Part shown: piece by piece, positions 1-64,000 of the stretch
Numbering within the stretch: the stretch's first letter is position 1
Layout of the letters: each line of letters starts with the position of its first letter
DNA from: Owenia fusiformis
Taxonomy: Eukaryota > Annelida > Polychaeta > Sabellida > Oweniidae
Length of the DNA stretch: 64,000 nucleotides
NCBI GenBank assembly: GCA_903813345.2
Contig: CAIIXF020000008.1
Coordinates: 30,592,867 to 30,656,866, forward strand
Reading direction: 5' to 3'
Program-made: the position numbers and the translations under genes
The notes under the pieces: generated by a model
What the model was told of the DNA's origin: nothing
What the model saw: only the letters and a program-made list of their open reading frames with translations
Databases searched by the model: none

Positions 1-1
1 T

Positions 2-1921
2 GCGGAATGGCTTGTTGTGGCTCAAAGGTTTGATGGAAGTGTAAACTTCACGAGGTATTATGAAGATTACAGTATTGGCTTTGGTAATCCCCCGTCAGAG
101 TACTTCATTGGACTCGACAATTTTGTGTCTGCAGCCTCACAAGATATATATATGTTGCGTTTTGAGTTGACAACATGGGAAAATGAAACCAGAACGGCCG
201 ATTATATGACGTTTGATGCCACACCTTTAGATTATGCCGATGTAGGTTACTATACCCCTTCCTGGTATAGTTTAAGAATATGGAATTTTCGAGGCACAGC
301 TGGAAATTCTCTTAACTATAGAGTGAAATATAATTATACTAGCCGAAATTATATCGGATTTACGAATACAGGAAAATGTTTTAAGGAGGAGATAGGATGG
401 TGGTGGGGTTATTGTGGTAAAGCCAACCTATTTGGACGATATAACCATGGACCTGAATGTGATAAAGCAATGGACTGTATGAGTTGGCAAGCATGGCCAG
501 ACCAACTTCTAAATGAAAAGGATAATAAGTTTTATTCATTCAAAGCTATGAGAATAATGATACGTCCACTGCCCATTGAAGCCCCTCCAAAATGTATAAA
601 AGGGGTTGCTAATGAATTTAACGCTGCTCAAAGAAGTGATAATGATAACAAGCTTCTTGCCAAATGTGAAGGACAGTGGTTGGTTGTTGCTCACAGGTTT
701 GACGGAAGCATTGATTTCAATCGCACATGGAATGAATATAAAGCCGGATTTGGTAACATCTCTGGAGAGTTCTTCATAGGTCTTCAAGCTCTATTTAGAT
801 TGACACTTAGAAATACATTCATGGTCCGTTTTGAAATGATAAATAATAGTGGTATAATGATTTATTTGGAGAATGATGGCTTCACTATCTCAGATGAACA
901 CGATCGTTTTCGATTTTCGGTTCATGATTTCTGGGAGAACAGAAGAAATGGAAGTTTTGCCTATATGCCTAATACAAGGTTCTCTACTTGGGATAATGAT
1001 AATAACCATGATATATCATGTGTGCAGCAAACAGGCGGACCATTCTGGCATTCTCATTCTGCAGACAAGTGTGACACAACATGGCCATCATATATCTTTG
1101 GACAATTCAAATTCAAGGACATGAAAATGATGATCAAACTTGTTGAGACGCCGTGTGGTGAACGAAAAAGTGGGATCAATGATATACATCCCCTGGGTGG
1201 ATCGTCATTTAAAGCAAAGTGTGAGGAAAACTGGCTCATGGTCGCTCACAGATTTGATGGGAGTGTCGATTTTTATCGTACTTGGGCTGAATATAAAACT
1301 GGTTTCGGTGATCCATCGGGAGAGTACTTTATTGGCCTTAATAATTTATTATCTTTGTTTACTGGAGATAGAAATTATGTGCTAAGATTGGAATTCACAA
1401 CATGGGATGGGCGAACTGAGACTGCAGAATACTACGTATTTCGACTTGGCTGGAAAAGTGAAACTTCCATTCGACTTGAGGATTTTCGAGGTTCTGGAAA
1501 AGATGTTATATCAACTTCTGATTATTACCATTATACTTATGACACCATTAATGACTACCCGTTTTCTACTTGGGATCGTGAGGATGATCCTTGGACAAAC
1601 TGTTCTGCATTACGCAGAGGTGCCTGGTGGTGGTACAGACCAGAAGGAAGCTCTGAATACTATTATGAAAGAGGTGTGGATTACAAGGACCAAGATGGCT
1701 GTGGATTTACCAACCCATTTGGACGATATATGAATGAATCAAAATGTGACATAGAGTATGGATGCATGAGCTGGTTAGGTTGGCCAGGGGAGCTTTTCAG
1801 TGAAGCCGAGCGGAAAGCAAACAAGGATCTTCACAATGGCTGGTATTCATTCAAAGAGATGAAATTCCTGATACGTCCTAGAGAACCAAATTGGTTAAGT
1901 TGGAATTGGTGGGCGTATTAA
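2..1921 (+). CDS. Triple fibrinogen-domain secreted protein, copy A1 (3' part of last exon)
   Basis: The reading frame is open from the window edge to TAA at 1919-1921. It lacks only exon 1 and the first few codons of exon 2, which lie outside the window. It encodes three fibrinogen C-terminal-like domains (FReDs). Each starts with the family signature (W-L-x-V-A-x-R-F-D-G-S-x-x-F, then GFG, a G/S-E-Y/F-F-I-G-L motif) and ends with F-K-x-M-x-x-x-I-R/K. FReD2 begins at the Cys near 594 and FReD3 near 1155. FReD2 is almost the same as in A3, but FReD1 and especially FReD3 carry many replacements and 1-3 codon indels. The C-terminal tail is unique (NWLSWNWWAY) and the 3' flank after 1921 does not match the other copies. 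FReD proteins are known as secreted lectin-like recognition molecules in invertebrates; a role in recognition here is inference. Confidence 0.85.
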   Translation, partial: AEWLVVAQRFDGSVNFTRYYEDYSIGFGNPPSEYFIGLDNFVSAASQDIYMLRFELTTWENETRTADYMTFDATPLDYADVGYYTPSWYSLRIWNFRGTAGNSLNYRVKYNYTSRNYIGFTNTGKCFKEEIGWWWGYCGKANLFGRYNHGPECDKAMDCMSWQAWPDQLLNEKDNKFYSFKAMRIMIRPLPIEAPPKCIKGVANEFNAAQRSDNDNKLLAKCEGQWLVVAHRFDGSIDFNRTWNEYKAGFGNISGEFFIGLQALFRLTLRNTFMVRFEMINNSGIMIYLENDGFTISDEHDRFRFSVHDFWENRRNGSFAYMPNTRFSTWDNDNNHDISCVQQTGGPFWHSHSADKCDTTWPSYIFGQFKFKDMKMMIKLVETPCGERKSGINDIHPLGGSSFKAKCEENWLMVAHRFDGSVDFYRTWAEYKTGFGDPSGEYFIGLNNLLSLFTGDRNYVLRLEFTTWDGRTETAEYYVFRLGWKSETSIRLEDFRGSGKDVISTSDYYHYTYDTINDYPFSTWDREDDPWTNCSALRRGAWWWYRPEGSSEYYYERGVDYKDQDGCGFTNPFGRYMNESKCDIEYGCMSWLGWPGELFSEAERKANKDLHNGWYSFKEMKFLIRPREPNWLSWNWWAY

Positions 1922-2329
1922 TGACATATATGTCTGATGACTTTGCATTTGTATCTGGTTATGGGACTGATATACAGACATTAAAAACGCAATTCACTTC
2001 TAGAAAGAATTTAATTACTACTTTTATCTTTTTGGAAATATATAAAACTTTTGAAATAAACCAATTATAATTGTTTAACTAGGTTTAAAAGAATATATTA
2101 TGCTTTGAATATTATTAACTACACAATTGCAATAGGTTTCCAAGAGAGCTAAAATTTTTAATTGCATTTCTCATGGATAAATTATCTCATTTCTCGCATA
2201 TATTTATCAACTGATTGTCTTAATTTCGTGGACAAAAGACACATGAATGCTATGAATTGGTGTAAATTGTCGCTTACTAAAAGATAAATGTACATGTGAC
2301 CTCTAAAATTTGTTTTAAATAAATTTTTC
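1922..2329. other. 3' flank of A1, no gene seen
   Basis: AT-rich non-coding DNA with no recognisable exon. An AATAAA hexamer lies near 2055, about 135 bases after the stop codon, and could be the poly(A) signal of A1. This stretch is not repeated after A2, A3 or A4, so A1 sits at a different duplication breakpoint. Confidence 0.5.
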
Positions 2330-2640
2330 GAACAAAAAGTCCTTCAAAAACAACGTTTTGAAGTTAAAAAAAAGTTTCACATTTCACATGTATCACATTC
2401 TTAAAACATTGGGTATGGCTATAATTTAAGCCAAAGCGGTTCAAACTTTTTATGGCATATGGTGCCTTTAGTAACTTCACCAATTTATAACATATCATGG
2501 ATCTTTTGGGAAATATTGTATTTGAGGTCTTGGTATGTTCATTGTACATGTTACCTGCAATTCTGTCACCCTCTGAAGATTTGATTCTGCCTGTAGTTAT
2601 AAGTTAACGAAAACTAAGCAACATTGGTGACATGTACATG
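2330..2640 (+). repeat. Old dispersed repeat, partner of 13600-13890
   Basis: The order of short matching blocks (AAGTCCTTCAAAAAC, GTTTCAC, ACATTGGG, CCAAAG-GGTTCA, GTACATGTTAC, CAACATTGGTGACATGT) is the same here and at 13600-13890 in B1 and its equivalents in B2-B4, with substitutions and indels between. This is a much older repeat than the A/B duplications. Copies upstream of A3 (from about 28341) and A4 (from about 48617) keep only the 3' part. Confidence 0.6.
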
Positions 2641-2708
2641 TATTTATGTCATAGATTTATATTACAAAAGGAAAATAAGATATATGTGGTCATGAAAAAT
2701 TAAATTTC

Positions 2709-3022
2709 TTATTTGGTCAAGAAACTTTTACTATAGTTTAAAAAACAAGACTTTGGACTCTGCATTGCAAGACAATAAATAAAAGAACCAAGACTCAACC
2801 GCTTCAAACGAGTCGACGAATGACCTATCTGAAAAACGGTGGGAAATTTAAATAAGGTTGACCCAAATTTTGGAACGACTATAACTCTATCAATACCGAT
2901 GTAAGTTCCTAGAGGATCCCACATTGAATGAATGCTTTGTGTGCCAAATTTAAGATCTACCAACCTCCATTTAAGAAATTTATTCAAGAAATGGAGGGTT
3001 GCTTTTTGGGGTCATCCTGTAT
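2709..3022 (-). repeat. Transposon-end remnant upstream of A2
   Basis: The right edge reads, on the minus strand, TACAGGATGACCCCAAAAAG, the form of mariner-type terminal repeats, followed by a small hairpin (CCTCCATTT / AAATGGAGG). A minus-strand open stretch follows but I recognise no transposase motif. The left terminus is not visible, so this is a truncated element. It is duplicated with the A module. Confidence 0.4.
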
Positions 3023-4590
3023 ATCAGAAATAACAAGCTAAATTAAAAAATCTCAAAGTTATATTCAAACTATTCGATTTGTTCCATTCAAAACTGTAAG
3101 ATAGCTTATTTGTTACGCGGACAAAGTGTTTATGGAGAAAAGATCATTTGTTTGTCATTTGGTACTTAGGTGTAAATGACGATTCTATAACTTCAAGATT
3201 AAATTTCTGTATTTCCAAATTAGAAAATTGCCAACAAATTCATCAAACCACAAACACTTTCACGTCGATAAATGTGAGGATGAATTTTTATATTTCCACA
3301 ATAGGCTGAACAAATGTCAACTAATATCAACAGACCACAAACCTTTATAAAAAGGCAATGACAACGATGATTTGAATTTATATTGCTTCATTTATAACGA
3401 ACACATTTTTATGTCAATAATTAGTAACTTGCGGTTTCCTTAAAGGCCCTTTGTAACATTGCATACTTGAGATACTCCCAACAAAATCCACCATTAAAGT
3501 GTCCATGGGCGATAAAATGTTAGTGGGTGTTGTAAACTTTATTTTGTGATATCTGCTTGTGGTATGCTTTTAAATATTGTTAAATGGTCTCTCACTTTTT
3601 GTGGACGGTTTTCTGTGGTGTCGTTCGACGTCTGTAACAAATGTTAGGTGATGTTTTGTATGTTAACGCCTTCCAATATCATCATTGCCATCCAGAACAC
3701 CTTTTGGTAGGCCTAAATCATCATTTATTAGAGCACATGAACCATGAATTAACCCACTGGTGATGAAATGGTTAATAACTACATGTAACTTCCACGTCAA
3801 AATCCTCTCATAGGGAATTTTTATGTATTCAGAGAGATTGAAAAACCAAAGTGAAGCTATTCCGAGATAATGTAGATATATTATATCATCAACATGTGTA
3901 GAGCCTTTAATTTTTAATTATGCGTTTGTTGTTTCTGGAAAACGAGTTATATGCACCTTACTTTGAGTCAACAACAGCTCTTCTAATAAGCTCTTCTAAT
4001 TCGTGGCTTCGTGAATTGCAAGATGGGTCCACTTGGTGAGTAATGCTATATTTCTGGTATTCCGTACATTAAGTATTTATTTATTACTATAAATATAATG
4101 ATATTTGATGTATAACTAACTAGAGCAATTCATTCAGTAATTCATGATCTATAATGTGGCATCGTAGATGATTGCTTACAGTATAGAACACTAAATGGAA
4201 ATAGATTTTTTCTGTGTTGTTTATCATATTCAATTATATGATTTTTGGCTAATATATGACCTATGATTCAGCAATGCAAAAGGCTTTGCATTGCGAATTT
4301 GGCCTTTCTTATTGCAATGATGAGAAAAAAACATTGGTCACATATATCGGGTGTCACAAAAAAGTGAGCTGCTTTTTGACAATTATTTTCTCTGCACTCA
4401 TGATTGATCAATTTCATTGAAATTTTCTAAAGAGTAGCCTAATGGTATCCTTACCAAGTGGTACAAAAAGAGATCAATTATGTGAGAATGACAAATTAAA
4501 AAAATGCATGTCAAAAAATCCAATATCAGAGCTGTGCAACGAGACCTTCATAGCGTTTGTGCCAGGTATTAGTTGATACTTGATAGCATC
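3023..4590. other. Spacer upstream of A2
   Basis: AT-rich non-coding DNA shared almost unchanged with the spacers upstream of A3 (28916-30480) and A4 (49180-50760). Nothing in it looks coding. It presumably contains distal regulatory DNA of the FReD gene, which the sequence does not show directly. Confidence 0.5.
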
Positions 4591-5008
4591 TGTCAAACAG
4601 TTTTAGTCTCAAAACGCGTGTGCTCCTTGTGTTTATTCATTTATGATCACTGTCTGAGCTTTCAGTTGCAGAGGTATTAACCCGCTCTGGGTTCTTAAGG
4701 ACAGTTGAGCAGTGTGTGTGTGTAGAAAATGTCCGTTGTGCTTCCTCTGGTGTGTTCGAGCGTTAAAATCAGCTGCAGATCGACTAACAAAACAACCTTT
4801 TTTGGGGTTGTTGGGTTGGCGGAGAGGGCTTGAGCGCCAGCACGTTCAGTCTAGGCGATTGGGCGCCGTAACCACGAGGTTGCGAGACGCGTGTGCTCCT
4901 TGTGTTTATTCATTTATCTGTGTGTCGGGTCTATTGATTTGTTCCATTGTTCTTTGTATCCAAAATACGATCTGTCCAAAATTTCAGTTTGGAAGGATTA
5001 AAGATGCA
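4591..5008 (+). promoter_or_regulatory. 5' leader / promoter-proximal region of A2
   Basis: A 31-bp block starting ACGCGTGTGCTCCTTG occurs twice in direct orientation, at about 4614 and 4889, together with a short (TG)n run near 4711. An open frame runs through from 4712, but the same stretch is frame-shifted in A3 by loss of one T in a T-run near 30690, while everything from the ATG at 5009 is conserved. The stretch is therefore best read as 5' untranslated leader or promoter. Confidence 0.5.
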
Positions 5009-7899
5009 ATGATATTTTCAGGCCTGTTTTGTGGACTGATATGTTCCTTGGTATTTCTCCTTAATGGGACAGAAGTTAGGTGTAAAGAAGAAGGTATCAA
5101 CGAGATAAAGTATCTCAACAAGTACAAACTGACTGAGATGTTTCTTCAGGTTAGACCAAAAAATATCCAACCCCTTCTTGAAGCCACTACAAAGGTTGCC
5201 AAAGAATATATCACTAAGATTCTTGGTACAGATAAAGATGAGCACGTAGTTGAAAAGTTAATTACAAATACGAATAGAATTGGCAAACGTCTGAGCCCGT
5301 TTTGGGAACAATTGGAAGAATGGGAAACATTGAGAAATCAGCTTTTGGATGCTTCCTACAATTTTATAGAAACTATGATTGAAGACGCAGGTGAAACATT
5401 CGATTCTATCAGTTGGCTTATTGATTTTCAAACTATAGCGTATTTGGCAGAAAGAGAGGGGGTTACTTACATAAATGATGATTTGCTAAAAGGTCTTAAA
5501 ATTACAAAAGACTATAGAAAACGCTTGAACAAAATGTTCAAAATCACTCCAGATTTAAAACAAATGAAAGAGGCTAAAATACTTAAACAAAATTTGAGCC
5601 AATTCTATAAGGTGACCAAAAAGTTTCGGAAATTGACAAAGTGGATCGTCAAGGTTATCCTACAGTTGATGATCCCTGATGGAATAGAGAACATGGGTAT
5701 GTTAAAGTTTACTGTTATCACACATTTTATGATTTTGTCATATTATCACTATAACGAGTATTTAGTATGCCTATAAAATTGAATCCATTTCCTATTGAAT
5801 CAATGATGTCTAGGAATTATTTTTTGTTCGCATCACAAATGTCTAAACAATTTCTTTACAAATAGTGTTTTGATTGTGTAATTACAGGGTCTAACAACTG
5901 CAATGCAGAGTCTAAAGGTGTTAATCTTATAAGGACTGATGACGGTGCGAGTTTCTTAGCAGTGTGTGATGCGGAATGGCTTGTTGTGGCTCAAAGGTTT
6001 GATGGAAGTGTAAACTTCACGAGGTATTATGAAGATTACAGTATTGGCTTTGGTGATCCCCCTTCAGAGTACTTCATTGGACTCGACAATTTTGTGTCTG
6101 CAGCCTCACAAGATATATATATGTTGCGTTTTGAGTTGACAACATGGGAAAATGAAACCAGAACGGCCGATTACTTGAGGTTTGATGCCACTCCTTTAGA
6201 TTATGCCGATGTATATTACTATTCACCTTCCTGGTATAGTTTAAGAATAAGGAATTTTCGAGGCACAGCTGGAAATTCCCTTAACTATAGAGTGAAATAT
6301 GATTATATTGACGGAAGATACATGTATGTCGGATTTACGAATACTGGGAAATGCTTAAAGGAGGAGATAGGATGGTGGTGGGGTTATTGTGGTAAAGCTA
6401 ACCTATTTGGACGATATAACCATGGACCTGAATGCGATAAAGCAATGGACTGTATGAGTTGGCAAGCATGGCCAGACCAACTTCTAAATGAAAAGGATAA
6501 TAAGTTTTATTCATTTAAAGCTATGAGAATAATGATACGTCCACTGCCCATTGAAGCCCCTCCAAAATGTATAAAAGGGGTTGCTAATGAATTTAACGCT
6601 GCTCAAAGAAGTGATAGCGATAAAAAGCTTCTTGCCAAATGTGAAGGCCAGTGGTTGGTTGTTGCTCACAGGTTTGACGGAAGCATTGATTTCAATCGCA
6701 CATGGAATGAATATAAAGCCGGATTTGGTAACATCTCTGGAGAGTTCTTCATAGGTCTTCAAGCTCTATTTAGATTAACACTTAGAAATACATTCATGGT
6801 CCGTTTTGAAATGATAAATAATAGTGGTATAATGATTTATTTGGAGAATGATGGCTTCACTATCTCAGATGAACACGATCGTTTTCGATTTTCGGTTCAT
6901 GATTTCTTGGAGAACAGAAGAAATGGAAGTTTTGCCTATATGCCTAATACTAGGTTCTCTACTTGGGATAATGATAATGATGACTACCATGGTATATCAT
7001 GTGTGCAGCTAACAGGCGGACCATTCTGGCATTCTCATTCTGCAGACAAATGTGACACAACATGGCCATCATATATCTTTGGACAATTCAAATTCAAGGA
7101 CATGAAAATGATGATCAAACTTGTTGAGACGCCGTGTGGTGAACGAAAAAGTGGGATCAATGATATACATCCCCTGGGTGGATCGTCATTTAAAGCAAAG
7201 TGTGAGGAAAACTGGCTCATGGTCGCTCACAGATTTGATGGGAGTGTCGATTTTTATCGTACTTGGGCTGAATATAAAACTGGTTTCGGTGATCCATCGG
7301 GAGAGTACTTTATTGGCCTTAATAATTTATTATCTTTGTTTACTGGAGATAGAAATTATGTGCTAAGATTGGAGTTCACAACATGGGATGGGCGATCTGA
7401 GACTGCAGAATACTACGTATTTCGACTTGGCTTGACACAACGTGAAACTGCCATTCGACTTGAGGATTTTCGAGGTTCTGGAAAAGATGTTATGTCAAGT
7501 TCCCATCATTACCATTATAGTCAGGGTCAGGTTGACGACAACCCGTTTTCTACTTGGGATAATGAGTATGAGTATGCTATGACAAACTGTTCTGCATTAC
7601 GCAGAGGTGCCTGGTGGTGGTACAGACCAGAAAGAGGTTCTGAAATCTATAATGAAAGAGGTGTGGATATGGAGGACCAAGATTACTGTGGATTTACCAA
7701 CCCATTTGGACGATATATGAATGAATCAAAATGTGACATAGAGTATGGATGCATGAGCTGGTTGGGTTGGCCAGGGGAGCTTTTCAGTGAAGCTGAGCGG
7801 AAAGCAAACAAGGATCTTCACAATGGCTGGTATTCATTCAAAGAGATGAAATTCCTGATACGTCCTAGAGAACCAAATTGGCCTTGGCCTTGGCCATAG
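5009..7899 (+). CDS. Triple fibrinogen-domain secreted protein, copy A2 (complete)
   Basis: Two exons, 5009-5696 and 5888-7899. The donor is GTATGT at 5697 and the acceptor is TTACAG at 5882-5887, phase 1, giving 899 residues. Start ATG 5009 is chosen because a signal peptide follows at once (MIFSGLFCGLICSLVFLLNG) and because the frame upstream is not conserved in A3. Residues about 25-229 are charged, mostly helical, with no Ig domain and no family I recognise. Exon 2 encodes FReD1 (from Cys234), FReD2 (from Cys457) and FReD3 (from Cys646). Each has W-L-x-V-A-x-R-F-D-G-S and GFG. FReD1 and FReD3 keep the WWW core and the N-L/P-F-G-R-Y segment. FReD2 and FReD3 keep the FSTWD-acidic stretch that binds calcium in fibrinogen domains; FReD1 has lost it. 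There are several N-glycosylation sequons. The protein ends in NWPWPWP. It is likely an extracellular lectin-like recognition protein. Unique to A2 is a two-residue-longer loop in FReD2 (near 6977). Confidence 0.9.
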
Positions 7900-8151
7900 A
7901 ACATTTTGACTAAACACTCAAAACCGCTTAAGTGTGAAATTAATTTTGTTAAAATGTTTTTTTCAAATAGACATATATCTGTATACATTTGTACATTCGT
8001 TACCAAAGGCATTGAAGTAAACTCCAAGGAAGAATAGGCGAATTTTCAAATTGAAATTAGGGTCCGTCTCAAACATGTCGATTTTCACATCTTGACCCCT
8101 TGATTAATATGTCAAGCCATTCAAATTAGAATGCAACATTTTCAAAAAAAC
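7900..8151. other. 3' flank of A2 with empty mariner site
   Basis: Non-coding. The run ACATATATCTG at 7971-7981 is the uninterrupted site at which A3 and A4 carry the 1.1-kb mariner relic, so A2 shows the pre-insertion state. Confidence 0.7.
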
Positions 8152-9949
8152 AAGAACGTTCCTCATGGTACTTAAATGTCCTTTAAAGTCGCAGATGGAT
8201 TTGGACTACATGCTTTTTCTTTTTGATGTGCATCACTTGTCAACATGAACCAATGAAATCTATCATTTTTCTCGATTTTTTACTTACTTTTTGTTTTTCA
8301 TTTGAATAAAATTGAAAGGGTCGACTCTATTGAAACATGAATCGATGCGATTATGAAAAATGATGCTAAAGACGATAAGAAAATGATAACAGTTTTATTT
8401 GGGAAGAATTTATTATTAGGCTTGTTCACTATTCATCCGCATGTCGATTTTCACAAGACAAAATAAACAAATGACAATGAGTTAGAAAGTTCACTTTAGG
8501 GAACGCTTACTTCACGAATCGACATTTCTGATATGTAGGATATAACTAGCTAAATTTAGAAACATCCAGTTTGTATTTGTATCCAAATATGACCACGTTT
8601 ATGTAAAATTTCCCGTCAAAACCTGACATAAATCATGATTTGCAGAATCTTGTCGTGTTTCACATTTTATTCTAAAATATCGTGAAAGAAAATTTTAGTA
8701 CATGTACGTTTTACGTCCATGAAACCATATACAAGCAAAGTTAATGTGCAAAGTTAACAAGCAAAGTTAATGAAAAGTGAACACATCTTTTCTGCATTCT
8801 TTTCACACCAACTGTACCAAAACATTGCACTGATTCATGAAACCAGGATATTACATTTTTTAGATTGAATGACAATGGGATGACAGATGCCATGTCGCCA
8901 AAATAATTTTTTGACACCCTTGGCATATGTTTTCCCTTTTATCACATATACCAGATATGGTACCTTGACTTGTTTTTACAATATAATTTGAGTAATTTTT
9001 CCTTTGGGTTTAGCTTTTAATGAATGCTTAGACCAGTTGCAGGTTGACGTAGTGACGCTTTTCCTGCATGTATCACAATAACAGGACAACCATTTACGTC
9101 ATATTGGAGTACAAACAGCATCTTTCTTGATATCTAGATCTGAAATGTCCCTTTAACATATTTTAAATCAAGATGTCGATCCTCATTCTACTCGAGTGTA
9201 CTTATCAATTGTAACATATGATATTGATGTCGAGACAACTCAGTCAAGTCTATTATGGCTGGCGTATAGTTCAATCATAAAAAATCATCTGCACTGGTGT
9301 AGACACGTTTCTCTTGACACCATTATCTGCGGAGTGCTTCGCCAATGAACCCCTCCTCTGTCTCCAAGTTCTTATCACAAGAGCCCTTTTCCATGACCAC
9401 TTGAAGTGTTTTGATAACTATGCTTTGGTGGCCGCTTTAGAGAAACAAATTTCTTTCTTATCAGACTCGATCCCTTTCCGGATTTCTCATTTCGCATCTC
9501 ATAACTTTCGTTAAACTTGTTCCGTCTGATGTTTTGTTTTTCTTTGAAGCTCTTGAAGTCTATATATTTTTAGTGGTATACCCCCGGTTTTATTTTTCGA
9601 AGAGGGGAAGAATTCATCTCGCTTTTGTTGCCTCTATCGTCGCATGTGCATCTTGTGCTTTATGTTTCTAAAATAGTAGTTCGATTGGCGATATTTTTCA
9701 ATGAGGAACATAATTTTAATCACCGCTTGTCTTGACTTTTTGCTTTTTTTGTTCTCGGACGTTGATTACTTTTTGTTTTCTCTATATCATGTTTTGCAAC
9801 GAATTACGTTTGACGAAGGCACACTGAATCTTATACATCAGATCGTAATAATGTATCTAGGAGATCAGATCGTAATAATGAAATTAAAAAATACCTAATA
9901 AGCCAATAAACATCGTTGAAAAGCTATAAAATCGTTCGTGTTACAAATA
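8152..9949. other. Non-coding spacer of B1
   Basis: No exon is recognised. It holds one of the CATGTCGATTTTCAC 15-mers at 8440 (another lies just upstream, at 8074) and a triple CAAAGTTAA repeat near 8738-8770. The clean empty target site of the 3.6-kb element (ATTAT at 9322-9326) is also here. Short open frames differ in frame between B copies through small indels, so they are not coding. Confidence 0.6.
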
Positions 9950-11436
9950 CACACTACCCTACCTCGATAGCGCATGCGCGAATTTTTGGGCTTTCAATCA
10001 GGTCGCTTTTGAGTATATCGACTGCTTAGTGAAAAGGTTAATACGTTTGGTGCTCGGAGTGAGTCAATATTGCTATTCGCTGAACTTCAGTGGTGCAATA
10101 GTGAAGTCCATGTTCCAAGTTATATGATAGTTGAAGAAATAATGTAAATAATATCGTTTTAAATTTTAAAATATTTGATATGTCATAGTACACGGTACAC
10201 AGCTGCAAAAGTTGATCAATACAGGGTACAAGGAATGTAAATTGTTCAATAGTACAGGGAGCGAGAAAGTAAGCTGATTATACAGACATACTATGTCCCG
10301 ATCTCATGTATATTTACGTTGCAAACAGTGAACATAATACTAAAAAGGCCGCCTGTTGATGCTTTGAGGTGTCATCATTTGTTATTTAATCCAAATAAAG
10401 TAAACATTATTTAGTAGATTTAGACACGGGCTTTCAGGTCGTAAATGCATTTTAGTCATTAAATTAACAAGAACGCTAGATTATACGTGTTACTAGGGTA
10501 TCAAATTGAAATAAAATAACGAAATTAAATATAAACACGTAAGTGATAAATGACTATTGGCTATCAGGATTAATGACTATCCGCTATTCAGAATAATTAA
10601 AATTGCGTGTACTACATGTAAAGAATCTTTCTATATAACCCCTTGAATGGTCTAATTCACTACCGTCCTCAAAAACCGATCATTTAAAATAGTTTGTTCA
10701 AAATACCATCATGCCACGACATTTTGTTCTTCACGATTTGCTGTAGAGGTGATATGACGTCGTATTTCTCTATTATTGTAAAAAAACTAATACCAGATCG
10801 ATGTAGTCTTATATGACGTGTTGAATGTCAGATGTTTTTTGATGGTATCTGCTCCAGTGATTTTGCATTTAATCATGAAACGCTCATCACAAGACACCTC
10901 GAAACAAACATTATCTTCTTTGTGACAAGAGGAAAAATGTTTCACAATATGTTATGCCTTACGGCAAAGTAAAGATACATTTCCGGGACGACTATTTTGC
11001 ATCTTAAGATTTTAGAAAAACAATTAATTCACAAAAGTACAGTTGAATAACATACTGGAAAACGTATCCACATATAACACGATGACAAGCAGTTTAAATA
11101 ACAGTTTACTGGGGTTTTGTTACATATCAATGTAACATTTTCGAAGGGAAACTTACATGCTCCCTGTACGTTGACAGATTTACTGAAATGTATCGTGTAT
11201 TGCATTAAGTTTTGCTTCACTGCGCCCACTATTATCTATCTTTGCCTATAGTGGTTTTTTGCCAACAATATTCTACAAACTGCTTGATGAATCAATTCTA
11301 TGTCTGGTAGAACACTAAAAATAAATGTAAAATGTATTTTACGTTCAGAAATATGGAATTAAACCCACGTCCTCCATTTGCAACTTAGCTGTACCCTGTC
11401 TCCCTTTTAAACGTGGTCACGTGGTAGGGTAGTGTG
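9950..11436. mobile_element. 1,487-bp DNA transposon (non-autonomous), unclassified, only in B1
   Basis: Terminal inverted repeats CACACTACCCTACC / GGTAGGGTAGTGTG are flanked by a perfect 6-bp duplication CAAATA (9944-9949 and 11437-11442). B2, B3 and B4 have the uninterrupted site TTACAAATAAGAG (B2 near 20681), which proves insertion after B duplicated. There is no transposase-like open frame, so it was mobilised in trans. The 6-bp duplication and CACAC end do not fit Tc1/mariner (TA) or typical hAT (8 bp) well. Confidence 0.9.
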
Positions 11437-11442
11437 CAAATA

Positions 11443-12650
11443 AGAGATGCCGGTTTATGCTGTTCACCATTGAAAATGATGCATTCATTGAAAAGGAAAC
11501 TGAACTCAAACGTTTTAATAGACTTTATGATTGAAGTCAGCAATCACCGGGAATGCACTGAACGAAACGCCATTCACAGAGGTTAACACATTTTGGGCTA
11601 TAATGGTCTTCATAGTGATTTTTGTAGTAAATATCTTTCGGTAAATTATGCTTATGGAAGTTCCAAATAACTTGTCATCTCCATGCATGTAACGTATTTT
11701 TGTAAAGACGTCTAAAATTGAAAAGGCAAGCTGAAAAAAGAGAAAACTCTTTTAACTGTTATCTTTTGTTGTCTATCAATTGATCTTCATTCGTAATTAC
11801 CGGAAAACTGTTATACATGTTATCAGAGTATTGGTAATCATATAAAATCAAATCAATCCATCTGTGAGTTATACAAATGACTAATTTACTGCTTTGAGTC
11901 CCATGTCGACTTTCACGCATGTCGATTGTCACAGTTTCACACCATATATATTCGCTCATAGATGGGGTCGTGCTGGTTATTTCGTAAAATATTTTCGTTA
12001 AAACAGAGTGGATATATTGTTTTCTTAGATAGTGTCCATCTTTACACAAGAATGCTGTCCATGTTTGAATTACATCTTGGTCGTTTTTCACAAGAAAAAT
12101 GGTGAATTCTCAGAAATGTTCATATCATGCTTATTATAATTCAATCACAATTATTATCACGATTTGGAACATGGTGGTCTGATAAACTGAATCAAGGACT
12201 TGCTAACCACATATATTTTATTTTTCTCGGATTCCCCTGATGTCGTGTGGGTGTGTTTTAACGACCATGTCGATTTTCACAGAATAAATTTTACATTTAC
12301 TTTCTTGGGTCTATATAATCGGTAATAGGTGGAGACCAAATACAATGCTCTCATCACACTCTGGATGAATGTTCTCTATGCCAGCATAATCAAAATTAAA
12401 AGATGCGACCATTTATTATTGAGATATGACATGTTTTCAAAAGCGTGTTGTCCTGTTACATTGACAATTTCACGAAATTCACAATTTTGGAGCCAGATAT
12501 CAAAGCTACTTACAATCGGAACAAGATCAAAAAGTATGCTGACGTAGTTCAGATAAGGGCATTATATTTTAGAATTCATTAAATGATGAGCAAAAATACT
12601 TTTAGTTTCAGCTATGTACAATTACATGAAAAAATGCCAATTTTTAACAC
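11443..12650. other. Non-coding spacer of B1, second part
   Basis: No coding exon is supported. Three more CATGTCGAxTxTCAC motifs lie at 11902, 11918 and 12266, all on the plus strand. Open frames here (for example 11759-12091 minus) are not kept in B2-B4. Confidence 0.5.
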
Positions 12651-12667
12651 TTATTTGTTTTCACTGT

Positions 12668-12825
12668 AAAGGGCCTTAAATTTTAAGGTTCTTAAGCATT
12701 TTGGTCACAAAATTTGCTAGAGAGCCTTAAATTTTGATTGTTCTGTAGCATTTTTGGCTAAAGGGCCTTAAATTCTAAGGTACTTTAGCATTTTGATAAC
12801 TAATTTTGCTAGAGTCTTAAGAATG
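12668..12825 (+). repeat. Degenerate tandem repeat, GGCCTTAAATTTTAAGG type
   Basis: Three units of roughly 50 bases, each with a (G)GCCTTAAATTxTxA core followed by TAGCATTTTGG and TTTTGCTAGAG. A further isolated core lies near 13235. One unit is partly deleted in B3 (near 41900), which shows slippage or recombination between units. Confidence 0.65.
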
Positions 12826-13599
12826 AATCTGGGGAGCTTTTTCATGCATTTCGCTTGTGTTTTTCATCTAAAAAACATCAATACACTTTAAAACATTTTA
12901 TTGACTAAAAAAAATATTTCTCATTTTCAAGGATTATCTATGGATTAACATCCAGGCATTGTTATTTTTCAAACTATAGAGGGCTGGGAATCATTATTAC
13001 GATCACTTTTGAATAATATTAATGCTGTTTTAAATAGGTTTCATGTATGCCAATAATTTCTCAAATTGTGTAAATGGTACCCCTTCCTTAATCCCAAGAA
13101 TTTTCTCTTAGAGGAATTTCCCATAGTAATCCAATGGTATAGTTCCAAGCAAATTTTGAGATAACAGGAAAGATAATCATTAATACACACCTCATTGGCT
13201 TAGCTAAAACAGTATTTGTGGTGATGAAAAATATAGAGCCTTAAAATTTAAGGTACTTAAATGCGATAGAAGTGACCAAGTATTGCAGTTTAAGCACATC
13301 AGGCAAATACTGTATATGACATATTTTTAAATGATTATAAAACCGGACACATGTGTTCCCTAATTATGTCGGTGAAAAAAAGGTTTAATTTATTTTCAAA
13401 TTCTGCCATTTTCTCGTTTTTTATACATTTAATGAAAAAATATTCTTTACACTCTTTTCTAGGTACATTAGTGCACTCTTTGTGCAAAACTTAAAGATGT
13501 AGACAATCTGAGGAAGGAGTGATCTGGTGATTGATATTTGAAAAATAACATGTGATTATTAATGATTGCATCCGAACATACACACCAACCTTAAATAAA

Positions 13600-13890
13600 T
13601 TCATGATTTTTTTTAACATGAAGTCCTTCAAAAACCACTTTTTGAAATAATAAAAAAAAGGTTTCACGTACCGAATTTTGATAACATTGGGCATGCGCCA
13701 AAGTGGTTCATACTTTGTATGGAGCCGTTAATTTAACTCCACCATATCATCATATCAGGAGATATTATATTCGAGATCATAGGGAATAGATCGGTATGTT
13801 AATTGTACATGTTACTTGCAATTTTGTCTGATTCTGATTCTGCCCATAGTTAAAGTTGACCTAAACTAGGCAACATTGGTGACATGTCGC
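13600..13890 (+). repeat. Old dispersed repeat, partner of 2330-2640
   Basis: Same block order as the copy upstream of A2, clearly diverged. It directly abuts the poly-C element that follows. Confidence 0.55.
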
Positions 13891-14085
13891 AGCCGCCCCC
13901 CCCCCCCCGGCTAGAAATTATTTTAAAAGCATGCAGTTTTTCACCATTCTGAGCACTTTTCGCATGTTTTTTTTGACAAAACTGTCAAAAAGCTCCCAAC
14001 CCCTTGGAAAAAACTTGGCAAAAACTCCCCCTTGGTAAAACGCCCCCCCCCCTCCGGTAAATCCTGGCTACGGGCCTGATGTACT
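13890..14085 (-). repeat. Poly-C / GCCCGTAGCCAGGAT short interspersed repeat (B1)
   Basis: On the minus strand this reads GGCCCGTAGCCAGGATTTAC, then runs of G, and ends in a second G-run. The translation R-P-V-A-R-I-Y-R-R-G-G is a hallmark of a short repeat found in many invertebrate genomes. The C-runs differ in length in every B copy (longest in B3, near 42982). Confidence 0.6.
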
Positions 14086-14438
14086 GTACATGTATTTAAA
14101 GAAAGTATCAACAAAAGCTCTGGTTTGTTCTTGTACTCTAAAAGTCATGGGAATATTTATTTACACAATATATTCAACAGATAACATTGGATTTCTAGAA
14201 TGAAAACCCAAATGACAATATGTATGTCATAACATTAACCAATTTTAAATAACTATACAAGACTTGCTTCACGTATGTATTATGTATCATTTTGAGGACA
14301 TGTACTTCAAAAAAAATAAGTAAGGAAATATTTTGCCAATATTCATAACAAAAACAGTTTCTACATGGAATGTTGAAAACATTTATAGATTATAATTCAT
14401 TTAAATGGAAATGCATCTTTGCTGTATAAAACACCTAT

Positions 14439-14585
14439 ATTTCATTACAATATACCATATGGTATTTCATTACAATATACCATATGGTATTTCATTACAA
14501 TATACCATATGGTATTTCACAATATACCATATGGTATTTCATTACAATATACCATATGGTATTTCATTACAATATACCATATGGT
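14439..14585 (+). repeat. 25-bp palindromic minisatellite, 6 units (B1)
   Basis: The unit ATTTCATTACAATATACCATATGGT contains the palindrome ATACCATATGGTAT. There are six units, the fourth three bases short. The open frames here are products of the repeat. Confidence 0.95.
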
Positions 14586-14599
14586 ATATGGTATAAATA

Positions 14600-15435
14600 C
14601 ATTGTACGATTGTAAGCATTTGTTTACTAGAGAAAAGGTCATATGTCAGTTTTCCATAATAGTGATCTTTGGCATAAGAATTATAACTGTAGAGCCAACC
14701 AAATATGCAACACGTACGTCGAATCAAGAATATAATCTTCACATCAAGTTTCTGCCCTTCTCTCTTTGTCTTACTATCTTGCATTTCATTCCCCACACTT
14801 ATGGTAAAAATGGGAGGGGGAGATATCGGGACATGGAACTATATATTACATGTACTTATAATCTGATTTGATTTCAAGGTATTTAAATATAACACATGGT
14901 ACTACATCAAACAAGCACCTCTTTTAGTACAATGTGCCATTCTTTTTTCAGATTATCTTTGAAATATAAAACACATAATTGTAAAAATAAGTAGGACTAA
15001 TATTTAGACTAGTTACAATTTATTTTATTTTATATTCTCTGATTTTTTACCCTGCTTTTGAAACTATATTAATTTTGAAACTGACAATATTTACAAATTC
15101 ACATTTCTAGTAGAAACATCTAAACTATAGTTCTATCAAAAAGTATAACTGTGATAATATAACAATAAATACCACAATTTTAAGAATGGTTTGCAAAGTT
15201 ATCTATTTGGTCACAGTTCAGTCCATCTCCCAGTCTACTTACTATATGTACTGTACAGTATAGTTATGAACAAAATTCTCAATTTTTATCTGCTGCAGAA
15301 AACTGCATAAAAGCATAAAGATATATCACAATATTGCAAGATGTATTACAACTATAATACATATTCACATATACACTTGAGGTTTATAGCAAATATTCAC
15401 ATATTTACAGAATTTACACAAATATTGATTTTGTC
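14600..15435. other. 3' flank of the CCDC170-like fragment in B1
   Basis: Non-coding, AT-rich, downstream of the minus-strand gene. Minus-strand AATAAA-like hexamers (TTTATT on plus) occur near 15019-15030 and could serve polyadenylation. The insertion site of the second mariner relic (present in B3) lies at about 14840. Confidence 0.45.
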
Positions 15436-18374
15436 TTAATATTGCCTCGGGTCTCGCCGCCGTGTAGGCGACATTGACCTTGTCCTTGTTCTTGATCTAT
15501 GTGGGCTAGGACTCCTACTCCTAGTTCCCAATGTCCTTGTTGCTTCTACGTATCCAGACTTAAATCCATCTTCCATATCCTCAAGAGCGCTATCTAGAGT
15601 CAACGTTGTAAAGGCATGGGTTTTATTGGCCAAAACAAGTTTCTCAAGTCGTGAGATGATTTCATAGTCAGGCACCGCAAGGGAATTAACTTCTAAGCCA
15701 AGCATACGTGCTATCACAGATCTCATATCAAGTAGCTGAAATAGAACGCAATTTCATTATAATAACATCTACATTTTAATCCAATAAGGAAGTAAATGGT
15801 AAACTTTAATGCCTCTTGTACAACAAGGCATTAACATGCAAAATCTCACCACCTGCCATTTGCTACAGACACAGCCAAACACTGACTGCCGAGTGCCCGC
15901 TGCCGAACACCATCCACAAAAATGTTGGAGACAATAACTATCATAAAAACTTTGAATCCCATACCTGTCTCTCCCGTTTTGTAATCTCGTCAAGAGCTGC
16001 CTTGGTTGTTGCGAGCTCACTGCTCAACTGACCAATCGCATAGTCTGCTGTTTGGCTGGTACAAACTTTCTCTCCTTCAACCATGTTGATATCTTGTTTG
16101 AGATTATGGATTTTCTTCGCCTGTTTTTGCCGTACTCTCTCAAGCCTCAGAACTTTCTCTTCAAGGGTTTCAATTTCTTTGCTAGCCTCAAGAGTTTCAA
16201 TCTGAAATCATTATGGAAAGGGTAGAGAAAATGATGGAGACACCATTATGCAAAATATAGTATAAAAGATTGGAATCAGCAAGGAATGAAATACACATGC
16301 ATGTAGTTAATAATCTAAACTGTATGGAAATCCAACAACATTTTCTCATACTTGTGATTCTAAGGTTTAAGGATTTCAGATATTTGTGCTATTCTTGGTG
16401 ATTCTTGATTTTTAAATGGTGCCCTTTGTGCCTTCACTTTATTTTCTAAAGCAATAGCCAGATATCAGACGATGCACCAGAAAATAGCCTAAATGCACCT
16501 GAGACACTCACAATGAACCTAAATTACACCTACCCTATAGTTACTACTGCCCATGAGTCTGGCTTTTAGATCCCTAATTTCCTGACGATGTTCATTTATT
16601 TGCATTTTGTATTTCTCCACTAGTTTCTCCAATTTTCTCGATCGCAGACTTTCATCATCTTTTTCCCGTTCTAGCTCTGACCGTCCCATGACCCTTTCTT
16701 CCAACTGTTGAATTTTCTTGCGTAGAAGATCGTTATGTAGGTCTTTGCTCTCAAGTTGATCTTTGAAGCTCTTGATCTTCCTCTGTAGGTTATACACATG
16801 CGTGGTTTTGTCTGCAAGGGCATCCATCTCCATGCGCTGAAGCTGTTCTGCCCTGGCGATGATTGCATCACCGCTCATGTCAAAACCAACATCGGCTGAG
16901 ATTGTGTCGACTTTCATTGCACTCGCAACTCTCTCCATGAATTTCAAGTACTATAAGAACAAAGGGAGAGACTTAGATTTTAATTTTAATGAAGAAAATA
17001 TTCATCAAAATATGTGTTGAGCACACAATGTAGTTACATACATAGTTAAAGGTGATTTTTTCACTTAAACAAAAATGCCATTTGTTTTGAGGAATCTAGT
17101 TACTGTATGGAATTATTATTTCCATTGGAAGATTCTTCCTCTAATTCTGTCTGTTGTTTCATTTGTTCTGCCTTTTCTAGTAATAAAACCACTATATATG
17201 GTTGAACTATATCAGTGGTCTCCCCAGCATTAAAGCAAATGGGCGCAGCACCCAACAGATTTTGAGAACAGCCTTGCACCAACCTGAAAATCCATTTGCA
17301 CCCACTTCTACTTGAAAATGAGAAAAATCATGAAAAATTGGCATATTTTGACCAATTTTGGTCCAAATTGTGAAAATTAGAATTTTGCACCCACTTGAGA
17401 AAAAATCCTGGGAAGATCACTGTATATTTCAAAACATAACATTAGTTTGTCTCATACCCTATGTTTGTCAGTTCTCAACCCATCCTTGAGTGCATCTGTC
17501 GTTGCAATATCATTCTCTGCATGATGGAGTCTGTCTTCCATATCTGCAGCATCATTTTGGGCTTGACGGATTTTACGTTCCGCTGATCTCTGCATTTCAA
17601 TCTGTCTCTCCAATTGTTCTGTTAAGTTACGGACCTTTTGCTCTAGCATGTCGATGTTCTGAAATTCAAACAGGTTTTATACACTGAAAGCCTATGAATA
17701 TTTGAACTTCATAAAACAAGGCTGATATTAAAGGATTTATTGAGAAAGTTAACATCTGTTTAAATGTAAAATCATAATCATTTGATCTTACGGTGTTTCG
17801 GTGTGTAACAATGGGTTTTGCATATTTCTAAAAGTATATATTCAAATAAATTGAAAAAAACTTACAGCATCTTTATCTCTTGCTGATGTAACAAGACTCC
17901 TGATTCTATCTTTAATTACATCTTCACATGGGGCCCCATGCCCATGTCCATAACGATCACCCAATATGGACACCAGAGATTCCTTCAGGGACGTCAACTG
18001 TGTGAAAGCATCACGAGCCCTGTAGTCTTTTTCTTTGATCTCTCGATCTAGTGTAGACATATTTAGATCTCGATTTTCGAGTTGATCTCTAGCGTTGCGC
18101 CATGCTCTTTGACTTGCTTCAAGTCGTTCATCAGTGCTTCAATTTCCCGTTCTAGGTCAATTCGGGACGCCAATGCATTATCAAGTTCCACTCTCATATT
18201 GGTGACATCAGAGTTGATATGTTTGTAAGTTTTTTGTTCACGGCCGACTTCTGACACAAGCCTCATTATGGTTTCCCGACTAGCTTTCGTCTCCAGTTCA
18301 GTGTTTTGGAGGGCTTCTTGGAGGGTGACCATTTTGCCTTTGAGTATGGCATTTTCCTGAACAATCTCAGAAAG
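15436..18374 (-). pseudogene. CCDC170-like coiled-coil gene, 5'-truncated and frameshifted (B1)
   Basis: Five exons on the minus strand, in transcript order 18374-17866, 17658-17458, 16950-16534, 16201-15965 and 15735-15436, all with GT-AG borders. They encode about 550 residues of heptad-rich coiled coil. Hallmarks are D-A-I-I-A-R-A-E-Q-L followed by N-L-Q-R-K and L-L-R-K-K-I-Q-Q-L-E-E, and the C-terminal M-L-G-L-E-V-N-S-L-A-V-P-D-Y-E-I-I. I recognise these as CCDC170, a microtubule/Golgi-associated protein. The tail is an SR-rich stretch (RSRSPSPHRSRTRTRS). A single T is missing at about 18130 compared with B2, shifting the frame in the first exon present. Upstream exons are absent: the unit ends 0.5 kb further on. 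It is convergent with A2. Most likely a non-functional passenger copy. Confidence 0.85.
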
Positions 18375-18664
18375 CTGAAAAGTTCAAAAAATCAGATAAT
18401 TTTTATAGAATGCAATAAAGTATAACTTTATGGAACAACAGTAAAACCTGTGAAAATGGAATACCTTTGGCACCTCTAAAAAGTATTCCTCATGGGAGGT
18501 GTTCCAGTTAAGGGGTTTATTCAACATTAAGTCAATCAGCCATGGTACTGTTAATAATGTTTCCATTACAGAGATGTAACACTTAGAGAGGTGTTCTACT
18601 TGAAAGCTTTTACTGAACTCTTTATAGAAGCATGTAAACTATATGTGGGGGGTGTATAGAGGGT

Positions 18665-18800
18665 CTTGGAAATGCATATACAATATTTTTCAGCTCTCTT
18701 ATACCATATACAATATTTTTTCACCCCTTTTATACCATATACAATATTTTTCACAGCTCTTATACCATATACGATATTTTAGGTGAAATACATTATACAA
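18665..18800 (+). repeat. Minisatellite ATACCATATACAATATTTTT (B1)
   Basis: Four imperfect units of about 37 bases built on CTTATACCATATACAATATT with TTTCA and CAGCTCT linkers. It lies upstream of the CCDC170-like fragment, and is duplicated at about 27890-28025 and 48165-48300. Confidence 0.7.
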
Positions 18801-18892
18801 TAATTTTGAAACTGCTTTTGATTAAAGTTTGGATATTTATAAGGAAATAATATTAGGAGAGAATCCATGTACTAAAGTAAATGTATTATTAT

Positions 18893-21800
18893 AAGAACGT
18901 TCCTCATGGTACTTAAATGTCCTTTAAAGTCGCAGATGGATTTGGACTACATGCTTTTTCTTTTTGATGTGCATCACTTGTCAACATGAACCAATGAAAT
19001 CTATCATTTTTCTCGATTTTTTACTTACTTTTTGTTTTTCATTTGAATAAAATTGAAAGGGTCGACTCTATTGAAACATGAATCGATGCGATTATGAAAA
19101 ATGATGCTAAAGACGATAAGAAAATGATAACAGTTTTATTTGGGAAGAATTTATTATTAGGCTTGTTCACTATTCATCCGCATGTCGATTTTCACAAGAC
19201 AAAATAAACAAATGACAATGAGTTAGAAAGTTCACTTTAGGGAACGCTTACTTCACGAATCGACATTTCTGATATGTAGGATATAACTAGCTAAATTTAG
19301 AAACATCCAGTTTGTATTTGTATCCAAATATGACCACGTTTATGTAAAATTTCCCGTCAAAACCTGACATAAATCATGATTTGCAGAATCTTGTCGTGTT
19401 TCACATTTTATTCTAAAATATCGTGAAAGAAAATTTTAGTACATGTACGTATTACGTCCATGAAACCATATACAAGCAAAGTTAATGTGCAAAGTTAACA
19501 AGCAAAGTTAATGTGCAGTGAACACATCTTTTCTGCATTCTTTTCACACCAACTGTACCAAAACATTGCACTGATTCATGAAACCAGGATATTACATTTT
19601 TTAGATTGAATGACAATGGGATGACAGATGCCATGTCGCCAAAATAATTTTTTGACACCCGTGGCATATGTTTTCCCTTTTATCTCATATACCAGATATG
19701 GTACCTTGACTTGTTTTTACAATATAATTTGAGTAATTTTTCCTTTGGGTTTAGCTTTTAATGAATGCTTAGACCAGTTGCAGGTTGACGTAGTGACGCT
19801 TTTCCTGCATGTATCACAACGACAGGACAACCATTTACGTCATATTGGAGTACAAACAGCATCTTTCTTGATATCTAGATCTGAAATGTCCCTTTAACAT
19901 ATTTTAAATCAAGATGTCGATCCTCATTCTACTCGAGTGTACTTATCAATTGTAACATATGATATTGATGTCGAGACAACTCAGTCAAGTCTATTATGGC
20001 TGGCGTATAGTTCAATCATAAAAAATCATCTGCACTGGTGTAGACACGTTTCTCTTGACACCATTATCATCTGCGGAGTGCTTCGCCGATGAACCCCTCC
20101 TCTGTCTCCAAGTTCTTATCACAAGAGCCCTTTTCCATGACCACTTGAAGTGTTTTCATAACTATGCTTTGGTGGCCGCTTTAGAGAAACAAATTTATTT
20201 CTTATCAGACTCGATCCCTTTCCGGATTTCTCATTTCGCATCTCATAACTTTCGTTAAACTTGTTCCGTCTGATGTTTTGTTTTTCTTTGAAGCTCTTGA
20301 AGTCTATATATTTTTAGTGGTATACCCCCGGTTTTATTTTTCGAAGAGGGGAAGAATTCATCTCGCTTTTGTTGCCTCTATCGTCGCATGTGCATCTTGT
20401 GCTTTATGTTTCTAAAATAGTAGTTCGATTGGCGATATTTTTCAATGAGGAACATAATTTTAATCACCGCTTGTCTTGACTTTTTGATTTTTTTGTTCTC
20501 GGACGTTGATTACTTTTTGTTTTCTCTGTATCATGTTTTGCAACGAATTACGTTTGACGAAGGCACACTGAATCTTATACATCAGATCGTAATAATGTAT
20601 CTAGGAGATCAGATCGTTATAATGAAATTAAAAAATAATAAGCAAATAAACATCGTTGAAAGGCTATAAAATCGTTCATGTTACAAATAAGAGATGCCAG
20701 TTTATGCTGTTCACCATTCAAAATGATGCATTCATTGAAAAGGAAACTGAACTCAAACGTTTTAATAGACTTTATGATTGAAGTCAGCAATCCCCGGGAA
20801 TGCACTGAACGAAACGCCATTCACAGAGGTTAACACATTTTGGGCTATAATGGTCTTCGTAGTGATTTTTGTAGTAAATATCTTTCGGTAAATTATGCTT
20901 ATGGAAGTTCCAAATAACTTGTCATCTCCATGCATGTAACGTATTTTTGTAAAGACGTCTAAAATTGAAAAGGCACGCTGAAAAAAGAGAAAACTCTTTT
21001 AACTGTTATCTTTTGTTGTCTATCAATTGATCTTCATTCGTAATTACCGGAACATTGTTATACATGTGTTATCAGAGTATTGGTAATCATATAAAATCAA
21101 ATCAATCCATCTGTGAGTTATACAAATGACGAATTTACTGCTTTGAGTCCATGTCGATTTTCACGCATGTCGATTGTCACAGTTTCACACCATATTCGCT
21201 CATAGATGGGGTCGTGCTGGTTATTTCGTAAAATAGTTTCGTTAAAACAGAGTGGATGTATTGTTTTCTTAGATAGTGTCCATCTTTACACAAGAATGCT
21301 GTCCATGTTTGAATTACATCTTAGTGGTTTTTCACAAGAAAAATGGTGAATTCTCAGAAATGTTCAGATCATGCTTATTATAATTCAATCACAATTATTA
21401 TCACGATTTGGAACATGGTGGTCTGATATACTGAATCAAGGACTTGCTAACCACATATATTTTATTTTTCTCGGATTCCCCTGATGTCGTGTGTGTGTGT
21501 TTTAACGACCATGTCGATTTTCACAGAATAAATTTTACATTTACTTTCTTGGGTCTATATAATCGGTAATAGGTGGAGACCAAATACAATGCTCTCATCA
21601 CACTCTGAATGAATGTTCTCTATGCCAGCATAATCAAAATTAAAAGATGCGACCATTTATTATTGAGATATGACATGTTTTCAAAAGCGTGTTGTCCTGT
21701 TACATTGACAATTTCACGAAATTCACAATTTTGGAGCCAGATATCAAAGCTACTTACAATCGGAACAAGATCAAAAAGTATGCTGACGTAGTTCAGATAA

Positions 21801-23130
21801 GGGCATTATATTTTAGAATTCATTAAATGATGAGCAAAAATACTTTTAGTTTCAGCTATGTACAATTACATGAAAAATGCCAATTTTTAACACTTATTTG
21901 TTTTCACTGTAAAGGGCCTTAAATTTTAAGGTTCTTTAGCATTTTGGTCACAAAATTTGCTAGAGAGCCTTAAATTTTGATTGTTCTTTAGCATTTTTGG
22001 CTAAAGGGCCTTAACTTCTAAGGTACTTTAGCATTTTGATAACTAATTTTGCTAGAGTCTTAAGAATGAATCTGGGGAGCTTTTTCATGCATTTCGCTTG
22101 TGTTTTTCATCTAAAAAACATCAATACACTTTAAAACATTTTATTGACTAAAAAAAAAATTTCTCAATTCAAAGGATTGTCTATGGATTAACATCCGGGC
22201 ATTGTTATTTTTCAAACTATAGAGGGCTGGGAATCATTATTACGATCACTTTTGAATAATATTAATGCTGTTTTAAATAGGTTTCATGTATGCCAATAAT
22301 TTCTCAAATTGTGTAAATGGTACCCCTTCCTTAATCCCAAGAATTTTCTCTTAGAGGAATTTCCCATAGTAATCCAATGGTATAGTTCCAAGCAAATTTT
22401 GAGATAACAAGAAAGATAATCATTAATACACACCTCATTGGCTAAGCTAAAACAGTATTTGTGGTGATGAAAAATATAAAGAGCCTTAAAATTTAAGGTA
22501 CTTAAATGCGATAGAAGTGACCAAGTACCAGTTTAAGCACATCAGGCAAATACTGTATATGACATATTTTTAAATGATTATAAAACCGGACACATGTGTT
22601 CCCTAATTATGTCGGTGAAAAAAAAGGTTTAATTTATTTTCAAATTCTGCCATTTTCTCGTTTTTTATACATTTAATGAAAAAATATTCTTTACACTCTT
22701 TTCTAGGTACATTAGTGCACTCTTTGTGCAAAACTGAAAGATGTAGACAATCTGAGGAAGGAGTGATCTGGTGGTTGATATTTGAAAAATAACATGTGAC
22801 TATTAATGATTGCATCCGAACATACAGACCAACCTTAAATAAATTCATGATTTTTTTTTAACATGAAGTCCTTCAAAAACCACTTTTTGAAATAAAAAAA
22901 AATGTTTCACGTACCGAATTTTGATAACATTGGGCATGCGCCAAAGTGGTTCAAACTTTGTATGGAGCCGTTAATTTAACTCCACCATATCATCATATCA
23001 GGAGATATTATATTCGAGATCATAGGGAATAGATCGGTATGTTAATTGTACATGTTACTTGCAATTTTGTCTGATTCTGATTCTGACCATAGTTAAAGTT
23101 GACCTAAACTAGGCAACATTGGTGACATGT
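18893..23130. other. Non-coding spacer of B2
   Basis: Equivalent of 8152-13890 without the transposon. No exon is recognised. The 3.6-kb element's target site has three extra bases here (ATTATCATCTGCGG at 20063-20076). The tandem GGCCTTAAATT repeat lies at about 21915-22070. Confidence 0.55.
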
Positions 23131-23133
23131 CGC

Positions 23134-23322
23134 AGCCCCCCCCCCCCCGGCTAGAAATTATTTTAAAAGCATGCAGTTTTTCACCATTCTGAGCACTTTT
23201 CGCATGTTTTTTTTGACATAACTGTCAAAAAGCTCCCAACCCCTTGGAAAAAACTTGGCAAAAACTCCCCCTAGGTAAAACGCCCCCCCCCTCCGGTAAA
23301 TCCTGGCTACGGGCCTGATGTA
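23134..23322 (-). repeat. Poly-C / GCCCGTAGCCAGGAT repeat (B2)
   Basis: Same element as at 13890, with shorter C-runs. Its minus-strand frame reads R-P-V-A-R-I-Y-R-R-G-G. Confidence 0.6.
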
Positions 23323-23671
23323 CATGTATTTAAAGAAAGTATCAACAAAAGCTATGGTTTGTTCTTGTACTCTAAAAGTCATGGGAATATTTATTTACAC
23401 AATATATTCAACAGATAACATTGGATTTCTAGAATGAAAACCCAAATGACAATATGTATGTCATAACATCAACCAATTTTAAATAACTATACAAGACTTG
23501 CTTCACGTATGTATTATGTATCATTTTGAGGACATGTACTTCAAAAAAATAAGTAAGGAAATATTTTGCCAATATTCATAACAAAAACAGTTTCTACATG
23601 GAATGTTGAAAACATTTATAGATTATAATTCATTTAAATGGAAATGCATCTTTGCTGTATAAAACACCTAT

Positions 23672-23796
23672 ATTTCATTACAATATACCATATGGTATTT
23701 CATTACAATATACCATATGGTATTTCATTACAATATACCATATGGTATTTCATTACAATATACCATATGGTATTTCATTACAATATACCATATGGT
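23672..23796 (+). repeat. 25-bp palindromic minisatellite, 5 units (B2)
   Basis: Five perfect-length units of the ATACCATATGGTAT-containing repeat. Confidence 0.95.
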
Positions 23797-24643
23797 ATAT
23801 GGTATAAATACATTGTACGATTGTAAGCATTTGTTTACTAGAGAAAAGGTCATATGTCAGTTTTCCATAATGGTGATCTTTGGCATAAGAATTATAACTG
23901 TAGAGCCAACCAAATATGCAACACGTACGTCGAATCAAGAATATAATCTTCACATCAAGTTTCTGCCCTTCTCTCTTTGTCTTACTATCTTGCATTTCAT
24001 TCCCCACACTTATGGTGAAAATGGGAGGGGGAGATATCGGGACATGGAACTATATATTACATGTATAATCTGATTTGATTTCTAAGGTATTTAAATATAA
24101 CACATGGTACTACATTACATCAAACAAGCACCTCTTTTAGTACAATGTGTCATTCTTTTTTCAGATTATCTTTGAAATATAAAACACATGATTGTAAATA
24201 TAAGTAGGACTAATATTTAGACTAGTTTCAATTGAATTTATTTTATATTCTCTGATTTTTTACCCTTTTGAGACTATATTAATTTTGAAACTAACAATAT
24301 TTACAGATTCACATTTCTAGTAGAAACATCTAAACTATAGGTCTATCAAAAAGTTTAATTGTGATAATAACAATAAATACCACAATTTTAAGAATGGTTT
24401 GCAAAGTTATATATTTGGTCACAGTTCAGTCCATCTCCCAGTCTACTTACTATATGTACTGTACAGTATAGTTATGAACAAAAATCTCAATTTTTATCTG
24501 CTGCAGAAAACTGCATAAAAGCATAAAGATATATCACAATATTGCAAGATGTATTACAACTATAATACATATTCACATATATATTTAAAGTTTATAGCAA
24601 ATATTCACATATTTACAGAATTTACACAAATATTGATTTTGTC

Positions 24644-27594
24644 TTAATATTGCCTCGGGTCTCGCCGCCGTGTAGGTGACATTGACCTTGTCCGTGTTCT
24701 CGATCTATGTGGGCTAGGACTCCTACTCCTAGTTCCCAATGTCCTTGTTGCTTCTACATATCCAGACTTAAATCCATCTTCCATATCTTCAAGAGCGCTA
24801 TCTAGAGTCAACGTTGTAAAGGCATGGGTTTTATTGGCCAAAACAAGTTTCTCAAGTCGTGAGATGATTTCATAGTCAGGCACCGCAAGGGAATTAACTT
24901 CTAAGCCAAGCATACGTGCTATCACAGATCTCATATCAAGTAGCTGAAATAGAACGCAATTTCATTATAATGACATCTACATTTTAATCCAATAAGGAAG
25001 TAAATGGTAATCTTTAATGCCTCTTGTATAACAGGGCATTAACATGCAAAATCTAACCACCTGCCATTTGTTACAGACACAGCCAAACACTGACCGCCGA
25101 ACACCATCCACAAAAATGTTGGAGACTATAACTATCATAAAAACTTTGAATCCCATACCTGTCTCTCCCGTTTTGTAATCTCGTCAAGAGCTGCCTTGGT
25201 TGTTGCGAGCTCACTGCTCAACTGACCAATCGTGTAGTCTGCTGTCTGGCTGGTACCAACTTTCTCCCCTTCAACCATGTCGATATCTTGTTTGAGATTA
25301 TGGATTTTCTTCGCCTGTTTTTGGCGTACTCTCTCGAGCCTCAGAACTTTCTCTTCAAGGGTTTCGATTTCTTTGCTAGCCTCAAGAGTTTCAATCTGAA
25401 ATCATTATGGAAAAGGGTAGAGAAAATTTGATGGAGACACCATTATGCAAAATATTGTAGAAAATATTGGAATCAGCAAGGAGTGAAATACACATGCATG
25501 TAGTTAATAAACTAAAATGTATGGAAATCCAACAACATTTTCTCATACTTGTGATTCTAAGGTTTAAGGATTTCAGATATTTGTGCTATTCTTGGTGATT
25601 CTTGATTTTTAAATGTTGCCCTTTGTGCCTTCACTTTATTTTCTAAAGCAATAGCCAGATATCAGACAATGCACCAGAAAATAGCCTAAATGCACCAAAA
25701 CAAAACCTAAAATGCACCTGAGACACTCACAATGAACCTAAATTACACCTACCCTATAGTTACTACTGTCCATGCGTCTGGCTTTTAGATCCCTAATTTC
25801 CTGACGATGTTCATTTATTTGCATTTTGTATTTCTCCACTAGTTTCTCCAATTTTCTCGATCGCAGACTTTCATCATCTTTTTCCCGTTCTAGCTCTGAC
25901 CGTCCCATGACCCTTTCTTCCAACTGTTGAATTTTCTTGCGTAGAAGATCGTTATGTAGGTCTTTGCTCTCAAGTTGATCCTTGAAGCTCTTGATCTTCC
26001 TCTGTAGGTTATAAACATGTGTGGTTTTGTCTGCAAGGGCGTCCATCTCCATGCGCTGAAGCTGTTCTGCCCTGGCGATGATTGCGTCACCGCTCATGTC
26101 AAATCCAACATCAGCTGAGATTGTGTCGACTTTCATTGCACTGGCAACTCTCTCCATGAATTTCAAGTACTATAAGAACAAAGGGAGAGACTTAGATTTT
26201 AATTTTAATGAAGAAAATATTCATCAAAATATTTGTTGAGCACACAATGAAGTTACATACAACGTTAAAGGTGATTTTTTCACTTAAACAAAAATGCCAT
26301 TTGTTTTGAGGAATCTAGTTACTGTATGGAATTATTATTTCCATTGGAAGATTCTTCCTCTAATTCTGTCTGTTGTTTCATTTGTTCTGCCTTTTCTAGT
26401 AATAAAACCACTATATATGGTTGAACTATATCAGTGGTCTCCCCAGCATTAAAGCAAATGGGCGCAGCACCCAACAGATTTTGAGAACAGCCTTGCACCA
26501 ACCTGAAAATCCATTTGCACCCACTTCTACTTGAAAATGAGAAAAATCATGAAAAATTGGCATATTTTGACCAATTTTGGTCCAAATTGTGAAAATTAGA
26601 ATTTTGCACCCACTTGAGAAAAGATCCTGGGAAGATCACTGTATATTTCAAAACATAACATTAGTTTGTCTCATACCCTATGTTTGTCAGTTCTCAACCC
26701 ATCCTTGAGTGCATCTGTCGCTGCAATATCATTCTCTGCATGATGGAGTCTGTCTTCCATATCTGCAGCATCATTTTGGGCTTGACGGATTTTACGTTCC
26801 GCTGATCTCTGCATTTCAATCTGTCTCTCCAATTGTTCTGTTAAGTTACGGACCTTTTGCTCTAGCATGTCGATGTTCTGAAATTCAAACAGGTTTTATA
26901 CACTGAAAGCCTATGAATATTTGAACTTCATAAAACAAGGCTGATATTAAAGGATTTATTGAGAAAGTTAACATCTGTTTAAATGTAAAATCATAATCAT
27001 TTGATCTTACGGTGTTTCGGTGTGTAACAATGGGTTTTGCATATTTCTAAAAGTATATATTCAAATAAATTGAAAAAAACTTACAGCATCTTTATCTCTT
27101 GCTGATGTAACAAGACTCCTGATTCTATCTTTAATTACATCTTCACATGGGGCCCCATGCCCATGTCCATAACGATCACCCAATATGGACACCAGAGATT
27201 CCTTCAGGGACGTCAACTGTGTGAAAGCATCACGAGCCCTGTAGTCTTTTTCTTTGATCTCTCGATCTAGTGTAGACATATTTAGATCTCGATTTTCGAG
27301 TTGATCTCTAGCGTTGCGCCATGCTCTTTGACTTGCTTCAAGTCGTTCATTCAGTGCTTCAATTTCCCGTTCTAGGTCAATTCGGGACGCCAATGCATTA
27401 TCAAGTTCCACTCTCATATTGGTGACATCAGAGTTGATATGTTTGTAAGTTTTTTGTTCACGGCCGACTTCTGACACAAGCCTCATTATGGTTTCCCGAC
27501 TAGCTTTCGTCTCCAGTTCAGTGTTTTGGAGGGCTTCTTGGAGGGTGACCATTTTGCCTTTGAGTATGGCATTTTCCTGAACAATCTCAGAAAG
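24644..27594 (-). CDS. CCDC170-like: CCDC170-like coiled-coil gene, 3' five exons, open (B2)
   Basis: Transcript order 27594-27085 (170 codons), 26877-26677 (67), 26169-25753 (139), 25395-25159 (79) and 24943-24644 (stop at the 3' end). All introns are phase 0 with GT-AG ends, and the frame is open throughout, so this is the best-preserved copy. Predicted continuous coiled coil with CCDC170 hallmarks: A-R-A-E-Q-L, L-L-R-K-K-I-Q-Q-L-E-E, M-L-G-L and P-D-Y-E-I-I. It ends in an Arg/Ser-rich tail with repeated RS and SP pairs. Exon 27594 opens with an intronic acceptor, so at least one upstream exon is expected. None is recognisable between 27595 and 30600. Either the 5' part was lost in the duplication or it joins a distant exon. 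I treat it as partial; human CCDC170 is somewhat over 700 residues, and about 555 are here. Confidence 0.8.
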
Positions 27595-27889
27595 CTGAAA
27601 AGTTCAAAAAATCAGATAATTTTTATAGAATGCAATAAAGTATAACTTTATGGAACAACAGTAAAACCTGTGAAAATGGAATACCTTTGGCACCTCTAAA
27701 AAGTATTCCTCATGGGAGGTGTTCCAGTTAAGGGGTTTATTCAACATTAAGTCAATCAGCCATGGTACTGTTAATAATGTTTCCATTACAGAGATGTAAC
27801 ACTTAGAGAGGTGTTCTACTTGAAAGCTTTTACTGAACTCTTTATAGAAGCATGTAAACTATATGTGGGGGGTGTATAGAGGGTCTTGG

Positions 27890-28025
27890 AAATGCATATA
27901 CAATATTTTTCAGCTCTCTTATCCTATATTCAATATTTTTTCACCCCTTTTATACCATATACAATATTTTTCACAGCTCTTATACCATATACGATATTTT
28001 AGGTGAAATACAATATACAATAATT
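27890..28025 (+). repeat. Minisatellite ATACCATATACAATATTTTT (B2)
   Basis: Copy of the 18665 array; the second unit has substitutions (CCTATATTCAATATT). Confidence 0.65.
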
Positions 28026-28115
28026 TTGAAACTGCTTTTGATTAAAGTTTGGATATTTATAAGGAAATAATATTAGGAGAGAATCCATGTACTAAAGTAA
28101 ATGTATTATTATAAG

Positions 28116-30897
28116 GGAAATAGACTCCACATACATACCACAATGATTTCATTTATTACATTATGAATAAGACACCATTCGGGTACATCTGCATGTTCAG
28201 AAAAGCTGTGACCACATTTTATTTTCAGGTAAACAAGTTGATTTAAAACACATTTATGATATAAGATTGATGACTTATCTTTAGTGATTTTACAACCTAC
28301 TTTGACCAAAAAACTAACTTTAACATTTCTGCAATTTGCATGTATGGTGCCTTTAGTAACTTCACCAATTTATAACATATCATGGATCTTTTGGGAAATA
28401 TTGTATTTGAGATCCTGGTATGTCCATTGTACATGTTACTTGCAATTTTGTCACCCTCTGAAGATTTCGTTCTGCCTGTACGTAGTTAAAGTGGACGAAA
28501 ACTAAGCAACATTGGTGACATGTACATGTATTTATGTCATAGATTTATATTACAAAAGGAAAATTGATATATGTGGGCATGAAAAATTGAATTACTTATT
28601 TGGTCAAGAAACTTTTACTTTACTTTAAAAAAACAAGACTTTGGACTCTGCATTGCAAGACAATAAATAAAAGAACCAAGACTCAACCGCTTCATACGAG
28701 TCGACGAATGACTTATCTGAAAAACGGTGGGAAATTTAAATAAGGTTGACCCAAATTTTGGAACGACTATAACTCTATCAATACCGATGTAAGTTCCTAG
28801 AGGATCCCACATTGAATGAATGCTTTGTGTGCCAAATTTAAGATCTACCAACCTCCATTTAAGAAACTTATCCAAGAAATGGAGGGTTGCTTTTTGGGGT
28901 CATCCTCTGTATATCAGAAATAACAAGCTAAATTAAAAAATCTCAAAGTTATATTCAAACTATTCGATTTGTTCCATTCAAAACTGTAAGATAGCTTATT
29001 TGTTACGCGGACAAAGTGTTTATGGAGAAAAGATCATTTGTTTGTCATTTGGTACTTAGGTGTAAATGACGATTCTATAAATTCAAGATTAAATTTTTGT
29101 ATTTCCAAATTAGAAAATTGCCAACAAATTCATCAAACCACAAACACTTTCACGTCGATAAATGTGAGGATGAATTTTTATATTTCCACAATAGGCTGAA
29201 CAAATGTCAACTAATATCAACAGACCACAAACCTTTATAAAAAGGCAATGACAACGATGATTTGAATTTATATTGCTTCATTTATAACGAACACATTTTT
29301 ATGTCAATAATTAGTAACTTGCGGTTTCCTTAAAGGCCCTTTGTAACATTGCATACTTGAGATACTCCCAACAAAATCCACCATTAAAGTGTCCATGGGC
29401 GATAAAATGTTAGTGGGTGTTGTAAACTTTATTTTGTGATATCTGCTTGTGGTATGCTTTTAAATATTGTTAAATGGTCTCTCACTTTTTGTGGACGGTT
29501 TTCTGTGGTGTCGTTCGACGTCTGTAACAAATGTTAGGTGATGTTTTGTATGTTAACGCCTTCCAATATCATCATTGCCATCCAGAACACCTTTCGGTAG
29601 GCCTAAATCATCATTTATTAGAGCACATGAACCATGAATTAACCCACTGGTGATGAAATGGTTAATAACTACATGTAACTTCCACGTCAAAATCCTCTCA
29701 TAGGGAATTTTTATGTATTCAGAGAGATTGAAAAACCAAAGTGAAGCTATTCCGAGATAATGTAGATATATTATATCATCAACATGTGTAGAGCCTTTAA
29801 TTTTTAATTATGCGTTTGTTGTTTCTGGAAAACGAGTTATATGCGCCTTACTTTGAGTCAACAACAGCTCTTCTAATTAGCTCTTCTAATTCGTGGCTTC
29901 GTGAATTGCAAGATGGGTCCACTTGGTGAGTAATGCTATATTTCTGGTATTCCGTACATTAAGTATTTATTTATTACTATAAATATAATGATATTTGATG
30001 TATAACTAACTAGAGCAATTCATTCAGTAATTCATGATCTATAATGTGGCATCGTAGATGATTGCTTACAGTATAGAACACTAAATGGAAATAGATTTTT
30101 TCTGTGTTGTTTATCATATTCAATTATATGATTTTTGGCTAATATATGACCTATGATTCAGCAATGCCAAAGGCTTTGCATTGCGAATTTGGCCTTTCTT
30201 ATTGCAATGATGAGAACAAAACATTGGTCACATATATCGGGTGTCACAAAAAAGTGAGCTGCTTTTTGACAATTATTTTCTCTGCACTCATGATTGATCA
30301 ATTTCATTGAAAATTTCTAAAGAGTAGCCTAATGGTATCCTTACCAAGTGGTACAAAAAGAGATCAATTATGTGAGAATGATAAATTAAAAAAATGCATG
30401 TCAAAAAATCCAATATCAGAGCTGTGCAACGAGACCTTCATAGCGTTTGTGCCAGGTATTAGTTGATACTTGATAGCATCTGTCAATCAGTTTTAGTCTC
30501 AAAACGCGTGTGCTCCTTGTGTTTATTCATTTATGATCACTGTCTGAGCTTTCAGTTGCAGAGGTATTAACCCGCTCTGGGTTCTTAAGGACAGTTGAGC
30601 AGTGTGTGTGTGTAGAAAATGTCCGTTGTGCTTCCTCTGGTGTGTTCGAGCGTTAAAATCAGCTGCAGATCGACTAACAAAACAACCTTTTTGGGGTTGT
30701 TGGGTTGGCCGAGAGGGCTTGAGCGCCAGCACGTTCAGTCTAGGCGATTGGGCGCCGTAACCACGAGGTTGCGAGACGCGTGTGCTCCTTGTGTTTATTC
30801 ATTTATCTGTGTGTCGGGTCTATTGATTTGTTCCATTGTTCTTTGTATCCAAAATACGATCTGTCCAAAATTTCAGTTTGGAAGGATTAAAGATGCA
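28116..30897. other. Spacer and leader upstream of A3
   Basis: 28116-28330 has no match upstream of A2, and marks the original B-to-A transition (repeated at 48389-48610). After it come the 3' half of the old dispersed repeat, the transposon-end remnant (about 28615-28915), a long non-coding spacer, and the leader with the duplicated ACGCGTGTGCTCCTTG block (about 30504 and 30777). No other gene is seen. Confidence 0.6.
28615..28915 (-). repeat. Transposon-end remnant upstream of A3
   Basis: Copy of 2709-3022. The terminal repeat carries two extra bases (GTCATCCTCTGTA), so it is decaying. Confidence 0.4.
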
Positions 30898-33782
30898 ATG
30901 ATATTTTCAGGCCTGTTTTGTGGACTGATATGTTCCTTGGTATTTCTCCTTAATGGGACAGAAGTTAGGTGTAAAGAAGAAGGTATCAACGAGATAAAGT
31001 ATCTCAACAAGTACAAACTGACTGAGATGTTTCTTCAGGTTAGACCAAAAAATATCCAACCCCTTCTTGAAGCCACTACAAAGGTTGCCAAAGAATATAT
31101 CACTAAGATTCTTGGTACAGATAAAGATGAGCACGTAGTTGAAAAGTTAATTACAAATACGAATAGAATTGGCAAACGTCTGAGCCCGTTTTGGGAACAA
31201 TTGGAAGAATGGGAAACATTGAGAAATCAGCTTTTGGATGCTTCCTACAATTTTATAGAAACTATGATTGAAGACGCAGGTGAAACATTCGATTCTATCA
31301 GTTGGCTTATTGATTTTCAAACTATAGCGTATTTGGCAGAAAGAGAGGGGGTTACTTACATAAATGATGATTTGCTAAAAGGTCTTAAAATTACAAAAGA
31401 CTATAGAAAACGCTTGAACAAAATGTTCAAAATCACTCCAGATTTAAAACAAATGAAAGAGGCTAAAATACTTAAACAAAATTTGAGCCAATTCTATAAG
31501 GTGACCAAAAAGTTTCGGAAATTGACAAAGTGGATCGTCAAGGTTATCCTACAGTTGATGATCCCTGATGGAATAGAGAACATGGGTATGTTAAAGTTTA
31601 CTGTTATCACACATTTTATGATTTTGTCATATTATCACTATAACGAGTATTTAGTATGCCTATAAAATTGAATCCATTTCCTATTGAATCAATGATGTCT
31701 AGGAATTATTTTTTGTTCGCATCACAAATGTCTTAACAATTTCTTTACAAATAGTGTTTTGGTTGTGTAATTACAGGGTCTAACAACTGCAATGCAGAGT
31801 CTAAAGGTGTTAATCTTATAAGGACTGATGACGGTGCGAGTTTCTTAGCAGTGTGTGATGCGGAATGGCTTGTTGTGGCTCAAAGGTTTGATGGAAGTGT
31901 AAACTTCACGAGGTATTATGAAGATTACAGTATTGGCTTTGGTGATCCCCCTTCAGAGTACTTCATTGGACTCGACAATTTTGTGTCTGCAGCCTCACAA
32001 GATATATATATGTTGCGTTTTGAGTTGACAACATGGGAAAATGAAACCAGAACGGCCGATTACTTGAGGTTTGATGCCACTCCTTTAGATTATGCCGATG
32101 TATATTACTATTCACCTTCCTGGTATAGTTTAAGAATAAGGAATTTTCGAGGCACAGCTGGAAATTCCCTTAACTATAGAGTGAAATATGATTATATTGA
32201 CGGAAGATACATGTATGTCGGATTTACGAATACTGGGAAATGCTTTAAGGAGGAGATAGGATGGTGGTGGGGTTATTGTGGTAAAGCTAACCTATTTGGA
32301 CGATATAACCATGGACCTGAATGTGATAAAGCAATGGACTGTATGAGTTGGCAAGCATGGCCAGACCAACTTCTAAATGAAAAGGATAATAAGTTTTATT
32401 CATTTAAAGCTATGAGAATAATGATACGTCCACTGCCCATTGAAGCCCCTCCAAAATGTATAAAAGGGGTTGCTAATGAATTTAACGCTGCTCAAAGAAG
32501 TGATAATGATAACAAGCTTCTTGCCAAATGTGAAGGACAGTGGTTGGTTGTTGCTCACAGGTTTGACGGAAGCATTGATTTCAATCGCACATGGAATGAA
32601 TATAAAGCCGGATTTGGTAACATCTCTGGAGAGTTCTTCATAGGTCTTCAAGCTCTATTTAGATTAACACTTAGAAATACATTCATGGTCCGTTTTGAAA
32701 TGATAAATAATAGTGGTATAATGATTTATTTGGAGAATGATGGCTTCACTATCTCAGATGAACACGATCGTTTTCGATTTTCGGTTCATGATTTCTTGGA
32801 GAACAGAAGAAATGGAAGTTTTGCCTATATGCCTAATACAAGGTTCTCTACTTGGGATAATGATAATAACCATGATATATCATGTGTGCAGCAAACAGGC
32901 GGACCATTCTGGCATTCTCATTCTGCAGACAAATGTGACACAACATGGCCATCATATATCTTTGGACAATTCAAATTCAAGGACATGAAAATGATGATCA
33001 AACTTGTTAAGACGCCGTGTGGTGAACGAAAAAGTGGGATCAATGATATACATCCCCTGGGTGGATCGTCATTTAAAGCAAAGTGTGAGGAAAACTGGCT
33101 CATGGTCGCTCACAGATTTGATGGGAGTGTCGATTTTTATCGTACTTGGGCTGAATATAAAACTGGTTTCGGTGATCCATCGGGAGAGTACTTTATTGGC
33201 CTTAATAATTTATTATCTTTGTTTACTGGAGATAGAAATTATGTGCTAAGATTGGAGTTCACAACATGGGATGGGCGATCTGAGACTGCAGAATACTACG
33301 TATTTCGACTTGGCTTGACACAACGTGAAACTGCCATTCGACTTGAGGATTTTCGAGGTTCTGGAAAAGATGTTATGTCAAGTTCCCATCATTACCATTA
33401 TAGTCAGGGTCAGGTTGACGACAACCCGTTTTCTACTTGGGATAATGAGTATGAGTATGCTATGACAAACTGTTCTGCATTACGCAGAGGTGCCTGGTGG
33501 TGGTACAGACCAGAAAGAGGTTCTGAAATCTATAATGAAAGAGGTGTGGATATGGAGGACCAAGATTACTGTGGATTTACCAACCCATTTGGACGATATA
33601 TGAATGAATCAAAATGTGACATAGAGTATGGATGCATGAGCTGGTTGGGTTGGCCAGGGGAGCTTTTCAGTGAAGCTGAGCGGAAAGCAAACAAGGATCT
33701 TCACAATGGCTGGTATTCATTCAAAGAGATGAAATTCCTGATACGTCCTAGAGAACCAAATTGGCCTTGGCCTTGGCCATAG
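30898..33782 (+). CDS. Triple fibrinogen-domain secreted protein, copy A3 (complete)
   Basis: Exons 30898-31585 and 31777-33782, with the same donor, acceptor and phase as A2, giving 897 residues. Exon 1 (signal peptide and helical region) reads the same as A2. FReD2 has the shorter NDNNHD loop shared with A1 and A4 instead of the A2 form, and a private E-to-K change just before FReD3 (near 33009). FReD3 and the NWPWPWP tail match A2 and A4. There are no stops or frameshifts in either exon. Its upstream leader has lost one T compared with A2, which is the evidence that translation starts at the signal-peptide ATG. The 3' flank carries a mariner relic about 100 bases after the stop codon, close enough to affect the 3' UTR. 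Confidence 0.9.
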
Positions 33783-33879
33783 AACATTTTGACTAAACAC
33801 TCAAAACCGCTTAAGTGTGAAATTAATTTTGTTAAAAAGTGAAAAAAATTCTAAAATGTTTTTTTCAAATAGACATATA

Positions 33880-34980
33880 CAGGGTGGGCCAAAAAATTTT
33901 GCAACTTTTTTAGAAGGCAAAAAAAGTATCATAACATTATCGTATTGACATGAAATTTTTTTTACAGAAACTTAGGGATAGGCATATTTTACCATTCAAA
34001 TACTTAAGCTAATACTGACTTCACATTTTTTGTCAGATGTTTGAATATTAATGGTAAATTGTTCATGTGTCCAAGATTTCCAATTTTTCCTCGAAAATGT
34101 GACTCTATGATTTTATGTGATCAACAATAACACATTCATAATGTTTACTAAATCTGCTACAATCTTTGATAACTGTTTAACCAATGGCTATAACAGGTTT
34201 ATATCAGTATCTAGTCACTATGGTAATATTGTTACACTGTATTAATTATGTATTAAACAAATGCTCTATGCATCCGCCTTTCACCTTCACAATCACATGG
34301 AGACGAGAACCGAACTGGTCATTGGCGAGATCCAGCAGTTCTTGTGGTAGTTCTCTCCACTTATCCTGCAGAACTTCTTATAGTTGTTCAATAATTTGTG
34401 GGGTATAACAATTACTAGTAAATACAATACTTTGCTCCAGGTGTCCCCATGTGTAATAGTCCAAGGGGTTGGCATCTGGTGTATTGGATGGCTATTCGAC
34501 TCAAGACTAATATTCTTCAAAAGGGACATCTTTCAAGAATGAGGGCTCTTTCAGCCCCAGGTGATAACTTATTCCAGCAGGATAGCGCTAGCTGCTGACC
34601 ATAGGGCAAAAGTCACTATGGAATATCTGGAGCAAAATACCCTTGATTCATTAGTCCTGATGAATAGCCGCTCAATACACCTCTTAACAAAGATTGCAGC
34701 AGATTTAGTGAACATAATAAATGTTCTATCGATGATCACATAAAATTATAGAAAATCACATTTTCTAGGAAAATCGGTAAATCTCGGACACATGAACAAT
34801 TTACCATTAATATTCAAACATCTGACAAAAAAAATGTGAAGTCAGTATTAGCTTAAGTATTTGAATGGTAAAATATGCCTATCCCTAAGTTTCTGTAAAA
34901 AAAATTTCATGTCAATATCATAATGTTATGATACTTTTTTTGCCTTCTAAAAAAGTTGCAATTTTTTTTGGCCCACCCTG
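33880..34980 (-). mobile_element. Mariner-type relic with long inverted repeats, copy 1
   Basis: Ends CAGGGTGGGCCAAAAA and its complement, flanked by TA. The inverted arms are imperfect and about 290 bp each (to about 34172 and from about 34690). The A2 site at 7971 is empty. The core keeps the C-terminal end of a transposase on the minus strand. Total length is 1,101 bp, and the same length is found after A4. Confidence 0.9.
34246..34491 (-). pseudogene. Mariner/IS630 transposase C-terminal relic
   Basis: The minus-strand frame contains S-N-T-P-D-A-N-P-L-D-Y-Y-T-W-G, the motif around the third catalytic Asp of Tc1/mariner transposases. About 22 codons later it is interrupted by TAA at 34378-34380. 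The frame resumes (L-Q-D-K-W-R-E-L-P) to a final stop at 34246. The N-terminal DNA-binding part and the first catalytic residues are absent or unreadable, so it is inactive. Confidence 0.85.
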
Positions 34981-36425
34981 TAGTATATATCTGTATACAT
35001 TTGTACATTCGTTACCAAAGGCATTGAAGTAAACTCCAAGGAAGAATAGGCGAATTTTCAAATTGAAATTAGGGTCCGTCTCAAACATGTCGATTTTCAC
35101 ATCTTGACCCCTTGATTAATATGTCAAGCCATTCAAATTAGAATGCAACATTTTCAAAAAAACAAGAACGTTCCTCATGGTACTTAAATGTCCTTTAAAG
35201 TCGCAGATGGATTTGGACTACATGCTTTTTCTTTTTGATGTGCATCACTTGTCAACATGAACCAATGAAATCTATCATTTTTCTCGATTTTTTACTTACT
35301 TTTTGTTTTTCATTTGAATAAAATTGAAAGGGTCGACTCTATTGAAACATGAATCGATGCGATTATGAAAAATGATGCTAAAGACGATAAGAAAATGATA
35401 ACAGTTTTATTTGGGAAGAATCTATTATTAGGCTTGTTCACTATTCATCCGCATGTCGATTTTCACAAGACAAAATAAACAAATGACAATGAGTTAGAAA
35501 GTTCACTTTAGGGAACGCTTACTTCACGAATCGACATTTCTGATATGTAGGATATAACTAGCTAAATTTAGAAACATCCAGTTTGTATTTGTATCCAAAT
35601 ATGACCACGTTTATGTAAAATTTCCCGTCAAAACCTGACATAAATCATGATTTGCAGAATCTTGTCGTGTTTCACATTTTATTCTAAAATATCGTGAAAG
35701 AAAATTTTAGTACATGTACGTATTACGTCCATGAAACCATATACGAGCAAAGTTAATGTGCAAAGTTAACAAGCAAAGTTAATGTGCAGTGAACACATCT
35801 TTTCTGCATTCTTTTCACACCAACTGTACCAAAACATTGCACTGATTCATGAAACCAGGATATTACATTTTTTAGATTGAATGACAATGGGATGACAGAT
35901 GCCATGTCGCCAAAATAATTTTTTGACACCCGTGGCATATGTTTTCCCTTTTATCTCATATACCAGATATGGTACCTTGACTTGTTTTTACAATATAATT
36001 TGAGTAATTTTTCCTTTGGGTTTAGCTTTTAATGAATGCTTAGACCAGTTGCAGGTTGACGTAGTGACGCTTTTCCTGCATGTATCACAACAACAGGACA
36101 ACCATTTACGTCATATTGGAGTACAAACAGCATCATTCTTGATATCTAGATCTGAAATGTCCCTTTAACATATTTTAAATCAAGATGTCGATCCTCATTC
36201 TACTCGAGTGTACTTATCAATTGTAACATATGATATTGATGTCGAGACAACTCAGTCAAGTCTTTTATGGCTGGCGTATAGTTCAATCATAAAAAATCAT
36301 CTGCACTGGTGTAGACACGTTTCTCTTGACACCATTATCACGGTGAGCAACCATACCGCACCGGGGATCGACCCCGGTGCGTTACACTTTTCCCCGGAGC
36401 GTTGGTAACGCACCGTCCTTTTAAA

Positions 36426-37129
36426 ATGACGGACGGAAATGTGTTTCCTCCGGAGGAAACAAATAATAGTGGGAACCAGAGGTGAGTGAATATCTTTTAA
36501 CACATTCCATTCTAAACACGATATATCAGGGTACCTTATTAAAATTCCACAAAGCTGTAACATATCGGTATTATGTGAACGAAATGTAAATGCACCTTGA
36601 AAAATTCGAAGGAAAGTTAAAGGCTCGTCTAAAATGTTGTATTTCTTGTCAAAGAAATGATTGGAACAACCACAGATTTTTTTACTCAATATAGATATAT
36701 TTATAAACATACTATTCTTCAATATCTTACAATTCGAACATTGTATAAGCGTCATTTATTTATATGAAACGTACCTTCCAAAATTGATGGGGTAACGCAC
36801 CGACACAAATCTCCGACAATTTAGAAACGCACCGGTTTTATTTTAACAGGAAACGACGGAGAAGTTCTGGACTGCAAACTGGGCATTCAAGATACAAGAA
36901 ACGCCTGAAAATTGCACCTACCGTCACTACAAGCGACGCTGGTTGTACAAAAGCCACAACTAACGATAAATCACTTAAGACACCAATCAATGCTAATACA
37001 AAGGCTATCAGAAGTGCTAGGAAAAATGCACCAAAGAAAAGAAAAAAGCCAAAAATTAGAAAAACATTGTTTGAACAATCACACATACACGTCGCACGAA
37101 ACAGGGGACAATTACAATGGGCAGCATAG
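36426..37129 (+). CDS. Predicted two-exon gene of the 3.6-kb element, basic protein
   Basis: Exon 1 is 36426-36481 (ATG, 18 codons plus two bases, donor GTGAGT at 36482). Exon 2 is 36850-37129 (acceptor TTTTAACAG, stop TAG at 37127). The join restores one frame of 111 residues. The protein starts MTDGNVFPPEET and is then strongly basic, with K-R-R-R-S-S and P-K-K-R-K-K-P-K-I-R-K clusters like nuclear localisation signals. I recognise no family. Exon 1 could also splice to the exon at 37941, as both are phase 2. This may be the 5' end of a decayed transposase-type gene or a captured host fragment. Confidence 0.4.
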
Positions 37130-37940
37130 GGCGCAATCAGCATTATAACGTCAGAAACGACAAGCGTTACATTTTGTCAAGTTTAGTCAACCTAAAAATA
37201 AGATGCTTTATTCTTATCCAATCCTGGTGAAATTCACAGAGCAAGAAGATCTCGAGGACAATATTTCTAAAATGTTTTTGATTTTTGAAAAACGGTCAGG
37301 AAATCCACTCGGGGCGTTAGTAAAAATTGATATGTATGGGATTTGTGGTAAAAAATCGATGTGTTACATTTTCAAGTCTCTAAAAGCAACTCTTATTCTC
37401 TTATTATTTGAAAAATAAAGAAATCGGTTATTGTTTTGTAAATTTCGCCATGACAATATTGTGCAGTTAAATTTTTTTTGAAATCAGACCTAAATTAGAA
37501 GGTTAAATAAAGGTAAACTTATTGCTTGTCTCCTTCGCCTTCAAAACCTTACACAATTTTGAAAATCTTAAAAGCGTTCATAGAAGACGATTTGAACTGT
37601 AGCCGCTAGGCAATTGTGACGTCATAAAAGCACATGTTTCAATGAATAAAATGTGAAATTTTAGTGAAATTCTGATCAGTATTTCAAAAGTTATTCCGAT
37701 TTCAACGAACCGTGTAAGCGTGAAATGTTACGCCTTACAGCGTATCTAACGATGTCGGAATACATTTAACTTAAAAAATATGGTAGATCCCATCATACTT
37801 TTCAAGGAAAAATAATTTCAGTGAAATGCGAATAAAAAATACTTCAAAATCATATATAATACACATAGTTAGCTTTTTAAATAAGGCAGATATTAACGCT
37901 TAAAGCTGAGATTAGCCCGTATTTCCCGAATTGTCCCCAG

Positions 37941-38135
37941 GTCCGTGCACGTCATAACACTGATGCTACCAAATGTCATATTGTGTCTCAGAAGACACAG
38001 TTTTTGCACCGAATTCATTATGCTACTAAGACTCCTCGCGAAAGACAAATTCCCAATGAATAACATATCGTGGCTTCTTTTCCTGGAGGTTGTGAGGTGG
38101 TATTCCCTTAGTTCCACCTCAAACATGACGTACAG
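37941..38135 (+). CDS. Possible internal exon of the 3.6-kb element
   Basis: Bounded by acceptor TTGTCCCCAG and donor GTATGG and open in one frame for 65 codons. It contains F-P-M-N-N-I-S-W-L-L-F-L-E-V-V-R-W-Y-S-L, which looks like a folded-domain segment rather than random AT-rich sequence. Entry phase 2 matches the exon 1 donor at 36482. The family is unknown to me. Confidence 0.35.
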
Positions 38136-38706
38136 GTATGGTTGTTAGCTTTAGAAGCAAACCCTCACTCTGGAAGTACATTTCACATAACAAGGTATTT
38201 CATAATGACCGTCCCCTGTCAGTCACCAATCCTAGATGGCGCACCTCCATGTGTTATAATATCATAGGAAAGCTCAATCAATTCATGACTTATTAAAACA
38301 ACTTTGATTAAGCTCTGCAGCTTTTACGCTCTTTTTTAAGCTCTTAATGATACGAATAATAATGTTATTAATTGTCCCTCTCTTTAAACCCAATGTACAA
38401 ATAGAAGCCATAAATCCAGCAAATTAGGATGATAGTGACGACAAAACATAAATCCACAAATTATGGTCCCAACGATCACTCGTTCCAATATTTAGCCCAT
38501 AAGTGCATTATTAAAAAAGCTGTATGATGATGTATAGATTAAGAGAATCTAAAGGCCCATGTGATTTAGGATTGGTTTTGGATGGGAGAGGGTAATTATG
38601 AAACACCCTATACAATACACAAATGCATAAAAAAATCAAAGTACGAAATGTGATAGTTTGCAAAATACGGTAATACATACTACAGGCGATAAAGATATGA
38701 CACTTT

Positions 38707-39231
38707 CACTGGTCAGAATCAAGATGCGGTAACGACCGTTACCTTCTTATCTAAGATGGCGGACGAAAAATGTCGATTTCGATATTTTTTGTTTTCATCA
38801 AATTTAAACTACGTATAATTGACGCAATGCTTTGATATTTGAACTTGATAAGCCTTATATATCATGGAAACTTTGGAGTATGACCATTTATTCTTAAATC
38901 ATACACGGGCGCCATAATTCAATTATATGTTACACCGCTTAAGGGAAGGTAACTGAGAGTTCGATTTTGCAAAATTCACTTCCATTTACCTTCCCTTAAG
39001 CGGTGTAACATACAGTTGAATTATGGCGTCCACGTATGATTTAAGAATAAATGGTCATACTCCTAAGTTTCCATGATATCTTAGATTTATCAAGTTCAAA
39101 TATCAAACCATTACGTCAACTATAAAGTAGTTTAATTCGATGAAAACAAAATATATCGAAATCGACATTTACCATCCGCCATCTTAGATGAGAAGGTAAC
39201 GGCCGTTACCGCATCTTGATACTGACCAGTG
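38707..39231. mobile_element. 525-bp foldback element nested in the 3.6-kb element
   Basis: The two arms of about 250 bp are near-complementary around a short loop (about 38967-38990). The ends are CACTGGTCAG and CTGACCAGTG, flanked by ACTTT on both sides (38702-38706 and 39232-39236). It holds two ATGGCGG-like motifs in opposite orientation and no coding sequence. A 5-bp duplication with a CAC end is the same signature as its host element. Confidence 0.9.
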
Positions 39232-39236
39232 ACTTT

Positions 39237-39878
39237 GATAACATTTCGTGTGTGTCCGTTCTTATACAGCCGGTACCCTCAACCGTGAATTTTACTGGGG
39301 TCATAGGTGTCATTATGCTCAATTGAGGCGGTGGTGGCGTCGTATTCGAAGTGTTTCCACCTACCAGTACATCATCCAGGGGGGGATCTAGAGGTACGAT
39401 ACCGAACATCTGGAAATATTATTGTTCTTATGTTATCAGTATGACCGATAATATAGGGTAATATTAACAAATGAATAAAGCACCGGTGCGTTTCCAAATA
39501 TTGGCCTAATATGACCGGTGCGTTACAACTAGATTTAGTGATATCTCATAAAACTGACCACCATTTAACTCCTAAACTGACACAATTTTGCATGCAACCA
39601 TAAGGATCATGTTGATAAAATATATTCTCGCACAATCTAGGAATACTCTGTATATTTCATAAAAATAATAAAAAACATCAAAATATTTTAATGTTGCTTG
39701 TGCTTTTACATCTTGTTTGCATTATATAGGCTAGTTATCACTGATCTAATCGATCTGGATCATTCCTTAATATATTGTACTTTGAATGGTACATAGGAGT
39801 TCTTCGTACCTAATCACGAAACATCGTAAATCAAACATTTCTACTCACGTCCATTATGCATTTATCATTGTCCGCCAT
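39237..39878 (-). CDS. Predicted converging gene start at the right end of the 3.6-kb element (broken)
   Basis: Minus strand: exon 1 is 39878-39849 (ATGGCGGACAATG..., ten codons, donor GTGAGT), phase 0. Exon 2 starts at 39409 after acceptor ATTTCCAG. It reads M-F-G-I-V-P-L-D-P-P-L-D-D-V-L-V-G-G, then a Thr/Pro-rich stretch (N-T-T-P-P-P-P-Q) up to the foldback insertion at 39236, where the frame runs into the insert. No family is recognised. The inward, tail-to-tail arrangement with the plus-strand gene is notable. Confidence 0.4.
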
Positions 39879-39962
39879 TTTTCTTCACTCCGGAGCGTTA
39901 CAATTTAAGTGTAACGCACCGGGGTCGATCCCCGGTGCGGTATGGTTGCTCACCGTGATTAT

Positions 39963-42900
39963 CTGCGGAGTGCTTCGCCGATGAACCCCTCCTCTGTCTC
40001 CAAGTTCTTATCACAAGAGCCCTTTTCCATGACCACTTGAAGTGTTTTCATAACTATGCTTTGGTGGCCGCTTTAGAGAAACAAATTATTTCTTATCAGA
40101 CTCGATCCCTTTCCGGATTTCTCATTTCGCATCTCATAACTTTCGTTAAACTTGTTCCGTCTGATGTTTTGTTTTTCTTTGAAGCTCTTGAAGTCTATAT
40201 ATTTTTAGTGGTATACCCCCGGTTTTATTTTTCGAAGAGGGGAAGAATTCATCTCGCTTTTGTTGCCTCTATCGTCGCATGTGCATCTTGTGCTTTATGT
40301 TTCTAAAATAGTAGTTCGATATTTTTCAATGAGGAACATAATTTTAATCACCGCTTGTCTTGACTTTTTGATTTTTTTGTTCTCGGACGTTAATTACTTT
40401 TTGTTTTCTCTGTATCATGTTTTGCAACGAATTACGTTTGACGAAGGCACACTGAATCTTATACATCAGATCGTAATAATGTATCTAGGAGATCAGATCG
40501 TAATAATGAAATTAAAAAATAATAAGCAAATAAACATCGTTGAAAAGCTATAAAATCGTTCATGTTACAAATAAGAGATGCCGGTTTATGCTGTTCACCA
40601 TTCAAAATCATGCATTCATTGAAAAGGAAACTGAACTCAAACGTTTTAATAGACTTTATGATTGAAGTCAGCAATCCCCGGGAATGCACTGAGCGAAACG
40701 CCATTCACAGAGGTTAACACATTTTGGGCTATAATGGTCTTCGTAGTGATTTTTGTAGTAAATATCTTTCGGTAAATTATGCTTATGGAAGTTCCAAATA
40801 ACTTGTCATCTCCATGCATGTAACGTATTTTTGTAAAGACGTCTAAAATTGAAAAGGCACGCTGAAAAAAGAGAAAACTCTTTTAACTGTTATCTTTTGT
40901 TGTCTATCAATTGATCTTCATTCGTAATTACCGGAAAATTGTTATACATGTGTTATCAGAGTATTGGTAATCATATAAAATCAAATCAATCCATCTGTGA
41001 GTTATACAAATGACTAATTTACTGCTTTGAGTCCATGTCGATTTTCACGCATGTCGATTGTCACAGTTTCACACCATATTCGCTCATAGATGGGGCCGTG
41101 CTGGTTATTTCGTAAAATATTTTCGTTAAAACAGAGTGGATGTATTGTTTTCTTAGATAGTGTCCATCTTTACACAAGAATGCTGTCCATGTTTGAATTA
41201 CATCTTGGTCGTTTTTCACAAGAAAAATGGTGATTTCTCAGAAATGTTCAGATCATGCTTATTATAATTCAATCACAATTATTATCACGATTTGGAACAT
41301 GGTGGTCTGATAAACTGAATCAAGGACTTGCTAACCACATATATTTTATTTTTCTCGGATTCCCCTGATGTCGTGTGGGTGTGTTTTAACGACCATGTCG
41401 ATTTTCACAGAATAAATTTTACATTTACTTTCTTGGGTCTATATAATCGGTAATAGGTGGAGACCAAATACAATGCTCTCATCACACTCTGAATGAATGT
41501 TCTCTATGCCAGCATAATCAAAATTAAAAGATGCGACCATTTATTATTGAGATATGACATGTTTTCAAAAGCGTGTTGTCCTGTTACATTGACAATTTCA
41601 CGAAATTCACAATTTTGGAGCCAGATATCAAAGCTACTTACAATCGGAACAAGATCAAAAAGTATGCTGACGTAGTTCAGATAAGGGCATTATATTTTAG
41701 AATTCATTAAATGATGAGCAAAAATACTTTTAGTTTCAGCTATGTACAATTACATGAAAAAATGCCAATTTTTAACACTTATTTGTTTTCACTGTAAAGG
41801 GCCTTAAATTTTAAGGTTCTTAAGCATTTTGGTCACAAAATTTGCTAGAGAGCCTTAAATTTTGATTGTTCTGTAGCATTTTTGGCTAAAGGGCCTTTAA
41901 ATTCTAAGGTACTTTAGAATGAATCTGGGGAGCTTTTTCATGCATTTCGCTTGTGTTTTTCATCTAAAAAACATCAATACACTTTAAAACATTTTATTGA
42001 CTAAAAAAATATTTCTCATTTTCAAGGATTGTCTATGGATTAACATCCGGGCATTGTTATTTTTCAAACTATAGAGGGCTGGGAATCGTTATTACGATCA
42101 CTTTTGAATAATATTAATGCTGTTTTAAATAGGTTTCATGTATGCCAATAATTTCTCAAATTGTGTAAATGGTACCCCTTTCTTAATCCCAAGAATTTTC
42201 TCTTAGAGGAATTTCCCATAGTAATCCAATGGTATAGTTCCAAGCAAATTTTGAGATAACAAGAAAGATAATCATTAATACACACCTCATTGGCTTAGCT
42301 AAAACAGTATTTGTGGTGATGAAAAATATAAAGAGCCTTAAAATTTAAGGTACTTAAATGCGATAGAAGTGACCAAGTATTGCAGTTTAAGCACATCAGG
42401 CAAATACTGTATATGACATATTTTTAAATGATTATAAAACCGGACACATGTGTTCCCTAATTATGTCGGTGAAAAAAAGGTTTAATTTATTTTCAAATTC
42501 TGCCATTTTCTCGTTTTTTATACATTTAATGAAAAAATATTCTTTACACTCTTTTCTAGGTACATTAGTGCACTCTTTGTGCAAAACTTAAAGATGTAGA
42601 CAATCTGAGGAAGGAGTGATCTGGTGATTGATATTTGAAAAATAACATGTGACTATTAATGATTGCATCCGAACATACACACCAACCTTAAATAAATTCA
42701 TGATTTTTTTAACATGAAGTCCTTCAAAAACCACTTTTTGAAATAATAAAAAAAAGGTTTCACGTACCGAATTTTGATAACATTGGGCATGCGCCAAAGT
42801 GGTTCATACTTTGTATGGAGCCGTTAATTTAACTCCACCATATCATCATATCAGGAGATATTATATTCGAGATCATAGGGAATAGATCGGTATGTTAATT

Positions 42901-42974
42901 GTACATGTTACTTGCAATTTTGTCTGATTCCCATAGTTAAAGTTGACCTAAACTAGGCAACATTGGTGACATGT
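39963..42974. other. Non-coding spacer of B3
   Basis: Equivalent of 9330-13890 without the 1,487-bp element. The tandem GGCCTTAAATT array near 41800-41920 has lost most of one unit. No exon is recognised. Confidence 0.55.
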
Positions 42975-43185
42975 CGCAGCCGCCCCCCCCCCCCCCCCCC
43001 CCCCCCCCGGCTAGAAATTATTTTAAAAGCATGCAGTTTTTCACCATTCTGAGCACTTTTCGCATGTTTTTATTTACAAAACTGTCAAAAAGCTCCCAAC
43101 CCCTTGAAAAAAACTTGGCAAAAACTCCCCCTTGGTAAAACGCCCCCCCCCCTCCGGTAAATCCTGGCTACGGGCCTGATGTACT
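42975..43185 (-). repeat. Poly-C / GCCCGTAGCCAGGAT repeat (B3)
   Basis: Longest C-run of the window, well over 20 bases from about 42982, where B1 has about 13. Confidence 0.6.
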
Positions 43186-43504
43186 GTACATGTATTTAAA
43201 GAAGGTATCAACAAAAGCTCTGGTTTGTTCTTGTACTCTAAAAGTCATGGGAATATTTATTTACACAATATATTCAACAGATAACATTGGATTTCTAGAA
43301 TGAAAACCCAAATGACAATATGTATGTCATAACATTAACCAATTTTAAATAACTATACAAGACTTGCTTCACGTATGTATTATGTATCATTTTGAGGACA
43401 TGTACTTCAAAACTGTACTTCAGTTTCTACATGGAATGTTGAAAACATTTATAGATTATAATTCATTTAAATGGAAATGCATCTTTGCTGTATAAAACAC
43501 CTAT

Positions 43505-43626
43505 ATTTCATTACAATATACCATATGGTATTTCATTACAATATACCATATGGTATTTCACAATATACCATATGGTATTTCATTACAATATACCATATGG
43601 TATTTCATTACAATATACCATATGGT
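43505..43626 (+). repeat. 25-bp palindromic minisatellite, 5 units (B3)
   Basis: Five units, the third three bases short. This is the same variant unit as the fourth of B1, so B3 derives from a B1-like array by loss of one unit. Confidence 0.95.
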
Positions 43627-43884
43627 ATATGGTATAAATACATTGTACGATTGTAAGCATTTGTTTACTAGAGAAAAGGTCATATGTCAGTTTTCCATAA
43701 TAGTGATCTTTGGCATAAGAATTATAACTGTAGAGCCAACCAAATATGCAACACGTACGTCGAATCAAGAATATAATCTTCACATCAAGTTTCTGCCCTT
43801 CTCTCTTTGTCTTACTATCTTGCATTTCATTCCCCACACTTATGGTAAAAACGGGAGGGGGAGATATCGGGACATGGAACTATA

Positions 43885-44967
43885 CGAGGGGTGATCAATA
43901 AGTAATGGACGCTTTTTTACACAGATGCTTTTTATAGACCAATCCCTTTGATTTTCTTACCATCGATACATCATTCAATTATCTATCAACTCTGAAGATT
44001 TGAAGATAAAATATATAATACATGTTGATATATCCTCATTTCCGTGAAGGAGGTACGGGTACCCCGGGACCGACATTTACGTCACATATTCTAAAGCTAT
44101 TTTAGCTTGTTTAACATGCAATGCAGTTGAATGCAGGCTGAACAAAACAAACCATTATGGTCATGAATTACCCCATTTTGTTATGCCATAGTTGATTTTG
44201 AATATTTTATCATCACTATGTGCTATTCATGCCATATTTATTCCACAGGGCCCTCTAAATAGGTTCCATCAAGTGCTACATGTACACAATTCCTCATCCT
44301 CTTAACTCAAGATTGTGAGACAAGGCTGAATCCACTCTGACATGGTAGCAAGATACAGTTGCATGGGTTGTTTTATTTATCAATGTTAATAAACCTGCGT
44401 CCTTTCTCTATAGAAATAAGTAGTATAGAATTAAACAAGTCACATGTAAGCAGATGGGGACAATATAGTGCATTGGCCAACGGCTCAATTTTGAGGTCCA
44501 AGGATATTGTTTTCTGAACATTTTGAGATCTGTGGGCAGGTGCATTGACCATATGGAGTAGGGTGTTCCCTTCTCTCACCACCCCTTTCTTACACAATGC
44601 TTTCTCAAATTGACCTGCAAACCCCTTCCATACAACACTCTGACATTACAATTATTTCTGTTAATGTGTTACCAGTCAGCAAAAAATTTCAAACAATACA
44701 ACACTTCTTCATTATAAAAAGTTCAAATCTAACTCAAATTTACCAAACTGGCTAAAAACTGAATATGTGACGTAAATGTCGGTCCCGGGGTACCTGTACC
44801 TCCTTCGCGGAAATAAGGATATATCAACATGTATTATATATTTTGTCTCCAAATCTTCAGAATTGATAGATAATTGAATTATGTATCACTGGTAGGAAAA
44901 TCAAAGGGATTGGTCAATAAAAAGTATCTGTGTAAAAAAGCGTCCATTACTTATTGATCACCCCTCG
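43885..44967 (-). mobile_element. Second mariner relic with arms of about 205 bp, in B3
   Basis: Ends CGAGGGGTGATCAATAAGTA and its complement with TA on both sides. B1 at about 14840 and B2 at about 24052 have the uninterrupted ACTATATATTAC. The arms extend to about 44092 and from about 44763. B4 ends before this site, so presence there is unknown. Confidence 0.92.
44373..44597 (-). pseudogene. Mariner transposase relic
   Basis: The minus-strand frame contains N-A-P-A-H-R-S-Q, then a degenerate C-D-L-F and K-G-R-R-F. These match the second-catalytic-Asp region and the downstream SPDLAPCDFF-type region of mariner transposases. The catalytic Asp of H-D-N-A-P-A-H is replaced (M-V-N-A-P-A-H) and the third motif is disrupted, so it is inactive. 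Confidence 0.8.
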
Positions 44968-45561
44968 TATATTACATGTACTTATAATCTGATTTGATTT
45001 CAAGGTATTTAAATATAACACATGGTACTACATCAAACAAGCACCTCTTTTAGTACAATGTGCCATTCTTTTTTCAGATTATCTTTGAAATATAAAACAC
45101 ATAATTGTAAAAATAAGTAGGACTAATATTTAGACTAGTTACAATTTATTTTATTTTATATTCTCTGATTTTTTACCCTGCTTTTGAAACTATATTAATT
45201 TTGAAACTGACAATATTTACAAATTCACATTTCTAGTAGAAACATCTAAACTATAGTTCTATCAAAAAGTATAACTGTGATAATATAACAATAAATACCA
45301 CAATTTTAAGAATGGTTTGCAAAGTTATCTATTTGGTCACAGTTCAGTCCATCTCCCAGTCTACTTACTATATGTACTGTACAGTATAGTTATGAACAAA
45401 ATTCTCAATTTTTATCTGCTGCAGAAAACTGCATAAAAGCATAAAGATATATCACAATATTGCAAGATGTATTACAACTATAATACATATTCACATATAC
45501 ACTTGAGGTTTATAGCAAATATTCACATATTTACAGAATTTACACAAATATTGATTTTGTC

Positions 45562-47867
45562 TTAATATTGCCTCGGGTCTCGCCGCCGTGTAGGCGACAT
45601 TGACCTTGTCCTTGTTCTTGATCTATGTGGGCTAGGACTCCTACTCCTAGTTCCCAATGTCCTTGTTGCTTCTACGTATCCAGACTTAAATCCATCTTCC
45701 ATATCTTCAAGAGCGCTATCTAGAGTCAACGTTGTAAAGGCATGGGTTTTATTGGCCAAAACAAGTTTCTCAAGTCGTGAGATGATTTCATAGTCAGGCA
45801 CCGCAAGGGAATTAACTTCTAAGCCAAGCATACGTGCTATCACAGATCTCATGTCAAGTAGCTGAAATAGAACGCAATTTCATTATAATGACATCGACAT
45901 TTTAATCTAAGATGGAAGTAAATGGTAATCTTTAATGCCTCTTGTATAAAAGGGCATTAACATGCACAATCTCACCACCTGCCATTTGTTACAGATACAG
46001 CCAAACACTGACTGCCGAATGCCCACTGCCGACCACCATCCACAAAAATGTTGGAGACTATAACTATCATAAAAACTTTGAATCCCATACTGTCCATGAG
46101 TCTGGCTTTTAGATCCCTAATTTCCTGACGATGTTCATTTATTTGCATTTTGTATTTCTCCACTAGTTTCTCCAATTTTCTCGATCGCAGACTTTCATCA
46201 TCTTTTTCCCGTTCTAGCTCTGACCGTCCCATGACCCTTTCTTCCAACTGTTGAATTTTCTTGCGTAGAAGATCGTTATGTAGGTCTTTGCTCTCAAGTT
46301 GATCCTTGAAGCTCTTGATCTTCCTCTGTAGGTTATACACATGCGTGGTTTTGTCTGCAAGGGCGTCCATCTCCATGCGCTGAAGCTGTTCTGCCCTGGC
46401 GATGATTGCGTCACCGCTCATGTCAAATCCAACATCAGCTGAGATTGTGTCGACTTTCATTGCACTCGCAACTCTCTCCATGAATTTCAAGTACTATAAG
46501 AACAAAGGGAGAGACTTAGATTTTAATTTTAATGAAGAAAATATTCATCAAAATATGTGTTGAGCACACAATGTAGTTACATACAACGTTAAAGGTGATT
46601 TTTTCACTTAAACAAAAATGCCATTTGTTTTGAGGAATCTAGTTACTGTATGGAATTATTATTTCCATTGGAAGATTCTTCCTCTAATTCTGTCTGTTGT
46701 TTCATTTGTTCTGCCTTTTCTAGTAATAAAACCACTATATATGGTTGAACTATATCAGTGGTCTCCCCAGCATTAAAGCAAATGGGCGCAGCACCCAACA
46801 GATTTTGAGAACAGCCTTGCACCAACCTGAAAATCCATTTGCACCCACTTCTACTTGAAAATGAGAAAAATCATGAAAAATTGGCATATTTTGACCAATT
46901 TTGGTCCAAATTGTGAAAATTAGAATTTTGCACCCACTTGAGAAAAAATCCTGGGAAGATCACTGTATATTTCAAAACATAACATTAGTTTGTCTCATAC
47001 CCTATGTTTGTCAGTTCTCAACCCATCCTTGAGTGCATCTGTCGCTGCAATATCATTCTCTGCATGATGGAGTCTGTCTTCCATATCTGCAGCATCATTT
47101 TGGGCTTGACGGATTTTACGTTCCGCTGATCTCTGCATTTCAATCTGTCTCTCCAATTGTTCTGTTAAGTTACGGACCTTTTGCTCTAGCATGTCGATGT
47201 TCTGAAATTCAAACAGGTTTTATACACTGAAAGCCTATGAATATTTGAACTTCATAAAACAAGGCTGATATTAAAGGATTTATTGAGAAAGTTAACATCT
47301 GTTTAAATGTAAAATCATAATCATTTGATCTTACGGTGTTTCGGTGTGTAACAATGGGTTTTGCATATTTCTAAAAGTATATATTCAAATAAATTGAAAA
47401 AAACTTACAGCATCTTTATCTCTTGCTGATGTAACAAGACTCCTGATTCTATCTTTAATTACATCTTCACATGGGGCCCCATGCCCATGTCCATAACGAT
47501 CACCCAATATGGACACCAGAGATTCCTTCAGGGACGTCAACTGTGTGAAAGCATCACGAGCCCTGTAGTCTTTTTCTTTGATCTCTCGATCTAGTGTAGA
47601 CATATTTGCTTCAAGTCGTTCATTCAGTGCTTCAATTTCCCGTTCTAGGTCAATTCGGGACGCCAATGCATTATCAAGTTCCACTCTCATATTGGTGACA
47701 TCAGAGTTGATATGTTTGTAAGTTTTTTGTTCACGGCCGACTTCTGACACAAGCCTCATTATGGTTTCCCGACTAGCTTTCGTCTCCAGTTCAGTGTTTT
47801 GGAGGGCTTCTTGGAGGGTGACCATTTTGCCTTTGAGTATGGCATTTTCCTGAACAATCTCAGAAAG
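45562..47867 (-). pseudogene. CCDC170-like gene, exon-deleted (B3)
   Basis: Remaining exons in transcript order: 47867-47409, 47201-47001, 46493 to about 46091, and 45861-45562. Compared with B2, about 608 bp are gone at 46090/46091. This removes the whole 79-codon exon, the preceding intron, and the donor plus last codons of the third exon, and the break shares TAC on both sides. Translation would run on into a stop at 45972. The first exon also lacks 51 bp (17 codons, in frame) at about 47607. The gene is clearly broken. Confidence 0.88.
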
Positions 47868-48164
47868 CTGAAAAGTTCAAAAAATCAGATAATTTTTATA
47901 GAATGCAATAAAGTATAACTTTATGGAACAACAGTAAATCCTGTGAAAATGGAATACCTTTGGCACCTCTAAAAAGTATTCCTCATGGGAGGTGTTCCAG
48001 TTAAGGGGTTTATTCAACATTAAGTCAATCAGCCATGGTACTGTTAATAATGTTTCCATTACAGAGATGTAACACTTAGAGAGGTGTTCTACTTGAAAGC
48101 TTTTACTGAACTCTTTATAGAAGCATGTAAACTATATGTGGGGGGTGTATAGAGGGTCTTGGAA

Positions 48165-48300
48165 ATGCATATACAATATTTTTCAGCTCTCTTATACCAT
48201 ATACAATATTTTTTCACCCCTTTTATACCATATACAATATTTTTCACAGCTCTTATACCATATACGATATTTTAGGTGAAATACAATATACAATAATTTT
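48165..48300 (+). repeat. Minisatellite ATACCATATACAATATTTTT (B3)
   Basis: Copy of the 18665 array, four imperfect units. Confidence 0.65.
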
Positions 48301-48388
48301 GAAAGTGCTTTTGATTAAAGTTTGGATATTTATAAGGAAATAATATTAGGAGAGAATCCATGTACTAAAGTAAATGTATTATTATAAG

Positions 48389-51174
48389 GGAAATAGACTC
48401 CACATACATACCACAATGATTTCATTTATTACATTATGAATAAGACACCATTCGGGTACATCTGCATGTTCAGAAAAGCTGTGACCACATTTTATTTTCA
48501 GGTAAACAAGTTGATTTAAAACACATTTATGATATAAGATTCATGACTTATCTTTAGTGATTTTACAACCTACTTTGACCAAAAAACTAACTTTAACATT
48601 TCTGCAATTTGCATGTATGGTGCCTTTAGTAACTTCACCAATTTATAACATATCATGGATCTTTTGGGAAATATTCTATTTGAGATCTTGGTATGTCCAT
48701 TGTACATGTTACTTGCAATTTTGTCACCCTCTGAAGATTTGGTTCTACCTGTACGTAGTTAAAGTGGACGAAAACTAAGCAACATTGGTAACATGTACAT
48801 GCAATTATGTCATAGATTTATATTACAAAAGGAAAATAAGATATATGTGGTCATGAAAAATTAAATTTCTTATTTGGTCAAGAAACTTTTACTATAGTTT
48901 AAAAAAACAAGACTTTGGACTCTGCATTGCAAGACAATAAATAAAAGAACCAAGACTCAACCGCTTCAAACGAGTCGACGAATGACTTATCTGAAAAACG
49001 GTGGGAAATTTAAATAAGGTTGACCCAAATTTTGGAACGACTATAACTCTATCAATACCGATGTAAGTTCCTAGAGGATCCCACATTGAATGAATGCTTT
49101 GTGTGCCAAATTTAAGATCTACCAACCTCCATTTAAGAAACTTATTCAAGAAATGGAGGGTTGCTTTTTGGGGTCATCCTGTATATCAGAAATAACAAGC
49201 TAAATTAAAAAATCTCAAAGTTATATTCAAACTATTCGATTTGTTCCATTCAAAACTGTAAAATAGCTTATTTGTTACGCGGACAAAGTGTTTATGGAGA
49301 AAAGATCATTTGTTTGTCATTTGGTACTTAGGTGTAAATGACGATTCTATAAATTCAAGATTAAATTTCTGTATTTCCAAATTAGAAAATTGCCAACAAA
49401 TTCATCAAACCACAAACACTTTCACGTCGATAAATGTGAGGATGAATTTTTATATTTCCACAATAGGCTGAACAAATGTCAACTAATATCAACAGACCAC
49501 AAACCTTTATAAAAAGGCAATGACAACGATGATTTGAATTTATATTGCTTCATTTATAACGAACACATTTTTATGTCAATAATTAGTAACTTGCGGTTTC
49601 CTTAAAGGCCCTTTGTAACATTGCATACTTGAGATACTCCCAACAAAATCCACCATTAAAGTGTCCATGGGCGATAAAATGTTAGTGGGTGTTGTAAACT
49701 TTATTTTGTGATATCTGCTTGTGGTATGCTTTTAAATATTGTTAAATGGTCTCTCACTTTTTGTGGACGGTTTTCTGTGGTGTCGTTCGACGTCTGTAAC
49801 AAATGTTAGGTGATGTTTTGTATGTTAACGCCTTCCAATATCATCATTGCCATCCAGAACACCTTTCGGTAGGCCTAAATCATCATTTATTAGAGCACAT
49901 GAACCATGAATTAACCCACTGGTGATGGAATGGTTAATAACTACATGTAACTTCCACGTCAAAATCCTCTCATAGGGAATTTTTATGTATTCAGAGAGAT
50001 TGAAAAACCAAAGTGAAGCTATTCCGAGATAATGTAGATATATTATATCATCAACATGTGTAGAGCCTTTAATTTTTAATTATGCGTTTGTTGTTTCTGG
50101 AAAACGAGTTATATGCGCCTTACTTTGAGTCAACAACAGCTCTTCTAATTAGCTCTTCTAATTCGTGGCTTCGTGAATTGCAAGATGGGTCCACTTGGTG
50201 AGTAATGCTATATTTCTGGTATTCCGTACATTAAGTATTTATTTATTACTATAAATATAATGATATTTGATGTATAACTAACTAGAGCAATTCATTCAGC
50301 AATTCATGATCTATAATGTGGCATCGTAGATGATTGCTTACAGTATAGAACACTAAATGGAAATAGATTTTTTCTGTGTTGTTTATCATATTCAATTATA
50401 TGATTTATGGCTAATATATGACCTATGATTCAGCAATGCCAAAGGCTTTGCATTGCAAATTTGGCCTTTCTTATTGCAATGATGAGAAAAAAACATTGGT
50501 CACATATATCGGGTGTCACAAAAAAGTGAGCTGCTTTTTGACAATTATTTTCTCTGCACTCATGATTGATCAATTTCATTGAAAATTTCTAAAGAGTAGC
50601 CTAATGGTATCCTTACCAAGTGGTAGAAAAAGAGATCAATTATGTGAGAATGACAAATTAAAAAAATGCATGTCAAAAAATCCAATATCAGAGCTGTGCA
50701 ACGAGACCTTCATAGCGTTTGTGCCAGGTATTAGTTGATACTTGATAGCATCTGTCAATCAGTTTTAGTCTCAAAACGCGTGTGCTCCTTGTGTTTATTC
50801 ATTTATGATCACTGTCTGAGCTTTCAGTTGCAGAGGTATTAACCCGCTCTGGGTTCTTAAGGACAGTTGAGCAGTGTATGTGTGTGTGTAGAAAATGTCC
50901 GTTGTGCTTCCTCTGGTGTGTTCGAGCGTTAAAATCAGCTGCAGATCGACTAACAAAACAACCTTTTTTGGGGTTGTCGAGTTGGCCGAGAGGGCTTGAG
51001 CACCAGCACGTTCAGTCTAGGCGATTGGGCGCCGTAACCACGAGGTTGCGAGACGCGTGTGCTCCTTGTGTTTATTCATTTATCTGTGTGTCGGGTCTAT
51101 TGATTTGTTCCATTGTTCTTTGTATCCAAAATACGATCTGTCCAAAATTTCAGTTTGGAAGGATTAAAGATGCA
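48389..51174. other. Spacer and leader upstream of A4
   Basis: Copy of 28116-30897. It includes the old dispersed repeat (3' half), the transposon-end remnant (about 48895-49185) and the leader with two ACGCGTGTGCTCCTTG blocks (about 50777 and 51053). The (TG)n run at 50875 is slightly longer. No other gene is seen. Confidence 0.6.
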
Positions 51175-54058
51175 ATGATATTTTCAGGCCTGTTTTGTGG
51201 ACTGATATGTTCCTTGGTATTTCTCCTTAATGGGACAGAAGTTAGGTGTAAAGAAGAAGGTATCAACAAGATAAAGTATCTCAACAAGTACAAACTGACT
51301 GAGATGTTTCTTCAGGTTAGACCAAAAAATATCCAACCCCTTCTTGAAGCCACTACAAAGGTTGCCAAAAAATATATCACTAAGATTCTTGGTACAGATA
51401 AAGATGAGCACGTAGTTGAAAAGTTAATTACAAATACGAATAGAATTGGCAAACGTCTGAGCCCGTTTTGGGAACAATTGGAAGAATGGGAAACATTGAG
51501 AATTCAGCTTTTGGATGCTTCCTACAATTTTATAGAAACTATGATTGAAGACGCAGGTGAAACATTCGATTCTATCAGTTGGCTTATTGATTTTCAAATT
51601 ATAGCGTATTTGGCAGAAAGAGAGGGGGTTACTTACATAAATGATGATTTGCTAAAAGGTCTTAAAATTACAAAAGACTATAGAAAACGCTTGAACAAAA
51701 TGTTCAAAATCACTCCAGATTTAAAACAAATGAAAGAGGCTAAAATACTTAAACAAAATTTGAGCCAATTCTATAAGGTGACCAAAAAGTTTCGGAAATT
51801 GACAAACTGGATCGTCAAGGTTATCCTACAGTTGATGATCCCTGATGGAATAGAGAACATGGGTATGTTAAAGTTTACTGTTATCACACATCTTATGATT
51901 TTATCATATTATCACTATTACGAGTATTTAGTATGCCTATAAAATTGAGTCCATTTCCTATTGAATCAATGATGTCTAGGATTTTTTTTTGTTCGCATCA
52001 CAAATGTCTTAACAATTTCTTTACAAATAGTATTTTGATTGTGTAATTACAGGGTCTAACAACTGCAATGCAGAGTCTAAAGGTGTTAATCTTATAAGGA
52101 CTGATGACGGTGCGAGTTTCTTAGCAGTGTGTGATGCGGAATGGCTTGTTGTGGCTCAAAGGTTTGATGGAAGTGTAAACTTCACGAGGTATTTTGAAGA
52201 TTACAGTATTGGCTTTGGTGATCCCCCGTCAGAGTACTTCATTGGACTTGATAATTTTGTCTCTGCGGCTTCACAAGATATATATATGTTGCGTTTTGAG
52301 TTGACAACATGGGAAAATGAAACCAGAACGGCCGATTACTTGAGGTTTGATGCCACTCCTTTAGATTATGCCGATGTATATTACTATTCACCTTCATGGT
52401 ATAGTTTAAGAACAAGGAATTTTCGAGGCACAGCTGGAAATTCCCTTAACTATAGAGTGAAATATGATTATATTGACGGAAAGTACATGTATGTCGGATT
52501 TACGAATACTGGGAAATGCTTTAAGGAGGAGATAGGATGGTGGTGGGGTTATTGTGGTAAAGCTAACCTATTTGGACGATATAACCATGGACCTGAATGT
52601 GATAAAGCAATGGACTGTATGAGCTGGCAAGCATGGCCAGACCAACTTCTAAATGAAAAGGATAATAAGTTTTATTCATTTAAAGCTATGAGAATAATGA
52701 TACGTCCACTGCCTATTGAAGCCCCTCCAAAATGTATAAAAGGGGTTGATATTGAATTTAACGCTGCTAAAAGAGGTGATAACGATAAAAAGCTTCTTGC
52801 CAAATGTGAAGGACAGTGGTTGGTTGTTGCTCACAGGTTTGACGGAAGCATTGATTTCAATCGCACATGGAATGAATATAAAGCCGGATTTGGTAACATC
52901 TCTGGAGAGTTCTTCATAGGTCTTCAAGCTCTGTTTAGATTGACACTTAGAAATACATTCATGGTCCGTTTTGAAATGATAAATAATAGTGGTATAATGA
53001 TTTATTTGGAGAATGATGGCTTCACTATCTCAGATGAACACGATCGTTTTCGATTTTCGGTTCATGATTTCTTGGAGAACAGAAGAAATGGAAGTTTTGC
53101 CTATATGCCTAATACAAGGTTCTCTACTTGGGATAATGATAATAACCATGATATATCATGTGTGCAGCAAACAGGCGGACCATTCTGGCATTCTCATTCT
53201 GCAGACAAATGTGACACAACATGGCCATCATATATCTTTGGACAATTCAAATTCAAGGACATGAAAATGATGATAAAACTTGTTGAGACGCCGTGTGGTG
53301 AACGAAAAAGTGGGATCAATGATATACATCCCCTGGGTGGATCGTCATTTAAAGCAAAGTGTGAGGAAAACTGGCTCATGGTCGCTCACAGATTTGATGG
53401 GAGTGTCGATTTTTATCGTACTTGGGCTGAATATAAAACTGGTTTCGGTGATCCATCGGGAGAGTACTTTATTGGCCTTAATAATTTATTATCTTTGTTT
53501 ACTGGAGATAGAAATTATGTGCTAAGATTGGAGTTCACAACATGGGATGGGCGATCTGAGACTGCAGAATACTACGTATTTCGACTTGGCTTGACACAAC
53601 GTGAAACTGCCATTCGACTTGAGGATTTTCGAGGTTCTGGAAAAGATGTTATGTCAAGTTCCCATCATTACCATTATAGTCAGGGTCAGGTTGACGACAA
53701 CCCGTTTTCTACTTGGGATAATGAGTATGAGTATGCTATGACAAACTGTTCTGCATTACGCAGAGGTGCCTGGTGGTGGTACAGACCAGAAAGAGGTTCT
53801 GAAATCTATAATGAAAGAGGTGTGGATATGGAGGACCAAGATTACTGTGGATTTACCAACCCATTTGGACGATATATGAATGAATCAAAATGTGACATAG
53901 AGTATGGATGCATGAGCTGGTTGGGTTGGCCAGGGGAGCTTTTCAGTGAAGCTGAGCGGAAAGCAAACAAGGATCTTCACAATGGCTGGTATTCATTCAA
54001 AGAGATGAAATTCCTGATACGTCCTAGAGAACCAAATTGGCCTTGGCCTTGGCCATAG
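51175..54058 (+). CDS. Triple fibrinogen-domain secreted protein, copy A4 (complete, diverged exon 1)
   Basis: Exons 51175-51862 and 52053-54058, same splice sites and phase as A2 and A3, 897 residues, no interruptions. Exon 1 differs from A3 at five bases by eye, and all five change the residue (E-K, E-K, N-I, T-I and K-N). The 5' part of exon 2 (about 52180-52800) carries a cluster of silent and replacement changes. Among them are TTTGAAGAT for TATGAAGAT and GVDIEF...KRGDNDKK for the linker before FReD2. FReD2's loop, FReD3 and the NWPWPWP tail match A3. The 3' flank carries the mariner relic as in A3. It is presumed an active secreted recognition protein. Confidence 0.9.
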
Positions 54059-54156
54059 AACATTTTGACTAAACACTCAAAACCGCTTAAGTGTGAAATT
54101 AATTTTGTTAAAAAGTGAAAAAAATTCTAAAATGTTTTTTTTCAAAAAGACATATA

Positions 54157-55257
54157 CAGGGTGGGCCAAAAAAATTTCCAACTTTTTTAGAAGGCAAAAA
54201 AAGTATCATAACATTATGGTATTGACATGAAATTTTTTTTACAGAAACTTAGGGATAGGCATATTTTACCATTCAAATACTTAAGCTAATACTGACTTCA
54301 CATTTTTTGTCAGATGTTTGAATATTAATGGTAAATTGTTCATGTGTCCAAGATTTCCAATTTTTCCTAGAAAATGTGACTCTATGATTTTATGTGATCA
54401 ACAATAACACATTCATAATGTTTACTAAATCTGCTACAATCTTTGATAACTGTTTAACCAATGGCTATAACAGGTTTATATCAGTATCTAGTCACTATGG
54501 TAATATTGTTACACTGTATTAATTATGTATTAAACAAATGCTCTATGCATCCGCCTTTCACCTTCACAATCACATGGAGACGAGAACCGAACTGGTCATT
54601 GGCGAGATCCAGCAGTACTTGTGGTAGTTCTCTCCACTTATCCTGCAGAATTTCTTATAGTTGTTCAATAATTTGTGGGGTATAACAATTACTAGTAAAT
54701 ACAATACTTTGCTCCAGGTGTCCCCATGTGTAATAGTCCAAGGGGTTGGCATCTGGTGTATTGGATGGCTATTCGACTCAAGACTAATATTCTTCAAAAG
54801 GGACATCTTTCAAGAATGAGGGCTCTTTCAGCCCCAGGTGATAACTTATTCCAGCAGGATAGCGCTAGCTCCTGACCATAGGGCAAAAGTCACTATGGAA
54901 TATCTGGAGCAAAATACCCTTGATTCATTAGTCCTGATGAATAGCCGCTCAATACACCTCTTAACAAAGATTGCAGCAGATTTAGTGAACATAATAAATG
55001 TTCTATCGATGATCACATAAAATTATAGAAAATCACATTTTCTAGGAAAATCGGTAAATCTCGGACACATGAACAATTTACCATTAATATTCAAACATCT
55101 GACAAAAAAAATGTGAAGTCAGTATTAGCTTAAGTATTTGAATGGTAAAATATGCCTATCCCTAAGTTTCTGTAAAAAAAATTTCATGTCAATATCATAA
55201 TGTTATGATACTTTTTTTGCCTTCTAAAAAAGTTGCAATTTTTTTTGGCCCACCCTG
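54157..55257 (-). mobile_element. Mariner-type relic with long inverted repeats, copy 2
   Basis: Same 1,101-bp element as at 33880, duplicated with A3-B3 rather than inserted anew: same site, same TA flanks, same internal stop. A few substitutions distinguish it (for example AAAATTTCC for AATTTTGCA near the left end). The transposase relic is at 54523-54768. Confidence 0.9.
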
Positions 55258-56615
55258 TAGTATATATCTGTATACATTTGTACATTCGTTACCAAAGGCA
55301 TTGAAGTAAACTCCAAGGAAGAATAGGCGAATTTTCAAATTGAAATTAGGGTCCGTCTCAAACATGTCGATTTTCACATCTTGACCCCTTGATTAATATG
55401 TCAAGCCATTCAAATTAGAATGCAACATTTTCAAAAAAACAAGAACGTTCCTCATGGTACTTAAATGTCCTTTAAAGTCGCAGATGGATTTGGACTACAT
55501 GCTTTTTCTTTTTGATGTGCATCACTTGTCAACATGAACCAATGAAATCTATCATTTTTCTCGATTTTTTACTTACTTTTTGTTTTTCATTTGAATAAAA
55601 TTGAAAGGGTCGACTCTATTGAAACATGAATCGATGCGATTATGAAAAATGATGCTAAAGACGATAAGAAAATGATAACAGTTTTATTTGGGAAGAATCT
55701 ATTATTAGGCTTGTTCACTATTCATCCGCATGTCGATTTTCACAAGACAAAATAAACAAATGACAATGAGTTAGAAAGTTCACTTTAGGGAACGCTTACT
55801 TCACGAATCGACATTTCTGATATGTAGGATATAACTAGCTAAATTTAGAAACATCCAGTTTGTATTTGTATCCAAATATGACCACGTTTATGTAAAATTT
55901 CCCGTCAAAACCTGACATAAATCATGATTTGCAGAATCTTGTCGTGTTTCACATTTTATTCTAAAATATCGTGAAAGAAAATTTTAGTACATGTACGTAT
56001 TACGTCCATGAAACCATATACGAGCAAAGTTAATGTGCAAAGTTAACAAGCAAAGTTAATGTGCAGTGAACACATCTTTTCTGCATTCTTTTCACACCAA
56101 CTGTACCAAAACATTGCACTGATTCATGAAACCAGGATATTACATTTTTTAGATTGAATGACAATGGGATGACAGATGCCATGTCGCCAAAATAATTTTT
56201 TGACACCCGTGGCATATGTTTTCCCTTTTATCTCATATACCAGATATGGTACCTTGACTTGTTTTTACAATATAATTTGAGTAATTTTTCCTTTGGGTTT
56301 AGCTTTTAATGAATGCTTAGACCAGTTGCAGGTTGACGTAGTGACGCTTTTCCTGCATGTATCACAACAACAGGACAACCATTTACGTCATATTGGAGTA
56401 CAAACAGCATCATTCTTGATATCTAGATCTGAAATGTCCCTTTAACATATTTTAAATCAAGATGTCGATCCTCATTCTACTCGAGTGTACTTATCAATTG
56501 TAACATATGATATTGATGTCGAGACAACTCAGTCAAGTCTTTTATGGCTGGCGTATAGTTCAATCATAAAAAATCATCTGCACTGGTGTAGACACGTTTC
56601 TCTTGACACCATTAT

Positions 56616-59600
56616 CACGGTGAGCAACCATACCGCACCGGGGATCGACCCCGGTGCGTTACACTTTTCCCCGGAGCGTTGGTAACGCACCGTCCTTTTA
56701 AAATGACGGACGGAAATGTGTTTCCTCCGGAGGAAACAAATAATAGTGGGAACCAGAGGTGAGTGAATATCTTTTAACACATTCCATTCTAAACACGATA
56801 TATCAGGGTACCTTATTAAAATTCCACAAAGCTGTAACATATCGGTATTATGTGAACGAAATGTAAATGCACCTTGAAAAATTCGAAGGAAAGTTAAAGG
56901 CTCGTCTAAAATGTTGTATTTCTTGTCAAAGAAATGATTGGAACAACCACAGATTTTTTTACTCAATATAGATATATTTATAAACATACTATTCTTCAAT
57001 ATCTTACAATTCGAACATTGTATAAGCGTCATTTATTTATATGAAACGTACCTTCCAAAATTGATGGGGTAACGCACCGACACAAATCTCCGACAATTTA
57101 GAAACGCACCGGTTTTATTTTAACAGGAAACGACGGAGAAGTTCTGGACTGCAAACTGGGCATTCAAGATACAAGAAACGCCTGAAAATTGCACCTACCG
57201 TCACTACAAGCGACGCTGGTTGTACAAAAGCCACAACTAACGATAAATCACTTAAGACACCAATCAATGCTAATACAAAGGCTATCAGAAGTGCTAGGAA
57301 AAATGCACCAAAGAAAAGAAAAAAGCCAAAAATTAGAAAAACATTGTTTGAACAATCACACATACACGTCGCACGAAACAGGGGACAATTACAATGGGCA
57401 GCATAGGGCGCAATCAGCATTATAACGTCAGAAACGACAAGCGTTACATTTTGTCAAGTTTAGTCAACCTAAAAATAAGATGCTTTATTCTTATCCAATC
57501 CTGGTGAAATTCACAGAGCAAGAAGATCTCGAGGACAATATTTCTAAAATGTTTTTGATTTTTGAAAAACGGTCAGGAAATCCACTCGGGGCGTTAGTAA
57601 AAATTGATATGTATGGGATTTGTGGTAAAAAATCGATGTGTTACATTTTCAAGTCTCTAAAAGCAACTCTTATTCTCTTATTATTTGAAAAATAAAGAAA
57701 TCGGTTATTGTTTTGTAAATTTCGCCATGACAATATTGTGCAGTTAAATTTTTTTTGAAATCAGACCTAAATTAGAAGGTTAAATAAAGGTAAACTTATT
57801 GCTTGTCTCCTTCGCCTTCAAAACCTTACACAATTTTGAAAATCTTAAAAGCGTTCATAGAAGACGATTTGAACTGTAGCCGCTAGGCAATTGTGACGTC
57901 ATAAAAGCACATGTTTCAATGAATAAAATGTGAAATTTTAGTGAAATTCTGATCAGTATTTCAAAAGTTATTCCGATTTCAACGAACCGTGTAAGCGTGA
58001 AATGTTACGCCTTACAGCGTATCTAACGATGTCGGAATACATTTAACTTAAAAAATATGGTAGATCCCATCATACTTTTCAAGGAAAAATAATTTCAGTG
58101 AAATGCGAATAAAAAATACTTCAAAATCATATATAATACACATAGTTAGCTTTTTAAATAAGGCAGATATTAACGCTTAAAGCTGAGATTAGCCCGTATT
58201 TCCCGAATTGTCCCCAGGTCCGTGCACGTCATAACACTGATGCTACCAAATGTCATATTGTGTCTCAGAAGACACAGTTTTTGCACCGAATTCATTATGC
58301 TACTAAGACTCCTCGCGAAAGACAAATTCCCAATGAATAACATATCGTGGCTTCTTTTCCTGGAGGTTGTGAGGTGGTATTCCCTTAGTTCCACCTCAAA
58401 CATGACGTACAGGTATGGTTGTTAGCTTTAGAAGCAAACCCTCACTCTGGAAGTACATTTCACATAACAAGGTATTTCATAATGACCGTCCCCTGTCAGT
58501 CACCAATCCTAGATGGCGCACCTCCATGTGTTATAATATCATAGGAAAGCTCAATCAATTCATGACTTATTAAAACAACTTTGATTAAGCTCTGCAGCTT
58601 TTACGCTCTTTTTTAAGCTCTTAATGATACGAATAATAATGTTATTAATTGTCCCTCTCTTTAAACCCAATGTACAAATAGAAGCCATAAATCCAGCAAA
58701 TTAGGATGATAGTGACGACAAAACATAAATCCACAAATTATGGTCCCAACGATCACTCGTTCCAATATTTAGCCCATAAGTGCATTATTAAAAAAGCTGT
58801 ATGATGATGTATAGATTAAGAGAATCTAAAGGCCCATGTGATTTAGGATTGGTTTTGGATGGGAGAGGGTAATTATGAAACACCCTATACAATACACAAA
58901 TGCATAAAAAAATCAAAGTACGAAATGTGATAGTTTGCAAAATACGGTAATACATACTACAGGCGATAAAGATATGACACTTTCACTGGTCAGAATCAAG
59001 ATGCGGTAACGACCGTTACCTTCTTATCTAAGATGGCGGACGAAAAATGTCGATTTCGATATTTTTTGTTTTCATCAAATTTAAACTACGTATAATTGAC
59101 GCAATGCTTTGATATTTGAACTTGATAAGCCTTATATATCATGGAAACTTTGGAGTATGACCATTTATTCTTAAATCATACACGGGCGCCATAATTCAAT
59201 TATATGTTACACCGCTTAAGGGAAGGTAACTGAGAGTTCGATTTTGCAAAATTCACTTCCATTTACCTTCCCTTAAGCGGTGTAACATACAGTTGAATTA
59301 TGGCGTCCACGTATGATTTAAGAATAAATGGTCATACTCCTAAGTTTCCATGATATCTTAGATTTATCAAGTTCAAATATCAAACCATTACGTCAACTAT
59401 AAAGTAGTTTAATTCGATGAAAACAAAATATATCGAAATCGACATTTACCATCCGCCATCTTAGATGAGAAGGTAACGGCCGTTACCGCATCTTGATACT
59501 GACCAGTGACTTTGATAACATTTCGTGTGTGTCCGTTCTTATACAGCCGGTACCCTCAACCGTGAATTTTACTGGGGTCATAGGTGTCATTATGCTCAAT

Positions 59601-60234
59601 TGAGGCGGTGGTGGCGTCGTATTCGAAGTGTTTCCACCTACCAGTACATCATCCAGGGGGGGATCTAGAGGTACGATACCGAACATCTGGAAATATTATT
59701 GTTCTTATGTTATCAGTATGACCGATAATATAGGGTAATATTAACAAATGAATAAAGCACCGGTGCGTTTCCAAATATTGGCCTAATATGACCGGTGCGT
59801 TACAACTAGATTTAGTGATATCTCATAAAACTGACCACCATTTAACTCCTAAACTGACACAATTTTGCATGCAACCATAAGGATCATGTTGATAAAATAT
59901 ATTCTCGCACAATCTAGGAATACTCTGTATATTTCATAAAAATAATAAAAAACATCAAAATATTTTAATGTTGCTTGTGCTTTTACATCTTGTTTGCATT
60001 ATATAGGCTAGTTATCACTGATCTAATCGATCTGGATCATTCCTTAATATATTGTACTTTGAATGGTACATAGGAGTTCTTCGTACCTAATCACGAAACA
60101 TCGTAAATCAAACATTTCTACTCACGTCCATTATGCATTTATCATTGTCCGCCATTTTTCTTCACTCCGGAGCGTTACAATTTAAGTGTAACGCACCGGG
60201 GTCGATCCCCGGTGCGGTATGGTTGCTCACCGTG
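56616..60234. mobile_element. 3,619-bp CACGGTG-ended element, copy 2
   Basis: Same length and content as copy 1, with ATTAT at 56611-56615 and 60235-60239. It was duplicated as part of the 20.28-kb block. Predicted gene pieces are at 56703-57406 (+), 58218-58412 (+) and 60155-59514 (-). All open frames I compared are the same as in copy 1. Confidence 0.85.
58984..59508. mobile_element. 525-bp foldback element, copy 2
   Basis: Duplicate of 38707-39231 with the same CACTGGTCAG ends and ACTTT flanks. Confidence 0.88.
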
Positions 60235-60239
60235 ATTAT

Positions 60240-63200
60240 CTGCGGAGTGCTTCGCCGATGAACCCCTCCTCTGTCTCCAAGTTCTTATCACAAGAGCCCT
60301 TTTCCATGACCACTTGAAGTGTTTTCATAACTATGCTTTGGTGGCCGCTTTAGAGAAACAAATTATTTCTTATCAGACTCGATCCCTTTCCGGATTTCTC
60401 ATTTCGCATCTCATAACTTTCGTTAAACTTGTTCCGTCTGATGTTTTGTTTTTCTTTGAAGCTCTTGAAGTCTATATATTTTTAGTGGTATACCCCCGGT
60501 TTTATTTTTCGAAGAGGGGAAGAATTCATCTCGCTTTTGTTGCCTCTATCGTCGCATGTGCATCTTGTGCTTTATGTTTCTAAAATAGTAGTTCGATATT
60601 TTTCAATGAGGAACATAATTTTAATCACCGCTTGTCTTGACTTTTTGATTTTTTTGTTCTCGGACGTTAATTACTTTTTGTTTTCTCTGTATCATGTTTT
60701 GCAACGAATTACGTTTGACGAAGGCACACTGAATCTTATACATCAGATCGTAATAATGTATCTAGGAGATCAGATCGTAATAATGAAATTAAAAAATAAT
60801 AAGCAAATAAACATCGTTGAAAAGCTATAAAATCGTTCATGTTACAAATAAGAGATGCCGGTTTATGCTGTTCACCATTCAAAATCATGCATTCATTGAA
60901 AAGGAAACTGAACTCAAACGTTTTAATAGACTTTATGATTGAAGTCAGCAATCCCCGGGAATGCACTGAGCGAAACGCCATTCACAGAGGTTAACACATT
61001 TTGGGCTATAATGGTCTTCGTAGTGATTTTTGTAGTAAATATCTTTCGGTAAATTATGCTTATGGAAGTTCCAAATAACTTGTCATCTCCATGCATGTAA
61101 CGTATTTTTGTAAAGACGTCTAAAATTGAAAAGGCACGCTGAAAAAAGAGAAAACTCTTTTAACTGTTATCTTTTGTTGTCTATCAATTGATCTTCATTC
61201 GTAATTACCGGAAAATTGTTATACATGTGTTATCAGAGTATTGGTAATCATATAAAATCAAATCAATCCATCTGTGAGTTATACAAATGACTAATTTACT
61301 GCTTTGAGTCCATGTCGATTTTCACGCATGTCGATTGTCACAGTTTCACACCATATTCGCTCATAGATGGGGTCGAGCTGGTTATTTCGTAAAATATTTT
61401 CGTTAAAACAGAGTGGATGTATTGTTTTCTTAGATAGTGTCCATCTTTACACAAGAAAAATGGTGAATTCTCAGAAATGTTCAGATCATGCTTATTATAA
61501 TTCAATCACAATTATTATCACGATTTGGAACATGGTGGTCTGATAAACTGAATCAAGGACTTGCTAACCACATATATTTTATTTTTCTCGGATTCCCCTG
61601 ATGTCGTGTGGGTGTGTTTTAACGACCATGTCGATTTTCACAGAATAAATTTTACATTTACTTTCTTGGGTCTATATAATCGGTAATAGGTGGAGACCAA
61701 ATACAATGCTCTCATCACACTCTGAATGAATGTTCTCTATGCCAGCATAATCAAAATTAAAAGATGCGACCATTTATGATTGAGATATGACATGTTTTCA
61801 AAAGCGTGTTGTCCTGTTACATTGACAATTTCACGAAATTCACAATTTTGGAGCCAGATATCAAAGCTACTTACAATCGGAACAAGATCAAAAAGTATGC
61901 TGACGTAGTTCAGATAAGGGCATTATATTTTAGAATTCATTAAATGATGAGCAAAAATACTTTTAGTTTCAGCTATGTACAATTACATGAAAAAATGCCA
62001 ATTTTTAACACTTATTTGTTTTCACTGTAAAGGGCCTTAAATTTTAAGGTTCTTAAGCATTTTGGTCACAAAATTTGCTAGAGAGCCTTAAATTTTGATT
62101 GTTCTGTAGCATTTTTGGCTAAAGGGCCTTAAATTCTAAGGTACTTTAGCATTTTGATAACTAATTTTGCTAGAGTCTTAAGAATGAATCTGGGGAGCTT
62201 TTTCATGCATTTCGCTTGTGTTTTTCATCTAAAAAACATCAATACACTTTTAAACATTTTATTGACTAAAAAAAATATTTCTCATTTTCAAGGATTGTCT
62301 ATGGATTAACATCCGGGCATTGTTATTTTTCAAACTATAGAGGGCTGGGAATCGTTATTACGATCACTTTTGAATAATATTAATATTGTTTTAAATAGGT
62401 TTCATGTATGCCAATAATTTCTCAAATTGTGTAAATGGTACCCCTTTCTTAATCCCAAGAATTTTCTCTTAGAGGAATTTCCCATAGTAATCCAATGGTA
62501 TAGTTCCAAGCAAATTTTGAGATAACAAGAAAGATAATCATTAATACACACCTCATTGGCTTAGCTAAAACAGTATTTGTGGTGATGAAAAATATAAAGA
62601 GCCTTAAAATTTAAGGTACTTAAATGCGATAGAAGTGACCAAGTATTGCAGTTTAAGCACATCAGGCAAATACTGTATATGACATATTTTTAAATGATTA
62701 TAAAACCGGACACATGTGTTCCCTAATTATGTCGGTGAAAAAAAGGTTTAATTTATTTTCAAATTCTGCCATTTTCTCGTTTTTTATACATTTAATGAAA
62801 AAATATTCTTTACACTCTTTTCTAGGTACATTAGTGCACTCTTTGTGCAAAACTGAAAGATGTAGACAATCTGAGGAAGGAGTGATCTGGTGATTGATAT
62901 TTGAAAAATAACATGTGACTATTAATGATTGCATCCGAACATACACACCAACCTTAAATAAATTCATGATTTTTTTTAACATGAAGTCCTTCAAAAACCA
63001 CTTTTTGAAATAATAAAAAAAAGGTTTCACGTACCGAATTTTGATAACATTGGGCATGCGCCAAAGTGGTTCATACTTTGTATGGAGCCGTTAATTTAAC
63101 TCCACCATATCATCATATCAGGAGATATTATATTCGAGATCATATGATCATAGATCGGTATGTTAATTGTACATGTTACTTGCAATTTTGTCTGATTCTG

Positions 63201-63249
63201 CCCATAGTTAAAGTTGACCTAAACTAGGCAACATTGATGACATGTCGCA
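60240..63249. other. Non-coding spacer of B4
   Basis: Equivalent of 39963-42974. It keeps the full GGCCTTAAATT array (about 62030-62185) that B3 has partly lost. No exon is recognised. Confidence 0.5.
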
Positions 63250-63435
63250 GCCGCCCCCCCCCCCCCCCCCGGCTAGAAATTATTTTAAAAGCATGCAGTT
63301 TTTCACCATTCTGAGCACTTTTCGCATGTTTTTTTTGACAAAACTGTCAAAAAGCTCCCAACCCCTTGGAAAAAACTCCCCCTTGGTAAAACGCCCCCCC
63401 CCCCCTCCGGTAAATCCTGGCTACGGGCCTGATGT
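63250..63435 (-). repeat. Poly-C / GCCCGTAGCCAGGAT repeat (B4)
   Basis: Same element as at 13890, lacking about 11 bases (one CTTGGCAAAAA unit) compared with B1. Confidence 0.6.
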
Positions 63436-63791
63436 ACTGTACATGTATTTAAAGAAAGTATCAACAAAAGCTCTGGTTTGTTCTTGTACTCTAAAAGTCA
63501 TGGGAATATTTATTTACACAAAATATTCAACAGATAACATTGGATTTCTAGAATGAAAACCCAAATGACAATATGTATGTCATAACATTAACCAATTTTA
63601 AATAACTATACAAGACTTGCTTCACGTATGTATTATGTATCATTTTGAGGACATGTACTTCAAAAAAAATAAGTAAGGAAATATTTTGCCAATATTCATA
63701 ACAAAAACAGTTTCTACATGGAATGTTGAAAACATTTATAGATTATAATTCATTTAAATGGAAATGCATCTTTGCTGTATAAAACACCTAT

Positions 63792-63891
63792 ATTTCATTA
63801 CAATATACCATATGGTATTTCATTACAATATACCATATGGTATTTCATTACAATATACCATATGGTATTTCATTACAATATACCATATGGT
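63792..63891 (+). repeat. 25-bp palindromic minisatellite, 4 units (B4)
   Basis: Four full units, so the four B copies have 6, 5, 5 and 4 units. Confidence 0.95.
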
Positions 63892-64000
63892 ATATTGTAT
63901 AAATACATTGTACGATTGTAAGCATTTGTTTACTAGAGAAAAGGTCATATGTCAGTTTTCCATAATAGTGATCTTTGGCATAAGAATTATAACTGTAGAG

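Follow-up and report, generated by a model that had tools for sequence, protein, structure and literature searches.

A non-autonomous DNA transposon copy with RAG-like ends in Owenia fusiformis and a putative P/TNP-like transposase in its longer relatives

Described transposons with comparable features

A RAG-like heptamer, 5-bp target duplications and a converging gene pair have been listed as support for RAG-like transposons, and the two-gene plan is found in published protostome RAG-like elements (PMC7204232). Target duplications of ProtoRAG, Transib and RAG are described as GC-biased (PMC8289069), and the signature given for the Transib/RAG1 (CMCT) clade is C(2)C and H(3-4)H between the second catalytic Asp (D2) and the Glu (E) (PMC12730594). 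The signature of the hAT/P/MuDR/Kolobok/Dada group is a C/DxxH motif between D2 and E (PMC9587614). Within this group, the P superfamily makes 8-bp duplications, and P-element copies with internal deletions, as well as internal sites bound by the transposase, have been described (PMC7776569). Kolobok elements duplicate TTAA (4 bp) and have 5'-RR termini, and the KolobokE type carries a PD-(D/E)xK lambda-exonuclease-like nuclease downstream of the transposase domain (PMC9587614). ISL2EU (PHIS) is a two-gene transposon with a YqaJ exonuclease in a separate ORF, a 2-bp AT duplication and a THAP-containing transposase (PMC4482050).

The element in the window

The window, a stretch of 64,000 nucleotides from Owenia fusiformis (contig CAIIXF020000008.1), is composed of near-identical units in an array. 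One of these carries a 3.6-kb DNA transposon copy (36339-39957; CACGGTG...CACCGTG) with 51-bp terminal inverted repeats that open with CACGGTG, and ATTAT on either flank (Table 1). An element with CAC-type terminal heptamers, an exactly 5-bp duplication and a clean empty site had been proposed here in a preliminary description of the sequence, and each of these features was confirmed, the empty site consisting of one ATTAT in a different unit. The flanking repeat also occurs in dispersed copies: of 34 dispersed matches listed, eight were fetched, and the site was empty in all eight. A third unit has a 3-bp insertion at this position, possibly an excision footprint. The second copy of the element in the window was ruled out as an independent insertion, as it is carried by a 13.8-kb segmental duplication. 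An Rfam search gave no matches.

Duplication length was scored over 17 independent insertions, comprising the window element and its relatives, with window copies A and B counted as one. An exact 5-bp duplication was found in 14; the other three had no perfect duplication, and no insertion had a longer or other exact length. L017-L019 were left out because both ends were not found, and the right end of L014 (CACCGCG) was located by extrapolation. The 14 exact duplications contain 10 G/C in 70 bases, a count in which the base composition of the genome is not factored in.

Table 1. Coordinates of the element and associated features in the window
Feature	Position	Strand	Details
Empty site, single ATTAT, another unit of the array	9322-9326
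Same site in a third unit	20063-20070		3-bp insertion (ATTATCATCTGCGG)
Target duplication ATTAT, left copy	36334-36338		5 bp
Left terminal inverted repeat, begins CACGGTGAGCAACC	36339-36389	+	inverted arms 36334-36389 / 39907-39962 (56 nt, duplication included) 98% complementary; terminal match 24/24
Distal AACGCACCG pair, left	36375-36415		36375-36383 (-), 36407-36415 (+)
Left gene exon 1 (MTDGNVFPPEETNNSGNQ + R across junction)	36426-36481	+	GTGAGT donor at 36482
Proximal AACGCACCG pair, left, within left-gene intron 1	36794-36834	+	36794-36802, 36826-36834
Left gene exon 2 start, basic KRRRSS...NAPKKRKKPKIRKTLFEQ	36850-37129	+	curtailed in window copy
~0.87-kb stretch	37086-37953		20-nt inverted repeat (37094-37113/37929-37948)
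Left gene, N-terminal domain remnant of ~1450-aa protein	37954-38139	+	54-60% identical to C3
Foldback insert	38706-39232		255-nt arms; same position in 9 other fetched copies, 1 of these partial
Right gene exon 2 remnant (MFGIVPLDPPLDDVLVGGNTSNT...)	39262-39409	-	inner end approximate
Proximal AACGCACCG pair, right	39484-39524	-	39484-39492, 39516-39524
Right gene exon 1 (MADNDKCIMD)	39849-39878	-	GTGAGT donor at 39843-39848
Right terminal inverted repeat, terminates CACCGTG	39907-39957	-	arm comparison as for left repeat
Distal AACGCACCG, right	39913-39921	+
Target duplication ATTAT, right copy	39958-39962		5 bp
Element copy 2, within 13.8-kb segmental duplication	56616-60234	+

The two inward-facing gene starts with GTGAGT donors noted earlier are present. 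Their layout recurs in the longer relatives C3 and C7b described below: the left gene of C3 has a short exon 1 ending in R followed by a KR-rich part, that of C7b also has a short exon 1 with a donor, and equivalents of right-gene exon 1 occur in both. The start of left-gene exon 2 was matched 12 times outside the window, and 10 of these matches are stop-free. In the window copy, both genes are fragmentary and neither is intact. The right gene lacks zinc fingers, and part of its exon 2 remnant (39276-39371) shows 87.5% identity with the C4 zinc-finger gene. Neither a nuclease nor a catalytic region could be detected in this copy, which is non-autonomous, in line with the decayed derivative considered in the preliminary description. 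The ~0.87-kb stretch in the left gene is probably a nested insertion; among the fetched copies it is shared only with L006.

The motif AACGCACCG, picked after the element had been seen, occurs seven times in the element, against a mean of 0.013 in 300 resampled sequences. The sequence of this subterminal site differs between families (AACGCACCG versus AACGCTCCG), and its distance to the end is nearly constant in two of the three compared.

Longer relatives and their nuclease-containing protein

Two relatives of ~11 kb have similar ends and 5-bp duplications. C3 measures 11,022 bp, its ends match at 24/24 positions and its duplication is ACCAC; C7b measures 11,066 bp, with the duplication ATTAA and a mutated left end (CAAGGTG). 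Each has left-gene frames on the + strand, zinc-finger frames on the - strand and, immediately inward of the ends, short first exons. Of the two inward-facing genes, one encodes a nuclease-containing protein of ~1450 residues and the other a C2H2 zinc-finger protein, which bears out the converging pair proposed for the window. Converging zinc-finger frames were present at six of the nine big-gene loci examined, and in the two family-A copies that retain this region. At C1, two more zinc-finger clusters lie beyond the opposite end of the big gene. Codon position 3 was the most divergent in all six between-family comparisons of the two genes. A search with the N-terminal domain gave 35 matches, with 12 weaker places left out. 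No intact autonomous copy of the window element's own family was found. Single-copy loci such as C5 and C11 could be host-adopted genes.

The nuclease is of the YqaJ type. PF09588 (cut-off 22 bits) scored above its cut-off in two of three sequences scanned (C5, 26.5 bits; C11, 35.7 bits) and below it in the C3 exon (17.5 bits) and a C1 piece (14.6 bits). Its motif E, D, E-x-K is invariant in all eight aligned proteins, an alignment from which C2 (N-terminus only) was left out. The domain lies upstream of three further conserved motifs, DGQ, DxxH and E.

A span of ~500 residues including the nuclease was removed and the joined flanks were scanned against Pfam PF21787 (TNP-like_RNaseH_N, P element/THAP9 type). 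With the middle removed, C7b scored 25.5 bits (E 1.8e-5; cut-off 24.6), C1 scored 23.5 and C3 scored 14.2 (D2 piece only), while C11, C11b, C5 and C6 were unmatched. Thus one of seven loci is above the cut-off, one just below and one weak, in a match that rests on artificially joined sequences. The D2 piece of C7b alone scored 20.0, the D1 piece alone was unmatched and the reversed order scored 19.1, indicating that D1 raises the score only in the correct order. The match of the joined pieces spans two invariant Asp, D1 and D2. It therefore seems that the nuclease interrupts the transposase fold, lying between its first two catalytic Asp. An earlier triad, D800/D1250/E1422, was abandoned, as the N-terminal Asp D213 is invariant and PF21787 spans D213 and DGQ.

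The four candidate catalytic positions are invariant wherever covered. D1 reads DLKK instead of DGKK in C5, and among the recovered fragments D1 is missing from C5b and the DxxH segment from the C3 copy; DxxH was not recovered at C1. DxxH is present in all six proteins that cover it, and lies between D2 and E if D2 is the Asp of DGQ. Using hhalign, the alignment scored 26.0 against five ordinary TNP-like transposases from this genome, compared with 10.1-20.1 for 30 column shuffles and 20.5 for a mariner, with an absolutely low probability of 2.6, over 78 columns from DxxH onward only, and with the mariner control above every shuffle. The comparison pairs DxxH with the C/DxxH of the TNP-like proteins. 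Profile searches against PDB (phmmer/hmmsearch) found no transposase and no nuclease; the only rows, 6rcc (E 1.6) and BRE1 7w75 (E 0.039), were both taken as chance. The C-terminal part alone matched no Pfam family. In viral contigs, 32 stretches fitted a pattern and none was confirmed.

Mobility might instead be driven by the YqaJ nuclease and the zinc finger rather than a DDE domain, with the other conserved residues being structural. The nuclease is indeed the sole part of the big protein that passes a Pfam cut-off without joined pieces, and its motif is the invariant one. Exact 5-bp duplications with inverted ends are a hallmark of DDE-type strand transfer, and they point to it here. Together with the invariance of the four candidate positions and the PF21787 match over D1 and D2, this makes a nuclease-driven mechanism rather unlikely.

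Relationships and proposed mechanism

Kinship with RAG and Transib was proposed in the preliminary description. A decayed or divergent member of these groups, its CAC heptamer cleaved by RAG1L/RAG2L or a Transib-type transposase that produced the 5-bp duplications, would account for a CACGGTG that differs from CACAGTG by one base, for the exact duplications in 14 of 17 insertions and for the converging genes. The proteins speak against it. CxxC between DxxH and E was found in none of the six proteins covering this segment, and H(3-4)H in four of six at three different positions. The hhalign score against mouse RAG1 (15.0) lies inside the range of 20 shuffles (11.6-19.5). The best match of a mouse RAG1 fragment in the genome had an E value of 0.575, and the genome yielded no RAG1-like gene; a fragment slightly longer than this one retrieves amphioxus RAG1L in PDB at 5e-46. 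A PF12940 profile search of the genome gave no match, but is uninformative because the control genomes gave none either. Furthermore, the partner protein matches C2H2 zinc-finger families by profile and pattern, unlike the RAG2-like partner of ProtoRAG, and the duplications are AT-rich, unlike the GC-biased ones of ProtoRAG, Transib and RAG. A RAG/Transib origin is thus hardly credible, and it was rejected on the RAG1 genome search, the hhalign comparison with shuffles and the absent C(2)C/H(3-4)H signature. What stands of the earlier interpretation is a decayed transposon with CAC heptamers, 5-bp duplications and a converging gene pair, and possibly a new superfamily; its relatives encode a putative transposase without detectable similarity to RAG1, with the P/TNP-type match above. 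This is the first of the two outcomes that the preliminary description named as refuting its reading; the second, a duplication length other than 5 bp, was not seen, although 3 of the 17 insertions lack a perfect duplication. All three RAG-associated features occur here alongside a big protein that did not resemble RAG1 in these tests; on their own, therefore, they are no proof of RAG kinship.

The P element/THAP9 type shares with the big protein a C/DxxH-type motif and, once the middle is removed, the PF21787 match over D1 and D2 (above the cut-off in C7b, just below it in C1), and with the window copy internal deletion and, for the repeated motif, internal sites. Its duplications are 8 bp long; the present element has 5-bp duplications and CACSGTG ends, together with a converging C2H2 gene and a nuclease that seems to separate D1 from D2. 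No THAP domain was matched in the N-terminal pieces scanned (C2, 279 aa; window exon 2, 92 aa; the C11 frame). KolobokE likewise combines a C/DxxH-group transposase with a lambda-exonuclease-like nuclease. Here, however, the duplications are 5 bp of varied sequence, the ends begin with CAC, and DGQ, DxxH and E come after the nuclease, not, as the KolobokE transposase domain does, before it; we consider it very unlikely that the element is of the KolobokE type. ISL2EU is similar as a two-gene transposon with a YqaJ exonuclease, but neither its AT duplication nor its separate YqaJ ORF is found here.

Accordingly, the window element is probably an internally deleted, non-autonomous copy of a two-gene cut-and-paste transposon, and we infer that the ~1450-aa left-gene protein is the transposase, a putative P/TNP-like enzyme with a nuclease between D1 and D2. 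Its RNase H-type catalytic domain would use D1 in 'DGKK', D2 in 'DGQ[FW]' and E in 'xE.[FY]F', plus the DxxH motif. The enzyme would cleave at CACSGTG, then join the ends to target strands with a 5-bp stagger. Binding of the subterminal AACGCNCCG-type sites, and with it the pairing of the ends, may fall to the zinc-finger protein or to the big protein's basic N-terminus. The nuclease may trim DNA at excision or insertion, the least certain step. Copies of the window type would be mobilised when another element provides the proteins.

The element fits best as a new lineage within the hAT/P/MuDR/Kolobok group, perhaps a superfamily, and its RAG-like ends are best read as convergence. We lean slightly towards a superfamily outside the published lists compared, defined by a lambda-exonuclease-type nuclease inside an RNase H fold (between D1 and D2) and a converging zinc-finger gene, with a RAG-like heptamer, 5-bp duplications and a two-gene layout whose origin is separate from that of RAG, and with a zinc-finger protein that coevolves with AACGC-type sites. 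No description of the nuclease-in-fold architecture was found in the open-access literature searched. If the nuclease does lie inside the catalytic fold, this would be an unusual protein design, a natural fusion of strand transfer and end processing that could be tested in vitro.

Insertion sites, copies and content of the window element

The transposon in the window is real. It begins with CACGGTGAGCAACC, carries arms of 56 nt (including the duplication) that are 98% complementary, and is flanked by ATTAT on both sides. The window consists of arrayed, near-identical units (~94.5-99.6% identity in longer direct matches) that differ by insertions, and other units therefore display the target site without the element; the perfect empty site reported in the preliminary description was indeed recovered in one of these. 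The DNA around the target site is itself a dispersed repeat with at least 40 matches listed in the genome, and the target site was uninterrupted in all eight copies fetched (34 dispersed matches listed). A third unit of the array contains three extra bases exactly at the target site (ATTATCATCTGCGG), which are lacking in the eight dispersed copies and possibly represent a footprint left by excision or a simple duplication of 3 bp.

When the genome (498 Mb, 525 contigs) was searched with the left 362 bases of the element, at least 14 copies were found at ≥98% identity, both window copies included, and more distant copies mostly at 71-83% identity (counts are lower bounds). The target duplication, previously described as exactly 5 bp, was compared over 17 independent insertions of the window element's family and its relatives. 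It was exact in 14 and never longer than 5 bp; in the other three insertions, L015, L016 and L011, 4/5, 2/5 and 1/5 bases matched, respectively.

In the window copy, exon 1 and a portion of exon 2 remain of the left gene, and exons 1-2 remain of the right gene. The two gene starts proposed just inside the ends correspond to very short first exons. No nuclease, catalytic or zinc-finger part was detected in this copy (tblastn, E 1e-3). Its foldback insert is common to nine other fetched copies (L003-L006, L009, L010 and L012-L014, partial in L003) and is missing from both copies of the family with a zinc-finger exon (C4 and C7), from L011, L015 and L016, and from the longer relatives C3 and C7b. 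Accordingly, the window subfamily spread with the insert already in place, which suggests that its proteins were supplied by another element.

Features of the window and of stretches fetched from the genome (L numbers)
Feature	Stretch	Position	Remarks
Empty site, single ATTAT	window	9322-9326	another unit of the array
Three extra bases at target site	window	20063-20070	third unit
Element	window	36339-39957	
Probable nested element	window	37086-37953	also in L006; 20-nt inverted repeat GCACGAAACAGGGGACAATT / AATTGTCCCCAGGTCCGTGC, possibly ACGTC on both sides
Remnant of left-gene N-terminal domain	window	37954-38139	
Foldback insert	window	38706-39232	255-nt arms around 17 nt
Second element copy	window	56616-60234	arrived with 13.8-kb segmental duplication
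Nearly uninterrupted left-gene frame	L023 (C5 locus)	1477-5880	1467 codons
Nearly uninterrupted left-gene frame	L024 (C11 locus)	2773-8182	1438 codons plus further exon
Second large foldback	L023	7310-8160	418-nt arms, 95%; upstream of C5 left gene
Frames surrounding C3 element, minus strand	L025; L008	174-2192; 5067-6927	presumed reverse-transcriptase and tyrosine-recombinase-like frames; C3 element apparently inside retrotransposon
Presumed mariner-type transposase frames	L007	2241-3491	nested in C4 copy

Two converging genes in longer relatives

Longer relatives were reached by protein searches with both genes. In the C3 element (11,022 bp) the ends match at 24/24 positions (CACGGTGTATAACCC) and the duplication is ACCAC. 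The C7b element (11,066 bp) terminates on the right in CACCGTGG, its left end is mutated to CAAGGTG, and its duplication is ATTAA. In each of the two, left-gene frames lie on the + strand and C2H2 zinc-finger frames converge on them, with the first exon of each gene very short and just inside the element end, as in the window. Neither is perfect, as C3 lacks the DxxH segment and C7b has the mutated left end.

The left-gene product has ~1450 residues, and nine loci that retain the gene in whole or in part were read (C1, C2, C3, C5, C5b, C6, C7b, C11 and C11b). The near-continuous frames at C5 and C11 have no recognised transposon ends in the fetched stretch, and may be copies adopted by the host or elements bounded by different ends. 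Twelve further, weaker genome matches to the N-terminal domain were found (e.g., C1:44423604, C8:28688792 and C9:26823077), some in frames of 204-299 codons, and probably more than these nine loci belong to the group. Converging zinc-finger frames were present within the fetched stretch at C1, C2, C3, C5b, C6 and C7b (6/9), and were not found within the 1.5, 1.3 and 4.8 kb examined past the gene at C5, C11 and C11b, respectively. In the window element's own family, the zinc-finger exon is kept in C4 and in the 10.2-kb C7 copy; this sole within-family pair gave dN 0.032 and dS 0.091. Codon position 3 was the most divergent in 6/6 between-family comparisons of the two genes, with synonymous sites saturated, as would be expected if both genes were under selection.

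Subterminal repeats were found in three elements. AACGCACCG, a motif picked after viewing the element, occurs seven times in the window element, against a mean of 0.013 in 300 resampled sequences. Measured from the left end, copies lie at 37/69 and 456/488; measured from the right end, at 37 and 434/466. In the C3 element there are six copies of AACGCTCCG, including three at distances of 36, 68 and 455 from the left end. C7b has four copies of AACGCGGC, two at left-end distances of 17 and 434 and two at right-end distances of 17 and 58. The motif varies between families, with nearly equal left-end spacing in two of them. These repeats may be bound by the zinc-finger protein or by the basic N-terminus of the large protein.

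Nuclease and candidate catalytic residues of the left-gene protein

The YqaJ nuclease domain (PF09588, cut-off 22 bits) was recognised in C5 (26.5 bits) and C11 (35.7 bits), and below the cut-off in pieces of C3 (17.5) and C1 (14.6). Its motif E483, D525, E540, K542 (C5 numbering) is invariant in 8/8 proteins. Elsewhere in the protein, the acidic positions that are invariant include D213 (7/7; DGKK in most, DLKK in C5, DGKR in C3), D800 (8/8, in DGQ[FW]), D1250 of DxxH (6/6) and E1422 (8/8, in xE.[FY]F).

No transposase match was obtained in Pfam or PDB for the whole proteins or the C-terminal part alone. We take D213 and D800 to resemble the first two catalytic Asp (D1 and D2) of P-type transposases, and the search was therefore repeated with the intervening ~500 residues, comprising the nuclease and more, removed. 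C7b then matched the TNP-like RNase H N-terminal domain PF21787 at 25.5 bits (cut-off 24.6) across both Asp; C1 reached 23.5 over both, below the cut-off, and C3 14.2 over the D2 piece only. C11, C11b, C5 and C6 treated likewise had no PF21787 match. The C7b D2 piece alone scored 20.0 and the D1 piece alone gave no such match; reversing their order gave 19.1, and a chimera of C7b D1 and C3 D2 gave 17.4.

The genome also holds ordinary TNP-like transposases (11 PF21787 matches, including C7:36774173, C4:29370493 and C2:15550777). Of the five examined in detail, four have D1 and D2 near each other in a single frame, and the fifth stops before D2. With hhalign, the alignment of the large proteins scored 26.0 against these five, versus 10.1-20.1 for 30 column shuffles, 12.8 for the reversed alignment, 16.7 for RAG1 and 20.5, above every shuffle, for mariner. 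The aligned stretch covers 78 columns from DxxH on, with DxxH paired to C/DxxH of the TNP-like transposases. Because the absolute probability was low (2.6), this alignment supports TNP-like kinship but does not prove it. We consider it likely that the window element is a non-autonomous copy, and that the left-gene protein is a transposase with a P/TNP-type RNase H domain and a nuclease between D1 and D2. This assessment is tempered slightly by the size of the segment removed for the PF21787 match, which exceeds the nuclease, and by the mariner score.

RAG-like features and classification

The resemblance of the heptamer to RAG signals noted earlier is genuine, since CACGGTG differs from CACAGTG by one base. 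CACGGTG is listed in a table of heptamers assayed in V(D)J recombination (1.036 for CACGGTGAT, 1.144 for CACAGTGAT; PMC9723617). The RAG/Transib kinship also proposed was rejected on the following tests. According to PMC12730594, the D2-to-E interval of EnSpm, Transib and RAG1 has C(2)C and H(3-4)H in common; CxxC was found between DxxH and E in 0/6 proteins, and H(3-4)H in 4/6 at three different positions. The hhalign score to RAG1 was within the shuffles. A 329-residue piece of mouse RAG1 found amphioxus RAG1L in PDB at 5e-46, and 289 of those residues found nothing better than E 0.575 in the genome. PMC8289069 describes a GC bias in RAG-type 5-bp duplications, whereas the 14 exact duplications here are AT-rich: 10 of their 70 bases are G or C, a raw count uncorrected for genome base composition. 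The RAG-like heptamer is best read as convergence.

No description of the proposed architecture was found in the open-access papers searched; it may be catalogued elsewhere, most subscription papers and Repbase entries lying outside the search. On balance, we lean slightly towards a separate superfamily, in which a nuclease was inserted in the RNase H fold between D1 and D2, a zinc-finger gene converges on the transposase gene, and the RAG-like features would have arisen independently.
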